Shown piece after piece: positions 1 to 64,000 of a DNA stretch of 64,000 bases (position 1 is its first letter; each line of letters begins with the position of its first letter). This DNA comes from Erysipelotrichaceae bacterium (lineage in GTDB: Bacteria; Bacillota_I; Bacilli_A; Erysipelotrichales; Coprobacillaceae): positions 1-64,000 of the forward strand of contig JAJQFG010000038.1 of assembly GCA_021201315.1 (NCBI GenBank), written 5' to 3'. Both the position numbers and the translations under genes were made by a program. The notes beneath the pieces are model-generated. The model ran no database searches. It worked only from the letters and a program-made list of their open reading frames with translations, and had not been told where the DNA came from.

Positions 1-71
1 ATAGATTGGATGATCAATTAGAAGATGTAAAGGATAAAATCTATACAAGAGATATATATGAACGAGATTAG
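1..71 (+). CDS. C-terminal end of an unidentified protein (5' cut by window)
   Basis: The third forward frame is open from the window edge and ends in TAG at 69-71. The last 22 residues are charged and look helical (they include QLEDVKDKIYTRDIYERD). Nothing in this tail identifies the protein. A weak terminator follows at once, so the gene is the last of its transcript. From its position before the polysaccharide genes it may belong to another surface-polysaccharide operon, but that is only context. Confidence 0.5.
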   Translation, partial: RLDDQLEDVKDKIYTRDIYERD

Positions 72-73
72 CT

Positions 74-97
74 GATATTTTGATAATATCTTTTTTT
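74..97 (+). terminator. Weak Rho-independent terminator
   Basis: A 6-bp A/T-rich stem (74-79 with 85-90) with a 5-base loop is followed by seven T. It lies directly after the stop codon at 71. Confidence 0.45.
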
Positions 98-126
98 ATA
101 CGCTAAATTAGCAGGAGGTGTTATGA

Positions 127-1040
127 ATGACAGATATAAATACTTTATATCAGACCTGGCTAAAGGAAAAACAAAAAGAATTAAAACCACTTTCATATAG
201 TAAATATGAAAGTGATTTTATTAATTATATATTGCCTTTTCTAAAAGAGCATCCTATTGAAACATTAGATGAAACAATCATCAATAACTATTTCAATAAC
301 ACATTGAATCAGATATTATCAACAGATGCTCTGCAGATGCTTAAGGTTGTATTCAAGTCATTCTATAACTATGCTGAAAACAAAGGCATAGTCAGGCATC
401 TTGACTTTTCTTTGGTAAGGCACCAAAGACACATAAGAAGAATATTATTGATGAATATGAAGAAAGCATCTTGTTTGAATACTGTTCAGGTCATTATGAA
501 GCCTTAAGTGTAACTATTCTGTTATGTTTATATAGCGGTATAAGATTTACTGAAGTATGTGCTTTAAGATATAGTGATATTGATTTTAGGAATGGTGCTA
601 TTAATATCAATAAGAAAGTTCAAAGACAGGCAGATTACAATAATGAGTATGCAAAAACAAAGTTTCTAACTGTTGAACTTAAAGAACCAGAAAAAAGAAT
701 AGTTGTATTATCAAAGTTTATTAGTGATTATCTTAAGGATTATCTAATAGATGTTGATGATGATTGTTATATATTGAGTAAAAGCTTTAAGCTTCCTGAA
801 CAGAGACTGTATCAGATGAAGCTTAAAGCTCTTTGCGATAAATATCATCTGAATATTAGTTATACGATGTTAAGAAATACGTGTAAGGAAAAGTGCATAA
901 GAAGCAATATTGATATGAATACGCTACTCAATAATCTTGGCTTATCTAGAATATCTATTGATATTAAGGATACCGAAGAAAGAAATATAGCTTATAAACA
1001 GAAGGACATGAATAAGCTTATACCAGTCAGGGATATATAG
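127..1040 (+). pseudogene. Tyrosine-recombinase-like protein, frameshifted
   Basis: Two overlapping frames (127-507 and 471-1040) together match the intact 304-residue paralogue at 2544-3458 along its whole length. The break lies near 417-420: one missing A would turn the sequence into LVKAPK and rejoin the frames, giving about 304 residues. The N-terminal half resembles a SAM-like core-binding domain (KYE, ILPFLKEHPIE). The C-terminal half has the box I Arg (SGIRFTEV), but box II reads TMLRNTC, so the usual His of HxxR is Thr. I see no GHS motif and no clear nucleophile Tyr in a normal context. A strong AGGAGGTG at 113-120 precedes the start. It may be decayed, sequencing error or still used as two pieces. 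It sits just ahead of the chain-length regulator, so it may be a locus-associated DNA-binding protein rather than an active integrase. Confidence 0.75.
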
Positions 1041-1059
1041 TTAGGGGGATATATGTGCA

Positions 1060-1749
1060 ATGGAAGAAATGAATGAGGAATTAGAAATAAATCTTTTGGA
1101 TTTACTGGAATATATAAAGAAAAGGATACCAAATATTATTATAGTAACTCTGGTATGTATGATTGTAGTTGGAGCATTCACCATCTTTGTGGTACCAAAC
1201 AAATATACTTCAACTGCTAGAATCTTTCCAAAACTGGAAACAAGCAGTGATAGTGGTACTGTCAGTTCTACAAGTTCAATTAGTGTTAATACATCAATGA
1301 TCAACAATTATGTTGAATTGATTAGTGGTACAACGATTCTTGGTGAAGTTGCAGATACATTGGATATGGATAGATCAGAGATTGAAGACTGTATTAATGT
1401 TACCAATGAATCAGATACCATGATTATCAATATATCCGCAACAACCACAGATCCTAAGCTAAGCAAGGAGATTGTGGATACAGTCATTGATATATTTTAT
1501 ACAGAAATCAAAGATAAACTGGATGTAGAAAATATGATTACTGTTGATGAAGCAGAAGTAGCTACAAGTCCTTCATCACCAAACTTTTTCAGGAATCTTG
1601 CGATTGCAGGATTAATTGGATTAGTAATAAGCTGTGGGTATTGTTTTATGATGTTTATGCTGGATACACATATTCATAATAAAGAAGAAGCAGAGAAGTA
1701 TCTTGAAATACCTGTTATTGGAGTTATACCTTATTTTGAGGATAGATAA
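1060..1749 (+). CDS. Wzz/CapA-type polysaccharide chain-length regulator
   Basis: This 229-residue membrane protein has the Wzz topology: a short cytoplasmic N-terminus, a membrane helix at about 25-45, an extracellular region at about 46-175 and a second helix at about 178-198. Next to the second helix is the usual Pro-rich motif (SPSSPNFF). In Gram-positive capsule systems this protein activates the separate BY-kinase encoded next to it and sets polymer length. The kinase gene starts 14 bases downstream, as expected for a split Wzz/Wze pair. The start follows a GGGGG ribosome site at 1044-1048. The C-terminus ends in IPVIGVIPYFEDR, the short cytoplasmic tail that in this family contacts the kinase. 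Confidence 0.88.
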   Translation: MEEMNEELEINLLDLLEYIKKRIPNIIIVTLVCMIVVGAFTIFVVPNKYTSTARIFPKLETSSDSGTVSSTSSISVNTSMINNYVELISGTTILGEVADTLDMDRSEIEDCINVTNESDTMIINISATTTDPKLSKEIVDTVIDIFYTEIKDKLDVENMITVDEAEVATSPSSPNFFRNLAIAGLIGLVISCGYCFMMFMLDTHIHNKEEAEKYLEIPVIGVIPYFEDR

Positions 1750-1763
1750 AGGAGAAATCATAT

Positions 1764-2501
1764 ATGTTTAATAAAAAAACAACTAGACGTCAAAGAAAAT
1801 GCTTCAACCTTTTAACTCAAACCAACGAATCTCAGTTTGACTATGGTGAAGTCTATAGACATATCAGAACAAATATTGAATTTTCAACTGTTGATAAAGA
1901 TATAACTTCCATAGCTCTTACTTCAACACAGCCATTTGAATCCAAAACCACAACAGCTCTAAATCTAGCTATCATATTTGCAGCTAAATATGAAAGAGTA
2001 CTGATTATTGACTGTGACCTAAGTGACCTAAGGAAACCAAGACTACATCAATATCTAAACATCTCTAATCAAACAGGCCTAACCAATGCCCTAAGAGATT
2101 ATTCCAGAAACAGATTCATTAGTGAAGAACACTTCAAGAAAATCAATGATCAATCCTTTGCAGGATATCTAACAGTTCTAACATCAGGTAACAAAGTACC
2201 TAATCCTAATGAAATATTAAGTTCCAAAACATTTAAAAGTTTTATTTCTGAACTCAAAAATACATTTGATTTTATTATTATAGACTGTCCGCCAATATCC
2301 AACGTCAGTGATGCAGTACCTGTATCTCACGCAGTAGACGGAACAGTATTTATCTGCTCCACTCAGGATACCAATAGAAAAGATGCTATGAATGCCTTAG
2401 ATATGTTAAGACAAAGCAATGTCAATGTTATTGGTACAGTTCTAACAAAAGCAGATACATATCACAATGGATATGGATACGGATACGGTTATAAGTATTA
2501 G
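1764..2501 (+). CDS. Capsular tyrosine kinase (BY-kinase, Wze/CapB type)
   Basis: This cytoplasmic 245-residue ATPase belongs to the bacterial tyrosine kinase family that works with the chain-length regulator upstream. It has a Walker A-like loop (TQPFESKTTTAL, about 53-64), a Walker A' motif (VLIIDCDLSDLRKP) and a Walker B motif (FIIIDCPP). The C-terminal Tyr cluster (YHNGYGYGYGYKY) is the usual autophosphorylation site. Oddly, the Walker A loop reads ESKTT where the family normally has EGKST, so the conserved Gly before Lys is Ser; activity could be reduced. The gene is followed immediately by a strong terminator, so the wzz-wze pair forms its own short transcript with the recombinase-like gene. 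Confidence 0.88.
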   Translation: MFNKKTTRRQRKCFNLLTQTNESQFDYGEVYRHIRTNIEFSTVDKDITSIALTSTQPFESKTTTALNLAIIFAAKYERVLIIDCDLSDLRKPRLHQYLNISNQTGLTNALRDYSRNRFISEEHFKKINDQSFAGYLTVLTSGNKVPNPNEILSSKTFKSFISELKNTFDFIIIDCPPISNVSDAVPVSHAVDGTVFICSTQDTNRKDAMNALDMLRQSNVNVIGTVLTKADTYHNGYGYGYGYKY

Positions 2502-2523
2502 AAGGACTTCGTCCTTCTTTTTG
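2500..2523 (+). terminator. Rho-independent terminator after the BY-kinase gene
   Basis: An 8-bp stem (2500-2507 with 2511-2518) closes a three-base loop and is followed by a T tract. It starts at the stop codon of the kinase gene. Confidence 0.8.
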
Positions 2524-2543
2524 TATACAAAGGAGGGAGTTGT

Positions 2544-3458
2544 ATGATAGATATAGATAAATTATATAATGAATGGTTACAAGACAAGAAAACACAACTA
2601 AAACCCATATCATATGATAAATATGAAACAACTGGTAACATATACATATTACCATTTCTAAAAGAACATCCAATAGAAAACATAGATACACCTATGATAT
2701 CTACATATATAAACACACAAATAAACAATGGCTTATCTCACAATACAGCTCAAGTCATCAAAATGACATTCAAATCACTATATAACTATGCAGAAGAAAA
2801 ATATCCACTCAAACACATAGATTTCTCACTCATCAAAATACCAAGTAATCAAAAACCATCTACTTTAGATGAATACCAAGAAAAAATCATTTATAACTAT
2901 TGTTGTAACAACATAGACTCATTAAGTGTAACAATACTATTATGTCTATATGCAGGCTTAAGATTCACAGAAATATGTGCATTAAAATATAGTGATATAG
3001 ATCTAGATAATGGCTATGTCAATATTACTAAGAAAGTACAACGTAAGATAAATCGTAATAACGATTTATCTTACGTTGTATTTTCTACAGAAACTTTGGC
3101 TGCTCCAGAAAAACGAGTTGTAGGTCTATCACAATTCATTATTTCATATTTGAATGAATATATGTCATTAGGTAAACCAGACTATGACTGTTATCTATTA
3201 AATAAGAATCATAAAATACCAGAACAACGTATTTATCAAAAGAAGATAAAAAATCTAAGTAACATACTAGGATTTGAAATCAACTTTGTGATGCTAAGAA
3301 ATACATGTAAAGAAAAATGCATCAAAAACAATGTAGATATGAATACAGTATTAGATACACTAGGTATCACAAAGATAATTATTAGTGCAGATAATGATAG
3401 AAATATCGATATTACACATAATCAAAAAGAAATGAATAAACTAAATCCAAACTATTAA
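2544..3458 (+). CDS. Tyrosine-recombinase-like protein with degenerate catalytic site
   Basis: This intact 304-residue protein is paralogous to the broken gene at 127-1040. An N-terminal core-binding-like domain (about 1-100) precedes a recombinase fold at about 115-290. Box I Arg is present (AGLRFTEICALKYSD) and a Lys-rich beta hairpin follows (ITKKVQRK). Box II reads VMLRNTC, keeping the Arg but not the His of HxxR. The GHS position reads LGITKI, and no conserved nucleophile Tyr is visible; the only C-terminal Tyr is the last residue. A full strand-transfer reaction therefore seems unlikely. The ribosome site AAAGGAGGG lies at 2530-2538. A 26-bp hairpin lies inside the coding region. A terminator follows the stop, then the long leader of the main capsule operon. 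I infer a DNA-binding or regulatory role. Confidence 0.75.
   Translation: MIDIDKLYNEWLQDKKTQLKPISYDKYETTGNIYILPFLKEHPIENIDTPMISTYINTQINNGLSHNTAQVIKMTFKSLYNYAEEKYPLKHIDFSLIKIPSNQKPSTLDEYQEKIIYNYCCNNIDSLSVTILLCLYAGLRFTEICALKYSDIDLDNGYVNITKKVQRKINRNNDLSYVVFSTETLAAPEKRVVGLSQFIISYLNEYMSLGKPDYDCYLLNKNHKIPEQRIYQKKIKNLSNILGFEINFVMLRNTCKEKCIKNNVDMNTVLDTLGITKIIISADNDRNIDITHNQKEMNKLNPNY
3031..3086. repeat. 26-bp inverted repeat inside the recombinase-like gene
   Basis: Bases 3031-3056 pair with 3061-3086 around a 4-base loop (AATA). The inner 20 bp are perfect, then one G-T pair, then five more perfect pairs. The broken paralogue at the matching place (about 615-670) has no such hairpin, so it is not required by the protein family. 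The encoded residues (about 164-181) are also where the two paralogues differ most. Confidence 0.9.
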
Positions 3459-3487
3459 GGCAAGTTGATAAAACAACTTGCCTTTTG
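3457..3487 (+). terminator. Rho-independent terminator after recombinase-like gene
   Basis: A stem of about 10 bp (3458-3467 with 3474-3483, loop ATAAAA) ends in TTTT. It separates this gene from the capsule operon leader. Confidence 0.8.
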
Positions 3488-3637
3488 TATTATTATTTCA
3501 ATATTTTTTCTAAATTCGCAGAATTATTATTGAATTTTTGTTTAGGCTTTGTTATTATTAGTGTCGTGATTAACAGATATCAAAAAAGTATTTTTTGATG
3601 TTTGTTAGTTGTGAATTTGAAAAACTTAGTGATGTTT

Positions 3638-3665
3638 TTAATTGCAGCATATATGCTGCAATTAA
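3638..3665. repeat. 28-bp perfect palindrome in the capsule leader
   Basis: The sequence is self-complementary over 3638-3665, with GCAGCAT and ATGCTGC at the core. It could be a dimeric protein-binding site or, as RNA, a 12-bp hairpin with a tiny loop. It has no T tract, so it is not a terminator. Confidence 0.8.
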
Positions 3666-3827
3666 TAAAACTCTTTAATGTCGCAGATAAAAATATACTT
3701 TGACAATTAAAATCGACTAAGTACTTTTCATTGTGCTTTTTTATTTGTGTTATTGTGTCGCAGAATAAAATAAGATGTAAATGTAAAATGTGGTATATGT
3801 GATGGAGACCACACATATAGAATGTTT

Positions 3828-3889
3828 GAACATGGTTTAGATGCTCAATGAGTTTTTCTTATTGGGTAGGGATTACCATGTTCTTTTTT
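3828..3889 (+). terminator. Terminator-like attenuator just ahead of the capsule operon
   Basis: GAACATGGT (3828-3836) pairs perfectly with ACCATGTTC (3875-3883), and six T follow (3884-3889). An inner hairpin (CAATGAG with CTTATTG, 3846-3864) fills the loop. The ribosome site of the first structural gene is only about 10 bases further on, so this is a terminator inside the leader, not at the end of a gene. Confidence 0.65.
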
Positions 3890-3915
3890 GTGATTGAAGG
3901 GAGAGGAGATTGAAG

Positions 3916-4707
3916 TTGGAAACATATGTGGATGATATAAGAAACACTAGTGATGAAGTTAATAATTGTGCATTCTGTGGTAAACAGATTCAATATAAAC
4001 CTAATGTTTCCACAGATTTTAAAGTGAATAAGTATCATTTATGTAGAGAGTGTTATGAGGAGTTTTATAGTAAGGATGATGTTAAGCCTTTTTATTATGT
4101 GTTTTTAAAAAGGTTTATAGATATTTTGGGAGGACTTGTAGGATGTTGTTTTGTTGTTGTCTTTGCCATTGTTATTAAGATAGCTAATATGCTTGATGGT
4201 GATTTTGATTCAGTATTTTTTGTACAGAGTCGTATTGGCAAAGATGGCAAGATATATAAGATGTATAAGTTTAGGTCTATGGTTCCTAACGCTGAAGATG
4301 TATTAAGTAAACTTATGATGGAAGATGAAGATATCAGAAATGAGTATCTTTCAAACAAGAAACTTGTGAATGATCCAAGAGTCACAAGGATAGGACATTT
4401 TATCAGGAAAACATCCATTGATGAATTTCCACAATTCATCAATGTATTAAAGGGAGATATGTCACTTGTAGGACCAAGGCCATATCTTATTAGAGAGATA
4501 GAAGATATGGGCTTTGCTTACAACGAAATCATTAAAGTTAAACCAGGCATTACGGGACCTTGGCAAACTGGAGGAAGAAGTGATGTTCCTTTTAATGAAA
4601 GAGTGAAAATAGAAGCTAGGTATCCTAGAGAAGCTTCATTGATTGGAGATATGAAAATCTTTTTAAAAACTGTAAATATAGTTTTTAAAAAAGAGGGAGC
4701 CTTGTAA
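3916..4707 (+). CDS. Initiating phosphoglycosyl transferase with N-terminal Zn-ribbon
   Basis: This is a monotopic sugar-phosphate transferase of the bacterial sugar transferase family. It loads the first sugar phosphate onto undecaprenyl phosphate at the inner membrane face. The catalytic region shows KRFIDILGG, a single membrane-embedded helix (about 60-82), YKFRSMV, DEFPQFINVLKGD, SLVGPRPYL and PGITGPWQ. Unusually, about 55 residues before the helix form a four-Cys Zn-ribbon-like module (CAFC and CREC). The start is a TTG at 3916, seven bases after AGGAG at 3904-3908; TTG at 3910 is in frame but too close. It is the first gene of the operon running to 14221 and the only classical sugar-transferring enzyme in it. 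Confidence 0.88.
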   Translation: METYVDDIRNTSDEVNNCAFCGKQIQYKPNVSTDFKVNKYHLCRECYEEFYSKDDVKPFYYVFLKRFIDILGGLVGCCFVVVFAIVIKIANMLDGDFDSVFFVQSRIGKDGKIYKMYKFRSMVPNAEDVLSKLMMEDEDIRNEYLSNKKLVNDPRVTRIGHFIRKTSIDEFPQFINVLKGDMSLVGPRPYLIREIEDMGFAYNEIIKVKPGITGPWQTGGRSDVPFNERVKIEARYPREASLIGDMKIFLKTVNIVFKKEGAL

Positions 4708-4758
4708 GTAGATAAATATTTATAAAATATTATATTATGTGTTTTAAAGGAGTTAATA

Positions 4759-5604
4759 ATGAATGATGATATTTTAAAAAAACTACAAAATGTTGAATTA
4801 GACATTTTAAATAATGTTATTGATATATGTGATAGAAATGATCTGACTTATTTTTTGATGGATGGTTCTATGTTAGGCTGTGTAAGACATGGTGGATTTA
4901 TTCCTTGGGATGACGATGTTGATATAGGATTACCTAGACCTGATTATGATAAATTTGTGATGATTGCATCTATTGAATTACCAGAATATTTAATATTAAA
5001 AAATTATCAGAATGACAATGACTATGATCGCCTCAATACCCGTGTTGTAAATAATAATGTTAAATTATATCATAATTCCTATGTTTCAGATGAACATATG
5101 GAACCTGCTTGGATTGATATATTTCCAATTGATGGCATACCTAACAATAAATTAATTTTTGAATTACACAAGTTATGGTTTTTAATTGTAAGATTATATT
5201 ATCATTTTTCGTGTTTTGATCGTACAGTTAATCTTACTAGAAAAGATCGTACAAAATTACAAATGTTTTTAATATGGGTTGGAAAAACTTTTAAAATAGG
5301 AAGAAAGGGCGATACAAGAAAAATATTAATGTATTTAGAAAAAATATTAAAAAAATATGATTATGTAAATTCAAAATATATTGTAAATGCTTATAGTTCT
5401 TATATGTTTAAAGAGACTTATGATAAAAAATGGTTTGATAACGGGACTTTTTTACAATTTTGCAATTGCCAAATGAGAGTTCCAAAAGATTATGATAAAG
5501 TATTAACACATCTTTATGGAGAATATTTAATCCCACCTTCTGATGATAGGAAGAATAAGCATGATATTATAAAAATAGTTTTTTTGGAGAATGAAAATGT
5601 CTGA
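4759..5604 (+). CDS. LicD-family phosphotransferase (copy 1)
   Basis: This 281-residue protein has the LicD signature: DGSMLGCVRHGGFIPWDDD then VDIGLPRPDYDKF at about 33-65. LicD/FKRP-family enzymes use CDP- or CMP-activated donors (for example phosphocholine) to attach phospho-groups to glycans. The C-terminal half has the conserved lysine/arginine-rich segment and ends with LTHLYGEYLIPP, shared by all three copies. The operon also encodes nucleotidyltransferase and phosphonate enzymes, so the transferred group may be a phosphonate or polyol phosphate. Its TGA overlaps the start of the next licD gene (ATG at 5597), suggesting translational coupling. It is less similar to copies 2 and 3 than they are to each other. 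Confidence 0.85.
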   Translation: MNDDILKKLQNVELDILNNVIDICDRNDLTYFLMDGSMLGCVRHGGFIPWDDDVDIGLPRPDYDKFVMIASIELPEYLILKNYQNDNDYDRLNTRVVNNNVKLYHNSYVSDEHMEPAWIDIFPIDGIPNNKLIFELHKLWFLIVRLYYHFSCFDRTVNLTRKDRTKLQMFLIWVGKTFKIGRKGDTRKILMYLEKILKKYDYVNSKYIVNAYSSYMFKETYDKKWFDNGTFLQFCNCQMRVPKDYDKVLTHLYGEYLIPPSDDRKNKHDIIKIVFLENENV

Positions 5605-6396
5605 AGAATTGAAGATACATCGTTTAAAAGCTATTGAGGCTTTAAAAAAAAATAGATGATATTTGTAAAAAAACAATTTAACATTTTTTTGATAGCGGGT
5701 TCTGCTTTGGGTGCTATTCGTCATAATGGAATGATTCCATGGGATGATGATATCGATATAGGATTGCTCTATGATGATTGGATTCGATTAAAAGAAATTT
5801 TGCCTCAAGAATTAGTTAATAGTGATTTTGAATTTGCTGATGTAAGTGTTTGCAAAAGCTTTACTAGAATGCAAGCTAAAATATTATATAAAGGAAGAAA
5901 TTGTGTGGATTTGTTTTTAATTGCAAAATGGACAACAAATCCAGTAGACAGTGTTTTTCATTGGTATATAAGATGTCTTTCTACACGTATGCCTAAATAT
6001 TATTTAAATTATAAATCTAGTGTGAAAAGGCAGTCGGTTGGTAGAAAAATTGAAAGAATTACTGGTGAATTAATTCTAAAGTTATGGTATCTTCTAACTA
6101 AAAACATTTTTACAATTGATTTATATATACATTTGGCAAGATGGAATGAACGATATTATGAAAAAAGGAATTTTGATTGTTATATAAATTTATATAGTTG
6201 TTATTCAAGAAAAAAAGAATTGTTAAAAAAAGAATGGGTAGAGCAACTGGAGGAACATATGTTTGAAGGACAAAAATATAAAATTGTAGGACATACTCAT
6301 GAATATTTGACTCATTTATATGGTAATTATATGATACCTCCTCCAATTGAAGATCAAATTTCCTACCATGAAGAAAATTTTAATAATCAATTATAG
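5597..6396 (+). pseudogene. LicD-family phosphotransferase (copy 2), N-terminal frameshifts
   Basis: An ATG at 5597 overlaps the previous stop and begins SEELKIHRLKAIEALKK, the normal LicD N-terminus. It runs into a stop just after an A9 run (5644-5652). The remaining protein, in another frame, begins with SALGAIRHNGMIPWDDD, the core LicD motif, and stays open to 6396. The expected linking peptide (roughly IDDICKKNNLTFF) can only be read by shifting frame at the A9, A7 (5667-5673) and T7 (5684-5690) runs. An internal ATG at 5656 could make a protein lacking about 30 N-terminal residues. Explanations are decay, slipped-strand phase variation or homopolymer sequencing error. The rest is well conserved with copy 3, including the LTHLYGNYMIPP end motif. 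Confidence 0.72.
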
Positions 6397-6428
6397 ATTA
6401 ATATTATGATTAAGGGGGAGTTTGATAA

Positions 6429-7244
6429 ATGCATGATTATTTAGATGAGCATCAAGTTAAGGCAGTAATAGCATTACAGCAAACTAAAGCTCTTTGTGAA
6501 AAATATAATATTGATTATTTTTTATTAGCAGGGTCAACATTAGGAGCTATACGACATGGTGGAATGATTCCATGGGATGATGATATTGATATAGGATTTT
6601 TTTATGATGATTGGTATAGTATTAGAGAAATCTTAGCAAATGAATTAACAAAAGAGTATGTATATATTGATAACATTATAGATCCAAATTTTCCTAGATT
6701 TTTTGGTAAAATATTATGTGATCATAAAAGTTGTGTGGATATTTTTATATTAGTAAAATGGCCAGATAATTATCTTATAGGTGAATTGCATTGGATGATA
6801 AACAAAGTTGCAAAAGACTGTTATAAGTTATCTATTAACTATCAGTCGACACAAAGTAGAATAAAAACAAAGAAGCAAAAAATTGCATTTGAGTTGAGAA
6901 TGATATTAAAAAAATGTATTTATTTTGTGTTAAGTAAAATATTTAGCAGAGATGATTATATAAGATTTATAAGGTGGAATGAAAAATATTTTATGAAAAA
7001 AGATACTAATTCTTATATAAATATTTACAGTGTTTATCCTATGAAAAAAGAAATGATAAAAAAAGATTGGCTAAAAAATCCCAAAAAAGTTTTGTTTGAG
7101 GGTGAATTATATAATACTGTGTCAGATGCGGATGAATATTTAAAGCATTTGTATGGTGATTATATGAAATTACCATCAATAGAAAATCATATAAGAGTCC
7201 ATGATGAGAGGTTTGATATTGGAGATGTAAATCAAAATGAATAA
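6429..7244 (+). CDS. LicD-family phosphotransferase (copy 3)
   Basis: This intact 271-residue LicD protein carries LLAGSTLGAIRHGG and MIPWDDDIDIGFFYDDW at about 34-65, plus the C-terminal LKHLYGDYMKLP motif. It is closely related to copy 2. The ribosome site AAGGGGGAG lies at 6412-6420. Its last codons overlap the start of the Wzy gene (ATGAATAA, 7237-7244), so the two are translationally coupled. By family it should move a phospho-group from an activated nucleotide onto a glycan or lipid-linked intermediate. Three such enzymes next to phosphonate genes suggest different acceptor positions or different donors (phosphonate, glycerol phosphate); the donor cannot be told from sequence alone. Confidence 0.86.
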   Translation: MHDYLDEHQVKAVIALQQTKALCEKYNIDYFLLAGSTLGAIRHGGMIPWDDDIDIGFFYDDWYSIREILANELTKEYVYIDNIIDPNFPRFFGKILCDHKSCVDIFILVKWPDNYLIGELHWMINKVAKDCYKLSINYQSTQSRIKTKKQKIAFELRMILKKCIYFVLSKIFSRDDYIRFIRWNEKYFMKKDTNSYINIYSVYPMKKEMIKKDWLKNPKKVLFEGELYNTVSDADEYLKHLYGDYMKLPSIENHIRVHDERFDIGDVNQNE

Positions 7245-8487
7245 TAAGATTTACATTTTAAATTCGAAAAATATAACAAAAGGTTTTTGGTCATATATAA
7301 TTGCACTGATTTATATTGAGCCAGCGTTTTTTCAACATATCAATTATTTAGATGATATATTTAAAATACTGCAATTACTTTTTTTTATTATAATATTTAT
7401 ATTTAGAGTTGAAAATCTAGTTAAAAATATAAGGATTCGAAAATACTTGTCAATAGATATATGGATTACAATTTATTATATGTATTTAATCATAATAACA
7501 TTTATAAATCATGGAGAGGTAATAAGTGTATGTACTCAAGCAATACAATTCTTAGGTTTTGCTATGTATTTGGAACTTGTTATGGAATATACACCTATAC
7601 AGTTGTATATAGTCATTAATAAAATATTGACAATATATGTTATTTTAAATTTTGTGTCATTATGGATTTTTCCAAACGGAATGTATACAACTTCTTATTT
7701 TACTTTAAATTATTTTTTTGGTTATGCAAATCAAAATATAAATTTTATGTTACCAGTTATGATGTTAACCTTGCTTAAACACATTTATTACAAGAAATGT
7801 ACTTTTCAGATTCTAATTGTATATAGTATATGTATATTTACTTCTATAAAAGTATGGTCTGGTGCGAGTTTAATAGTAACTATTACTATGGCAATATTTG
7901 CTATATTATGTATGTATAAAAAAGGAAAATTCATTGAAACGTATATTAGTGGAAAACTTTTAAATTTCTACAATTTATTATGTATAAATATTGTGGCTTT
8001 CATTGGTTTGGTTTTTTTTAATATACAATATCATTTTGAATATTTTATAACACAAATTTTAAAAAAATCACTTACACTTACGAATAGAACCACAATATGG
8101 CAAAGAAATATAAAATTTATAAAGAAGAATATTATTTTTGGATATGGAAAAGAGAATTACGAGAAAAGAGCAATTAAATTAGGCTTTAAATCCACTTATG
8201 CTGCTGGCCTACATGCACATAACAGATTTTTAGAAACAATGTATCGTGGAGGAGTTATATTAGAATCAATTTATGCTGTGCTTTTATTTAAAACAGCTCA
8301 TTCTTTAGGAAAATTTAAAAATACAGCAGCTTCTAAAATAATTGCATTTTCTATATTTTTGTACATGTGTGGTATGCTAACGGAATTTTATGATTATTGT
8401 ATTTTCTTTTTTGCTTTTATGGTTTTAGCAGAAAATTGCAACAAATTAATTTGTAAGAGGGAGGCTGATAGTATTTATGATAAATAA
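7237..8487 (+). CDS. wzy: Wzy-type polysaccharide polymerase
   Basis: This 416-residue very hydrophobic protein has about ten to twelve membrane helices and a long loop near residues 265-330. That loop holds RTTIWQRNIKFIKKN, FGYGKENYEKR and GLHAHNRFLET, which fits the O-antigen ligase/polymerase family pattern (His followed by Asn in HAHN). It would polymerise lipid-linked repeat units outside the membrane. It lies between the licD genes and the flippase and overlaps both, as in many Wzx/Wzy loci. Sequence identity between Wzy proteins is always low, so the call rests on topology, motif and location. Confidence 0.8.
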   Translation: MNNKIYILNSKNITKGFWSYIIALIYIEPAFFQHINYLDDIFKILQLLFFIIIFIFRVENLVKNIRIRKYLSIDIWITIYYMYLIIITFINHGEVISVCTQAIQFLGFAMYLELVMEYTPIQLYIVINKILTIYVILNFVSLWIFPNGMYTTSYFTLNYFFGYANQNINFMLPVMMLTLLKHIYYKKCTFQILIVYSICIFTSIKVWSGASLIVTITMAIFAILCMYKKGKFIETYISGKLLNFYNLLCINIVAFIGLVFFNIQYHFEYFITQILKKSLTLTNRTTIWQRNIKFIKKNIIFGYGKENYEKRAIKLGFKSTYAAGLHAHNRFLETMYRGGVILESIYAVLLFKTAHSLGKFKNTAASKIIAFSIFLYMCGMLTEFYDYCIFFFAFMVLAENCNKLICKREADSIYDK

Positions 8488-9916
8488 TTTAAAAAACAGA
8501 TGGAAAACATTTTCACCTGCTGCAAAAGCTTCGATTGTTTTAATGGTTTCACAGGTAATTCAGAAAGGACTATCGGTGATTACAAGTCCTATATATACAA
8601 GATTACTTACAACTGATGAGTATGGACAAGTATCATTATTTTTTTCTTGGTATGAAATTCTGATTATATTTACAGGGTTATGCTTATCAAAAGGTGTTTT
8701 CAATAATGGAATGATGGATTTTAAGAATGATCGAGATAGATTTTCATGGTCATTATATATACTTGCTCTTGTTTCGACGATAATTGCGGGAGCAGTTGTC
8801 ACATTATTTTGCGTATATATTAATAATTTTTTGGATTTGCCTTTATATTTAATTATATATATGTTTATATTATTAGCGTTTGAAGAAGGATATTCATTAT
8901 GGGTCGTTAGACAAAGATTTGAGTATAAATACAAAGCAACGTTTTTTGCTTCAATAATAATTGCCGTGGTTTCTCCAATTTGTGGTATTTTAGCAATAAT
9001 ACTTTTTAAGAGTAATCATATTGCTGCTAGAATAATTGGTGCTCGTAATGTATTTGTTATTGTTTATATATTTGCAATTATTACATTAATGTATAGAGCA
9101 AAAGCTAAAATAAAAATATCATATTGGAAATATGCACTTAAATTTAATATTCCTTTAATTCCGCATTATCTTTCTCTACATATATTAAATCATATGGATC
9201 GTATTATGATATCTTCAATTATAAATGCTTCAGCCGCAGGAATATATAGTGTTGCATATAGTGGTTCGTCATTGATAAAAGTTTTTTGGCAAGCAATTAA
9301 TGCCTCGCTAATTCCTTGGACATATGAAAAATGTGAAAAAGGACAATTCAAGGAACTGAATGCATTAACACAAATAATTGTAAGTATATATGCATACATC
9401 TGTATTTGTTTTATGGTATTAGCTCCAGAAATTATGAGAATTTTAGCACCATCTTCATATGAATCAGGAATATATGTTATTCCTTCAGTAACAGCTGGAG
9501 TATTCTTTTCATCAATGTATTATATTTTCGCTAATGTAATTTATTATTATAAAAAGCCAAAATATGTAATGTATAGTAGTTGTTTTGCAGCAATCGCAAA
9601 TATTATACTTAATTATATTTTTATTAGTAAATATGGATTTTTAGCCGCTGGATATACAACTCTATTTTGCTATATATTACAAACAATTTTTGATTATTTT
9701 GCTATGAGAATTGTTGTTAAGGAACAAATTTATGATATGAAACCACTAATAGGAATCTCATTTGTAATAGTAATGTTCTCTTTAATAATGAGTTTTTTAT
9801 ACGATAAAATAATTATTAGATATACCGTTTTTATTATATCAATAATTATAATTGGAATTAGTTTAATGAAAAATAAAGATAAAATATTTGCATTTTTAAA
9901 AACAAAGAAAAAGTAG
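8477..9916 (+). CDS. wzx: Wzx-type lipid-linked oligosaccharide flippase
   Basis: This 479-residue MATE/MOP-superfamily protein has 12-14 predicted membrane helices and the typical opening of polysaccharide flippases (SQVIQKGLSVITSPIYTRLL). Middle motifs include FNIPLIPHYLSLHILNHMDR. It moves undecaprenyl-linked repeat units across the membrane for Wzy. It overlaps the Wzy gene by 11 bases. Together the two show that the polymer is made by the Wzx/Wzy route rather than by an ABC exporter or synthase. After its stop there is a 43-base gap with a fresh ribosome site (TTAGGGGGAT) before the phosphonate genes. Confidence 0.9.
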   Translation: MINNLKNRWKTFSPAAKASIVLMVSQVIQKGLSVITSPIYTRLLTTDEYGQVSLFFSWYEILIIFTGLCLSKGVFNNGMMDFKNDRDRFSWSLYILALVSTIIAGAVVTLFCVYINNFLDLPLYLIIYMFILLAFEEGYSLWVVRQRFEYKYKATFFASIIIAVVSPICGILAIILFKSNHIAARIIGARNVFVIVYIFAIITLMYRAKAKIKISYWKYALKFNIPLIPHYLSLHILNHMDRIMISSIINASAAGIYSVAYSGSSLIKVFWQAINASLIPWTYEKCEKGQFKELNALTQIIVSIYAYICICFMVLAPEIMRILAPSSYESGIYVIPSVTAGVFFSSMYYIFANVIYYYKKPKYVMYSSCFAAIANIILNYIFISKYGFLAAGYTTLFCYILQTIFDYFAMRIVVKEQIYDMKPLIGISFVIVMFSLIMSFLYDKIIIRYTVFIISIIIIGISLMKNKDKIFAFLKTKKK

Positions 9917-9959
9917 TTTTAATTAATATAAAAATTTTAACTTAGGGGGATATATTATA

Positions 9960-11969
9960 ATGAAAGTATTAATTTTAAATTCAGGTTTAGGAACCAGAAT
10001 GGGAGTTCTTACATCAGAACATCCAAAATGTATGACTGAGATAAGTAAGACTGAAACTATTCTTAGCAGACAAATAAATATGATTTGTGAAGCAGGCATC
10101 AAAGAAGTAGTAATGACAATAGGGGCTTTTGATAATGTGTTAATTAATTATTGTAACAGTCTAGATTTACCATGTAATATAACATTTGTAAAGAATCCAA
10201 AATATAAGGATACAAATTATATATATTCTATATATATGGCAAGTGATTATCTTGATGATGATATAATACTTATGCATGGTGATATGGTTTTTGAAAATAG
10301 TGTATTTGATTCGTTACTATCTCAAAAACAAAGCAGCGTGATTATTAGCTCAACAGCAGATTTGCCTGAGAAGGATTTCAAGGCAGTGATTGAAAATAAT
10401 AAGGTTAGAAAAATTGGAATAGAATTTTTTAATAATGCTATGGCATCGCAACCATTATATTATCTTACTAGAGAAGACTGGAAAAAATGGTTAGATGAAA
10501 TAGCTTTTTATATTGAAAATAATAATGTAAACTGCTATGCAGAAAATGCATTCAATGAAATATCAGATCAAATAGATATGCAGCCATTGGATATAAGAAA
10601 TCAGTTATGCTGTGAAATTGATAATCCGAACGATTTAGCTGTTGTAACTAATCGTTTAAATGAAATCGAAAATAGAACAGTTTATATGTGTTTTTCTACT
10701 GATATAATTCACAGTGGTCATATTGAAATTATTAAAAAAGCAAGAAAATTAGGAAAACTGATCATAGGTGTTTTATCTGATGAAGCTGTTATAAGCTACA
10801 AACGTTTTCCATTGCTGCCTTATTCTGAGAGAAAAAGCATGATTGAAAATATTAATGGTGTCTATAAAGTAGTTGAACAGAAAACATTGAGTTATAAAGA
10901 CAATCTTGAAAAATATCATCCAGACTATATTGTACATGGTGATGACTGGCTAACTGGTTTTCAAAAACCAATACGTGATGAAGTTACATCAATATTATCT
11001 TCATATGGTGGCAAGCTTGTTGAATATCCTTATGCCAAGGATGAAAAATATCAGACATTGGAAAAACGTACCAGAGAAGAATTATCATTGCCTGATATTC
11101 GTAGAGCCAGATTAAAAAAGGCGTTGGATATGAAAGGCACAATTACATTCATGGAAGCTCATAGCGGAATTACAGGATTAATAGTCGAAAAAACAGTCGT
11201 TCATGATAATGGACAGGCTCGTCAGTTTGATGGAATGTGGGTAAGTTCATTATGCGATTCTACTGCAAAAGGTAAACCTGACATTGAACTTGTTGATATG
11301 ACATCAAGATTCCAGACAATCAATGATATTATGGAAGTCACTACAAAACCAATTATCTTTGATGGTGATACTGGAGGATTAACTGAACACTTTGTTTATA
11401 CAGTCAAGACACTTGAGAGAATGGGCGTTTCCATGATTATCATTGAAGATAAGACAGGATTAAAGAAGAATTCCTTATTTGGCAATGAAGTTGCACAGAC
11501 ACAAGATTCGATTGAAAATTTCTCAGCTAAGATAGCTGCAGGAAAGAAAGCACAAAAAACAAAGGATTTTATGATTTGTGCTCGTATAGAAAGCCTTATT
11601 CTTGAAAAAGGAATGGAAGATGCATTGGAAAGAGCTTTTGCATTTGTAGAAGCTGGAGCAGATGCCATTATGATTCACAGCAGAAAGAAGGATCCTGCTG
11701 AAATATTTGAATTTGTAGAAAAATTTAGAGCTTCTGATAAGATAACACCAATTGTTGTTGTGCCAACATCATTCAACAGTGTTACAGAAGAGGAATTCAA
11801 AAAATGTGGAGTAAATGTCATTATCTATGCTAATCAGTTGACTCGTGCAGGATTCCCTGCAATGCAGAATGCAGCAAAAACAATACTGAAAAACCATAGA
11901 GCCCAGGAATGTGATGATATGTGCATGTCTATCAAGGATATAATTACTTTAATTCCAGAGGAAGATTAG
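9960..11969 (+). CDS. aepX: Three-domain PntC-like NTase / cytidylyltransferase / PEP mutase fusion
   Basis: This 669-residue protein has three enzymatic modules. Residues about 1-225 form a sugar-nucleotidyltransferase fold (LNSGLGTRMG, HPKCMTEI, MHGDMVF) of the LicC/PntC kind, which activates phosphocholine or phosphonates with CTP. Residues about 236-360 form a TagD-like cytidylyltransferase with the HxGH motif (TDIIHSGHIEI). Residues about 378-640 form phosphoenolpyruvate mutase (FDGDTGG and the diagnostic EDKTGLKKNS), which makes the C-P bond of phosphonopyruvate. The cytidylyltransferase plus mutase pair is a known AepX arrangement; an extra PntC-like head on the same chain is unusual. 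The next two genes continue the pathway. The polypeptide could therefore start phosphonate synthesis and also activate the final product for the LicD enzymes. Which nucleotide and substrate the head uses is inferred. Confidence 0.87.
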   Translation: MKVLILNSGLGTRMGVLTSEHPKCMTEISKTETILSRQINMICEAGIKEVVMTIGAFDNVLINYCNSLDLPCNITFVKNPKYKDTNYIYSIYMASDYLDDDIILMHGDMVFENSVFDSLLSQKQSSVIISSTADLPEKDFKAVIENNKVRKIGIEFFNNAMASQPLYYLTREDWKKWLDEIAFYIENNNVNCYAENAFNEISDQIDMQPLDIRNQLCCEIDNPNDLAVVTNRLNEIENRTVYMCFSTDIIHSGHIEIIKKARKLGKLIIGVLSDEAVISYKRFPLLPYSERKSMIENINGVYKVVEQKTLSYKDNLEKYHPDYIVHGDDWLTGFQKPIRDEVTSILSSYGGKLVEYPYAKDEKYQTLEKRTREELSLPDIRRARLKKALDMKGTITFMEAHSGITGLIVEKTVVHDNGQARQFDGMWVSSLCDSTAKGKPDIELVDMTSRFQTINDIMEVTTKPIIFDGDTGGLTEHFVYTVKTLERMGVSMIIIEDKTGLKKNSLFGNEVAQTQDSIENFSAKIAAGKKAQKTKDFMICARIESLILEKGMEDALERAFAFVEAGADAIMIHSRKKDPAEIFEFVEKFRASDKITPIVVVPTSFNSVTEEEFKKCGVNVIIYANQLTRAGFPAMQNAAKTILKNHRAQECDDMCMSIKDIITLIPEED

Positions 11970-11971
11970 AA

Positions 11972-13102
11972 ATGAATGTACAGAATGTTATTTATGCAAC
12001 TGATACATATCAGGAAATTAATGAATTTATAAAAAACAATAACATAAGAAGAATTTTTCTGGTATGTGACAATTCATTTCAGTATCTAAAGATTAGTCAT
12101 TATTTTAATAAACTGGAAAATCAGGGAATTCAAATATATTATTTTAATGATTTTAAGCCAAATCCATTATATGAATCAGTTGTCGAAGGAGTTCGACTTT
12201 TTAATTCCAAAAAATATGATGTTATCATAGCTGCTGGTGGAGGCAGTGCTATGGATGTGGCTAAATGTATCAAGCTTTATTCTAATATGGATGATACAAA
12301 AAATTATCTTGAACAGGAAATCATACCAAATGATATCAAGCTTGCTGCAATACCAACAACAGCAGGAACCGGCAGTGAAGCCACAAGATATGCAGTCATT
12401 TATTACAATGGTGAAAAGCAATCTATAACGGATTATAGCTGCATACCTTCAACAGTAATTATAGATACTTCTGTATTATCTACATTGCCATTATATCAAA
12501 AGAAGGCAACTATGATGGATGCCTTATGTCATGCTATAGAATCATACTGGTCAGTTAATTCCAATGATGAAAGTAAAAAATATTCTAAAAAAGCGATTCA
12601 ACTGATAATGGAAAATATGGAAGATTACATTAATAATAATGAATCATCCTATAAAAATATGATGGAAGCAGCCTATACTGCTGGAAAAGCTATCAATATA
12701 ACTCAAACAACAGCAGGCCACGCATTGTGCTATAAGCTTACAAGCTTATATGGTATTGCTCATGGACATGCAGCAGTTTTATGTGTATCTCAGTTGTGGC
12801 CATATATGTATGAAAATATTGATAAGTGTATTGATTCCAGAGGAAGGGATTATTTAATTGGAATTTTCAATGAAATTGCAATAGCTATGAATTGCGATAC
12901 AGTAAAAGATTCGATTTATAAGTTAAATGCTATTATAAAAAGATTAGAATTGAATGTGCCTGTTATGAAAGATATGTCAGATTACAATAAACTAGTAAAT
13001 TCCGTAAATCCAGTAAGATTAAAGAATAATCCAGTTGAATTAAATTTAAATGATATTAATAACATATATCATAAGATGTTTGAAAAAGAGGAGAATATAT
13101 AG
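11972..13102 (+). CDS. Iron-containing alcohol dehydrogenase, probable phosphonoacetaldehyde reductase
   Basis: This 376-residue group III alcohol dehydrogenase has the nucleotide motif AAGGGSAMDVAK, GTGSEATRYA, and the metal-binding Asp/His set in DALCHAIESYWS, TTAGHALCY and GIAHGHAAV. It lies between PEP mutase and phosphonopyruvate decarboxylase. By analogy with PhpC/FomC-type reductases it would reduce phosphonoacetaldehyde to 2-hydroxyethylphosphonate. No aminotransferase is present, which argues against 2-aminoethylphosphonate as the product. The start at 11972 follows GAGG about ten bases upstream and lies three bases after the previous stop; a longer in-frame start at 11921 overlaps the upstream gene and is less likely. 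Confidence 0.85.
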   Translation: MNVQNVIYATDTYQEINEFIKNNNIRRIFLVCDNSFQYLKISHYFNKLENQGIQIYYFNDFKPNPLYESVVEGVRLFNSKKYDVIIAAGGGSAMDVAKCIKLYSNMDDTKNYLEQEIIPNDIKLAAIPTTAGTGSEATRYAVIYYNGEKQSITDYSCIPSTVIIDTSVLSTLPLYQKKATMMDALCHAIESYWSVNSNDESKKYSKKAIQLIMENMEDYINNNESSYKNMMEAAYTAGKAINITQTTAGHALCYKLTSLYGIAHGHAAVLCVSQLWPYMYENIDKCIDSRGRDYLIGIFNEIAIAMNCDTVKDSIYKLNAIIKRLELNVPVMKDMSDYNKLVNSVNPVRLKNNPVELNLNDINNIYHKMFEKEENI

Positions 13103-14221
13103 ATGAAGGTAGAAAATTTTGTAAAAATTTTAAACAGTGATTTTTATACAGGAGTTCCTGACTCTCAGTTAAAAGCATTATGCAATTATTTAATGAATAC
13201 ATATGGTATTGATTCAAAGCATCATGTTATAGCTGCTAACGAGGGTAATAGCACTGCTTTAGCAGCTGGATATCATTTGGCTACTGGAAAGATTCCGGTT
13301 GTTTACATGCAAAATAGTGGTGAAGGAAACATTATCAATCCCGTTGCATCACTTTTAAATGATAAAGTGTATGCAATACCTGTTATCTTTGTGATAGGAT
13401 GGCGTGGACAGCCTGGTGTACATGATGAGCCTCAACATATTTATCAAGGTGAAGTTACAATTCAGTTATTGAAGGATATGGATATTGAGTCTTTCGTTGT
13501 TACAAAGGATACTACGGAAGAAGAGCTTCAATCTATAATGAATGAATATCAGGAAATTTTAAAAACTGGTAAGGATGTAGCTTTTGTAATATGTAAGGGT
13601 GCCTTATCGTATGATGAAAAAATAGAATATACAAATTCTTATGAGATGAAACGAGAAGATGTTATTAAACATATTATAAAGGTGACTGGTGATGATCCAA
13701 TAATATCTACAACAGGAAAGGCAAGCAGAGAATTGTTTGAAGCTAGAGTTTCTAATAATCAAAGTCATAAATATGATTTTTTAACAGTTGGATCAATGGG
13801 ACATAGCAGTTCTATAGCATTAGGCGTAGCAATAAACAAGCCTGATAAAAAAATATGGTGTATAGATGGCGATGGAGCAGTTTTGATGCATATGGGCTCA
13901 ATGGCAGTTATTGGAAATAATAAACCTGATAATCTTGTTCATCTAGTAATCAATAATGAAGCGCATGAAACAGTTGGAGGAATGCCAACTGTAGCTGGCA
14001 ATATTAATATAGTTGAGATTGCTAAGGCATGCGGTTATTCAAATGCTGTAAGTGTTGAAAATTTTAATGATTTGGATAAAGAATTATTAAATGCTAAGGA
14101 AAGTAATGAACTATATTTTATAGAAGTAAAATGTAGTATTGGTTCTAGAGAAGATCTAGGCAGACCAACAACTACATCTTTAGAGAACAAAGAGAATTTT
14201 ATGCGTTATTTACAGAACTAA
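13103..14221 (+). CDS. aepY: Phosphonopyruvate decarboxylase
   Basis: This 372-residue thiamine-diphosphate enzyme decarboxylates phosphonopyruvate to phosphonoacetaldehyde, the step that pulls the unfavourable PEP mutase reaction forward. The N-terminal half carries the cofactor-activating Glu region (AANEGNSTALAAGYH) and MQNSGEGNIINP, typical of this family. The C-terminal half carries the ThDP/Mg motif GDGAVLMHMGS followed by NNEAHETVGGMPT. The length fits the family (about 370-380). The start codon directly abuts the stop of the dehydrogenase gene, with its ribosome site (AGAGGAG) inside that gene. It is the last gene before the strong operon terminator at 14271. Confidence 0.92.
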   Translation: MKVENFVKILNSDFYTGVPDSQLKALCNYLMNTYGIDSKHHVIAANEGNSTALAAGYHLATGKIPVVYMQNSGEGNIINPVASLLNDKVYAIPVIFVIGWRGQPGVHDEPQHIYQGEVTIQLLKDMDIESFVVTKDTTEEELQSIMNEYQEILKTGKDVAFVICKGALSYDEKIEYTNSYEMKREDVIKHIIKVTGDDPIISTTGKASRELFEARVSNNQSHKYDFLTVGSMGHSSSIALGVAINKPDKKIWCIDGDGAVLMHMGSMAVIGNNKPDNLVHLVINNEAHETVGGMPTVAGNINIVEIAKACGYSNAVSVENFNDLDKELLNAKESNELYFIEVKCSIGSREDLGRPTTTSLENKENFMRYLQN

Positions 14222-14270
14222 GTTTAAAGAAATTTAGTGTCATAAAATTAATATAATTAATATTACTTAC

Positions 14271-14313
14271 AAAGGAACCGTTATCAAATATTTGATAATG
14301 GTTCCTTTTTTTT
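14271..14313 (+). terminator. Strong terminator of the capsule/phosphonate operon
   Basis: An 18-bp stem (14271-14288 with 14291-14308) has one G-T pair and a 2-base loop. It is followed by a long T tract. It ends the transcript about 50 bases after the decarboxylase stop. Confidence 0.88.
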
Positions 14314-14453
14314 GCTTTTATATACAATAACATATAATACAAACATAGAAAGATGAAATAAAAAAATCATGTTAAATAGAATGTTATGTACACATTACAA
14401 TGCTAAATTAGAACTATATTTTAAAAAAACAACATAAATATTGAAACAAATGT

Positions 14454-14489
14454 AAACGTCATTTTAAAACAATGACGTTTTATTTTTTT
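14454..14489 (+). terminator. Hairpin with T tract upstream of the MATE gene (possible attenuator)
   Basis: AAACGTCATT (14454-14463) pairs perfectly with AATGACGTTT (14471-14480), and T-rich sequence follows. It lies about 45 bases before the MATE start and well after the capsule terminator, so it is either a back-up terminator or an attenuator of the MATE operon. Confidence 0.55.
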
Positions 14490-14532
14490 AAAAAGTAATT
14501 TGTGGTATTTTGCTTTCTAGGAGGTTTAAAAC

Positions 14533-15882
14533 ATGGAAGAAAGATTAGCCAATGAAAAAATATCAAAACTATTATATTCTTTAGCACTACCTGCTATATG
14601 TGGTCAAATTGTCACACTTATCTATAATTTAGTTGATCGTATGTATATAGGAAGACTAGACAATGGTGCCATGGCTATGGCAGCCATTGGTCTATGTGTT
14701 CCATTAACTACAATTATTAATGCTTTTAATGGTTTGTTTGGTAGAGGTGGTTCTCCTTTAAGTTCTATTCGTTTAGGAGAGAATAATAAAGAAGAAGCTG
14801 ATCGTATTTTATCGAATAGTTTTATATCTTTAGTGATTTGTTCTTTAACGATTACTATTGTTGTAGCTTTGTTTAAAGATCCAATATTATATTTATTTGG
14901 AGCAAGTAATGAAACAATTGGATATGCTAGAGATTATATTACAATCTATTCTATGGGTACTATATTTATCCAATTAACCATAGGTTTGAATTGCTTTATT
15001 AATGCCCAAGGCTTTACCAGCTTTACAATGCGTAATGTCATCATAGGTGCATTACTTAATATTATATTAGATCCTATCTTTATCAATGTATTAGGTTTAG
15101 GTGTTAAAGGCGCAGCGCTTGCGACTGTGATAGCCCAAGGTGTTTCTTGCATGTTGGTATTAAGCTTCATGTTTGGTAAAAAATCTATCCTACATATAAG
15201 AAAAGCCTATCTAAAACCCAATCTAAGAATACTCAAACAAATCATATCATTAGGTCTATCACCATTCTTTATGTCATCCACTGAAGGACTACTAACCATA
15301 TGTTTCAATCAACAATTATTACTCTATGGTGGTAACCTAGCAGTTAGTTCCATGACCATTATGTCATCCATGTTTCAATTCATCCTCATGCCAATAGAAG
15401 GTGTAGCTCAAGGAAGTCAACCGATTATTAGTTATAACTATGGTGCTAAAAGCTCTCAAAGAGTCAAAGACACCATATCTCTAGCATTAAAAGTAACATG
15501 CTCTTATAGCATGATAGCAGTCATATTAATGGAACTATTCCCTCAATTATTTGTAGGTATATTTACTAGTGATAATGAACTCATGAGCATAGCTTGTCAA
15601 ACGCTTCGTGTCTATATATTTGGTGGTTGTATTATGGGTATTAATTCAACATGTCAACAGACATACAATTCTTTAGGTGAAGGAAAGAAATCATTCTTCT
15701 TTGCCTTCTATCGTAAGATTATTTTATTAATACCATTAATATTCATATTACCACATCTATTACCATGGCCAATGATGGCTGTTGTCTTGGCTGAACCCAT
15801 TTCAGATTTAATCACAACTATCACTAATTATACTTATTTTAGAAAATTTATAAAAAGAAAGTTAGGAGGACAATATGAATAA
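14533..15882 (+). CDS. MATE-family multidrug/metabolite efflux transporter
   Basis: This 449-residue integral membrane protein has 12 helices in two MatE repeats, beginning SLALPAICGQIVTLIYNLVDRMYIGRL, with the second repeat starting near residue 235. Such transporters export cationic compounds by Na+ or H+ antiport. The ribosome site AGGAGG lies at 14519-14524. Its end overlaps the aldo/keto reductase gene by 8 bases, so the two are co-translated. The substrate cannot be predicted. Though in the same superfamily as the Wzx flippase upstream, it is clearly the multidrug type rather than a polysaccharide flippase. Confidence 0.88.
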   Translation: MEERLANEKISKLLYSLALPAICGQIVTLIYNLVDRMYIGRLDNGAMAMAAIGLCVPLTTIINAFNGLFGRGGSPLSSIRLGENNKEEADRILSNSFISLVICSLTITIVVALFKDPILYLFGASNETIGYARDYITIYSMGTIFIQLTIGLNCFINAQGFTSFTMRNVIIGALLNIILDPIFINVLGLGVKGAALATVIAQGVSCMLVLSFMFGKKSILHIRKAYLKPNLRILKQIISLGLSPFFMSSTEGLLTICFNQQLLLYGGNLAVSSMTIMSSMFQFILMPIEGVAQGSQPIISYNYGAKSSQRVKDTISLALKVTCSYSMIAVILMELFPQLFVGIFTSDNELMSIACQTLRVYIFGGCIMGINSTCQQTYNSLGEGKKSFFFAFYRKIILLIPLIFILPHLLPWPMMAVVLAEPISDLITTITNYTYFRKFIKRKLGGQYE

Positions 15883-16690
15883 AGAAACAAAAGTCAAACT
15901 ATGTTGTACAACCCAAATGCCTATTATTGCTTTAGGTGTTTGGCAAAGTGGCAAAGACACTAAACAAGCTGTATTAGATGCTTTTGAAGCAGGTTATCGT
16001 CATATTGATACAGCTGCTTGTTATGGTAATGAAGAAGCTGTAGGCGAAGCCATTAAAGAAAGTGGAATTAGTAGAAGTGAATTATTCATTACTACAAAAC
16101 TATGGAATGATGATATTAGAAAAGGTAATACCAGAGAAGCTTTGATGACAAGTTTACAGAAACTAGGTTTAGATTATGTTGATTTGTATCTTATTCATTG
16201 GCCTGTTGATGGTTATGTAGAAGCTTACCTAGAAATGGAAAAGTTAAAAGAAGAAGGTTATATTAAAACCATCGGTGTTTCAAACTTTAGAAAATCTCAT
16301 CTACAAAACCTATTATCTAAAGTCCATAAAATACCAAGTGTTAATCAAATCGAAATCAATCCAACCATGCAAGACGAAGAAACCATATCCTTTTGTAACG
16401 AAAACAAAATACGTTTAGAAGCATGGTCACCACTAGGTAGTGGTCAATGTCTCCAAATTCCAGAAATACTAGAAATAGCCAATAAACATCACAAATCATC
16501 AGCCCAAGTAATACTACGTTGGTTACTCCAAAGACATATCATTGTCTTACCAAAATCAATCCACAAAGAAAGAATCATAGAAAACATCAAAATCTTTGAT
16601 TTTGAACTAAATGATGAAGAAATGAACGCCATGAATCACTTAAATCAAAATAAAAGAGCAGGGCCAGACCCTGATCATTTCAACTTCTAA
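15875..16690 (+). CDS. Aldo/keto reductase
   Basis: This 271-residue NADPH-dependent oxidoreductase has the aldo/keto reductase (beta/alpha)8 signatures. They are the catalytic Asp and Tyr in GYRHIDTAACYGNEEAVG, Lys in ITTKLW and His in DLYLIHWP. The cofactor-binding end is SIHKERIIENIKIF. It is likely a general aldehyde/ketone reductase; the substrate is unknown. It is translationally coupled to the MATE transporter. Its stop overlaps the end of the convergent RpiR-type regulator by 4 bases, so no separate terminator is visible between the two transcripts. Confidence 0.9.
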   Translation: MNKETKVKLCCTTQMPIIALGVWQSGKDTKQAVLDAFEAGYRHIDTAACYGNEEAVGEAIKESGISRSELFITTKLWNDDIRKGNTREALMTSLQKLGLDYVDLYLIHWPVDGYVEAYLEMEKLKEEGYIKTIGVSNFRKSHLQNLLSKVHKIPSVNQIEINPTMQDEETISFCNENKIRLEAWSPLGSGQCLQIPEILEIANKHHKSSAQVILRWLLQRHIIVLPKSIHKERIIENIKIFDFELNDEEMNAMNHLNQNKRAGPDPDHFNF

Positions 16691-17571
16691 AAATCTTCTT
16701 CTTTCACATACTCAATGGTTGAGAAGCGTCCCTTCTCAATCATTTTTGATATCGCAATCTTTTTGTCTAAATTCTTATCATAATCCAACGCAAAAACACA
16801 TGAATAAAGTAAATCTAAAATATATTCAATAGACACATCTGTAGAAAACGTTGCTATCTTTGAATACAACCTTTCTCTTGTACAAATCTTTAAAACTACA
16901 TCAGCATTCCTAGATAACGTATTATCACCAATATTTGTAATCCCAATAATAGGAATATCCTTATTCTTCAAAGTCTTTATCACATTCACCAATATAGGTG
17001 TCTCTCCACTATAGGAAACAATAATCGCACAAGCTCCTTTAGGTACTATTGCTGCTGTATAAACATATTCACCTTGTAACGTACAAGACTTCACATCCTT
17101 ACCAATTCTCGTCATATTATGAACAAACTCTTGCGTAATTAAACCATTATTACTCACCGCAAAAAGATATATAGAAGACGATTTTCTTATCATTTGTACG
17201 GCTTTTTGTAAATCATCATGAAGTAATAAAGATAACGTATCATCAATGGATTCTTTCTTTAAAGTTGCTAATTTAGAAGCAATAGACATAATCGTATCAT
17301 TATTTTCAAAAGGAATATTTGCATTAATATTACAAAAATGAGACTCTAAATACTCTTCTTCCTTCAAATAAGCTTCTTTTAAATCATTCCAACCCTTATA
17401 TTTCATCTTATGAGCTATTCTTATTAATGTAGATGGTGATGTATAAGTAGCATTTGCTATTTCTTTAGTTGTCATATCTTTAATTTTCATTTTATTATCT
17501 AAGATATAATCAACAATCACTCTTTCGCTATTAGAAAAATCACCATTCTCTAATTTCTCTCTAATAAGCAT
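16687..17571 (-). CDS. MurR/RpiR-family transcriptional regulator
   Basis: This 294-residue regulator has an N-terminal RpiR helix-turn-helix domain (about 1-75, with TTKEIANATYTSPSTLIRIA) and a C-terminal SIS sugar-phosphate-binding domain (about 115-255, with FAVSNNGLITQEF and IIVSYSGETP). Family members repress or activate sugar and amino-sugar catabolic genes when bound to phosphosugars. It is encoded convergently with the MATE-reductase pair. The start follows an AGGTG-like site (GGAGGTGATTAT on the minus strand). No sugar operon lies next to it in this window, so its targets may lie elsewhere. Confidence 0.9.
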   Translation of the reverse strand: MLIREKLENGDFSNSERVIVDYILDNKMKIKDMTTKEIANATYTSPSTLIRIAHKMKYKGWNDLKEAYLKEEEYLESHFCNINANIPFENNDTIMSIASKLATLKKESIDDTLSLLLHDDLQKAVQMIRKSSSIYLFAVSNNGLITQEFVHNMTRIGKDVKSCTLQGEYVYTAAIVPKGACAIIVSYSGETPILVNVIKTLKNKDIPIIGITNIGDNTLSRNADVVLKICTRERLYSKIATFSTDVSIEYILDLLYSCVFALDYDKNLDKKIAISKMIEKGRFSTIEYVKEEDF

Positions 17572-17666
17572 ATAATCACCTCCACAACATTATAACATTG
17601 AAAATATCATTTGAAAAATATAATTATAGTAACAAAAGAATTATAATGCTACTAACGTGTCATTAG

Positions 17667-17697
17667 TTGCTTAACCTATTGTAGGATTATTAAGCAA
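17667..17697. repeat. Hairpin in the RpiR / 17851 intergenic region
   Basis: TTGCTTAA at 17667-17674 pairs with TTAAGCAA at 17690-17697. It lies between the divergent RpiR gene and the secreted-protein gene at 17851, and could be an operator or a minor terminator. The remainder of the 280-base gap shows A/T-rich promoter-like stretches but no gene. Confidence 0.4.
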
Positions 17698-17809
17698 TTA
17701 TTTTAAAGTGAAGACAATTAATATGGTATTGTTTACTTTAGCTGCTGTTGGTGATATGTTTTGCAGTTATGTAAATTAACATAAATTTAATTTATATTTC
17801 AAAGATTAT

Positions 17810-17850
17810 ACACACTCCTTGTATATTCTATCTACAAGGAGTGTGTTTTT
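17810..17850 (+). promoter_or_regulatory. Terminator-like hairpin that buries the ribosome site of the next gene
   Basis: A perfect 14-bp stem (17810-17823 with 17833-17846, 9-base loop) is followed by TTTTT. The right arm contains AAGGAG, the only ribosome site for the GTG start at 17851. The structure can therefore act as a terminator and also block translation. Confidence 0.6.
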
Positions 17851-18327
17851 GTGTATAAGAAGATTTTAAGTGCTTTTGTAGTTATATTTATGATAGTGTT
17901 GTTATATTGCTGTTATCCTTACTCATTAAATGACATCATTGATATAGATTCAGTGGAGTCATTATATGGAAGTGTTGTAGTCATGAATATTGATGATGAA
18001 GGAAACATATCACAAAATACCTATGAAACACCAACATTGAATTCATCAGATAATGAATTCAATGCAATTATCAATATTCTACAATCCACAACATATCAAC
18101 AGCATTTGAGTAATTTATTTCTTAGAGAGGCTATTTCTACAACTGATGTTAATCAATCAGTAGTTATAACATTATGTAGTCATAATGAAATTTATACATT
18201 ATATCTTCTAAATAATATTGTATACATAGAAACAGATAGTTATAAAACATATCATATGACCTCAAATGTAACTACAGAAAAATTGATTAAATATGTTGCT
18301 AATAGTATGAATTATAAAAAAATTTAA
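17851..18327 (+). CDS. Small secreted or membrane-anchored protein of unknown function
   Basis: This 158-residue protein starts at GTG and has a Lys-Lys then hydrophobic signal segment (ILSAFVVIFMIVLLYCC). A cysteine pair at its end could be a lipobox-like anchor, though the match is weak. The rest has no motif I recognise; it is polar with alternating beta-like stretches (SVVITLCSHNEIYTLYLL). Translation is probably controlled by the hairpin at 17810. Its last ten codons (18296-18327) are copied at 23230-23261, showing that the downstream 1.4-kb duplication began inside this gene. That suggests it was originally the gene immediately upstream of the protease/peptide cassette. Confidence 0.6.
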   Translation: MYKKILSAFVVIFMIVLLYCCYPYSLNDIIDIDSVESLYGSVVVMNIDDEGNISQNTYETPTLNSSDNEFNAIINILQSTTYQQHLSNLFLREAISTTDVNQSVVITLCSHNEIYTLYLLNNIVYIETDSYKTYHMTSNVTTEKLIKYVANSMNYKKI

Positions 18328-18354
18328 ACTTTTTTGAAAAAATAAAAAGAAAAA

Positions 18355-18440
18355 TTGAGACTTTCGAGCGTATATATATAATAAGGGGTATTTTTATGTA
18401 CTCCTAACAGAAGTAGTCATTTATATGATTGCTTCTTTTT
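18355..18440 (+). promoter_or_regulatory. Promoter and terminator-like leader of protease cassette 1
   Basis: TTGAGA (18355-18360) and TATAAT (18377-18382) are 16 bases apart, and the spacer ends in a TA repeat. About 27 bases downstream a 12-bp hairpin (18409-18420 with 18425-18436) is followed by a T tract, so transcription may be attenuated before the protease gene. The same layout occurs in copy 2. Confidence 0.65.
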
Positions 18441-18464
18441 ATTTTATACGAAAGGAAGATGAAA

Positions 18465-19190
18465 ATGAGTTTATGGATCAAGCAGGAAAAAACGTACCAT
18501 TACGTTAATTATGATGAAAGTGAAAAACTAAGAGAAAAGTATGTGTATTATAAGTCAAAACTATATGATGATACAATTGCTTTTACATTTGCACAACAAC
18601 CTAAAAGAGTATTTAATTCTGATTATATGGTTGATCAAATGATGTCACAGCTAAGTATTGATGATGAAGTAAAGGATATTGTGAAAAGAGATTTTAAGAT
18701 AATACCTTTAGATCATTTGCAGTTTTTAATTGATAATGATATCAAAATTGTTAAATCAACAAACGAGACATTTTATAGTGGTAAATATAAGACAATTAAT
18801 ATTGATGTATCGCAATCAAAAGAAGGCATGGTAGCACATGAATTAGGACATGCTTTTGTTGATATTAATAATCTTTATGAAAATAGTGAATTAAAGGAAA
18901 TTATGCAGGATATATTAGAGAATTCATTAAAGGTAAGTTCAAATTATATAAATAATGATATGTATACTTATGTTGAGTCAGATAAATTTATAAGAAAATA
19001 TCAGGGTAGAACGTATATTTTGTATAAGGAATATTTGAATAAAAAGGTAAAATTAGAGTTTGATATGCTCGAAGAATATGTGAGTGTTGGCTATGAAACG
19101 TTTGTAATTAACCCAAAGTTATTGTATACTAAAGACAAGGAATTGTATAATTTTTTTGAAAAGGGAGGCTTGCAAAATGAAAATGTATGA
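18465..19190 (+). CDS. HELGH zinc metalloprotease, lethal-factor-like (copy 1)
   Basis: This 241-residue protein has no signal peptide. Its zinc motif is VAHELGHAFVD (about 122-132). A probable third ligand and helix lie at LEEYVSVGYETF (about 206-217), followed by NPKLL and KDKELYNFFEK. This layout resembles the anthrax-lethal-factor-like (M34/ATLF) gluzincins more than ImmA/IrrE. The N-terminal half (about 1-110) is of unknown fold. The start at 18465 sits about eight bases after GGAAG. The gene overlaps peptide A by 14 bases, so protease and peptide are made together. It might process the peptide or be controlled by it; neither can be shown here. Copy 2 lies at 23399. Confidence 0.78.
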   Translation: MSLWIKQEKTYHYVNYDESEKLREKYVYYKSKLYDDTIAFTFAQQPKRVFNSDYMVDQMMSQLSIDDEVKDIVKRDFKIIPLDHLQFLIDNDIKIVKSTNETFYSGKYKTINIDVSQSKEGMVAHELGHAFVDINNLYENSELKEIMQDILENSLKVSSNYINNDMYTYVESDKFIRKYQGRTYILYKEYLNKKVKLEFDMLEEYVSVGYETFVINPKLLYTKDKELYNFFEKGGLQNENV

Positions 19191-19383
19191 TGAAGTAACT
19201 GGCGATGTTTATCTTGTATATGGTGGCGAGGAAATCTCTTTTTTAGATGATTCAATGACAGAAGAAGAACGAAAACAATTGGCAGAAGATATTTTGTTAG
19301 ATGGAAATCCTGGAGGCATTCCTGACTGGTCTGTTTGTTATAAGGGTAATAAGAAGAATAAAATTGAAAACGATAATATTTAG
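19177..19383 (+). CDS. Small peptide A1 with conserved basic C-terminal tail
   Basis: This 68-residue peptide has a very acidic first part (TEEERKQLAEDILLD) and a basic end. A Gly-Gly at 46-47 precedes a 21-residue tail containing PDWSVCYKGNKKNKIEN. Four such peptides occur in the window. All share a DE..TG..Y..Y.GE-like opening and the tail, while the middle varies. The split between acidic leader and basic core, with Gly-Gly between, resembles a processed secreted peptide. One copy has Gly-Thr instead and another lacks the Cys, so neither GG cleavage nor Cys modification is certain. The ribosome site (GGGAGG) lies inside the protease gene. Confidence 0.7.
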   Translation: MKMYDEVTGDVYLVYGGEEISFLDDSMTEEERKQLAEDILLDGNPGGIPDWSVCYKGNKKNKIENDNI

Positions 19384-19392
19384 TTGAGTGTT

Positions 19393-19417
19393 AAACCAGT
19401 AGAAAATACTGGTTTTT
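19393..19417 (+). terminator. Terminator after peptide A1
   Basis: AAACCAGTA (19393-19401) pairs with TACTGGTTT (19407-19415), followed by TTTTA. The same terminator follows peptide A2. Confidence 0.8.
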
Positions 19418-19440
19418 ATAATGTGTAAAAAATAATTTTA

Positions 19441-19522
19441 TGCAAATAATTGCAATTTGACTTGAATTGCTATATGATAATACCATATCATGGTAAAATA
19501 ATATTTGTAGGAGGTTTGTTGG
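19441..19522 (+). promoter_or_regulatory. Probable promoter/operator of peptide B1
   Basis: The inverted repeat TGCAAATAATTGCA (19441-19454) is directly followed by TTGACT, a -35-like element, and A/T-rich sequence. The same block occurs before peptide B2 at 24380. Its conservation in both copies suggests a shared regulator site. AGGAGG (19509-19514) serves the ATG at 19523. Confidence 0.5.
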
Positions 19523-19720
19523 ATGAGAGTTATTGATGAAATTAATGATGATATTTATTATGTGTATAATGGTGAAAAATTACAGAGTGAAGTAGCAGAA
19601 TTAACTGAATTTGGTATGGATGAAGGTCAATTATATGATAATTATCCTGGAGGTATTCCGAATTGGTCTGTTTGTTATAAAGGTAACAAGAAAAATAAAA
19701 TTGAAAACGATAATATTTAG
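19523..19720 (+). CDS. Small peptide B1 with conserved basic C-terminal tail
   Basis: This 65-residue peptide begins MRVIDEINDDIYYVYNGE. It has a middle segment ELTEFGMDEGQLYD that differs from the A peptides, and the shared PGG plus NWSVCYKGNKKNKIEN tail. A clear AGGAGG precedes the ATG. It is preceded by a terminator and its own promoter-like region, so it can be expressed separately from the protease. The same middle segment occurs in B2, defining A and B subtypes. The function is unknown; candidates are a bacteriocin or signalling peptide, or a protease substrate or inhibitor. Confidence 0.68.
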   Translation: MRVIDEINDDIYYVYNGEKLQSEVAELTEFGMDEGQLYDNYPGGIPNWSVCYKGNKKNKIENDNI

Positions 19721-19809
19721 ATAAGTGTATTATAAGTCAACATTCTTAACATTTTTTTAGATTGCATAAAGATTTAAGTACATTTATAATATCTAAAGAG
19801 GTGATGAAT

Positions 19810-20482
19810 ATGTATAAAATACTCATTATTGAAGACGATAATAATATTAGTGATATGTTAAAAACATTACTTATATTTAATCATTACGAAGTTATGAGTG
19901 CTTATTCTGGAACAGAAGGTATATTATTACATGATTCATCTGTTGATCTTATTATCCTTGATTTGATGTTGCCAGGTAAAAATGGTGAAGAAATAATATG
20001 TGAACTAAAAAAAGAAAAAAGATGTACCAATTATAGTTGTAAGTGCAATTGGTGAAATGGGTAAAAAACTCAATTTGTTTGAACTAGGTGCAGATGATTA
20101 TGTTACTAAACCATTTAATAATGATGAGTTATTAGCACGTATTAAGGTACAATTAAGACATGCAAATCAATCAGTTAAAGAAAACATATTAACTTTTAAA
20201 GATATTGAAATGAATATATCAACTCATACTGTCCTATGCCATCAACAACATGTCTCTTTATCTAAAACTGAATTTGAATTACTAAAAGTCATGATGCAAA
20301 ATCCAAACATCGTTCATACGAAAAATCAGCTTATAGAGCTTGTATGGAATGGTTTAGATTCTGGTGATGATAACACTTTAAATGTTCATATCAGTAAAAT
20401 TAGGAATAAATTAAAATCTGCTTATCCAAATGATGAATATATTGAAACAATATGGAGTATAGGTTATCGTTTAAAACAATAA
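19810..20482 (+). pseudogene. OmpR-family response regulator, frameshifted
   Basis: The receiver domain starts MYKILIIEDDNNI, has the phosphoacceptor Asp in IILDLMLPGKNG, and then runs out of frame after an A6 run near 20021-20026. Removing one A would join it to KKDVPIIVVSAIGEMG and to the second frame, which carries DDYVTKPFNNDEL and a winged-helix DNA-binding domain (SKTEFELLKVMM to WSIGYRLK). The joined product would be about 223 residues, the normal length. It precedes a BcrA-type ABC transporter and a histidine kinase, so it should control their operon. The shift could be a true mutation or a homopolymer sequencing error; its C-terminal half could still be made separately. Confidence 0.82.
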
Positions 20483-20562
20483 TATTTAAGACTTTTTTAA
20501 GAAATGTGTTAAGGGTTATTTAACACATTTTTTCTATAATGACAGTGTAAGGAGTCAATACA

Positions 20563-21483
20563 ATGAATGATATAATTTTGAAAACAACCAATTTAACAAA
20601 AAAATACAAAGATTTTATCGCTTTGAATAATGTATCTGTTCAAATTAATAAGGGTGATATTTATGGCCTTATTGGTCGTAACGGTGCTGGAAAAACAACA
20701 TTGATGAAGGTTATTACAACACTGTCTGATAGAACATCAGGTGAGATAGAATTATTTGAAAATAGTGATAAAGATTTAACCCAAACCAAAAGAAGAATAG
20801 GCTGTCTTATTGAAAATCCAGCATTTTTTCCAAACTTAAGTGCTTATGATAATTTAAAATATTATGCTATTCAAAAGGGTATCGTAGATGATACACAAAT
20901 AACAGATGCTTTATCTTTAGTTGAATTAACAGATATTAAGAAAAGAAAGTTTAAGAATTTTTCATTAGGTATGAAACAAAGATTAGGCATAGCATTTGCA
21001 TTATTAGATAATCCAGATTTCATTATTTTGGATGAACCAATCAATGGTTTAGATCCTATAGGTATTAGTCATTTACGAGAAACATTTAAAAAACTCAATG
21101 AAGAAAAAGGTATTACAATATTAATATCAAGTCATATATTATCTGAATTATATTTATTAGCTAATAAATTTTGTTTCATTGAAAAGGGCAAAGTCATTAA
21201 GGAACTATCTAAAGAAGAATTAGGTTTAGAATGTTCTAAATGTATTTTTATCAAAACACCTGATATCACAAAAGTATGTACAATATTAGAACAAGACCTT
21301 CAAACCACAAAATATATAGTTATCAACAAAGAAGAAATAAGACTCTATGATTATCTAGATAATAGTAGTATTGTCAATAAAACATTGGTAACACATAATA
21401 TCGAAGTTAAAGAATTAAAAGAAACAGGTATATCTTTAGAAGATTACTTTAAAAACCTGGTAGAGGAGAGTTTATATGATTAA
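20563..21483 (+). CDS. BcrA-type ABC transporter ATPase (peptide/antibiotic resistance class)
   Basis: This 306-residue ATPase has Walker A GRNGAGKTT (about 38-46), signature FSLGMKQR, Walker B FIILDEPINGLD and the switch His in ISSHILSEL. The C-terminal 80 residues form the variable extension of the BcrA/lantibiotic-immunity type. Its end overlaps the permease gene by 8 bases. Together with the permease, response regulator and kinase it resembles bacteriocin self-protection or antimicrobial-peptide sensing modules. The location between two peptide cassettes suggests it may protect against or export those peptides, but it has no C39 peptidase domain. Confidence 0.86.
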   Translation: MNDIILKTTNLTKKYKDFIALNNVSVQINKGDIYGLIGRNGAGKTTLMKVITTLSDRTSGEIELFENSDKDLTQTKRRIGCLIENPAFFPNLSAYDNLKYYAIQKGIVDDTQITDALSLVELTDIKKRKFKNFSLGMKQRLGIAFALLDNPDFIILDEPINGLDPIGISHLRETFKKLNEEKGITILISSHILSELYLLANKFCFIEKGKVIKELSKEELGLECSKCIFIKTPDITKVCTILEQDLQTTKYIVINKEEIRLYDYLDNSSIVNKTLVTHNIEVKELKETGISLEDYFKNLVEESLYD

Positions 21484-22312
21484 TTTAATAAGATCTGATT
21501 TATATAGAATATTTAAATGTAAAGCTATTTATGTATTAATAATAGTCATAATATTTATATCTTTAACAAGTGTTGTATTAATGGAACCTTTTAGTGTCGG
21601 TATAAGTGTAAGTACTAATACAAATAATACAAATGGTGTTGAATTAACTAACGAATTAGAAGAAGCGGATTCTTTAGGTGAATATCGTCGTATTATGAAA
21701 GAAGAAGGTGCTTTTGCGTTAGATAAGGAAATTATAGGTTATAATATTAATATGTATTATGTATTTATTGTCTTGGTTGTCCTAGCAATTACAACAGACT
21801 TTTCCAATAAATCTATTAAAAATTCATTATCATCTGCTATTAGCAGAAAAGAATACTATTTATCTAAACTTATACTAACATTACTATTAGGTACATGCTT
21901 TATCTTCTTCAACAATTATATATCCTATATTTTAAATTATTTCATTAATGGCAAAGGCTTCTACAGTCAATTAACTGATATTACGAAAATTACTTTAATT
22001 CAATTACCAATGCTGTATGGTATTATTAGCTTTTTAGTATCATTAGCATTCTTGTTAAGAAAAACATCAACCTTTAATACTATTACAATACCATTTATTA
22101 TGTTGTTTCAAATTATTTGTAGTGGAATAATAGGTGTTCTTAGAATCAATACAGATTTCTATATGAATTACGAACTACAAAATGCCTTGACCAATCTTGC
22201 ATCAAATCCATCATTAAAATATATATTATATTGTTTTATATTAGGTGTGCTTTATATGTTAATATTTAATGTAATAGGATATCTATCATTTAAAAAAGCA
22301 GAAATTAAATAA
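21476..22312 (+). CDS. ABC-2-type permease partner of the BcrA-like ATPase
   Basis: This 278-residue membrane protein has six predicted helices. The first (about 17-37, AIYVLIIVIIFISLTSVVL) is followed by an external loop of about 50 residues with many Thr, Asn and Glu. The others lie in the C-terminal two thirds. The pattern matches permeases of lantibiotic immunity and bacitracin-resistance exporters (about 240-280 residues). It overlaps the ATPase gene and is followed after 19 bases by the sensor kinase gene, so all four form one operon. Confidence 0.82.
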   Translation: MINLIRSDLYRIFKCKAIYVLIIVIIFISLTSVVLMEPFSVGISVSTNTNNTNGVELTNELEEADSLGEYRRIMKEEGAFALDKEIIGYNINMYYVFIVLVVLAITTDFSNKSIKNSLSSAISRKEYYLSKLILTLLLGTCFIFFNNYISYILNYFINGKGFYSQLTDITKITLIQLPMLYGIISFLVSLAFLLRKTSTFNTITIPFIMLFQIICSGIIGVLRINTDFYMNYELQNALTNLASNPSLKYILYCFILGVLYMLIFNVIGYLSFKKAEIK

Positions 22313-22331
22313 GAAAGGATAGGTGATAAGC

Positions 22332-23228
22332 ATGATATTGATTATATTGATACTTATAATTATTATTATCATTTTATCAACCTATCTTTTTTTGATAAAC
22401 AAAGAACTAAGAAGCATTCCAAGTAAAATTGAATTTATAAAAAATAGTCATAGTAATCAACTCATACATACACAATACAATATTAAAGATATCAATACTA
22501 TTCTTATAGAAATAAATAATTTAATTAAAGAATTCAATAATATGGAAACACAATATGAAATAAAGAATCAATCACTTAGAAAAATGATAACCAATATATC
22601 TCATGATTTAAGAACGCCTTTAACTTCAGCAGTAGGATATATTGATATTATATTAAACAATGAAATGAATGAAGAAGAAGAAAGACTTAAAGAACTTAAA
22701 ATTATAGAAGAAAGATTAAAAAAATTAGAAGAACTTATCGATTCTTTCTTTGAGTTTTCAAAAATAGTTTCTAGTGAAAATAAGATAGAAATAGAAAAAA
22801 TAAATCTCATAACTGTTTTAGAAAACTCCATTGTTGGGTTTTGTGATGATTTTTCAAAAAAGAATCGTATGATTCACTATGATAATCATTATCATCAAAT
22901 AGAATTAAATTCTAATGTTATGTTATTAACAAGAATCTTTGATAATTTAATCAATAATGCATTTATGCATAGTAATGGAGATTTATATATTCAAGTGATA
23001 AAGGATGAAAATATACAAATTATCTTTACTAATGAATTATTAGATGATGTAGATGTTGATAAAATGTTTGAAGAATTCTATACAACGGATATATCACGTA
23101 CGAATGGGCATACAGGTTTAGGATTAGCTATCGCAAAAGAATTTGTATTAAGATTAGGTGGTCAAATATATGCTACTAAAGATAATGGACAATTAAGTAT
23201 TGTCGTTAAGTTTATGATGGTAGAATAG
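22332..23228 (+). CDS. Sensor histidine kinase
   Basis: This 298-residue kinase has one N-terminal membrane helix (about 1-22), a coiled linker, and the catalytic boxes: H box (NISHDLRTPLTS, about 87-98), N box (NLINNAFMHS) and G box (GLGLAIAKEF). It has no large extracellular sensor, like the BceS/intramembrane-sensing kinases that detect the state of their ABC transporter. The start at 22332 (ATG) follows AGGTGAT. It should phosphorylate the response regulator at 19810. Directly after its stop lies the start of the second cassette repeat, including a piece copied from the gene at 17851. Confidence 0.88.
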   Translation: MILIILILIIIIIILSTYLFLINKELRSIPSKIEFIKNSHSNQLIHTQYNIKDINTILIEINNLIKEFNNMETQYEIKNQSLRKMITNISHDLRTPLTSAVGYIDIILNNEMNEEEERLKELKIIEERLKKLEELIDSFFEFSKIVSSENKIEIEKINLITVLENSIVGFCDDFSKKNRMIHYDNHYHQIELNSNVMLLTRIFDNLINNAFMHSNGDLYIQVIKDENIQIIFTNELLDDVDVDKMFEEFYTTDISRTNGHTGLGLAIAKEFVLRLGGQIYATKDNGQLSIVVKFMMVE

Positions 23229-23287
23229 ATTGCTAATAGTATGAATTATAAAAAAATTTAAATTTTTTGAAAAAATAAAAAGAAAAA

Positions 23288-23375
23288 TTGAGACTTTCAA
23301 GCGTATATATAATAGTAAGGGGTATTTTTATGTACTCCTAACAGAAGTAATCATTTATATGATTGCTTCTTTTTA
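23288..23375 (+). promoter_or_regulatory. Promoter and terminator-like leader of protease cassette 2
   Basis: TTGAGA (23288-23293) and TATAAT (23308-23313) are only 14 bases apart, two fewer than in copy 1, because the TA repeat is one unit shorter. A 12-bp hairpin (23343-23354 with 23359-23370) and T tract follow, as in copy 1. Confidence 0.62.
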
Positions 23376-23398
23376 TTTTATACGAGAGGAAGATGAAA

Positions 23399-24124
23399 AT
23401 GAGTTTATGGATTAAGCAGGAAAAAACGTATTATTATGTTAACTATGATGAAAGTGAAAAACTAAGAGAAAAGTATGTGTATTATAAGTCAAGATTATAT
23501 GATGATACAATTGCTTTCACATTTGTACCTCAACCTAAGAGAGTATTTAACTCTGATTATATGGTTGAGCAAATGATGTCACAGCTAAGTATTGATGACG
23601 AAGTGAAAGATATTGTGAAAAGAGATTTTAAAATAATCCCTTTAGATCATTTGCAGTTTTTGATTGATAATGATATCAAAATTGTTAAATCATTGGATGA
23701 AACATATTATGATGGTAATAATAAAATAATTGGAATTAATAAGCAAAAGCCTAAAGAAGGTATGGTAGCACATGAATTAGGGCATGCGTTTGTGGATATC
23801 AATAATCTTTATGAAAACTGTGAATTAAAAACAATTATGCAAGATATATTAGAAAACTCATTAAAGGTAAGTTCAAATTATATAAATAATGATATGTATA
23901 CTTATGTTGAGTCAGATAAATTTATAAGAAAGTATCAAGGTAGAACGTATATTTTGTATAAAGAATATTTGGATAAAAAAGTAAAATTAGAGTTTGATAT
24001 GCTTGAAGAATATGTTAGTGTGGGTTATGAAACGTTTGTAATTAACCCTAAGTTATTGTATACTAAAGACAAGGACCTGTATGATTTTTTTGAAAAAGGA
24101 GGCTTGAAAAATGAAAATGTATGA
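23399..24124 (+). CDS. HELGH zinc metalloprotease, lethal-factor-like (copy 2)
   Basis: This 241-residue paralogue of the protein at 18465 is nearly identical in the C-terminal half. The zinc motif VAHELGHAFVD and LEEYVSVGYETF are intact, so both copies should be active. The strongest difference is just before the zinc motif (SLDETYYDGNNKIIG against STNETFYSGKYKTIN), which may change substrate recognition. No signal peptide is visible. It overlaps peptide A2 by 14 bases, exactly as in copy 1, so the coupling has been conserved after duplication. Confidence 0.78.
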   Translation: MSLWIKQEKTYYYVNYDESEKLREKYVYYKSRLYDDTIAFTFVPQPKRVFNSDYMVEQMMSQLSIDDEVKDIVKRDFKIIPLDHLQFLIDNDIKIVKSLDETYYDGNNKIIGINKQKPKEGMVAHELGHAFVDINNLYENCELKTIMQDILENSLKVSSNYINNDMYTYVESDKFIRKYQGRTYILYKEYLDKKVKLEFDMLEEYVSVGYETFVINPKLLYTKDKDLYDFFEKGGLKNENV

Positions 24125-24317
24125 TGAAGTAACTGGTGATGTTTATCTTGTATATGGTGGCGAAGAAATCTCTTTTTTAGACGATTCTATGACAGAAGCA
24201 GAACGAAAACAATTGGCTGAAGATATTTTGTTAGATGGTAAACCAGGAACTATTCCTAATTGGTCTGTTTGTTATAAAGGTAACAAGAAAAATAAAATTG
24301 AAAACGATAATATTTAA
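24111..24317 (+). CDS. Small peptide A2 with conserved basic C-terminal tail
   Basis: This 68-residue peptide is almost identical to A1 (EAERKQL for EEERKQL). The junction reads GKPGTIPNW, so the second Gly of the Gly-Gly pair is Thr, while the tail NWSVCYKGNKKNKIEN is unchanged. The tail is conserved but the Gly-Gly is not, so if the tail is released the cleavage rule must tolerate Thr. It is translationally coupled to the second protease. Confidence 0.7.
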   Translation: MKMYDEVTGDVYLVYGGEEISFLDDSMTEAERKQLAEDILLDGKPGTIPNWSVCYKGNKKNKIENDNI

Positions 24318-24330
24318 CTAAATGAATGTT

Positions 24331-24357
24331 AAGCCAGTAGAAAATACTGGCTTTTAT
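24331..24357 (+). terminator. Terminator after peptide A2
   Basis: AAGCCAGTA (24331-24339) pairs with TACTGGCTT (24345-24353) and TTTAT follows. Compared with copy 1, both arms carry the compensating change A-T to G-C, which supports a real stem. Confidence 0.82.
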
Positions 24358-24460
24358 CATGCAACAAAAAATAATTTTATGCAAATAATTGCAATTTGAC
24401 GTGAATTACCATATGATAATAATATATTATAGCAAATTATAAAAAAGGGAGGTTTAACAG

Positions 24461-24658
24461 ATGAAAGTATTTGATGAAAAAACTGGTCATTATTATCATA
24501 TTTATGCAGGAGAAGATGTTTCAGTTGCAAAAGTTGAATTAACTGAATTTGGAATAGATGAAGGTCAGTTATATGATGGTTTTCCTGGAGGTATTCCTGA
24601 TTGGTCCAAACATTATAAAGGTAATAAGAATAATAAAATTGAAAACAATAATATTTAA
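24461..24658 (+). CDS. Small peptide B2 with diverged C-terminal tail
   Basis: This 65-residue peptide begins MKVFDEKTGHYYHIYAGE and has the B-type middle (ELTEFGIDEGQLYD) and Gly-Gly. Its tail reads PDWSKHYKGNKNNKIEN: the Cys of the other three is replaced and VCY becomes KHY. It therefore cannot depend on a Cys-based modification. AGGGAGG (24448-24454) precedes the ATG, and the TGCAAATAATTGCA block lies at 24380-24393. Confidence 0.66.
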   Translation: MKVFDEKTGHYYHIYAGEDVSVAKVELTEFGIDEGQLYDGFPGGIPDWSKHYKGNKNNKIENNNI

Positions 24659-24804
24659 CTAAATGCATGTTAAGCCAGTAGAAACTGGATATCGTTTGAT
24701 TGAAGTCTAATCATATAATAATGAAACAGCAGTTCATTTATATTTCAAATTTGGTTTTAAAGAAATTCTTGTCGATAGAAAACAATTCTCTTTTGAAATG
24801 GTTC

Positions 24805-24908
24805 TTGACAATTAGAGAATATTTGATACAATGCAGTTGTTCCAAACGGAAAACGTGGTTAACTGGGTAAGGCACTATAATTATCTGTCCTTAGCCAGTT
24901 TTTGTTTT
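24805..24908 (+). ncRNA. Candidate small RNA with its own promoter and terminator
   Basis: TTGACA (24805-24810) and TACAAT (24827-24832), 16 bases apart, form a strong promoter. The RNA would start near 24839. About 25 bases later a two-part stem (24861-24866 with 24895-24900 and 24868-24872 with 24889-24893) is followed by TTTGTTTT. No reading frame of any length lies between, so the product is a transcript of about 70 bases ending in a terminator. Confidence 0.5.
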
Positions 24909-25015
24909 GTGGAATGAACTATGTTAATTTTTTGTTCAATATTTCACAAAATAGCTATATTTTTTGTTAAGTTCATGATAAGATAACAAACAGAATATAT
25001 CTTATGATAAGATTA

Positions 25016-25045
25016 TTGGAAATATTGGGAATACTTTGGTATAAT
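25016..25045 (+). promoter_or_regulatory. Probable promoter of the ATP synthase operon
   Basis: TTGGAA (25016-25021) and an extended -10 TGGTATAAT (TATAAT at 25040-25045) are separated by 18 bases. It lies about 30 bases before the atpI start, leaving a short leader. Confidence 0.6.
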
Positions 25046-25073
25046 GACTCATATTTCAATAAGGAGTAAGAAA

Positions 25074-25427
25074 ATGAATGAAAAAGATATTTATAAAAAT
25101 TCAATTTATTTATTAGCCTTTGGCTGTCTCTTATTTGGAATAATAGGATTATTTCTAAAGGATATTTCATTTATCTTAGGATTTATTCTAGGCTATGTCA
25201 TTAATTGTTTGGTCTTTTATCTCAACATTAAGATGACAGATACAATATTAGCTTTAGGAAGATGGGCACCACTTATTGTAGTGATTATCTTATTGCTAAA
25301 GTTAGGTTTATATGCTGGTGGATTTATATTAGCTATTAAAACAGTATACTTTCATCTTATAGGTGTTTTAGTGGGATATTTAGTCACAAAGTTAACAATT
25401 TATGTAGAAGGGTTTAAAAGGAGGTGA
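25074..25427 (+). CDS. atpI: ATP synthase subunit I (AtpI-like)
   Basis: This 117-residue protein has four membrane helices and opens the ATP synthase operon, the usual place of AtpI. AtpI-type proteins assist c-ring assembly or Mg2+ supply and are poorly conserved, so the call rests on size, topology and position. The start at 25074 follows AAGGAG at 25061-25066. Six bases separate it from atpB, whose AGGAGGTG ribosome site lies at the atpI stop. Confidence 0.75.
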   Translation: MNEKDIYKNSIYLLAFGCLLFGIIGLFLKDISFILGFILGYVINCLVFYLNIKMTDTILALGRWAPLIVVIILLLKLGLYAGGFILAIKTVYFHLIGVLVGYLVTKLTIYVEGFKRR

Positions 25428-25432
25428 AGTGA

Positions 25433-26119
25433 ATGATCAATGCACCGTTGATTCAAACTGTACATATTACACTTCAGGTTGAATTGGTCTTTTCTTTGAT
25501 TATTATGGTTGCTTTAGGAATTCTATTTATCTATGCAGGTAATCAAGTTAAAAAAGCAGATCCAATTGCTAAACCTAAAGGTATTGTATTGCTTGTAGAA
25601 ACAGGGGTCGAAGTAGGGTATAATTATATGAAGTCTATTATGCCTGAACAGTTTGAGAAGAATTACTATCCATATTTTTGTATGATGTTTGTTTATCTGA
25701 TATGTGCTAATTTAAGTGGTTTGATAGGTTTTGATGCACCTACATCTAACTATTCTATTACATTAGCCATTACATTGATAACATTTGCTTTAATACAATG
25801 GAATTCAATCAAAACTAAAGGTGGATTTTCTTACATAAAGGATATGCTTATACCACCTACAAATATACTAAGTACAATTTCTCCATTGATTTCATTATCA
25901 ATGCGTTTATTTGGTAATATTTTAAGTGGTACTATTTTGATGTCACTCGTATATTCGTTTACAGGTTGGCTTTCAAGCTTTTTGTTCCCTGTAAATGTAT
26001 TCGGACCTATTATTGCCCCTGCATTGCATTGTTACTTTGATATTTTTGCAGGGTTCATTCAAACGTTGGTTTTTGTCACTTTATCTAGTATATTAATTGC
26101 AGTTGAAGCAGATAACTAG
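25433..26119 (+). CDS. atpB: F0F1 ATP synthase subunit a
   Basis: This 228-residue membrane stator subunit carries the ion channel halves facing the c-ring. The essential Arg lies in SLSMRLFGNILSG (about 158-170), in the helix that contacts the c-ring. The ending FVTLSSILIAVEAD is the usual last helix. The length is typical for Gram-positive a subunits. It is followed after 44 bases by the c subunit gene. Confidence 0.95.
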   Translation: MINAPLIQTVHITLQVELVFSLIIMVALGILFIYAGNQVKKADPIAKPKGIVLLVETGVEVGYNYMKSIMPEQFEKNYYPYFCMMFVYLICANLSGLIGFDAPTSNYSITLAITLITFALIQWNSIKTKGGFSYIKDMLIPPTNILSTISPLISLSMRLFGNILSGTILMSLVYSFTGWLSSFLFPVNVFGPIIAPALHCYFDIFAGFIQTLVFVTLSSILIAVEADN

Positions 26120-26163
26120 TTAAAGATATTTTAGAAAAATTAAATAATTAGGAGGATAAAAAA

Positions 26164-26391
26164 ATGACAGATGTAGGATTAATTGCAATTGCAGCTGGTA
26201 TTGCAGTATGTGCAGGTTTAGGTACAGGTATTGGTGAAGGTATTGCAGCTAGTAAGGCTGTTGAAGCAGTAGGAAGAAATCCTGAAGCTGAAGGTAAAAT
26301 TCGTACTATGATGATTTTAGGTGTTGCCTTATCTGAAACAGTAGCTATCTATGGTTTATTAGTGTCACTTATTTTATTATTCGTATATTAA
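26164..26391 (+). CDS. atpE: F0F1 ATP synthase subunit c, two-carboxylate type
   Basis: This 75-residue hairpin protein forms the rotor ring. Helix 1 reads GLGTGIGEGIAASKA with Glu25, the polar loop is GRNPEAEGK, and helix 2 has the ion-binding Glu58 in LSETVAIY. Na+-type rings usually have Gln in helix 1 and ES..IY in helix 2. Here Gln is Glu and Ser is Thr, while the Tyr is kept. A second Glu at this place is known from the Na+-dependent two-carboxylate ring of Fusobacterium. The ring may therefore bind Na+, but this is inferred from a few residues. Confidence 0.95.
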   Translation: MTDVGLIAIAAGIAVCAGLGTGIGEGIAASKAVEAVGRNPEAEGKIRTMMILGVALSETVAIYGLLVSLILLFVY

Positions 26392-26415
26392 TAAATAAAA
26401 ATAGGAGGAATAAGT

Positions 26416-26919
26416 ATGGATATAGATATTGCGTCTAAACTATTCCCTAATATGACAACATTAATTATCCAATTGATATCAACTGGTATTTTACTTATTA
26501 TTTTCAGAAGATTTTTGTGGACTCCTGTTCAAGAATATTTTGCTAAAAGAGCTGATTATATTGAAAATCAAATCAATGAAGCTAAAAATATGAATGAACA
26601 AGCTAAAGTCTTTGTAGAAGAAAGTGAAATTCAAGCTAAGGAATCAGCTAAAGAATATCGTGATATTATTGATAGAGCTAAAGATGATGCGAATAAAGCT
26701 AAAAATCAAATTCTTGAAGAAGCAAGAATTGAAGCTCAAAATAAGATTGCTTTAGCAGATAAAGAAATCGAAGCACAAAAACTTTTAGCAAGGGATGAAA
26801 TGCGTCAAGAGATTGTTGATATAGCTATTGAAGTAGCTACTAAAGTTATGCAAAAAGAAATGAATACAACAGAAAATCAACAATTTGTTGAAGAATTTGT
26901 GGATAAGGTTGTGAACTAA
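26416..26919 (+). CDS. atpF: F0F1 ATP synthase subunit b
   Basis: This 167-residue stator subunit has one N-terminal membrane helix (about 14-33, LIIQLISTGILLIIFRRFLW) and a long charged coiled coil rich in Ala, Glu and Lys (about 40-150) that reaches F1. Its stop codon overlaps the first base of the atpH start, so the two are translationally coupled and probably made in balanced amounts. It is a single-copy b subunit with no b' gene. Confidence 0.95.
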   Translation: MDIDIASKLFPNMTTLIIQLISTGILLIIFRRFLWTPVQEYFAKRADYIENQINEAKNMNEQAKVFVEESEIQAKESAKEYRDIIDRAKDDANKAKNQILEEARIEAQNKIALADKEIEAQKLLARDEMRQEIVDIAIEVATKVMQKEMNTTENQQFVEEFVDKVVN

Positions 26920-27449
26920 TGGATACAGTTTATACACGTTATGCATTATCATTGTTTGAACTTGCTAAAGAAGAAAATAAAGTTAAAGAATATCAAAAGG
27001 ATATGATCAAGGTTCAATCTGTTTTTGCAGATGAAGCGATTGTTAAATTCTTTGGACATGTGGCTTTACCAATGGATACTAAAAAAGAAGTGATCGATCA
27101 AAGCTTTTTAGGACAGGTAAGTGATTATGTTTATAATTTCTTATTATTATTAATTAAGAAAAGAAGAATTAATGCTATTATGGGAATTTGCGATGAATTT
27201 CAATCTTTATGTAATGATTATTTTGGTATTAAAGTGGGTAAAGTTTATAGTGCTTATGAATTATCAGATGAAGAAGTTCAAAAGATTGAAACAGCAATCG
27301 GTCAAAAGTTGAATGCGAAAGTTGAATTGAATGTGATTATAGATGAATCTTTAATCGGTGGAGTTAGAGTAGAAATAGATAATCATATTTATGATGATTC
27401 ACTTTCATATAAATTAGGATCATTAAAGAAAGAGTTATTAAGAAGGTAG
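26919..27449 (+). CDS. atpH: F0F1 ATP synthase subunit delta
   Basis: This 176-residue stator protein (OSCP family) links b to the top of the alpha3beta3 head. The N-terminal domain begins [17 protein letters not shown]. The C-terminal region has the family motif [20 protein letters not shown], followed by [12 protein letters not shown]. The gene order b-delta-alpha is standard. Nine bases separate it from atpA. Confidence 0.94.
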
Positions 27450-27457
27450 GTGATAGT

Positions 27458-31630
<4,173 letters not shown>

Positions 31631-31636
<6 letters not shown>

Positions 31637-31656
31637 AGAATCATCTCTAGGCTTTT
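31631..31656 (+). terminator. Terminator of the ATP synthase operon
   Basis: A perfect 9-bp stem, GCCTAGAGA with TCTCTAGGC (31631-31639 and 31644-31652), has a 4-base loop and TTTT. The atpC stop is inside the left arm. Confidence 0.9.
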
Positions 31657-31699
31657 CTATTTTAAAAAAACATGTTATGATATTTTCTAGGTGATATAT

Positions 31700-32536
31700 A
31701 TGAAGAGAAAACATAGAAAAATTAGATTTGGGAGAATTATTTTTACACTAATCGTTGTAGTAGCTATTGTCATAGGTGCTATTAAAGGTGGCGGCTTGCT
31801 ACTTCATTTGATATTAAATAGAAACGAAGTCATTGAAATAACCAATGACACATCTCAAGAAACAACACAGGAAACAAGCGAAGAAACTATTGCTACAGTT
31901 ATTATTGACCCAGGTCATGGTGGAGATGACACAGGTTATACCATTGAAAGCTTAGATTTATATGAATCACAAATCAATTTAAAAGCGGCACAAGCAGTAT
32001 CATCCTATCTTAAAGAAAATAATGTAGAAGTCATTATGACAAGAGATAGTGATACAAATATAGAAACAGACGAAGACTCTGATCTAGCTGTACGTTATCA
32101 AATGAGTGAAACCTACAATGCTGACTATTTTATTTCCATTCATGTCAATGATTATGACTCTGAAGACTCTATTTCAGGTTACGAAATCTATGCTTCAGGA
32201 GAAGAAAGTGAAAACTTAGCACAAGCTATTTTAAATCAAATGGACACATTAAATTACACAGATAATTTAGGTATTGTTGATGGTAGTGGTATTATTGTCA
32301 TTGCCAATAATACAGTACCATCAATCCTTATAGAATTAGGTTATATTCAAACAGACTATGATTACTTAGGTGATGATGAAAAACTAACAGCTTTAGGACA
32401 AACTATTGGCAAAGGTATTGTTAATCAAATTAATAGTAGTAATAAATCATCAGAAGAATTAAGTGAAGATTCTGTTGATGAAATAACAGAAGATACAACT
32501 GAAACTTCTGAAGAAGAAGCAACAGAAAATGAATAA
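31700..32536 (+). CDS. N-acetylmuramoyl-L-alanine amidase (Amidase_3)
   Basis: This 278-residue membrane-anchored cell-wall hydrolase has a basic N-terminus followed by a membrane helix (about 12-33) and a short Thr/Glu-rich linker. The zinc amidase domain (about 68-250) shows VIIDPGHGGDD, a Glu in LYESQINLKAA, FISIHVND and ILIELGYIQTD, which together give the His-Glu-His-Glu catalytic set. The tail of about 28 residues is Ser/Glu-rich. It cleaves the amide between MurNAc and the stem peptide, likely during cell separation. The ATG at 31700 follows AGGTGAT; a GTG nine bases upstream is also in frame. Confidence 0.92.
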   Translation: MKRKHRKIRFGRIIFTLIVVVAIVIGAIKGGGLLLHLILNRNEVIEITNDTSQETTQETSEETIATVIIDPGHGGDDTGYTIESLDLYESQINLKAAQAVSSYLKENNVEVIMTRDSDTNIETDEDSDLAVRYQMSETYNADYFISIHVNDYDSEDSISGYEIYASGEESENLAQAILNQMDTLNYTDNLGIVDGSGIIVIANNTVPSILIELGYIQTDYDYLGDDEKLTALGQTIGKGIVNQINSSNKSSEELSEDSVDEITEDTTETSEEEATENE

Positions 32537-32566
32537 AAAATATTGATTTAATCAATATTTTTTATT
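32535..32566 (+). terminator. Terminator after the amidase gene
   Basis: AAATATTGATT pairs with AATCAATATTT around a short loop just after the stop, followed by a run of T. Confidence 0.75.
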
Positions 32567-32637
32567 TTTAACAAGGCTATTGCATCTTTTGCGTATATCT
32601 GTTACAATTATCCATCTTTTAAAGGAGGAAAATAAAA

Positions 32638-33381
32638 ATGATACTTGAAGGAAAAGTTGGAATTGTTACAGGAGGACGCAGTGGTATTGGTGAAGCTATT
32701 GTTAAGGCATTTGTAGAGGAAGGTGCTCAAGTTGTTGTAGCTGATTGGAATGATCAAGGTAATGATATTGTTGAAAATATGGGATTTGGAGATAATGTTC
32801 GTTTTATTAAAACCGATGTTTCAAGTGAAGATGATATTGTGAAAATGGTTGATTTTGCTGTTGAATCATTTGGGCATATTGATATTGCAGTAGCATGTGC
32901 TGGTGTTGCTGGTGATAAGACAATCGTTGATCAACAACTTGATAAATGGCATAAGATTTTAAGTGTTGATTTAGATGGCGTATTCTTAACAGATAAACAT
33001 GTTATTAATCATATGTTAGAAAATAATATTAAAGGTTCAATTATCAATTTATCATCAATAGGTGGATTAGTTGGCTTTCCTCATGATGTAACATATTCTG
33101 CTGCAAAAGGTGCTGTTGTAAATCTAACACGTAGTGCAGCTAATAAAGTGGCAGATAAAGCTATTAGAGTCAATGCCATTGCTCCAGGATACATTCATAC
33201 ACCAATGATGGATGCCATTCCTAATCAAGAAGACTTAGCAATAGCTGCTAAATTACATCCAATGCAAAGAATGGGTTATCCTGAAGAAATTGCTAATGCT
33301 TGCGTCTTTTTAGCAAGTGATAAAGCATCATTTATAACTGGTGTTACTTTACCGGTTGATGGTGGTTATACAGCTCAATAA
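32638..33381 (+). CDS. Short-chain dehydrogenase/reductase
   Basis: This 247-residue classical SDR has the cofactor loop TGGRSGIGEAI (about 11-21), acidic residue Asp after strand 2 (VVADWN, favouring NAD), CAGVAG, catalytic Ser in INLSSIGG, and YSAAKGA. The C-terminal VDGGYTAQ is typical of FabG or glucose-dehydrogenase-like members. The substrate cannot be assigned. It has its own ribosome site (AAAGGAGG) and terminator, so it is a single-gene transcript. Confidence 0.9.
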   Translation: MILEGKVGIVTGGRSGIGEAIVKAFVEEGAQVVVADWNDQGNDIVENMGFGDNVRFIKTDVSSEDDIVKMVDFAVESFGHIDIAVACAGVAGDKTIVDQQLDKWHKILSVDLDGVFLTDKHVINHMLENNIKGSIINLSSIGGLVGFPHDVTYSAAKGAVVNLTRSAANKVADKAIRVNAIAPGYIHTPMMDAIPNQEDLAIAAKLHPMQRMGYPEEIANACVFLASDKASFITGVTLPVDGGYTAQ

Positions 33382-33384
33382 GCA

Positions 33385-33411
33385 AAAAAGACAATTTAAT
33401 TGTCTTTTTAT
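33385..33411 (+). terminator. Terminator after the SDR gene
   Basis: AAAAAGACAA pairs with TTGTCTTTTT (33385-33394, 33400-33409) with a 5-base loop. The A and T runs at each end make it usable on both strands. Confidence 0.75.
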
Positions 33412-33610
33412 ATACAACTCTTCGTTATTTAACTCGTTTCCTTCTTCAGACATGAAATTACTAAAGCATTTAGAATAATCTTTAAAAATCTTGTTATTTA
33501 TAAATATATATCAAAAAGGAAAATATCATTTGAACTATTTTCAACAATATCAATCATTTTTCACATCTTTTTCATAAAAAAGGAGTATAATAACAACGAG
33601 GTGGGAAATC

Positions 33611-33685
33611 ATGATTAATAAAATAATATATGTTTTATTAATTTGTAGTATGATGCTTGGCGTTTTTTTGATGCATGTTTTTTAA
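33611..33685 (+). CDS. Possible 24-residue membrane peptide
   Basis: ATG at 33611 follows GAGGTGGG at 33599-33606 and a TATAAT at 33585-33591. The peptide is one hydrophobic helix (IIYVLLICSMMLGVFLMHVF). The stop at 33683 runs into the AAGGGAG ribosome site of the deacetylase gene, so it could be a small membrane protein or a leader peptide coupled to that gene. Support is only the ribosome site and position. Confidence 0.4.
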   Translation: MINKIIYVLLICSMMLGVFLMHVF

Positions 33686-33695
33686 GGGAGAATAT

Positions 33696-35081
33696 ATGAA
33701 TAAGTTTAATAGAAAAAAATTACTAAAAGTATTGATAGTAGTAGTTATATTATTGATATGTAGTGTAGGTGGGGTTGCATTATATACAAAATTGACTACT
33801 TCTATAACATTTGTGGCTTCACCGACCGTTGAAATCAATGGTGAATTAGATCCATATAGTTATATAGATGAGTTAAAGAACTGTGAAAAAGAAGATATCA
33901 CTATTGATTCATCCAATGTGAATATAGAAGAGTTAGGAACCTATCCTATTATCTATACGATTAAAGATAAAGAATATACTCTAAATATAGATGTTGTTGA
34001 TACAACAGCCCCTACATTATCACTTAAAGATGTGAATATTGATTATGGTGATGAAGTAACTGTAGATGATTTTATTGATATTGTAGCTGATGAAACAGAA
34101 GTTAAAAAATATTTCAAAGAAGACTATGACTTTACTATAGAAGGTGATCAGGAAATAATTGTGGTTGCTGAAGATACTTCAGGCAATATTACTGAAGCAA
34201 CAGCTAATCTTAATGTCTTTAAAGACACAGAAGCACCAACCATTACTGGTCTAGAAGATATCACAGTTTATGTCAATGAAACCGTTGATTACATGTCAGG
34301 CATATCAGCAATTGATAACCATGATATTAATCCAACTGTTAGTGTTGATAGTGATGGAGTAGATACATCAAAAACAGGTACCTATGAAGTAACTTATAAA
34401 GTCACAGATAAAGCAGACAATACCAATACTTATACACAAACAGTCACCGTCAAAGAAAAACCAAAAGAAACGAAAAAAGCTGATGGCAGTAAGGTTGTTT
34501 ATTTAACATTTGATGATGGACCATCATCAAATACTAAAAAAGTGCTAGAAATATTAGATAAATATGATGCAAAAGCTACTTTCTTTGTAACAGGTAATGG
34601 CCAAAAATACAACAGCTATATTAAAGATGCCTATGATGCTGGTCATACTATAGGCTTACATACATATACTCATGATTATTCAATATATACTTCTCAGGAA
34701 ACTTACTTTGAAGATTTAACTAAAGTAGGCAATATGGTTAAAGATATTATAGGTTTTGTACCAAAATATATTCGTTTCCCTGGCGGATCATCTAATACGG
34801 TTTCCAAAAAATATAAAGAAGGTATCATGAGTGAATTAGTAGATGCCGTTCATGATGAAGGCTATGAATATTATGACTGGAATGTAAGTAGTGGAGATGC
34901 ATCAGGTAATAATGTAGCTGTAAGTAAAATCGTCAAAAATTCTACAAGTAGTAGTGCTAATACAATTGTCTTATTAATGCATGATACAGATGCAAAAGAT
35001 ACAACTATTAAAGCATTGCCTAAGATTATAGAATATTATCATCAAGTATTGTTATTTTGGTTGAAATATTATATAATTTAA
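33696..35081 (+). CDS. Membrane-anchored polysaccharide deacetylase with Ig-like repeats
   Basis: This 461-residue protein has an N-terminal membrane helix (about 6-27). Two or three bacterial Ig-like (DUF5011-type) repeats follow (about 40-260; markers DTTAPTLSL, KDTEAPTITG and TGTYEVTYKVTD). The C-terminal NodB domain (about 270-455) shows VVYLTFDDGPS, TFFVTG, HTIGLHTYTHDYS and RFPGGSS, with the metal-binding Asp-His-His set. It probably removes acetyl groups from peptidoglycan or another wall glycan. The last dozen residues (QVLLFWLKYYII) do not look like a normal NodB ending. Another frame there reads YCYFG before a stop, so a late frameshift is possible. The start follows AAGGGAG. Confidence 0.88.
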   Translation: MNKFNRKKLLKVLIVVVILLICSVGGVALYTKLTTSITFVASPTVEINGELDPYSYIDELKNCEKEDITIDSSNVNIEELGTYPIIYTIKDKEYTLNIDVVDTTAPTLSLKDVNIDYGDEVTVDDFIDIVADETEVKKYFKEDYDFTIEGDQEIIVVAEDTSGNITEATANLNVFKDTEAPTITGLEDITVYVNETVDYMSGISAIDNHDINPTVSVDSDGVDTSKTGTYEVTYKVTDKADNTNTYTQTVTVKEKPKETKKADGSKVVYLTFDDGPSSNTKKVLEILDKYDAKATFFVTGNGQKYNSYIKDAYDAGHTIGLHTYTHDYSIYTSQETYFEDLTKVGNMVKDIIGFVPKYIRFPGGSSNTVSKKYKEGIMSELVDAVHDEGYEYYDWNVSSGDASGNNVAVSKIVKNSTSSSANTIVLLMHDTDAKDTTIKALPKIIEYYHQVLLFWLKYYII

Positions 35082-35123
35082 ATTACATTCATACCTTTAT
35101 AAAAAAGTAATGAATGAGGAAAA

Positions 35124-36164
35124 ATGAAAGAAGAGGACAATATGACTGAAACAAGTTTTGAACAAGTATCATTAGATGAAACTAATATTGGAGATATTAT
35201 TAATGGTACTATCATTAATGTAAAAGAAGATGAAGTTATTTTAAATATAGGTAGTTTAGAAGCTGAAGGTATTATTAGAAAACATGAAATGGTGTCTCAA
35301 TATGATTATCGTATTGGTGATACTTTACAAGTTAAAGTAATATCTAAACATATTGAAGAAGGTAAGATTTATGTGGCTCATCGTAAATTATTGGTTGAAG
35401 CAGGGCTTAAGACATTAGAAGAAGCTTATGAAAATCAAACTGTTTTAACTTCTAAGGTTGATGAGATTACTAAAGGTGGATTAATTACTTATTATGAAAG
35501 AAATCGTGTATTTATTCCTGCTAGTTTAATTTCAGATAAATTCATTAAGGATTTCTCATCTTATCAGGGTAAAGAAGTTTCTTATGTGATTAGTGAATTT
35601 AATGTATCAGGACATCGTATTATTGGTGATTGTAAACAAGTTATTATCGCTGAACAAGAAGCTAAGAAGCAAGCCGCTTTAGAAAAACTTTCAATGGGTG
35701 ATCGTGTTGAAGGTAGAGTAAAGAAGATTACAAGTTTTGGAGCTTTCGTTGATTTAGGCGGTATTGATGGATTACTTCATATTTCTGAAATGTCTTGGGG
35801 TCAATTAGATGATATTAAGAGTATTATGAAAGTTGGCGATCAGATTAAAGTATTGATTAAGAATATTCAAGGAGATAAGATTTCATTATCTTTGAAATTC
35901 TCTGAAGATGATCCATGGAATACAGCTCAAGAAAAATATGCAATTGGAACAAATGTAGATGGTAAAGTAGCTAGAATGACTGGTTATGGTGCATTTATTG
36001 AATTAGAACCTGGTATTGATGGTTTGCTTCATGTATCTCAAATTTCTAATGAATATGTAGAATCTCCAGCTGATGTATTATCTGTTGGTCAAGAAATTAC
36101 TGCTAAGGTTATTGATTTTGATGAAATCAAACATAAAATAAGCTTAAGCATGAAAGCAGTTTAG
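35124..36164 (+). CDS. S1-domain RNA-binding protein (RpsA-like)
   Basis: This 346-residue protein has four S1 OB-fold repeats at about 20-85, 100-165, 187-256 and 273-342. The last two are the most typical (GRVKKITSFGAFVDLGGIDG, VARMTGYGAFIELEPG). Firmicutes often carry such a four-repeat RpsA-like protein, which binds mRNA and may help translation; it is not the full six-repeat proteobacterial S1. Two starts are possible, ATG at 35124 (behind GAGG) and ATG at 35142 (behind AAGAGGA). The later one removes six residues. A strong terminator follows. Confidence 0.85.
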   Translation: MKEEDNMTETSFEQVSLDETNIGDIINGTIINVKEDEVILNIGSLEAEGIIRKHEMVSQYDYRIGDTLQVKVISKHIEEGKIYVAHRKLLVEAGLKTLEEAYENQTVLTSKVDEITKGGLITYYERNRVFIPASLISDKFIKDFSSYQGKEVSYVISEFNVSGHRIIGDCKQVIIAEQEAKKQAALEKLSMGDRVEGRVKKITSFGAFVDLGGIDGLLHISEMSWGQLDDIKSIMKVGDQIKVLIKNIQGDKISLSLKFSEDDPWNTAQEKYAIGTNVDGKVARMTGYGAFIELEPGIDGLLHVSQISNEYVESPADVLSVGQEITAKVIDFDEIKHKISLSMKAV

Positions 36165-36165
36165 A

Positions 36166-36193
36166 GTTATCCGCATATTGCGGATAACTTTTT
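36166..36193 (+). terminator. Terminator after the S1-domain gene
   Basis: GTTATCCGC (36166-36174) pairs perfectly with GCGGATAAC (36180-36188), followed by TTTTT. Confidence 0.9.
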
Positions 36194-36220
36194 GTAATAA
36201 GATGTTAAGGAGGGACAATC

Positions 36221-36982
36221 ATGGCCTATGTTTATAATGAATATGATGAAAATCAAGTCAAAAAAACATTAAAGAAAAGAAAAAAGAAAAAACTCAAAAA
36301 AAGAATTAAAGTCATTATTGTCCTATTTGTTATTATATGTATTGCAGGATACTTTTTTAGTGACTTATCAAGAGTAAGAACAATTAAGATAACAGGTAAT
36401 GATTATACAACTGAAGAAGAAGTTAAAGAAGCAATTGATGTTAATGAAACTTATATATATTTTTTAGTGGATAAATCAGAAGTTGAAGAACAAGTAGAAA
36501 CACTACCTGCAGTTAAAAGCGCAAAGGTTTCAATTGGTTTATTTGGCGGTATGACGATTAAAATTACTGAAGCTGAAGCTATTGCTTATGCTTCAATAGA
36601 TGGTCAATATTATATGATCAACGATGCAGGTAAAATTGTAGAAATCAGTAATGAAGAAGCCAATGATTTTAAACTATTAACTTATGTACAAGACTTCACT
36701 TCTGAAGAAATGTTATCTGAATTTGCGAAACAATATAAAGACGTACCAAGTTTAATGCAAAATGAAATTAGTGACATTGTTTTATCACCTCAGTCAGCAG
36801 ATGAAACAAGACTACAATGTATCACTAAAGAAGGTAGATATATTTATATTAGAATAGAAGACCTTGCGAGTCGTTTAAGTGATGATCAATTTAACTATGA
36901 ATTATATAAATCTACATATAGTGATAAATGTACTTTTAGTATTGAAGGCAACTATATTTATATGTCTGAAGATTGTGAGTAG
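36221..36982 (+). CDS. Cell division protein DivIB/FtsQ
   Basis: This 253-residue bitopic protein has a very basic cytoplasmic tail (about 15-27, KKRKKKKLKKR) and one membrane helix (about 29-46). A POTRA domain follows (about 50-118, RVRTIKITGNDYTTEEEV to MTIKITEAEAIAY) and then a beta domain. It belongs to the divisome complex with FtsL and DivIC. It is not in a mur/fts cluster here but next to pfkA, eight bases upstream, so the two are co-transcribed. Confidence 0.85.
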   Translation: MAYVYNEYDENQVKKTLKKRKKKKLKKRIKVIIVLFVIICIAGYFFSDLSRVRTIKITGNDYTTEEEVKEAIDVNETYIYFLVDKSEVEEQVETLPAVKSAKVSIGLFGGMTIKITEAEAIAYASIDGQYYMINDAGKIVEISNEEANDFKLLTYVQDFTSEEMLSEFAKQYKDVPSLMQNEISDIVLSPQSADETRLQCITKEGRYIYIRIEDLASRLSDDQFNYELYKSTYSDKCTFSIEGNYIYMSEDCE

Positions 36983-36990
36983 GTGACATA

Positions 36991-37950
36991 ATGAAAAAGA
37001 TTGCAGTACTAACTTCTGGTGGCGATGCCCCAGGAATGAATGCAGCCATACGTGCAGTCACACGTGTAGCAAGTAAAAAAGGTTTAGAAGTTTATGGTGT
37101 CATAGATGGCTACCAAGGACTTGTGAGAGGAAACATGAAAGTATTAGAAAATCAGGATGTTTCGGAAATACTAAGTCGTGGTGGAACCATTTTGGGTTGT
37201 GCCCGTTTACCTGAATTCAAACAAAAAGAAGTTCAACTTCAAGCTATAAAACAACTACATAAACATGATATTGAAGGATTGATTGTGATAGGTGGTGATG
37301 GTTCTTATAGAGGGGCTTATGAATTAAGTCAATTAGGATTGAGTTGTGTTGGCATTCCTGGAACCATTGATAATGATATTAATGGCACTGATGAAACCAT
37401 TGGATTTCATACAGCTTTAAATAACATTGTTGATGCTGTCAATAAACTAAGAGACACATCAAGTTCTCATCATCATTGTTTTGTGATTGAAGTCATGGGT
37501 AATAATAAGGATAGTTTAGCCTTATATTCTAGTATTGCTTGTGGTAGTGAATTCATTATCACAAAGAATACTGGTTATGATGAAGACTATATTGTTAAAA
37601 TGATGGACTACTATGAAAGAACACAAAATAAAAGACATGCTATTATTATCGCAAGTGAAAAGATTATAGATGTTGAAAAACTAGCACAACGTATATCTAA
37701 TGAAACAGGGTTCTCTGGTAGATCGATTGTTTTAGGTCATATTCAAAGAGGTGGCTCTCCAGTTCCAGAAGATCGTATTCTAGCTTCACAAATGGGCCAA
37801 TATGCGGTTGATTTGTTATTAGATAATATGAGTGGTTATTGTGTATGTAAGAGGGATAATCATATTGTTGGTAGACCTATTATTGAGGCACTTAATGATG
37901 TGAATGAAATACAGGATCAAATGTATCAATTGTTTTACGAAATTGTATAA
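36991..37950 (+). CDS. pfkA: 6-phosphofructokinase
   Basis: This 319-residue glycolytic ATP-dependent kinase has LTSGGDAPGMNAAIRA (about 6-21), the ATP/Mg region IGGDGSYRGA, and GIPGTIDNDINGTDETIGFHTA with the catalytic Asp in TIDND. The allosteric region GHIQRGGSPVPEDRI is also present. Gly after GGDG favours ATP over pyrophosphate. The length is standard for bacterial PfkA. Its ribosome site (TAGGTGA) overlaps the end of the DivIB gene, and a small membrane-protein gene follows after nine bases. Confidence 0.96.
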   Translation: MKKIAVLTSGGDAPGMNAAIRAVTRVASKKGLEVYGVIDGYQGLVRGNMKVLENQDVSEILSRGGTILGCARLPEFKQKEVQLQAIKQLHKHDIEGLIVIGGDGSYRGAYELSQLGLSCVGIPGTIDNDINGTDETIGFHTALNNIVDAVNKLRDTSSSHHHCFVIEVMGNNKDSLALYSSIACGSEFIITKNTGYDEDYIVKMMDYYERTQNKRHAIIIASEKIIDVEKLAQRISNETGFSGRSIVLGHIQRGGSPVPEDRILASQMGQYAVDLLLDNMSGYCVCKRDNHIVGRPIIEALNDVNEIQDQMYQLFYEIV

Positions 37951-37959
37951 GGAGTTATT

Positions 37960-38325
37960 ATGAGAAAAGAACATGCTCCTAGAGATCTACTTCTAGGTAT
38001 TATATTATTTTGTATAGGGGTATATATTATTTTTAAAAATACGTATGTACGTACTTTTTGGGGATTCTATCTTGGTGGACATCGTGTTTCTAGTGGTTTG
38101 ATATTTTTACCTTTATTGATTGGTATTGTCTGGAAAGTGATTAAACCTAAATCTTTTATTCCTTATATTTTGATAGTTATAAGTGTCATTGGTATTCTAT
38201 TATCAATATTAATGAATATTACTATTTGGTTTACAAGTACAAGTTTGATTGATTTTGTATTGATGTTTGGAACAGTATCTGTTGGTTTAGGTTTGATAAT
38301 TAAAGCGTTGATTGAAAGCAAGTGA
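37960..38325 (+). CDS. Small four-helix membrane protein of unknown function
   Basis: This 121-residue protein has four hydrophobic helices (about 8-25, 42-60, 66-85, 92-115), a short basic N-terminus and no recognisable motif. The pattern is loosely like LiaF/DUF5668-type stress membrane proteins. It is the last gene of the divIB-pfkA transcript and overlaps the terminator hairpin. No function can be assigned. Confidence 0.7.
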   Translation: MRKEHAPRDLLLGIILFCIGVYIIFKNTYVRTFWGFYLGGHRVSSGLIFLPLLIGIVWKVIKPKSFIPYILIVISVIGILLSILMNITIWFTSTSLIDFVLMFGTVSVGLGLIIKALIESK

Positions 38326-38340
38326 AAACTTGCTTTTTAT
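38315..38340 (+). terminator. Terminator of the divIB-pfkA transcript
   Basis: AAAGCAAGT (38315-38323) pairs with ACTTGCTTT (38328-38336) around GAAA, followed by T. Confidence 0.85.
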
Positions 38341-38350
38341 ATATATAAAA

Positions 38351-38431
38351 TGTGATATATTTCGCACATTTTATATTGACGTATATATGAGCATGTGATA
38401 TTATTTTAACATAAGTGAGAAATATATCACA
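38351..38431 (+). promoter_or_regulatory. Promoter flanked by long inverted operators
   Basis: A strong promoter, TTGACG (38376-38381) and TATTAT (38399-38404) with 17-base spacing, lies between two 17-base half-sites in opposite orientation: TGTGATATATTTCGCAC at 38351 and its near-perfect reverse complement at 38415-38431. Only one position differs. The downstream half-site covers the region of the transcript start and ribosome site. The XRE regulator encoded downstream is the obvious candidate to bind. Confidence 0.72.
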
Positions 38432-38445
38432 TGGAGGAAAATATT

Positions 38446-38841
38446 ATGAAAGATAAAGAACCAATGAAGTTTTTAGATGCTTATCATTTTGAACATACAT
38501 TTAGTGGCTTTGTATGGATTTTAATCGGTATATTAGAATTTTTACCAGGTAGTGAATTTATTGATATGATTATTACTATATTAGCAATTATTGGTATTAT
38601 ATGTTTATCTGTAACTCATTTTAGAAAAAGAGAAATGGAAGATGAAATGGCTACACAACATATTAATGAAGCTAATACAATGACTTTGAGTATTGTTGTA
38701 CTTTTGCTTTGTATGTTTGCTGTTGCATTGCAATGGTTTGAAAATACGATAGAAGCCACAACTATTATTCCAATCATTTTAGGTACTATTGAATTCTTTC
38801 AAGGTGTATTCTTTTGGTGTTTTGAAAAGTATGGTGAATAA
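38446..38841 (+). CDS. Four-helix membrane protein paired with an XRE regulator
   Basis: This 131-residue protein has four membrane helices in two pairs, separated by a charged stretch (about 64-80, [13 protein letters not shown]). The ATG at 38446 follows GGAGG; an ATG at 38431 overlaps that ribosome site and is unlikely. It is followed two bases later by a small XRE-family regulator. Two-gene units of a membrane protein plus a short HTH protein are common in Firmicutes. They may sense membrane state, but no function is proven. Confidence 0.75.
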
Positions 38842-38843
38842 AT

Positions 38844-39050
38844 ATGCCAAAACTTAAAACAAGAATTCATGAATTAAGAAAAGAACGAAACATGCAGCAA
38901 GCTGAACTTGCAAAGCTTGTAGGTGTTAGAAGAGAAACAATAGGTAATTTAGAGAATGGAAAATATAATCCATCGCTTAAATTGGCGATGGATATAGCAA
39001 AAGTATTTGATAAAACTGTAGAAGAAATATTTATATTTGAAGATGAATAA
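38844..39050 (+). CDS. Short XRE-family DNA-binding protein
   Basis: This 68-residue protein consists almost only of a lambda-repressor-like helix-turn-helix ([29 protein letters not shown] as positions about 17-45; recognition helix [10 protein letters not shown]). It resembles the YozG/YgzD group of small regulators. Co-transcription with the membrane protein and the inverted operator around their promoter suggest autoregulation. A terminator follows directly. Confidence 0.9.
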
Positions 39051-39071
39051 GCAGGTTTTCCTGCTTTTTAT
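39049..39071 (+). terminator. Terminator after the XRE gene
   Basis: AAGCAGG (39049-39055) pairs with CCTGCTT (39060-39066) around TTTT, followed by a T run. The stem starts in the stop codon. Confidence 0.82.
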
Positions 39072-39153
39072 GATATCAAAATTGTACTTTATGATGAAAA
39101 ACTTTACTTCGAAAATCTACTATGTAAAATTTTCTAAAAGGGAGGTTTTTTCA

Positions 39154-41193
39154 ATGATTCAATTAAATCATATAACACTTATCTTCGATAAGATGATATT
39201 TGATAATATTTCAATTACTATAACTTCTGGACATTTTATTTCTATCGATGGGGAAAGTGGGTCAGGGAAATCCACACTTATTAAATTAATATTAGGACAA
39301 ATTCATAATTATGATGGAGATATCTTATATGATGATAAAATATTAGATGATCAACAAAGAGATAAATATATTCAAAATTATATATTTTATATTGATCAAA
39401 TGGGAAATTATTTTCCTAATATGACCATTAAAGAGCATTTTAAGTTTTATAGTGAATTATATCATATAGATAACTATGATATAAATACTTATCTTCATAA
39501 AGTTAATTTGGATGATATTGATATTAAGAAATCGCCTGAATATTTATCTACTGGCGAAAGAAAGAGATTTATCTTAGCTTTAGCTTTAATGGTCAACAAA
39601 GATATCATCATGATAGATGAACCTACTGCTTCTTTAGATGCTACTAGTAAAACAATTATACTTAATGTATTAAAAGAACTTGTTAATAATGGAAAAACTG
39701 TCCTTGCCTCAACGCATGATCAGACAGTATTAGATGTAAGCGATAAAATATATATCATTAAAGACAAGAAACTTACACTAAAAAAAGATTGTGAATATAC
39801 AGAAATGATATCTCATCCCTTACAAATGTATAAAGTATCTTATCATAAATATAAAAACAATAAGATAAGATTATTTAATGCTTTTCTTATTATATTAGAA
39901 TGTCTATGTTTGATTATGATATCCTTATCATCTTCTAAAGTTGTAGGTTATATAAATTTTATCAATGAAGAATATGCTGCAACGAATAGCAGTGGACTCA
40001 TTCTTTATAAGGATCTAAATGGAGATAATGAAGAAATTTCAAGTGATTCTAATTTTATTGATACACAAGCAATTATAAGTGATGAAGAATTATCAGAAAT
40101 ATCAAAGGTTGATGGTATTAAAAATATTGATTTAAATTATCGTTTTTATATTAGCCAAGGGGATCCTATAGAAATTCAGGTTTTAGATGAAAATAATAAT
40201 GTCATAGTCGAAAGTGATAATGATTATACATACGAAGATGGTTTGACATTACATACCGAAATTATTATACAGTCTTACCATCCTTATCAAAATATTAAAC
40301 ATAATGGACAAACAATATCAGGTATCTATATTAGTGAGGAATTACAAAAGCATTTGAATTATGATATTCATAACGTTACACTCAAATTAATAGATAATAT
40401 AGGCTATGATATAGAAATATGTACATCCTTAAATCCTATCGCAATTTCCAGGGATATATTGAATAACACACAGACTAAAGTGTTATATACATTAGAAAAT
40501 ATAAAATGGTATGAAGAAAATAGTACTTATCTTGGTGAAATAGAATTTGAAATTGCAGGAACATTGTTATCAAATGAATATGATGTTTCTGATGATTATA
40601 CTTTGGGTTATAGTAGTCAATATGTGATATATATGCCTGCTGATGAGGTAAAAGCTCTTTATGATAAATATTATGATGGAGAAGGGGAACCATATCATCC
40701 ACGTGCATATTTTGTCTATTGTGAAGAAGGTATGAGTGATTCTGTTAAACAAAATATTGAAGCTATGGATTCATCATATCATGTTTATTATCAAAGTAAT
40801 GGTATTGATTCAGCATTACAATTCTTTGATCTAGAATCTATCATGACTTTAATATCAAATACCTTAATCATTTCTATTATATGTTTTGTATGTACATTAT
40901 GTTTAGGAATTTATTCTATTTATCAGCGTCGACATGAAATTTCGCTATTAAAAAATAATGCCTTAACGCAATATATTCCATCTTATTATCGAAAAGACTA
41001 TATCATTAATACTTTCGTATGTTTATTATTATCTGTAGTAGGTTTAATCATTACATATAACTATATTTATTTCGATTATGGTATAACATATATCTTTGTA
41101 TGGATAGCAACATCGTTGATTGTAGCATTAATGATATATTTGATTGAAAGATATGCTATTAAAGTGATATTAGAAAAGGATTATTCAAAATGA
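39154..41193 (+). CDS. ABC exporter with fused ATPase and FtsX-like permease (first of pair)
   Basis: This 679-residue protein has an N-terminal ATPase domain (about 1-215; GESGSGKSTLIK, signature YLSTGERKR, Walker B IIMIDEPTASLD, ASTHDQ). A membrane helix follows at about 248-268, then a large external domain of about 310 residues rich in Asp, Asn and Tyr. Three more helices lie near the C-terminus (about 593-675). The topology is that of MacB/FtsX-type transporters. In Firmicutes such fused or paired proteins act in peptide export or resistance. The ATG at 39154 follows GGGAGG. Its stop overlaps the next gene by 4 bases. Confidence 0.82.
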   Translation: MIQLNHITLIFDKMIFDNISITITSGHFISIDGESGSGKSTLIKLILGQIHNYDGDILYDDKILDDQQRDKYIQNYIFYIDQMGNYFPNMTIKEHFKFYSELYHIDNYDINTYLHKVNLDDIDIKKSPEYLSTGERKRFILALALMVNKDIIMIDEPTASLDATSKTIILNVLKELVNNGKTVLASTHDQTVLDVSDKIYIIKDKKLTLKKDCEYTEMISHPLQMYKVSYHKYKNNKIRLFNAFLIILECLCLIMISLSSSKVVGYINFINEEYAATNSSGLILYKDLNGDNEEISSDSNFIDTQAIISDEELSEISKVDGIKNIDLNYRFYISQGDPIEIQVLDENNNVIVESDNDYTYEDGLTLHTEIIIQSYHPYQNIKHNGQTISGIYISEELQKHLNYDIHNVTLKLIDNIGYDIEICTSLNPIAISRDILNNTQTKVLYTLENIKWYEENSTYLGEIEFEIAGTLLSNEYDVSDDYTLGYSSQYVIYMPADEVKALYDKYYDGEGEPYHPRAYFVYCEEGMSDSVKQNIEAMDSSYHVYYQSNGIDSALQFFDLESIMTLISNTLIISIICFVCTLCLGIYSIYQRRHEISLLKNNALTQYIPSYYRKDYIINTFVCLLLSVVGLIITYNYIYFDYGITYIFVWIATSLIVALMIYLIERYAIKVILEKDYSK

Positions 41194-42929
41194 TTACATT
41201 AGATCATATTCATCTTAAATATAAGACAACGCTTATTGAAGATGGTCATATGGATATACCATATGGCTATATAACCTTAATATGTGGAGAAAGTGGATCA
41301 GGGAAAACAACATTATTAGAAACAATAGGTTTATTAACAGATATTACATGTTCTTATAGATTTGATAATAATGAATTAAAAGGTATCAATCAAATCAAAA
41401 AATCACAGATCATGCAAAATGATATTGCTTTTATCTTTCAGGATATTTATCTGTTTGAACATATGTCATTAAAAGAAAATATCTTATTTTATGCGAGAAT
41501 AGCGCATAAAGAAATAAATGATGATATGATTTATGAATATATGAATCATTTATCTTTATATCTAGATATCAATACAGATGTTAAAACAATGTCAATAGGA
41601 GAAAGACAAAGGTTGACTATCCTATGTGCCATGATGAAAGATGCCAAGCTTTTTATCTTTGATGAACCTACAGCTTATTTAGATAATGAAAATAAGATAC
41701 TTGTCTTTGAAATTATAGAATATTTATCAAAAACATTACACAAAATAGTACTGATAGCTAGTCATGATGACTTTATGATTCAAAGAGCAGATCGCATTTA
41801 TAAAATAGAAAACCAGCAGTTAAATCTTATCAAAGACAACTTATATACTATTGAAAATAAAAAACAAGTTGAACAAATAATACCTTATATTAATGATTAC
41901 TATCACAAAATTAAATCACATACTCAATCTATGATTAATATCATGATAGCTATTGTTTTAGGTATCGTTGTTGGATTATTTTCGTTTTCACTCATATATA
42001 GTTATGATTATTATTACGGTTCACAGGATAAGCTTGTAATCATATTAAATAATGAAATAAGATTAGTAAGAAAAGATGATAAAACCTTAGAAACAAAGGA
42101 TTATAATACTGTTGCTTATGATTTAATGAATCTTAATGTATATCAATATTATCAATGTGATGATATGATAAGTATCGATAATCAAATATATGATGTAACA
42201 GTTATTCCTTATTATTCTTTTGAAAACTATGATAATAATCTTTATAAAGATTTTGGTGACGGGGATTGCATTGTGAGTTATGAGCTTTATCGTGAAACAA
42301 ACTGTCATGAAGTTATATTAAATGATATAACTTATAGTGTGAAAGGTGTTATTTCACCAAGCAGCACAAATATTAATTGTATTTATATTGATAATGATAC
42401 ATTTAATCAAATATATGATGTTAGTTTTATGAATTTTAGTTATATCATTGTTCAACTAAGAACAATGGATGATATAGAGTATGTTGTAGAAAATTTATCA
42501 TCAGATTATGAAATTGTTTCAGATATTGATATTTTTGCAAGAGTCAATATGATTAAAGATTTTAATCCTTTATATCTTGTCATATTCGAGGTTGTTATTA
42601 TGTTGTCCTATTTTATTTATAATATCTATGTTTTATATGATAACAAGATAAGTATGATGTTACTTAAGGTATGTGGCTATCAAAATAAACGATTATGCCA
42701 ACTTAATTTTATGGATAAGTGGAAGACATATATCGTGATGTTATTGTTAAGTATCTTTGTAGCAAATATATTGATAGTTATTTATGATATAGCTGATTAT
42801 ATACTGATTATTAATGGACTTATACTTATTCATATATTATTATTTATAATCATAGAATTTATGATATATTTCATATTTTTATCTTATCATACACCAGTTA
42901 TGTTGCTTAGAGGTGGAAAAAGAAGATGA
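41190..42929 (+). CDS. ABC exporter with fused ATPase and FtsX-like permease (second of pair)
   Basis: This 579-residue protein has the same plan as its neighbour: ATPase domain (about 1-215; GESGSGKTTLLE, signature MSIGERQRL, Walker B LFIFDEPTAYLD), helix at about 250-272, external domain of about 180 residues, and three C-terminal helices. It overlaps the first gene by 4 bases (ATGA), so the two probably form one heteromeric exporter. The signature differs from LSGGQ (SIGE here, STGE in the partner), which may leave unequal ATP sites. A convergent two-component system begins directly at its stop. Confidence 0.82.
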   Translation: MITLDHIHLKYKTTLIEDGHMDIPYGYITLICGESGSGKTTLLETIGLLTDITCSYRFDNNELKGINQIKKSQIMQNDIAFIFQDIYLFEHMSLKENILFYARIAHKEINDDMIYEYMNHLSLYLDINTDVKTMSIGERQRLTILCAMMKDAKLFIFDEPTAYLDNENKILVFEIIEYLSKTLHKIVLIASHDDFMIQRADRIYKIENQQLNLIKDNLYTIENKKQVEQIIPYINDYYHKIKSHTQSMINIMIAIVLGIVVGLFSFSLIYSYDYYYGSQDKLVIILNNEIRLVRKDDKTLETKDYNTVAYDLMNLNVYQYYQCDDMISIDNQIYDVTVIPYYSFENYDNNLYKDFGDGDCIVSYELYRETNCHEVILNDITYSVKGVISPSSTNINCIYIDNDTFNQIYDVSFMNFSYIIVQLRTMDDIEYVVENLSSDYEIVSDIDIFARVNMIKDFNPLYLVIFEVVIMLSYFIYNIYVLYDNKISMMLLKVCGYQNKRLCQLNFMDKWKTYIVMLLLSIFVANILIVIYDIADYILIINGLILIHILLFIIIEFMIYFIFLSYHTPVMLLRGGKRR

Positions 42930-44186
42930 TTAGTCATCTTCTTTCAATAATACTATGAGTTCTATTTGATTATCAGTTTCATTGAGTTTCATTCTTTTGA
43001 TAAAATTTTGTTTATATTTAGGAATAACAATTGATTGATTATTTATTGTAGTTGTTAATTTAAGCGTTAAATAAGATTGATGTTCATATAATTGTATATC
43101 AAAATGTTTGGTTTTAGTAGTATATTGAACAAATATATCGATACAATCACGAATAATTGTGAGAACTTCTCTATCTTTTAAAAGGCAATTATCCATACTT
43201 TGGATGATTGTCTTTATATTATATCCAGATTTTTTGAGATCATGAATATAATTTAATATCAAATAATCAAAATATACATTATCATTTGTGAATGTTAATG
43301 AGGGTGTTTGATATTTATGAAGGTTTTTATCTATTAATTGATTGATGGATTTAAAATCATTTTTATTAGCTAAATCTTGAATGCTTTTTAAAATATAAAA
43401 CATATCATGTTTATCTTGAGATATTTGATAGGATAGTTTATTGATTTCTTTATAATTCCTTTCTAAATATTGGCTTTTAATGAGTTCGGTGTTGATCATA
43501 AGGTGGTTTTGATATTCACGTTGCATATTAAAAAAGAATATAATAAAAGATATAAAAACAATCATAAATAGGAATAATAAGCTATATATCTTAATGGTTC
43601 TATAATAATGATAATAAATAAATTCATATAAGATAGAAAATGCATTAAGAAACGCAAAAGCAAATATGCTAAAAGAATACCAATAAGGCGTATTATCAAT
43701 ATTATTGAGTTGAATATGAATTTTAGAATGATATTTGAAAAAAAGATGCATCAATAATATAAATAATAACGTAGATAATATAAACATAGCTATTATATAA
43801 GCTGAGCCTTGTTCCCTTATATAATAAGGTGCAATTGATGTAATCAATGATAAATTCATTAAAGATATAGTATTCACAAATGTTTGAAGTGTTAATAATA
43901 ATGTAGGTATAATACAATATTTGATGTTCCATTTCTTTAATGTGAGCATATTGATAATTATGATTGTACCTATTTGAAAGAATATCAGTAAACTCGTATT
44001 AAAATAAAAGTAATTGTATAAGTAGGATTCTAAAGCACATAGTAATGAAATAAAAATAGTAGGAATATATTTATGAGGAGCATTTAATAATTTAAAGTTA
44101 TATATTCCTATGATAAACATATTTATAATAGGTAGCATAATATCCACTTCACCCATATTCAAATATAATGTATCTAAGTAACTCAT
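42930..44186 (-). CDS. AgrC-like sensor protein with degenerate kinase domain
   Basis: This 418-residue protein has about six membrane helices in the first 210 residues, then a cytoplasmic helical region with the phosphoacceptor-like His (ISQDKHDMFYILKSIQ, about 244-259). That is the AgrC/peptide-pheromone sensor layout. The C-terminal part lacks clear N-box and G-box motifs; only weak traces such as RDCIDIFVQY remain, so ATP binding may be lost or strongly diverged. The gene overlaps its response regulator by 4 bases and lies tail to tail with the ABC exporter pair. It may sense the exported peptide or transporter activity. Confidence 0.72.
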   Translation of the reverse strand: MSYLDTLYLNMGEVDIMLPIINMFIIGIYNFKLLNAPHKYIPTIFISLLCALESYLYNYFYFNTSLLIFFQIGTIIIINMLTLKKWNIKYCIIPTLLLTLQTFVNTISLMNLSLITSIAPYYIREQGSAYIIAMFILSTLLFILLMHLFFKYHSKIHIQLNNIDNTPYWYSFSIFAFAFLNAFSILYEFIYYHYYRTIKIYSLLFLFMIVFISFIIFFFNMQREYQNHLMINTELIKSQYLERNYKEINKLSYQISQDKHDMFYILKSIQDLANKNDFKSINQLIDKNLHKYQTPSLTFTNDNVYFDYLILNYIHDLKKSGYNIKTIIQSMDNCLLKDREVLTIIRDCIDIFVQYTTKTKHFDIQLYEHQSYLTLKLTTTINNQSIVIPKYKQNFIKRMKLNETDNQIELIVLLKEDD

Positions 44187-44878
44187 TTTAATAAAAACTC
44201 CTCATATTGACTCATAAGATTTTGCTTATATATTCTACCTACATTAAATTCTTGATTATCAATGAGAATAACTTTTGTTTTTTTAACTTCTTTGGCATAG
44301 TTAAAATTTATAACAACATTTTTCTGTATTTGTATAAAATCAATATTATTGATTTGTTCCATAAACTTTTTAAGAGATGAAACTATTGTATAATCATTAT
44401 TGATTGTTTTAATAAACAAATCATGTCCCATAACCATGATAAACTTGATCTCATTAATTTGTATACTTGTTTTTCTTCCGTTTTGTTGGATAATGATTTT
44501 TTTGTTGTTTTCTAATAAATGTTTATTTAATTGAGATAAAACAGTATTTAAATCATTATCATAATTGTTTTTTCTAATGAACTGAAAAATGTTGTATGAT
44601 AATGCAGGAAAGACAAACTCTTCATGATTTGATATAAATATGAGTATAACATTAGGGAAGTTATGTTGAATATATGTTGCCAGGTTAAGACCAGTGTAGC
44701 TGGTATTTAAATCAACATCTAAAAAGATAACATCTATCATTTTAACATCTAATATTTTTTCAAATGATTCACTGATAATTGTTATACTTAAATCATCCAA
44801 ATCATTAAAATATAAATTTATATCTTTTTTTAATTTTTGTGAAAATAGTCTGTCATCATCAACAATATAAAAATTCAT
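44183..44878 (-). CDS. LytTR response regulator (AgrA-like)
   Basis: This 231-residue regulator has a receiver domain (about 1-118; acidic pair in IVDDDRLF, phosphoacceptor Asp in VIFLDVDLN) and a LytTR DNA-binding domain (about 130-230; INEIKFIMVMGHDLFI, FIQIQKNVVINF, EFNVGRIYKQNL). It is the usual partner of AgrC/LytS-type sensors and binds paired direct repeats in promoters. It is the first gene of the minus-strand pair. Likely targets are the ABC genes or another peptide operon, but I cannot point to sites. Confidence 0.87.
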   Translation of the reverse strand: MNFYIVDDDRLFSQKLKKDINLYFNDLDDLSITIISESFEKILDVKMIDVIFLDVDLNTSYTGLNLATYIQHNFPNVILIFISNHEEFVFPALSYNIFQFIRKNNYDNDLNTVLSQLNKHLLENNKKIIIQQNGRKTSIQINEIKFIMVMGHDLFIKTINNDYTIVSSLKKFMEQINNIDFIQIQKNVVINFNYAKEVKKTKVILIDNQEFNVGRIYKQNLMSQYEEFLLK

Positions 44879-44927
44879 TGTTTCACCTCATTCCTACTCA
44901 ATTATAACCTAAATGAAAATGATAAGC

Positions 44928-44953
44928 AAATAAGCAGGTTTCCCTGCTTATTT
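44928..44953 (-). terminator. Terminator of the metF-metH operon
   Basis: On the minus strand AAATAAGCAGG pairs with CCTGCTTATTT (11 bp, 4-base loop) directly at the metH stop codon. Flanking A/T makes it possibly bidirectional. Confidence 0.8.
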
Positions 44954-47329
44954 TATAATCTCATTTAATAAATGTACCGATGCCATAGCATCAACTGTAT
45001 AATAATCAGCTCCAATATCCTTGGCAATATCTTCCGTAAGGACAGCACCACCAACCCAAATAGGAACTTGGCAATTTGCTTCATGTAAGGCTTCAATTGT
45101 ACGTTTCATATTGACGACTGTTGTTGTCATTAATGCACTTAAGCCAATGGCTTTAGGTTGATATTTTTGATATGCTTTGACTACATCCTCAACCTTAACA
45201 TCTTTACCTAAATCTATCATTTCATAGCCATAGCTTTCTAAGACAACAGTGACAATATTTTTACCAATATCATGAATATCTCCTTCAACAGTACATATTA
45301 ATATTGGTCCTTTCTTTTCATTAGAATTATTAGTAAATGTTGATTGAACAACTTCAAAAGCTAATTTAGAACTTTCAGCTGATTGAATCAATTGTGGTAA
45401 GAATATCTTACCTGTTTCATAATCTTTTCCTACTTGATTTAAAGCTGGTACAATCACTTCATTAATTAACGTTAAACCATCTTTATCAGATAATTCTATT
45501 TGTGTTTGTTGCTTAATTTCATCCTTTAAACCTCTAATTATCATATAATAAAGATTCATTTCTTGATTTTCTTGTTTATTGGATTGTACTTGCTTTTGTA
45601 CCTTAGAAGAAACAACGTCATTGGCATGTCTTTCAATATATTGAATACTATCTTGATCCTGATATGTTAAAACATTATAAGCATCAATCACACCCATCAT
45701 TTGTTCATCTAAAGGATTCATAATCGGTAAATCCAAACCTGCATATAAAGCTGTTGTAAGGAATGTTCGATTAAGCAATGAACGATTAGGTAAACCAAAA
45801 GATACATTAGAAACCCCTAATACCGTATGATTACCCATTTCTCTAACCATCGTTAAAGCTTTAAGTGTTTCAATGACTTCTTTTTGTTGGGCAGATGCTG
45901 TTAAAGTTAAACAATCAATAATAATATCTTCTTTTCTAATACCATAAGACTGTGCTTTATTAATAATCTTTTTAGCAATATTTAATCTTTCTTCAGCTTT
46001 TAAAGGAATACCACTCTCCAATGTTAAACCAATCACCACACCACCATATTTTTTGGCGATTGGAAATATCGCATCCATCACTTCATCCTTACCATTAACA
46101 GAATTAATTAAAGGCTTACCATTATAATAACGACAAGCTGCTTCAATAGCTTTTGGATCAGAAGAATCAATCTGTAAAGGTAAATTAACCACTTCCTGTA
46201 ACATTGGTACAACCTTTTTCATCACTTTAGCTTCATTGATACCAGGTAAACCAACATTCACATCCAAAACATGAGCACCTGCTTGATCTTGCTTAATTGC
46301 TTCTCTAACCAGTTCATCATATCTTTCTTCCTTTAAAGCCAACTTCATCTTCTTTTTACCAGTTGGATTCAATCTTTCTCCACATATCACAACTTGACCA
46401 TTAAAAACAACTGTTTGATTTTGTGAAGAAACCATGGTTTTATAAGGATTATTTCTTGGCTTTACTTTTGTAGGTAAAGCTTGTTTCATTTTTTGGATAA
46501 ATTCAGGTGATGTACCGCAGCATCCTCCCACGATACTTGCTCCTAAATCAACTAAATGTTGCATAGAATCACAAAATTCATCAGGTGTTACTTCATAGTA
46601 GGTATTGCCATCTTTTAAAACAGGTAAACCTGCATTAGGTTGAACAATTACAGGTACATGAGCATATGACAATATATCTTCAACAATAGGTCTTAATTCA
46701 TCTGGCCCTAAGGAACAATTCACACCTAAAGCATCAACATTCAATCCTTCTACAACATTCACAAACGTTAACAGATCAACACCCATCAAAGTACGTCCAT
46801 CATCTTGAAATGTCATAGTCACAAATACAGGCAAATCTGTATTCTCTTTAACAGCCAATATACCAGCTTTCACCTCATATAAATCACTCATTGTTTCAAA
46901 TAAAACAACATCCACATCATCTTTCACAACCATAACTTGTGACTTAATAATCTCATAAGCTTCATCAAAACTTAATGTTCCCATTGGTTTAAGCATAGTT
47001 CCAATAGGACCAATATCTAAAACAATATAACTATCATCTTCTCTATGCGTTCTTATTTGAGCCTCTTTCGCATGCTTGACTGCATTTCTTATCATATCTT
47101 TAAAATCATACTTAGAATCCTTCATCTTCAATGGATTACATCCAAAAGTATTAATTGTAATAAAATCAGCACCAGCATTCAAATATCTCTCATGTATAGA
47201 AACCAACAATTCAGGATTATCAATATTCAATTCCTCAGGAATATCTCCAGCTTTCAAACCAGCATTTTGCAGTTGTGTTCCCATTGCACCATCAAAAAAC
47301 AACAAATCTTTCTTTAATCTATCCAACAT
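44948..47329 (-). CDS. metH: Cobalamin-dependent methionine synthase, short form
   Basis: This 793-residue enzyme transfers the methyl group of methyltetrahydrofolate to homocysteine through cobalamin. The homocysteine domain (about 1-290) has the zinc Cys residues in NCSLG and GGCCGTSPE. The pterin domain (about 315-570) has GERLNPTGKKKMK and DVNVGLPG. The cobalamin domains (about 590-793) have the lower-axial His motif DIHDIGKNIV. The C-terminal AdoMet-binding reactivation domain of full MetH (about 1200 residues) is missing; the next upstream gene encodes it separately. The B12 uptake operon 5 kb away would supply the cofactor. Confidence 0.95.
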   Translation of the reverse strand: MLDRLKKDLLFFDGAMGTQLQNAGLKAGDIPEELNIDNPELLVSIHERYLNAGADFITINTFGCNPLKMKDSKYDFKDMIRNAVKHAKEAQIRTHREDDSYIVLDIGPIGTMLKPMGTLSFDEAYEIIKSQVMVVKDDVDVVLFETMSDLYEVKAGILAVKENTDLPVFVTMTFQDDGRTLMGVDLLTFVNVVEGLNVDALGVNCSLGPDELRPIVEDILSYAHVPVIVQPNAGLPVLKDGNTYYEVTPDEFCDSMQHLVDLGASIVGGCCGTSPEFIQKMKQALPTKVKPRNNPYKTMVSSQNQTVVFNGQVVICGERLNPTGKKKMKLALKEERYDELVREAIKQDQAGAHVLDVNVGLPGINEAKVMKKVVPMLQEVVNLPLQIDSSDPKAIEAACRYYNGKPLINSVNGKDEVMDAIFPIAKKYGGVVIGLTLESGIPLKAEERLNIAKKIINKAQSYGIRKEDIIIDCLTLTASAQQKEVIETLKALTMVREMGNHTVLGVSNVSFGLPNRSLLNRTFLTTALYAGLDLPIMNPLDEQMMGVIDAYNVLTYQDQDSIQYIERHANDVVSSKVQKQVQSNKQENQEMNLYYMIIRGLKDEIKQQTQIELSDKDGLTLINEVIVPALNQVGKDYETGKIFLPQLIQSAESSKLAFEVVQSTFTNNSNEKKGPILICTVEGDIHDIGKNIVTVVLESYGYEMIDLGKDVKVEDVVKAYQKYQPKAIGLSALMTTTVVNMKRTIEALHEANCQVPIWVGGAVLTEDIAKDIGADYYTVDAMASVHLLNEIIK

Positions 47330-47943
47330 CTCTTATTATCCTTTCTTAGACTACATGTATCTTTACGTATGCAATGTCCACATTCTTTATGTATATGATC
47401 CTTACCAATACCAATAAAACAAAGCATTGTCTTTTGTGGTACAAACAAACCACTATCCGTTAAAGTAACACCTAAATACTTATACATATTCAAATACTTA
47501 TAAAACATCTTATTCAATGACACGGGAACATCTCCATATCCAGGCGCAAAACGAAAAGTCCTATCTTTTAAATCCAACGTCTTTTCATATTCATCTAATC
47601 TATATTCCAAATAGCTACTCGCAATAGCATCCATAATCACGGCTTTACTCATATCTATTTTAGAAATATATTTAATCCTTCTTTCCACATCTATTCCTAA
47701 AGTTGCACCAATAAGCATCACATGATGACAACCTTGTAAATAATACTGTGTATCTTGAAATTGAAGGCTCATATTGAGCTCTTCTATCATTAAATCATTC
47801 GTTAAATGACATATTTGATGCACTTGTTTAAAACGAGCATATTCTATAACTTCTTTTTCGCAAATATCATATAACTTATCAAAATCATCATCTAATTCTT
47901 GATCATGGTAACCTAAATATTTAAGGGCTTGTTGTTTAATCAT
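47314..47943 (-). CDS. Stand-alone MetH reactivation (AdoMet-binding) domain protein
   Basis: This 209-residue protein matches the methionine synthase activation domain: FRFAPGYGDVPVSLNK (the AdoMet-binding RxxxGY motif) and VPQKTMLCFIGIG. A Cys-rich end follows (CGHCIRKDTC). It would reductively methylate oxidised cobalamin on MetH. The gene lies between metF and the short metH and overlaps both by a few bases, so the three are made together. The C-terminal Cys cluster is an addition not typical of the fused domain. Confidence 0.85.
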   Translation of the reverse strand: MIKQQALKYLGYHDQELDDDFDKLYDICEKEVIEYARFKQVHQICHLTNDLMIEELNMSLQFQDTQYYLQGCHHVMLIGATLGIDVERRIKYISKIDMSKAVIMDAIASSYLEYRLDEYEKTLDLKDRTFRFAPGYGDVPVSLNKMFYKYLNMYKYLGVTLTDSGLFVPQKTMLCFIGIGKDHIHKECGHCIRKDTCSLRKDNKRCWID

Positions 47944-48826
47944 GATTCAAATTTTCTAAAACAGTTGGAATACTCGCAAAAATACTTTGAGCAATTTCAG
48001 GCTTATTCATCGTATAAATATGAATACCATCTACACCATTAGTAATCAAATCAATGATTTGACTAGTAGCATAATTTATACCAATTTCTCTGACAGCCTT
48101 AGGATAATGATAGTAGTTTTCAATCATTGTTGATAAATTATATGGAATAGAAGAACCACACATCTTACTAGATCTTAGTAATGACTTAGCATTAGTCACA
48201 GGCATAATACCTGCTAAAATAGGTACAGTAATACCCATTCTTCTTGCTTCTTTAACCAATCTATAATAATAATTATTATCATAGAATACTTGAGTTACCA
48301 AATACTCTGCCCCTGCATCAACTTTCTGCTTTAAAGCCTTCAAATCATCTTCAAAACATGTAGCTTCATAATGCACTTCAGGATAACAAGCACCTGATAA
48401 ACAAAAATCATTAGGAAATTCTTTAATAATAAACTCATCCAACTCTTTTGCATAATGAAATACCATCTCATCCTTATTAAAGCTAGGATCATTTGGAAAA
48501 TCTCCTCTTAATCCCAAAATATTCTCAACATTATTATCCTTCAATTGTTGACATATATCTCTAATACTATCCTCTGTAGCATTAATACATGTCAAATGAG
48601 CTACAGATTCAATATGATATTGATTTTTAATTGTTGATGCAATCTCAATTGTTTTATCTCTATTACTTCCACCTGCTCCATAAGTCACACTAATAAAATC
48701 AGGATTCAATTTTGATAATTCCTCAATCGTATGATATATAGAAGAAATATCACCATCCTTGTTTTTAGGTGGGAATATTTCAAAAGAAATCGTTGCTTTA
48801 GTTTTTAGTATATCTGATATTTTCAT
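47936..48826 (-). CDS. metF: Methylenetetrahydrofolate reductase
   Basis: This 296-residue FAD enzyme makes the methyltetrahydrofolate used by MetH. Family motifs include ISFEIFPPKN near the N-terminus, SVTYGAGGS, HLTCIN, NILGLRGDFP, YLVTQVFYDN and GIMPVTN. It is the first gene of the three-gene methionine operon on the minus strand. The ribosome site (GGAGGTT on the minus strand) lies seven bases before the ATG. No S-box or T-box riboswitch is apparent in the short leader. Confidence 0.95.
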   Translation of the reverse strand: MKISDILKTKATISFEIFPPKNKDGDISSIYHTIEELSKLNPDFISVTYGAGGSNRDKTIEIASTIKNQYHIESVAHLTCINATEDSIRDICQQLKDNNVENILGLRGDFPNDPSFNKDEMVFHYAKELDEFIIKEFPNDFCLSGACYPEVHYEATCFEDDLKALKQKVDAGAEYLVTQVFYDNNYYYRLVKEARRMGITVPILAGIMPVTNAKSLLRSSKMCGSSIPYNLSTMIENYYHYPKAVREIGINYATSQIIDLITNGVDGIHIYTMNKPEIAQSIFASIPTVLENLNHD

Positions 48827-48941
48827 AATTAACCTCCAATATTTATATGAATTATTATAACGAAAGTTGACACATTTAACAACTAAAACATTTTGGTAAA
48901 ATATAATGAAATATAATGAGATTTTGTCAGAAATAATATTC

Positions 48942-48970
48942 TTGCAAATCTTTTGATTTTAGTATATTAT
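48942..48970 (+). promoter_or_regulatory. Promoter of the ToxI antitoxin RNA
   Basis: TTGCAA (48942-48947) and TATTAT (48965-48970) lie 17 bases apart, about 30 bases before the first ToxI repeat. Transcription should start near 48977. Confidence 0.65.
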
Positions 48971-49000
48971 AGTTGTGGACAACGTTGATTACACGTTTTA

Positions 49001-49108
49001 TTGGTGTTTCGCTACCGTTAAAGGCGAACGATATTCTTGGTGTTTCGCCACCGTTAAGGGCGAACGATATTCTTGGTGTTTCGCCACCATTAAGGGCGAG
49101 CGTAAAAG
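49001..49108 (+). repeat. Tandem 36-base ToxI repeats (2.8 copies)
   Basis: Units lie at 49001-49036, 49037-49072 and 49073-49108. Units 1 and 2 differ at two positions. Unit 3 matches for about 30 bases and then diverges. Each contains GGTGTTTCGC and AAGGGCGAACG-like segments that can pair as GCC/GGC stems. Confidence 0.92.
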
Positions 49109-49119
49109 TAATCAGTAAG

Positions 49120-49149
49120 AAGGGGCAGTATTTAAATACTGTCCCTTTT
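49120..49149 (+). terminator. Terminator between toxI and toxN
   Basis: A stem of about 12-14 bp (49120-49133 with 49134-49147, one G-T pair) ends in TTTT. This internal terminator is a hallmark of type III toxin-antitoxin loci. Confidence 0.82.
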
Positions 49150-49169
49150 ACTTAAAATTGGAGGTATTT

Positions 49170-49691
49170 ATGAAAATAGCATTTTATTTTGTTGATGAAG
49201 ATTATATAGACTATCTTAAGAAATATGAGATTAAACATAGAGGATTTACGACGGTTCCTAATGTTGTTTATACTAAGCACAGTAAATTTTTGTACGGAGC
49301 AGTGTTAGAAATTGAACATAAAAAGTACTTTGTTCCTGTATCATCATATTCAAGAAAATATCGTGAAAACATGCTTATAAAAATTCAGAATCATGGTCAA
49401 GAAATAGTTGCTGGATCGTTGAGATTCAATTATATGATACCAGTTCCAGATAGATGCGTTCATATTTATAATTTTAAAGACGGTCCTGAGACACATGAAA
49501 GAAGAATTTTTATAGAAAAAGAATACCGTTATTGTAAAAGTAATAGATCTAAAATACAAAAATATGCTAAAGACACATATAAACGTGTTATTAGTAAGTC
49601 AAATGAAAGATTAATAAGAAATAGTTGTGATTTTAAACTTTTAGAAGAAGCGTATGTTGAGTATGTGAATCTTTTAAAGATAAAAAGTTGA
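49170..49691 (+). CDS. toxN: ToxN/AbiQ-family endoribonuclease toxin
   Basis: This 173-residue type III toxin starts MKIAFYFVDEDYIDYLKKYE and has LYGAVLEIEHKKYFVPVSSYSRKY, the beta-barrel core of ToxN/AbiQ, then AGSLRFNYMIPVP and a helical C-terminal region. The length is typical (about 165-175). Such toxins cut mRNA at A-rich sites and cause growth arrest or phage abortive infection when the antitoxin RNA is lost. The ATG at 49170 follows TTGGAGG; the in-frame TTG at 49158 would overlap that site. The upstream ToxI repeats make the assignment firm. Confidence 0.9.
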   Translation: MKIAFYFVDEDYIDYLKKYEIKHRGFTTVPNVVYTKHSKFLYGAVLEIEHKKYFVPVSSYSRKYRENMLIKIQNHGQEIVAGSLRFNYMIPVPDRCVHIYNFKDGPETHERRIFIEKEYRYCKSNRSKIQKYAKDTYKRVISKSNERLIRNSCDFKLLEEAYVEYVNLLKIKS

Positions 49692-49729
49692 TAATACTAA
49701 ATATTTATAGAAATAAAGGAGTGATTAAG

Positions 49730-50335
49730 ATGATTTATTTTACTAGTGATCTTCATTTAGGACATCGTTCTGTTATTAATATGTGTCAAAGACCATTTGA
49801 TAATATTGAAGAAATGAATAAGACACTTATCCATAATTGGAATGATATTGTTACTAATAATGATACTGTATATATTTTAGGTGATTTATGTTATCGTATC
49901 AAAAACGATGAAGCGAATAGTGTTATAAAAAAACTAAAAGGTAAAAAGATACTTATTATGGGTAATCATGACAACAAATATGGGATGTACGATGAAACTT
50001 TGTTCAAAGAGATTTGTTACTATAAGGAAATGAAATATGATCATATAAAATATGTGTTGTTTCATTATCCCATTGAAGATTGGAATGGTATGTATCATGG
50101 TTCAATACATCTGCACGGTCATTCTCATAACAAGCCTGAATATAACTTGTTGATGAGAGAGAAAGGATTAATACGTTATGATGTGGGTGTTGATGCAAAT
50201 GATTTTAGACCTGTATCATTGGATGATATTCTAGATTTTTTTCCGTTAAATAAATATCATCACTCTTTTATATTTGATAAGATATGTGTGTCAGATAAAT
50301 ATTGCCGTAGCGGAAATTCTGGTTGCATCATGTGA
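49730..50335 (+). CDS. Calcineurin-like metallophosphoesterase
   Basis: This 201-residue enzyme has the metallophosphoesterase motifs in order: TSDLHLGHRS (about 4-13), ILGDLCYR (about 44-51), MGNHDNKYG, FHYPIEDW and LHGHSHNKP. The substrate is unknown; small members act on nucleotides, cyclic phosphates or RNA ends. It sits between ToxN and the TROVE gene. The last 25 residues (HHSFIFDKICVSDKY onwards) look unlike the family and overlap a candidate structured RNA, so the stop may be later than the ancestral one. The ATG at 49730 follows AAAGGAGTG. Confidence 0.85.
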   Translation: MIYFTSDLHLGHRSVINMCQRPFDNIEEMNKTLIHNWNDIVTNNDTVYILGDLCYRIKNDEANSVIKKLKGKKILIMGNHDNKYGMYDETLFKEICYYKEMKYDHIKYVLFHYPIEDWNGMYHGSIHLHGHSHNKPEYNLLMREKGLIRYDVGVDANDFRPVSLDDILDFFPLNKYHHSFIFDKICVSDKYCRSGNSGCIM

Positions 50336-50415
50336 TAGGAAATTTATTATTAAAAAAGTTTTATGGTGTTTATTAAAAAACATACACCAGATTTAATATT
50401 CACGGCAATTTTTTT
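50297..50415 (+). ncRNA. Candidate Y RNA next to the Ro60 homologue
   Basis: ATTGCCGT (50301-50308) pairs with ACGGCAAT (50402-50409), and after one mismatch three more pairs form. TCTGG and CCAGA add an inner helix (about 50318-50322 with 50387-50391), and a run of seven T follows. The ends of a 115-base RNA thus pair and finish with poly-U, the plan of Y RNAs, directly before the TROVE gene where bacterial Y RNAs are often found. I could not confirm a tRNA-like module or the exact Ro-binding motif, so it could be only a complex terminator. Confidence 0.4.
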
Positions 50416-50432
50416 AATGGGGAGTGATACAT

Positions 50433-52092
50433 ATGAATGAAATGACAAAAGCAGTCAAAATCAACAGAGCAATTGAAACTAAAAGACCTGTTGTGAACTT
50501 TATGGGTGGTATTTCTTATGAAATCAATCCATTAGATACATTAAAAATGGTAACTGCTTCTTCCATATTTGGAGAACCACAATATTATCGAGATGGCGAG
50601 TTTAAATCAGCTACAATCTATGATGGTATATATCGTACCAATAAATTCTTTGAAGCATACTCTATCATAGATAATAACTATGAAGGTAAGAAAACTTCAG
50701 AAATCATGGAAGATATCATTGGTAAAGCTTTGGATTATGATTTTGAAGCAACCATCAAATGGGCTGAAACACTACGTCATGACTATTTTATGAGACTCAA
50801 TCCTCAAATTATTATGGTAAGAGCTGCCATGCATCCTTATCGTGCTACTTTCAATCAAACACATCCAGGTATGTTTTCTTCAATCAATCAAAAAGTTATG
50901 TTACGTGGTGATGAACCAGCATCACAATTAACTTATTACTTATACCGTCATGGTTCTAAAAATAATGTACCTAATATTCTAAAAAGAAACTGGGCACAAA
51001 AAATAGAATCATTAGATAAATATGCTATGCATAAATATAAAAATACAGGTATAGGTATGATTGATGTGGTACGTATATCACATGCTCATGGAGAACACAT
51101 TGATGAATTGATGAAAACTGGTAATATAGAAGTTGAAGATAAAGATAATACTTGGGAAACTTTAAGAGCACAAGGAAAATCATGGAGCGAAATCCTTGAT
51201 ACGATTAAGTTAGGGCATATGGCACTTCTTAGAAATCTAAGAGGAATATTTACTGAAATAGATGATAATGCTCAATGTAAAGAAATCATGGATCAATTAA
51301 AGAAAGGTGTCTTGAAGGGAAAACAATATCCATTTCGTTACTATGCTGCTATGAAAGTCATTGATAAGTCTAATGTTCATTGTAAAATAATGATATTGGA
51401 TGCTTTAGAAGAATGTATGGACATAGCATGTAGTAATATGCCTAAATTAAAAGGTAAAACTATGTGTTTGTCTGATAATTCAGGTTCAGCATGGGGAACA
51501 TGTAATAGCGAATATGGTAGTATTAGAATAGCGGAAATTGATAATTTGTCATCTGTTATTACAGCTCATAATTGTGAAGAAGGCTATGTTGGTAAATTTG
51601 GTGATAAACTTAAAATATTTCCAATTACGCATAGAAATTACGCATAGAAATGGTATTCTATCACAAGCTAATCAGATTACATTTGAAAGCAACCATGATG
51701 TCGGTGGAGCTACGGAAAATGGGATTTGGATATTCTTTAAGAATGCCATTGAAAATAAAGAACATTGGGATAATATCTTTATTTATTCTGATCAACAAGC
51801 AGGTCATGGTGATTTATTTGGAACAGATGAAGGCATTGAAGAATATAAGGAAAAAGGTTATTTAGCTTATGAATATTATGTAGATGTCGCAAAGTTGATT
51901 GATACATATCGTAATACTGTTAATCCAAAAGTTAATGTCTTTTCAGTCCAAACTGCTGGTTATTATAACGTACTTATTCCAGAATATGGTTATCGTAGTA
52001 ATATTCTTTATGGATGGACAGGTAAGGAATTATCTTTTGCGGATACGATGATCCAGTTTTGGGATTATAAGGATCAAGAAAAAAATTCTTGA
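50433..52092 (+). pseudogene. rsr: TROVE-domain (Ro60/Rsr) protein broken by a 13-bp duplication
   Basis: The frame from 50433 carries a TROVE ring domain of HEAT-like helices (about 12-340, with LGHMALLRNLRGIFTEID). It then has the start of a vWA domain with the metal-site motif LSDNSGSAWG. It stops at 51645-51647 because 13 bases (51625-51637) are repeated at 51638-51650. Removing one copy joins PITHRN to GILSQANQ and the rest of the vWA domain (YSDQQAGHGD, FWDYKDQEKNS), giving about 548 residues. Ro60 proteins bind Y RNAs and misfolded RNAs. The disruption removes the C-terminal third; the TROVE ring alone might still be made. The ribosome site is GGGGAG at 50419-50424. Confidence 0.88.
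51625..51650 (+). repeat. 13-bp tandem duplication causing the rsr frameshift
   Basis: The unit TTACGCATAGAAA is present twice in a row. One unit fits the reading frame of TROVE proteins; the extra one shifts the frame by +1 and creates an early stop. Confidence 0.95.
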
Positions 52093-52100
52093 TCTTTTTT
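52072..52100 (+). terminator. Terminator after the TROVE gene
   Basis: GATCAAGAA (52072-52080) pairs with TTCTTGATC (52086-52094) and six T follow. The stop codon of the vWA frame lies in the right arm. Confidence 0.88.
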
Positions 52101-52399
52101 AAAACTTTTTGATGGTTTAAAACGTCTATATAGTGAAGAAGCAAAATGTTTTTTTCTCCCAGTTTATATGGCAATGCAAACTGTTAAAACAGAGACCTCA
52201 TCAAATTCTAAAGTCTGTGAATGAAAAAAAAGAGGAAAGCCAATGTATTATTTTGTCCTAACATATATGGACATCAATCTTCTCTCTTTCTTGAAAGGTG
52301 CTATTTAAAGCACCTTTCATTTCTTTTTATACAAATGATTGTCATAACATGAAAAGTTCGTTATAATAATAAAAAATTAATAAGAAATCGCATATTTAG
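52101..52399. other. Non-coding stretch between rsr and the cobalamin riboswitch
   Basis: I find no gene. A pairing at about 52227-52282 (AAGAGGAAAG with the TTCTCTCTTTC region, inner hairpin GTCC/GGAC) is possible. A perfect 10-bp hairpin at 52293-52318 has only a weak T tract. These could be the remains of a further small RNA next to the Ro60 homologue, but nothing proves it. Confidence 0.4.
52293..52328. terminator. Hairpin with weak T tract
   Basis: GAAAGGTGCT (52293-52302) pairs perfectly with AGCACCTTTC (52309-52318), followed by ATTTCTTTTT. It may end a transcript from either side. Confidence 0.55.
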
Positions 52400-52540
52400 T
52401 GGTTGTGACAAACATTAATAAGGAATTAGGTGAAAAACCTGGACAGTCCCGCTGCCGTGATGAGGAATGAAAGCAAATACCATTGGGAAACTGAGAAGGT
52501 GCTGGAGTGATGATTCAAAGTCGGAATACTTGCCATTATC
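52400..52540 (+). promoter_or_regulatory. Cobalamin riboswitch
   Basis: The segment holds the conserved B12 riboswitch core in order: AGGTGAAAAACCTGG, ACAGTCCCGCTGCCGTGA, a CCATTGGGAAACTGAGAAGG-like block, and AAAGTCGGAATACTTGCC. It lies about 90 bases before the lipoprotein start. In this class coenzyme B12 binding normally shuts off uptake genes by termination or ribosome-site masking. It controls the operon 52633-58645. Confidence 0.95.
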
Positions 52541-52632
52541 TTAGGATAAATTCTACGTGGATATAGAATAGTTCTATTTTGTGTATACATATCTATCCTT
52601 TTATGCGCTCTTTTTTAAGGAGGGCTTTTTTA

Positions 52633-53391
52633 ATGATGAAAAAAATTTTAATATGCTTATGTCTCATATTATCTTTATGTGCTTGTACATCTAGCTCTGT
52701 TGAAACAGATACAACGGATGAAAGTGAAGTTGTAGAAACGATAGAAGATACACAAACAGAAGAAGAAATAATAGAAACTGACGAAGAAACGACAGAAGAA
52801 AAAGAAGAATCGTCTGAAACCAATGAAACTTCTGATGATAGTGATTCTAGTAATTCCAATGAATCTGACACAAATACTACTAACCAATCATCAAGTTCTA
52901 CATCTTCAACTCAATCAACAAATAATAGCACAACAACTAAAAAATCAACTACCTCATCAAGTTCTAATACTAATAACTCAAATAATAGCTCAACAACTCA
53001 ATCATCAAGTAATACTGAAGAAAGTCAAACAACTGAAGAAACAAAGATCTATTGTACCTATACCATTGAATGTAGTTCTATCTTAAATCATACCGATGCT
53101 TTAGAATCCAATTATCAAGTACCATCCAATGGTATCGTCTATAGTAAAACGATAGAAATAGAAGAGGGAGATACCGTTATGTCTATTTTAAAAAGAACGG
53201 GCGTATCTACAGATATATCATTAGGTTATGTTAAGGGGATTGATGGTTTATATGAATTTGATTGTGGTAGTGAAAGTGGATGGACATATAGCGTTAATGG
53301 CGTTAAACCTAATGTTGGGGCATCAAAGTATAGTGTGAGTAAAGGTGATGTTATTAAATGGATTTATGTTGTTTCAAGGAGTGAATGGTGA
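52633..53391 (+). CDS. Surface lipoprotein with DUF4430 (transcobalamin-like) domain
   Basis: This 252-residue exported lipoprotein has a signal peptide with lipobox LCAC (Cys about 19), a long acidic then Ser/Thr/Asn/Gln-rich linker (about 20-148), and a DUF4430 domain (about 150-252; YTIECSSILNHTDAL, GDTVMSILKRTGV, GWTYSVNGVKPNVGAS, KWIYV). DUF4430 resembles the C-terminal domain of intrinsic factor/transcobalamin. The cobalamin riboswitch upstream supports a role in catching B12 or its analogues at the surface. The ATG at 52633 follows TAAGGAGGG; 52636 is equally possible. It overlaps the EcfT gene. Confidence 0.85.
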   Translation: MMKKILICLCLILSLCACTSSSVETDTTDESEVVETIEDTQTEEEIIETDEETTEEKEESSETNETSDDSDSSNSNESDTNTTNQSSSSTSSTQSTNNSTTTKKSTTSSSSNTNNSNNSSTTQSSSNTEESQTTEETKIYCTYTIECSSILNHTDALESNYQVPSNGIVYSKTIEIEEGDTVMSILKRTGVSTDISLGYVKGIDGLYEFDCGSESGWTYSVNGVKPNVGASKYSVSKGDVIKWIYVVSRSEW

Positions 53392-54188
53392 AAAGTTTTC
53401 AAAGATCACATCCTTTATCATTATTTATATACTTTATCATTAATCTTATATTAGTTATGATTCAAAGCCATCCTGTTATTGTTGTAGTACAATTTATATC
53501 CATATTATTACTTACTAAAGATTTTAAAAAATATGATTTGATTATATTATTACTTATTACTATTTCTAATCCTTTATTCGTTCATAGAGGAAATACAATA
53601 TTATTGTCATTTATAACATTAGAAGCTTTAATCTATGGCTTTATCTTTGGTTTAAAAGTCATTAATATGCTTATACTATTCAGATTAATGAATCAAGTCT
53701 TGCATAGTGAACACTATATCTATTTATTCTCTAATCACTTTCCTACTCTAGGTTTACTCATATCTATGATATTCTCATTAATACCTAGATTTATAGAACA
53801 CTATCAAATAATCAATACATGTCAAAAACAATTCTATGAAGGTCATACTATTCAAAGAATACTCAATACATTTTCTATAGAAGTTACATGGGCATTTGAA
53901 ACATCCTTAGATATGTTGAATTCTATGAAAGCTAGATTCTATGGAAAACATCAACGTACTTATTTTCATTTATTTATATTTAGAAACAAAGATATGATAC
54001 ATATCATTGAAATGATATGTATAGGAATTATATGTTTTATTAGTTATATGATAAGATGGAATCGTTTCTATTATTATCCAACAATGATATTAGAAACATT
54101 CAATATGATAGATTATTTATATATATTATTATATATATTGATATTATTATTACCAATGCTATGGGAGGTGAAAGAACGATTAAAATAA
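53385..54188 (+). CDS. ECF transporter transmembrane component (EcfT)
   Basis: This 267-residue membrane protein has five or six helices and the EcfT-type coupling region in the cytoplasmic loop (about 152-190; SIEVTWAFETSLDMLNSMKARFYG, whose SMKARFYG resembles the Ala-Arg-Gly coupling motif). It links the substrate-binding S component to the ATPases. It overlaps the lipoprotein gene. ATG at 53385 is very close to AAGGAG, so GTG at 53388 may be used instead. It is controlled by the cobalamin riboswitch. Confidence 0.85.
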   Translation: MVKSFQRSHPLSLFIYFIINLILVMIQSHPVIVVVQFISILLLTKDFKKYDLIILLLITISNPLFVHRGNTILLSFITLEALIYGFIFGLKVINMLILFRLMNQVLHSEHYIYLFSNHFPTLGLLISMIFSLIPRFIEHYQIINTCQKQFYEGHTIQRILNTFSIEVTWAFETSLDMLNSMKARFYGKHQRTYFHLFIFRNKDMIHIIEMICIGIICFISYMIRWNRFYYYPTMILETFNMIDYLYILLYILILLLPMLWEVKERLK

Positions 54189-55642
54189 AACACTTATCTT
54201 TTAACTATCCTCATAGTTCACTTATACTCAATGATATCAATATAGATATATATGATCATGAAATAACCGTTATTATAGGTAAAACAGGTAGTGGAAAAAC
54301 AACACTACTTAAACACTTAAAACAAGAACTGAAACCCATAGGGAACCAAACAGGTATGATTGATTTTCAAGGAATTGATAGTGAAGAAATAGGTTATGTT
54401 TTTCAAAATCCACATACACAAATTGTAGAGGATTATGTTTATCATGAGATTGCTTTTGGATTAGAAAATCTAGGTATTGAAAGAAGGATCATGAAGAATA
54501 AGATTGCTGAAATTGTCCAATATTTTCATTTAGAAGATATCTATGATAAACGTACAAGTCAATTATCAGGTGGTGAAAAACAATTAGTTAATTTAGCATC
54601 TGTTATGGTAATGCAACCAAAGATGTTATTATTGGATGAACCATTAGCACAATTAGATCCTCATTCTCAGGAACAATTCATAGCTATATTAAAGAAATTA
54701 CATCATGACTTTGGATTAACTATTATAATGATTACACATCAATTAGATGAAATCTATGATGATATTGATAAACTCATTGTATTAGATAAAGGACAAGTAT
54801 TAAACCAGGGAAGACCTAATGATATCGCACAAGTTCTTAAAAATAACGAACTACTATCATTCTTTCCGCCTTATATTCAATTGCTATCTAAGAAACAATT
54901 ACCACTCAATACATCATTTTATCAAAGTAAAACATTCATCAATCCCTTAAAAATAAAACCAAGAACCTATAAAAATCATCAACCCTGTATTCATATCTCT
55001 CATTTATATGCATCCTATGATCATGACATTCTCTTTGATATATCAACCCATATACCAAATCAAGAAATATTATGCATATTAGGAAGCAATGGTAGTGGTA
55101 AAACAACACTACTAAGATGCTTACTTAATGATATGAAATACCAAGGAAAAATAAATATCAATGGTAAAATAGGTTATTTACCTCAAGAACCATTACTACT
55201 CATCAATAAAGATAGTGTTAAAGAAGAAATCAACAATGATAAACTCATTCAATACTTTGAATTTGAATCCCTATTAGATAAACACCCTTATGACTTAAGT
55301 GGTGGTCAACAACAGCTTCTGGGAATCATGAAACTTTTAATCAATAATAATGATATATTATTACTAGATGAACCAACCAAGGGATTAGATCCTATCATGA
55401 AAGACAAACTAGGAACCTATCTACAAGAACTTCTCATACAAGGTAAAACAATTATCATAGTATCCCATGATATAGAATTCTGTGGCACTTATGCAACTAT
55501 GTTATCGATGTTATTTCATCATCAGTTATCTGATATATTAAGACCCTATGATTTCTTTAGTCAACATTATTTTTATACTACCCAATTAGCGAAACTGACT
55601 AAAGATGCTAACTTAGCTATATCATTAAAGGATGTGATGTGA
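54161..55642 (+). CDS. ECF transporter ATPase, two ATPase domains in one chain
   Basis: The protein (493 residues from ATG 54161) fuses two ATPases. Domain 1 (about 8-235) has GKTGSGKTT, LSGGEKQLV and LLLDEPLAQLD. Domain 2 (about 275-480) has GSNGSGKTT, LSGGQQQLL and LLLDEPTKGLD. In most Firmicutes EcfA and EcfA' are separate, so this dedicated fused form fits a group II ECF system for one vitamin. The start is uncertain. GGGAGG lies after the ATG at 54161, and the family start (MIKI-like) would fall at the ACG of 54176, five or six bases after that site. It overlaps the EcfT gene. Confidence 0.88.
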   Translation: MGGERTIKIKHLSFNYPHSSLILNDINIDIYDHEITVIIGKTGSGKTTLLKHLKQELKPIGNQTGMIDFQGIDSEEIGYVFQNPHTQIVEDYVYHEIAFGLENLGIERRIMKNKIAEIVQYFHLEDIYDKRTSQLSGGEKQLVNLASVMVMQPKMLLLDEPLAQLDPHSQEQFIAILKKLHHDFGLTIIMITHQLDEIYDDIDKLIVLDKGQVLNQGRPNDIAQVLKNNELLSFFPPYIQLLSKKQLPLNTSFYQSKTFINPLKIKPRTYKNHQPCIHISHLYASYDHDILFDISTHIPNQEILCILGSNGSGKTTLLRCLLNDMKYQGKININGKIGYLPQEPLLLINKDSVKEEINNDKLIQYFEFESLLDKHPYDLSGGQQQLLGIMKLLINNNDILLLDEPTKGLDPIMKDKLGTYLQELLIQGKTIIIVSHDIEFCGTYATMLSMLFHHQLSDILRPYDFFSQHYFYTTQLAKLTKDANLAISLKDVM

Positions 55643-56298
55643 TGGGTTATATAAGTATAATTATAATGATTTTCTTATCATTACTTACATATGTATTTTA
55701 TTATTATCATCAATTGAATTTATTAATTATTTTATTAATTATACTATCAACATTACCATTTTATTTTAGATATGAACAACGAAAACCTAGAGCTAGAGAA
55801 ATCGTTGTATTAGCCATTTATATAGCTTTATGTGTTAGTTCAAGAGTCTTATTTATGTTGACACCAAGTTTTAAACCAATGGCTGCTTTGATTATTATTG
55901 CAGGGTTGGTTTTTGGTAAGGAGTTTGGATTTTTATGTGGTTCTTTAAGTGCCGTTGTTTCAAATATCTTTTTTGGACAAGGACCTTGGACACCTTATCA
56001 AATGGTAAGCTTAGCTTTGATTGGCTTTATATCAGGTTGTTTTGGTAACTATAAACAAAGTAAGTTGTTTTTAGTTGTGATAGGATTGTTTTCAGGTGTT
56101 TTTTATTCGTTAGTGATGGATATATGGGGTGTATTATCAGTTGATCAAATATTTTTGTTGAGTCGATATATTGCGATGATTATATCATCATTACCTACAA
56201 CATTAATTTATTGTGTATCAAATATATTATTTTTAATAATATTGACACCTACAATGATAAGAAAATTAGAAAGGGTAAAAATAAAATATGAATTTTAG
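55642..56298 (+). CDS. ECF transporter S component, probable cobalamin-binding
   Basis: This 218-residue membrane protein has two extra N-terminal helices and then a six-helix S-component core (from about 54, AREIVVLAIYIALCVSSR, then FGKEFGFLCGSLSAVVSNIFFGQGPWTPYQM). S components of this type bind the vitamin and confer specificity. Position within the riboswitch operon points to cobalamin or a precursor. The ATG overlaps the previous stop by one base (TGATG). Substrate identity is inferred from context. Confidence 0.85.
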   Translation: MGYISIIIMIFLSLLTYVFYYYHQLNLLIILLIILSTLPFYFRYEQRKPRAREIVVLAIYIALCVSSRVLFMLTPSFKPMAALIIIAGLVFGKEFGFLCGSLSAVVSNIFFGQGPWTPYQMVSLALIGFISGCFGNYKQSKLFLVVIGLFSGVFYSLVMDIWGVLSVDQIFLLSRYIAMIISSLPTTLIYCVSNILFLIILTPTMIRKLERVKIKYEF

Positions 56299-56308
56299 GG
56301 AGGAAAGT

Positions 56309-58645
56309 ATGAAGAAATTAAAGAAGTTACTCACATTTTTTGTGACATTATCAATGATGTTTTCGTTGTTTAGTGTTAGTGTATTTGCGGATAATGATAC
56401 GATTAGCGTATCATTAAGAGTTGAAAGTTATGATAAGACATTGTATTACGATGATTCGTTAGAAGTTGATAAAGGTTTAACTGCTGTAGAAGTGTTAGAT
56501 CTATCAGGTGTTGAAAATATAAATTATTCATATGAATTCGATGGTGAAACATATTCTTCGGTCTCATCAATTATGGGAGTAGAAGATTATTGGTGTTCAG
56601 CAATTAATAATTCATATGATTATGTTGATAATGAAAATAATAAAGTAAAGGCCAATGGAGATGAAGTTGTATTTTATTTGTATGACTATTCAACAGGCAA
56701 TTATAGTTATTACGGAGATTCTAATTATAGTGTGAAAACAAATGAGAATCTAGAAGTGACATTATATGAAGATAGTTATTATTTAGGTCAAATTGGCTCA
56801 TCATATTCTCAAATTTACTATAAGACAAGTCCAACTGGTGAAGAAACACCATTACAATCTATTACTGATGAAAATGGTAAGACAACTATTTCATTTAATG
56901 AAGCAGGGACTTATTACTTAACTGCAAAATCTTTAACTGGAAAAGGAAACTCTAGAGCTTTTGCGACTGTTACAGTGACTGGTGATACTATTGATACTAC
57001 TGCTTTAGATTCTTCTATTACATCAATCGAAGTCGTAGAAGAAACAAGCGATAATATTGCATTACCTACATATACAACGGATTATAATTGTTCTATTAGT
57101 TGGAGTAGTAGTAATGAGTGTGTTATAAGTAATGATGGAGTTGTTAATGGTAGCATCAGTGAAGAAACTTATGTGTTATTAACAGCGACTTTTTATCAAT
57201 ATAGTGATGGTTCTACAAAGACAGTTCAATATTTAGTTAAAGTATTACCTGATACAAGTGATTACGATGCAGGTAGTCTATCTACAAGTAATGGATCATG
57301 GTTAAATAGTGGTTACAATCAAGCTGTTACATCCACAACAACACCAATTTCAAGTGATGATACAAGGTTAAAATATTTAAGTTCAGGAAACTATAAATCT
57401 TCACCTATTATTGTTGGGGACTATATTTATGTTGTTAATGGGGCTAATCAGTTAGTAAAACTCAATCAATCTGATGGTTCGGTTGTATCAAAAGCAAATT
57501 TATCAGGATCATTATATTATAGTGCAGATATTATTTATGGTGATGGTATGATCTTTGTGCCATTGTCTAATGGAACGATTCAAGCATTCAATGCTGATAA
57601 TTTAGCATCGCTATGGATAAGTGAAAGTGCTGGTAATGCAGTGACTTCAAAATTGACTTACTATAATGGTTATCTTTATGCAGGTACAATCAATGGTACA
57701 TTTTTTGCGATAAACGTAAAAGATGAAGATACATCAACTGGTAAAGAAACAAAAGCTTTAACTTGGACATATGCTTCTACAGAGTATTATAGTAATCAAG
57801 CTGTTATTATAAATAATCAATTATATTTTATTGGTGATGATGGTGTATTGGTTTGTCATTCTTTAACAGAAGACAAAGTCATTGCTACTTTAACATTAGA
57901 TACAAGCGTAAGAAGTGGTATTACTTATGATGATAATTATATGTATATAATGAGTATGAGTTCAACATTATATAAGATATCAATTGCTGATTTTGAAATT
58001 GTTGATCAAATTCAAATCTACGAAGATGGTTATAGTACATCTACACCAACTTTATATAATGGTCGCATTTATGTTGGAGGATTAAAAGATAATAGTGATT
58101 TTTATGGTACAGGTTTTATGGCAGTTATTGATGCTAGTAGTATGGATGTAGTAGCTATTTCAGATACAGTGGCAAATGTTCAATCACAACCATTAGTTAC
58201 AAGTGCATATGCTAATGACGATAATTTAAACAGTGTTGTTGCGTATTTTACATGTAATACCTATCCTGGAGGTGTTTATTACATTGAAGATTATCAAGGT
58301 AATACAAGCATAAGTGTTAACACATTATATACACCAGAAAGTGCTTATCAACAATACAATATGAATAATGTTGTTGTAGATGATGAAGGTGTATTATACT
58401 TTGTGAATGATTCAGGTACATTATTTGCTTTAGAAAATACGAATAGTAACGCTTCTATAACTGTAGAAGTAGCAAATGAAACAGCAGTTACAGAAACAAC
58501 AAAAAAACCAGATACAATAGAAAATGCAAAGATTAAAGTAGCAGAAACTGGTGACGATACGGATATTACAATATATATTGTTGTAGGAGGTATTGCAGTA
58601 ATTGCTATAATTGTATTGCTTGTGATGAAGAAGAAAAATCGTTAG
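56309..58645 (+). CDS. Wall-anchored DUF4430 / PQQ-like beta-propeller surface protein
   Basis: This 778-residue exported protein has a signal peptide (about 1-29), a DUF4430 transcobalamin-like domain (about 32-130) and an Ig-like region (about 230-315, CSISWSSSNECVISNDG). A PQQ-type beta-propeller follows (about 360-700; repeats such as SSPIIVGDYIYVVNG, GDGMIFVPLSNG, YNGYLYAGTINGT). The end has VAETGDD, a hydrophobic helix and KKKNR, which resembles a non-standard sortase signal (ETG instead of LPxTG). As last gene of the cobalamin operon it may bind corrinoids at the cell surface. Sortase use is an inference; it may simply be membrane-anchored. Confidence 0.82.
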   Translation: MKKLKKLLTFFVTLSMMFSLFSVSVFADNDTISVSLRVESYDKTLYYDDSLEVDKGLTAVEVLDLSGVENINYSYEFDGETYSSVSSIMGVEDYWCSAINNSYDYVDNENNKVKANGDEVVFYLYDYSTGNYSYYGDSNYSVKTNENLEVTLYEDSYYLGQIGSSYSQIYYKTSPTGEETPLQSITDENGKTTISFNEAGTYYLTAKSLTGKGNSRAFATVTVTGDTIDTTALDSSITSIEVVEETSDNIALPTYTTDYNCSISWSSSNECVISNDGVVNGSISEETYVLLTATFYQYSDGSTKTVQYLVKVLPDTSDYDAGSLSTSNGSWLNSGYNQAVTSTTTPISSDDTRLKYLSSGNYKSSPIIVGDYIYVVNGANQLVKLNQSDGSVVSKANLSGSLYYSADIIYGDGMIFVPLSNGTIQAFNADNLASLWISESAGNAVTSKLTYYNGYLYAGTINGTFFAINVKDEDTSTGKETKALTWTYASTEYYSNQAVIINNQLYFIGDDGVLVCHSLTEDKVIATLTLDTSVRSGITYDDNYMYIMSMSSTLYKISIADFEIVDQIQIYEDGYSTSTPTLYNGRIYVGGLKDNSDFYGTGFMAVIDASSMDVVAISDTVANVQSQPLVTSAYANDDNLNSVVAYFTCNTYPGGVYYIEDYQGNTSISVNTLYTPESAYQQYNMNNVVVDDEGVLYFVNDSGTLFALENTNSNASITVEVANETAVTETTKKPDTIENAKIKVAETGDDTDITIYIVVGGIAVIAIIVLLVMKKKNR

Positions 58646-58664
58646 TTAAGCTAACGATTTTTTA
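58636..58664 (+). terminator. Terminator of the B12 uptake operon
   Basis: AAATCGTTAG (58636-58645) pairs with CTAACGATTT (58651-58660), then TTT. The left arm includes the stop codon. Confidence 0.88.
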
Positions 58665-58831
58665 AATATTAAGGAAATTTTAAGGATTTATTGGTTATTT
58701 TAGACTATAGTATAGTTGTATTATTCTACATTTTATTTCTATTATAGAACTTTTGTTCATATAAAGTTCTTGATATTATCTTTATATAAAATATGGTAGA
58801 ATAAAAGATATAAATGTAAGTAGGTGAAAGC

Positions 58832-60358
58832 ATGGATATAAAACAAATCAAATACAACAAAATGCATTGTACTAAATGCGGTGAAGATACTAGTGCAGAT
58901 TTGGTAGGCTTTAATTTTAGTCATATAATTACGCAAGCTTTGATGCTTCAAGAAGATGATATTAGTATACATTTAAGAAACTTAGATTTGAAATTCTATT
59001 ATACATTAAGAGATATTTGTCAACAATTACATTTTGACATGCAAAAAGATCAATTTGTACCATTAAATGTAACAGTCAAAGATGTTATATTACAACTAGA
59101 ATATCTTATGAAACCAATTACCTTTGATGAAATCAAAAATAGTCATCGTAATACATTACTTTATAATACTATATATGAAAAAATCAAGCTTCCTCATGGT
59201 ACTTCTGAAGATAAAATGGAACATATTGAAATGCTTATTCGTGCTTTAAGTTTAAGTGAACCTGATACGATTATTGTAAGCATTCCATTACAATTCATAT
59301 TTGATAAAGATGATTTATCAAACGTTATTCCAATAGGTATACGTTATCATATAAGTGATCAAACATATGAAGTATATGAACGTGTTTGTCCTAATTGCGG
59401 TGAAGTATTTGATCGTCAATCAGGTTATCATCATGAATTTGTGATAGGATTGGCAGGTTTATCAAGAGTAGGTAAAACGGCTTATTTAGCTTCATTGATT
59501 TATCAATTGTTGAATTATAGTGGGTTTATTTCAATCGTTAAAAATAAAAGAAATCAAGAAAATTTAACACAATTCTATCATGATATTTTAAAAGATTATG
59601 AAAAAGGTCAACCAATCATTAAAACAGAAGTAGAAAATACTTCACATATACCTTTATTATATATTGAGCTACAAGTAAACAATAATGTATATAATTTTGT
59701 TTTTGTAGATATGCCTGGTGAAATATATCATGAAGATAGTGATGAAAGTATTGATTTTGTGGTAGAAAAGAGAAAAATACTTAGAAGTGCAGATATGATT
59801 TGGTGTTGCATTGAACCTTCAATGATCAATCCAAAATATCATAATTATAAAGAAGAAGCTTATCAGGAAAGTGGTTTTGATCAATTATCACATCTTATAA
59901 AAACATTAGATCGCTTATATATTGAAAAAATACCAGCATGTGTGATCTTAACACAATGTGATTTGCTTAAAGAGGATTATCCTTCATTATTTAATCCTTC
60001 TATAAATGTTATGAAAGAATACATTAATGAAGATCATTCGTTGGATATGAGTAAAGCTGATGCCTATATTAAACAAACTCGTCAATTTTTAAAACAAATG
60101 TCTAGTTTAGAACCTAGTATTGAAGATATTTTTGAAGGTTTTAGTATGTTTGGGGTAGCATCTTATGGTTTTGATGTTTATAGTAATATACTTGGTGATA
60201 GATCTTTACATCCATCCATGGTTGAATTACCTTTTTTATGGACTTTAGCAAGATTTGGATGTTTGGATGCAAGTAAGACTGTTATTTCTAAAAATATGTT
60301 TGGTAGAATTAAAGAAGAGAGTGAGAAAATCACTGATAGAAGGGATTTATATATATAA
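58832..60358 (+). CDS. Zn-ribbon GTPase-like protein of a paired-GTPase system (first GTPase)
   Basis: This 508-residue protein begins with a CxxC pair (MHCTKCGE) and has a second CxxC (VCPNCGEVF, about 185-189), so the two may form a split zinc ribbon. Next comes a P-loop GTPase domain: GLAGLSRVGKTAYLA (G1, about 206-220), DMPGE (G3, about 293) and TQCD in place of NKxD (G4, about 372). I recall this layout from the double-GTPase (DO-GTPase) families predicted in NTP-dependent bacterial conflict systems. The paralogous GTPase and a GAP1-like protein downstream support that. No effector domain is visible in this protein. Confidence 0.75.
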   Translation: MDIKQIKYNKMHCTKCGEDTSADLVGFNFSHIITQALMLQEDDISIHLRNLDLKFYYTLRDICQQLHFDMQKDQFVPLNVTVKDVILQLEYLMKPITFDEIKNSHRNTLLYNTIYEKIKLPHGTSEDKMEHIEMLIRALSLSEPDTIIVSIPLQFIFDKDDLSNVIPIGIRYHISDQTYEVYERVCPNCGEVFDRQSGYHHEFVIGLAGLSRVGKTAYLASLIYQLLNYSGFISIVKNKRNQENLTQFYHDILKDYEKGQPIIKTEVENTSHIPLLYIELQVNNNVYNFVFVDMPGEIYHEDSDESIDFVVEKRKILRSADMIWCCIEPSMINPKYHNYKEEAYQESGFDQLSHLIKTLDRLYIEKIPACVILTQCDLLKEDYPSLFNPSINVMKEYINEDHSLDMSKADAYIKQTRQFLKQMSSLEPSIEDIFEGFSMFGVASYGFDVYSNILGDRSLHPSMVELPFLWTLARFGCLDASKTVISKNMFGRIKEESEKITDRRDLYI

Positions 60359-60600
60359 TGGAATCATTAAAAGATAAAATAAAACATACACAAATAGAAT
60401 ATGAGCATTCAGATATTTATTATCAAATTATTGGTATTATTGTTGTATTATGTATTGTTTTAATTGCATTTTTATTAGTTAATATAGATTATACAAGTAT
60501 ACCTGTTATAGGACCGTTTATTTCATTTAGTGTGGATGTAATATTAAAAATAGTTAATTTATTGTCTAATATTATTAGAAAGATTTTAGAATTATTTTAG
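60358..60600 (+). CDS. Small membrane protein inside the GTPase operon
   Basis: This 80-residue protein has a charged N-terminal helix, one strong membrane helix (about 24-44, IIGIIVVLCIVLIAFLLV), and a second amphipathic or membrane segment at the end (about 50-78). Its ATG overlaps the previous stop by one base (TAATG), so it is coupled to the first GTPase. It may anchor the GTPase complex at the membrane or be a small membrane-acting effector; the sequence does not decide. Confidence 0.65.
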   Translation: MESLKDKIKHTQIEYEHSDIYYQIIGIIVVLCIVLIAFLLVNIDYTSIPVIGPFISFSVDVILKIVNLLSNIIRKILELF

Positions 60601-60611
60601 GAGGGAAGAAC

Positions 60612-62318
60612 ATGGCATTTCATAAAGTACATTGTCCTCGATGTGGCCGCGTCATGGATGCAAGTGAATTAGCTTTTGATTTTGGTAGTTTGTTAAATAT
60701 GGCATTAGAAAAGATGAGTCGTAGACACTTTGGTGCAAGCATTGAATGGTATGATTTAACAGGTTTGAATTTATGTTTGTATTTAACACTTCAGGATTTG
60801 ATTGATGAATATGACTTTCAAGTAGCATCACAAAATACATATCAAGGTAGATTTATTTTTACCAGTGAAAAACTCCAACAACAACTACTTAAGCTAGCGA
60901 ATAATCCCCAAACAAATATTGATATTTTAGCGGGTAATATAGGTATTGAATATGAAAATTTAACGAAGTTTATGGCTACTTCTAGAGAAGTAGATATAGA
61001 TGAATTAGCTGAAAAAATACAAGAAATTGCTAATCGTGTTAAAACTAATATGAACACAATCATTGCTTATTTTGATGTAACTGTAATTATGGATAAAGAT
61101 GATATGGGTAATAGCTTTGCGAATAAATTAGAAGTGACTTTTGATGATGGATCAAAGAAAACCATTTCTAAGTTTATTTGTAAAGGTAAAGATGGTAGAC
61201 CTTGTGGTAAAGAACTCTATGGCCACGCTGGTAAATTTAAAGAAATTGTGATTGGTCTTGCAGGAACAGCTAGAGTGGGTAAAACAGCTTATTTGGCATC
61301 ACTGCTTGCTAGTATTATGAGAGAAGGCAATGGTTATGAATCTTTAGGCTATGATCAAGATGTTATTACAACTTTAGCTTATGCAGGTGAGGGATGGAGT
61401 AACTTTAAACAAACATTATTAACACCTTATGTAACTGGTAAAAAAATAGAAAAAACACCAGTAATAAGAGAAACATCTGAAAATAAAGAAGCCATTCCAA
61501 TGTTCTCTTTAACATTTAGAATCAATAGTTCTCATCGAAATTTTATCTTTACTTTTGTAGACATGCCTGGTGAAATCTATGATGGTGGCGATGCGGATTT
61601 TGTGGCAGAACAAAGAGAAATTATTCGTTCGGCTAATATGATATGGTTATGTATATCACCAGCCCAAATTGATCCAATGCATGCAGCTGCTACAGCCGAT
61701 CCAGTCAATACCAATATCATGGAAGTATTAGCTAACATTGAAACAACCATGCAAGCCATCAAAATGGAAAGAAAAATACCAGCTGTTGTCTTAATCACAA
61801 GAAGTGATGAAGCATTAGAAAGTTATGACTTATTCCATAGTCAATTCAATCCATTTGCTTCTGCTACTAATCCAATGCATTATTTAAGTGAAAAAAATGA
61901 AAAAACACCATGGGTTAATGAAAAAGGAGCTTTATTCTATAATAATATGAAATGGTTCATCCAAAAAAGCTACAACTACCTTAATTCCTCTAAAGGTATA
62001 GTAGCACAAATAGGCAATATTTTTAGTAGCTTTACACCTTTTGCAGTTGCTTCATATGGTTATGATTTAGACAATCCATTGATTAATAGAAACAATGAAA
62101 GTGGTTTACCTATTCCTTCTATGATAGAAGGACCATTTCTATGGACACTCGCTTATTTAGGTATTATTCCTTCTTATATAGAAAAAATGATTACCAAAGA
62201 ACGTGATAAATTCTTTGGCTTCAAAAAAGAAACCTACCAAGAACTTGCGAACGTTAAAATAGATGGTTATACCAGAAATGAATTATTCTATTATCCTATA
62301 CGTAAGGAGGAAGTATGA
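60612..62318 (+). CDS. Zn-ribbon GTPase-like protein of a paired-GTPase system (second GTPase)
   Basis: This 568-residue paralogue of the first GTPase starts with VHCPRCGRVMD, and a further Cys pair lies near 194-202. The GTPase domain has GLAGTARVGKTAYLA (about 214-228), FVDMPGEIYDGG (G3, about 314) and LITRSDE as G4 (about 393-399). Between N-terminus and GTPase is a helical region of about 180 residues. Two different GTPases encoded side by side with a shared partner are the mark of these systems. The ribosome site is AGGAGGG. It overlaps the GAP1-like gene by 4 bases. Confidence 0.75.
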   Translation: MAFHKVHCPRCGRVMDASELAFDFGSLLNMALEKMSRRHFGASIEWYDLTGLNLCLYLTLQDLIDEYDFQVASQNTYQGRFIFTSEKLQQQLLKLANNPQTNIDILAGNIGIEYENLTKFMATSREVDIDELAEKIQEIANRVKTNMNTIIAYFDVTVIMDKDDMGNSFANKLEVTFDDGSKKTISKFICKGKDGRPCGKELYGHAGKFKEIVIGLAGTARVGKTAYLASLLASIMREGNGYESLGYDQDVITTLAYAGEGWSNFKQTLLTPYVTGKKIEKTPVIRETSENKEAIPMFSLTFRINSSHRNFIFTFVDMPGEIYDGGDADFVAEQREIIRSANMIWLCISPAQIDPMHAAATADPVNTNIMEVLANIETTMQAIKMERKIPAVVLITRSDEALESYDLFHSQFNPFASATNPMHYLSEKNEKTPWVNEKGALFYNNMKWFIQKSYNYLNSSKGIVAQIGNIFSSFTPFAVASYGYDLDNPLINRNNESGLPIPSMIEGPFLWTLAYLGIIPSYIEKMITKERDKFFGFKKETYQELANVKIDGYTRNELFYYPIRKEEV

Positions 62319-64000
62319 TGCAATTACTATATGCGAATGATGGTATCAATTATCGTACCATAAGTAAATCATCATCCTTAAACGACCAACAAGAAAAAGC
62401 ACTATTAAATGCTTATATGAAATATGACTTCGCAAGCCATTGTGAATTATATGCTAATGATGAACCCGAAGCCTTACAATATGCTGTTAGTAACCTAAGT
62501 AACACTTTATCGCAAAATTACTTAATTATTACTAAAACAGGTCATATGACCCACATGACAACACCATCTTATTATTTCCATGGTTTATTAGAAAATGTAG
62601 ATGATGACTTCTTTAAAGAACAATTCTTTGAAATCTTTAATTATCAATTCTTAAATGACCAACAAATAACTCAATATTCTCATATTGATACCTATACTTT
62701 TAATCACGATAATACACATCAAGTTATCTTAAATGATGATCAACTTATTGCTATATTAGCCTCATTTATGAAAAATGAAAAACTCAATCGTAAAACTAAA
62801 ATCATTATTGAACATGGATATGATCATTATAATCAACTTTCAAGAGCAATATTAGCTTCTATATATCATTATCTTCCTTATGAACTAAGAAAAAGACATG
62901 GTTTTTTATCATACAGTAAAGATGGTCAAGGTGGTAATGGACGTGTATCTTTTGTATTATGTCCAAAAGAAGAATTAATGAATATCGATGATTCATATAT
63001 ATTATTAGATCATATCAATTTAAAACAATTAGATGTACCACAAAACTATTTAAATTATGCAACTTATCTTGTGAAAGAATTAGATGATAATAGTAGAAAA
63101 CAACATTTTGATAAATTATCAACTTTATCTGTTAATGGAAGATTAAAAATAGATGATTGTGTAACCTATTATGCAAATCTTTCTAAATGGGCTAATGGTA
63201 ATCAAGAAAAGTTACTTCCTGAATGGATCAACTATGTAGATCAAAACAGCTTTAGAAAAGGACCATTATATGATTTAATGGTAGATATTATTCGTAGTAA
63301 AGTAACTCATGATTATTACAATGATTATTTATTCCATACTTTAGATATGTATCATGAAAAGATAACATCTCTTAGTCTAAATGCTTCTAAAGTCATTCGT
63401 TTTGCGGATTGTATTGGCTTAACAATTGATGAAGATCAGTTCTTAAACTATTGTGATAAACAATTCAAAAAACGTATTCAAGGTATCGATACTCATCATG
63501 CCTCGTCAATGATCAAACTACAAAAAATCTATCAACAAGAAATTAATCAACTTCAAAACATAGATATCGGATCATCCCAATTTAAAAATCTTATAAATCA
63601 ACATATCTCATCTTTATCTCATCAATTAGAAAAACTCAACCAACAAATAACGCAATATCAAGATGAAGAATTAGAAACCATAGGATTAGAATTTTCTAAA
63701 CTTAATCATGCTTCATTAAATGAATTTCAAAAAAAGGTTAAAAATATTAAAAATCATATTCTATTTAAAGAAAATTTAGATATCTTTTCTATGAATATAG
63801 AAGAATGGATGCATAGTTTAAATATCCAAGATGCTAGCGAAAATGAACTCACAGAAATTAACCAATTTTTAGATAATATCAAAAATGATATTAATGATGA
63901 TGTGTATCAAACCTATAAAGAATCTATTAATCATGAATTAGATATTATTAAAGAAGAAAAACAAAAGAAGACATTTATTATTTATAATAAAGAAGATGTT
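62315..64000 (+). CDS. GAP1-like GTPase-associated protein (3' end outside window)
   Basis: The frame is open from ATG 62315 (or 62318) to the window edge: 562 residues, incomplete. The N-terminal region (about 1-210; LLYANDGINYRTISKSSSL, HCELYANDEPEALQYAVS, RHGFLSYSKDG) resembles the N-terminal domain of GTPase-associated protein 1 (GAP1). Residues about 385-550 are helical and coiled-coil-like. AAGGAGG at 62303-62309 and the ATGA overlap with the second GTPase show coupling. In related predicted systems such proteins link the GTPases to effectors. The C-terminal part, possibly the effector, is outside the window. Confidence 0.68.
   Translation, partial: MMQLLYANDGINYRTISKSSSLNDQQEKALLNAYMKYDFASHCELYANDEPEALQYAVSNLSNTLSQNYLIITKTGHMTHMTTPSYYFHGLLENVDDDFFKEQFFEIFNYQFLNDQQITQYSHIDTYTFNHDNTHQVILNDDQLIAILASFMKNEKLNRKTKIIIEHGYDHYNQLSRAILASIYHYLPYELRKRHGFLSYSKDGQGGNGRVSFVLCPKEELMNIDDSYILLDHINLKQLDVPQNYLNYATYLVKELDDNSRKQHFDKLSTLSVNGRLKIDDCVTYYANLSKWANGNQEKLLPEWINYVDQNSFRKGPLYDLMVDIIRSKVTHDYYNDYLFHTLDMYHEKITSLSLNASKVIRFADCIGLTIDEDQFLNYCDKQFKKRIQGIDTHHASSMIKLQKIYQQEINQLQNIDIGSSQFKNLINQHISSLSHQLEKLNQQITQYQDEELETIGLEFSKLNHASLNEFQKKVKNIKNHILFKENLDIFSMNIEEWMHSLNIQDASENELTEINQFLDNIKNDINDDVYQTYKESINHELDIIKEEKQKKTFIIYNKEDV

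Follow-up and report, generated by a model that had tools for sequence, protein, structure and literature searches.

A five-gene operon at positions 52339–58662 of the window (the whole 64,000-nucleotide stretch of DNA that was analysed) is one unit in a gut bacterium of the Erysipelotrichaceae, and most probably encodes a dedicated corrinoid importer together with a two-part surface capture system, cobalamin-repressed through a riboswitch (probability roughly 0.8). The order is cobalamin riboswitch, DUF4430 lipoprotein, EcfT, fused EcfA, S component and surface beta-propeller protein, and the genes abut or overlap; this composition, as given in a preliminary description, is confirmed by Rfam, Pfam and NCBIfam matches and by motifs. 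The new element is the alternation, at one operon slot across related species, of a propeller and an alpha/alpha toroid, the fold that accompanies the beta domain in transcobalamin. The overall scheme, propeller fusions included, was already predicted in 2007 by Burroughs, Balaji, Iyer and Aravind. Their paper describes low-GC Gram-positive SLBB (DUF4430-type) proteins fused to alpha/alpha toroids, a beta-propeller and wall anchors, notes that the operons also encode CbiO/CbiQ and another SLBB protein, and predicts B12 scavenging (PMC1796856). The preliminary view that such capture is little described therefore stands for experiments but not for prediction; a literature search on DUF4430 and cobalamin found both terms together in just two papers, and neither deals with this system.

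The operon is bounded by a preceding terminator (52292–52319) and by a symmetrical terminator hairpin at its end (58634–58662), identified by a terminator scan and from the sequence. All other features of the operon described here are on the + strand. A putative promoter (TTGTCA—17 bp—TATAAT; 52339–52367) lies just 5′ of the riboswitch, matches 11 of 12 consensus positions and is, by consensus match only, the top-scoring + strand site within 52000–58900. The riboswitch aptamer (52383–52551) aligns full-length with RF00174 (model positions 1–189; cmscan 82.7 bits, above the Rfam gathering cut-off of 31.5; E 7e-19), so that the clear cobalamin riboswitch described earlier upstream of the lipoprotein gene is indeed present. 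No other Rfam match occurs in the window, and the 2.99 Mb genome contains no second cobalamin riboswitch; at some relatives' copies of the operon no riboswitch is detectable. A plausible expression platform is the predicted hairpin GCTCTTTTTTAAGGAGGGC followed by T6 (52607–52625), found by a scan for terminator-like sequences and with a weak RNA folding z-score of -1.6; it includes the Shine-Dalgarno sequence of the first gene, and could block translation or stop transcription.

The first gene (52633–53391) encodes a lipoprotein with a signal peptide and lipobox (LCA|C), an S/T/E/N-rich tether of ~119 residues and a C-terminal transcobalamin-beta-like domain. Its real start is at 52633, with the Shine-Dalgarno sequence AAGGAGGGC. 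The C-terminal domain (53050–53388) matches DUF4430 (PF14478; SLBB) with E 8e-18 and 65.1 bits against a cut-off of 23.8, and its AF2 model has a pLDDT of 82.5. For this domain, the structure prediction proposed as a check in the preliminary description gives a transcobalamin-type fold: in a Foldseek search of the whole PDB, ranks 1–18 are transcobalamin, intrinsic factor, haptocorrin and the bacterial DUF4430 protein RUMGNA_00854, the last being the second-best match. The model is a beta-grasp fold with a beta-hairpin after the helix (residues 54–57/60–64), which the 2007 paper gives as the defining trait of the transcobalamin-like SLBB clade (PMC1796856). On this model the domain is clearly transcobalamin-beta-like. 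The similarity is visible in fold comparison only, and a search of PDB sequences with the DUF4430 profile returns no meaningful match. RUMGNA_00854 of Ruminococcus gnavus (PDB 3U7Z) shares the bacterial DUF4430-type fold but was deposited as a putative metal-binding protein, with an entry title that names no ligand or operon role.

Three adjacent genes encode the ECF module and together supply the parts of an ECF transporter: EcfT, an S component and two ATPase domains that carry the Walker and signature motifs. EcfT (CbiQ-like; 53385–54188) has ~5 transmembrane helices by hydropathy and the motif KARFYG, aligned with ARGYG in relatives; taken singly, the window protein matches no Pfam family, and five of eight aligned homologues match CbiQ (PF02361; best E 9e-10). 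The fused EcfA-EcfA′ ATPase (~54161–55642) contains two ABC domains, each of the Walker A, LSGG and Walker B motifs occurring twice, and matches TIGR04520/TIGR04521 with E ~1e-86 at scores just under the curated cut-off. The S component (55639–56298) matches PF07155 (E 4e-12), with Pfam matches to riboflavin and general ECF families. Its closest characterised relative is CbrT, the best PDB match being 6fnp_A (E 6e-8 with the single protein and 7e-11 with a family profile; runner-up 2.5e-6). The ECF-CbrT transporter of Lactobacillus delbrueckii (6FNP), which carries cobalamin and cobinamide, has a full-length homologous S component, EcfT and two ATPase domains; the window operon differs in having a dedicated module, with both ATPases on a single chain, and in including two co-transcribed genes for surface capture proteins (PMC5997447).

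The last gene (56309–58645) encodes a protein with a signal peptide, a divergent DUF4430-like domain, an aBig_2 domain, an eight-bladed propeller and a putative VAETGDD-TM-KKK anchor. Its described length of 778 residues is correct, from an ATG with a good Shine-Dalgarno sequence; from the first ATG it would be 785. The N-terminal domain (56390–56680) aligns with DUF4430 in hhalign (probability 90.5, E 1.4e-6), the window protein has no Pfam match to PF14478, and the propeller proteins of sister species match that family under the cut-off (E 0.005–0.011). One sister species is without part of this domain, and AF2 gives no confident model of the N-terminal part. From its sequence the domain may be a divergent, partly decayed, sub-threshold DUF4430 relative, and of the two transcobalamin-like surface proteins proposed initially the lipoprotein stands whereas the propeller protein has just this divergent copy. 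The propeller (57320–58447) is of the BamB/PQQ type (PQQ_2 E 4e-14; AF2 pLDDT ~87). Foldseek places BamB on top and YxaL next, and the fold is a generic one also found in quinoprotein dehydrogenases. The C-terminus consists of VAETGDD, a 19-residue transmembrane segment and KKKNR; the ETG-type end noted initially scores above the cut-off of NCBIfam TIGR01167 (16.5 against 15.9) but below that of Pfam Gram_pos_anchor (PF00746; 13.6 against 20). Six matches to sortase are present in the genome. A search of plasmids with the propeller gives distant matches only, one of them in a DUF4430-annotated Collinsella protein. Bacteroides BtuG is likewise a surface beta-propeller from a B12 transport locus, but it is a seven-bladed lipoprotein that sits on BtuB and is restricted to Bacteroidetes, whereas the window propeller has eight blades and a putative C-terminal anchor (PMC6143338). 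Homology to BtuG is ruled out by the eight blades in the model, the BamB and YxaL best folds and the lack of any BtuG sequence match.

Genes for MetF, a separate MetH reactivation protein and MetH are transcribed leftwards elsewhere in the window (44948–48826, - strand; identified from the ORFs and a B12-binding domain of 87.2 bits), and MetH is the evident corrinoid user. The genome was surveyed for MetE, CobA, PduO and B12-binding domains. MetE is not detected in the genome, which makes the B12 requirement concrete. The corrinoid users found are limited to MetH and a radical SAM protein of the B12-binding kind; neither CobA nor a PduO-type adenosyltransferase is detected. Riboswitch-controlled B12 uptake, as described initially, is therefore well supported by the riboswitch, the CbrT-like S component, the transcobalamin-beta fold and the presence of MetH without detectable MetE.

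A survey of 23 CbrT-like loci, collected through the S component alone, shows that propeller and alpha/alpha toroid occupy the same operon slot in related species. A DUF4430 gene is present in 20 loci, a propeller in 11 and a toroid, recognised by weak sequence similarity (E ~4e-4 to 0.02), in seven; five have neither and none has both. A one-sided Fisher test of this exclusivity, calculated by hand over the 23 loci, gives ~0.003, a value that ignores kinship and is not relied on. In an EcfA+S tree, with deep nodes that lack resolution, the five Thomasclavelia loci that have a toroid group in a single clade (support 100), which also holds the second G003 locus, with neither domain, and three Thomasclavelia propeller loci (support 100) adjoin it, so at least one switch between toroid and propeller has taken place. 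A corrinoid adenosyltransferase gene adjoins several Thomasclavelia loci. Outside the family, the propeller is found near cobalamin riboswitches or near a CbrT-like ECF locus (L057 and L058), and L057 contains both toroid and propeller.

Because either fold is found at the same slot, the propeller may replace the toroid as the corrinoid-clamping partner of DUF4430. When corrinoid is scarce, the riboswitch would permit expression of the five genes. The lipid-anchored, long-tethered DUF4430 domain would bind corrinoid as the transcobalamin beta domain does, and the propeller protein, anchored C-terminally to the wall or membrane, would close on it or concentrate it, acting as the second half in place of the relatives' toroid. 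The corrinoid would then be handed to the CbrT-like S component and imported by EcfT/EcfA, chiefly for MetH. A split clamp is feasible, since the beta domain of human transcobalamin binds cobalamin on its own, and the alpha and beta domains, when separated, assemble only in the presence of cobalamin (PMC5599065). Counting against this reading are the generic nature of the propeller fold, the weakness of the sequence similarity by which toroids are recognised, the presence of both domains in L057, and the operons of relatives in which no riboswitch is detectable. The window DUF4430 domain has the beta-domain fold of human transcobalamin, intrinsic factor and haptocorrin, with the hairpin insert of the clade, but the operon encodes no alpha/alpha toroid and thus lacks the full transcobalamin architecture; the propeller protein stands in the relatives' toroid slot. 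The 2007 operons resemble this one in their secreted SLBB/DUF4430 proteins, Gram-positive anchors, second paralogous surface protein, Clostridium propeller fusion and CbiO/CbiQ, but the paper mentions no riboswitch or S component, both present here, and its passages on the toroid and propeller treat them as alternative fusions rather than swaps at one slot, whereas in the window the partner is on a separate protein (PMC1796856).

That two surface proteins share the clamp between them, with an eight-bladed propeller having replaced the toroid as second jaw around the corrinoid, is a tentative proposal, somewhat on the doubtful side. With the same importer, the propeller protein may be merely structural and make no corrinoid contact, binding wall polysaccharide or keeping the lipoprotein near the wall. 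This has nearly an even chance: the BamB/YxaL-like fold is generic, the protein's own DUF4430-like domain appears to be decaying, five of the surveyed loci have neither propeller nor toroid, and Burroughs et al. suggest cell-surface tethering for the extra domains (PMC1796856). It sits less easily with the exact placement of the propeller in the slot of the toroid, which in transcobalamin is a B12-binding fold, and with the propeller's tracking of B12 loci over several families.

CbrT and transcobalamin-beta both accept cobinamide (PMC5997447, PMC5599065), which would suit import of this precursor or of incomplete corrinoids for salvage rather than of finished cobalamin; this is unlikely given that the users found are only MetH and the radical SAM protein and that, in the survey of MetE, CobA, PduO and B12-binding domains, CobA and PduO are undetected. 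Cobalamin riboswitches also control cobalt transporters, and the riboflavin and general ECF matches of the S component could point to a different vitamin. Transport of cobalt ion, another vitamin or some other riboswitch-linked compound is very improbable, as the operon contains no CbiM/CbiN, CbrT is the nearest solved S component with a much weaker second-best match, and, at ranks 1–18 of the fold search, the surface domain matches nothing but B12-binding proteins and a single bacterial DUF4430 protein.

Extracellular collection of B12 by Gram-positive gut bacteria is almost unstudied, and their rivals for it are Bacteroides, with BtuG/BtuH, and host intrinsic factor. In the loci described here, riboswitch control and a CbrT-like ECF importer come together with bacterial proteins related to the B12 carriers of the host itself. 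The exchange of toroid and propeller makes it simple to ask whether one job is shared by two unrelated folds; if so, the propeller would represent a previously unseen mode of B12 binding that evolved by domain replacement at a fixed operon position.

A full-length cobalamin riboswitch (RF00174, 52383–52551; 82.7 bits against a cut-off of 31.5) heads the operon, as the preliminary description proposed, and a genome search shows it to be the sole one in the genome. Five genes lie downstream, each neighbouring pair overlapping or abutting, and terminators at 52292–52319 and 58634–58662 bound them as one operon together with a near-consensus promoter (52339–52367). A predicted hairpin followed by T6 (52607–52625), with a fold only modestly better than those of shuffled sequences, encloses gene 1's ribosome binding site; the ligand could thus act either by termination or by blocking translation. 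Upstream is a TROVE/Ro60-like gene (50424–52092, forward strand) broken by a 13 bp tandem duplication (TTACGCATAGAAA twice, ~51625–51650), the frame being shifted and the remainder of the gene lying in another. Downstream, two DO-GTPase2-type proteins flanking a small membrane protein (58832–62318, forward) adjoin the operon; the first gene does so in all three sister species and the second is seen in two.

Genes 2–4 encode EcfT, whose homologues match CbiQ; two EcfA ATPases fused to each other and carrying two full motif sets; and an S component, whose profile, when compared with every solved structure, matches CbrT of ECF-CbrT best (E 7e-11; next 2.5e-6). ECF-CbrT has proven cobalamin and cobinamide transport (PMC5997447). 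We put the probability that the operon's importer acts in corrinoid uptake at about 0.82. EcfA in sister species begins MGGERMIK, with an ATG well placed downstream of GGAGG; the window's EcfA start (54161–54181) may be moved or weak, because this second ATG is replaced by ACG there.

In the lipoprotein a lipobox is followed by ~119 residues of tether, in which Ser, Thr, Glu and Asn are abundant; the C-terminal part is a DUF4430 domain (65 bits; cut-off 23.8). An AlphaFold2 model of this domain (pLDDT 82.5) is a beta-grasp with a beta-hairpin after the helix, described as a mark of the transcobalamin-like clade (PMC1796856). Foldseek against the whole PDB ranks the transcobalamin apo beta domain first, and ranks 1–18 comprise transcobalamin, intrinsic factor, haptocorrin and the bacterial DUF4430-type RUMGNA_00854, followed by a more than twentyfold gap in E-value.

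The propeller protein has the 778 residues and ETG-type end originally described, starting from an ATG at 56309 with a good ribosome binding site. It contains a signal peptide, a divergent DUF4430-like domain, aBig_2 and a confidently modelled eight-bladed propeller, and it ends in VAETGDD-TM-KKK. The closest folds to the propeller are BamB and YxaL rather than BtuG. Its DUF4430-like domain is related to that of the lipoprotein by hhalign (90.5%, E 1.4e-6), but falls below the Pfam threshold in the window's protein and in both sister proteins scanned, and one sister species carries a deletion within it. Of the two transcobalamin-like surface proteins proposed earlier, the lipoprotein gains independent support from the model's hairpin and the Foldseek ranking; the propeller protein's N-terminal domain does not qualify as a further proven example.

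The named relatives comprise Thomasclavelia, Beduini and Erysipelotrichaceae MAGs that share the window's genus. A survey with the S component alone as query, across two overlapping genome sets (316 from the order, 392 from the phylum), yielded 23 loci, which were scored with profiles built for this analysis. A DUF4430 gene is present within the cluster in 20, a propeller protein in 11 (the window, G009, G072, G042, G048, G065, G074, one G003 locus, G055, G480 and G504) and an alpha/alpha-toroid protein instead in seven (G031, G034, G078, G071, G057, G207 and G481); five have neither, one of these at a contig end, and none of the 23 has both. The toroid family is tentatively assigned by weak similarity to squalene cyclases and prenyltransferases, and the sole Pfam hint for the G207 protein is PF01122, the family of the cobalamin-binding protein of eukaryotes, at a sub-threshold E of 0.022. 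A second CbrT-like ECF locus in G003 (L082, 6441–10892, reverse), near a CobA gene, has no DUF4430, toroid or propeller gene by these profiles.

Two further loci, L057 and L058, were found through the propeller itself in Lachnospiraceae and Oscillospiraceae. In L057, from a Lachnospiraceae MAG, a single protein (3654–5465, reverse) ahead of EcfT/EcfA/S joins a toroid, two TM helices and DUF4430, a predicted membrane-tethered transcobalamin architecture; a divergent propeller gene is adjacent, so the toroid/propeller exclusivity is not absolute. L058 carries a tandem pair of cobalamin riboswitches (4429–5239, forward), then genes for a FecR-DUF4430 protein and for a propeller protein of 1270 residues.

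Human transcobalamin holds cobalamin between its toroid (alpha) and beta domains (PMC5599065). Because these domains, when expressed apart, assemble only upon cobalamin addition (PMC5599065), operons encoding both a toroid protein and a lipoprotein with DUF4430 resemble a split transcobalamin that would supply an importer of the CbrT type. Within the window's family either type of protein is encoded directly 3′ of the S component and has a similar TGD-type anchor at its end, and in the window's lineage the propeller occupies the toroid slot; on the simplest reading it would do the toroid's job, or at least serve the same capture step. BtuG is an example of a propeller with very tight B12 binding (PMC6143338). 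Only slightly less likely than this reading is one in which the propeller does no more than attach the complex to the wall. Direct corrinoid contact by the propeller is possible at somewhat below even odds.

MetF, a separate MetH reactivation protein and MetH are encoded at 44948–48826, and no MetE is detectable in the genome. Neither a CobA nor a PduO-type adenosyltransferase was detected genome-wide, so the evident role of B12 is to provide MetH with methylcobalamin; the other B12-binding protein is a radical SAM enzyme. As the riboswitch is present without a detected adenosyltransferase of either type, it may respond to methyl- or hydroxocobalamin instead of adenosylcobalamin. Several Thomasclavelia loci have a CobA adenosyltransferase gene close to the operon. 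Elsewhere in the window, near-identical 253-residue ORFs with a HELGH-type metallopeptidase motif (18429–19190 and 23363–24124, both forward) enclose a two-component/ABC cluster.

Burroughs et al. (2007; PMC1796856) predicted this operon class, including toroid fusions, propeller fusions and anchors; the riboswitch, the CbrT-like S component, the model-based structural confirmation and the slot exchange are additions to that account. The literature searched yielded no experiment on a role of DUF4430 in B12 uptake, so the system makes a long-predicted mechanism directly testable.
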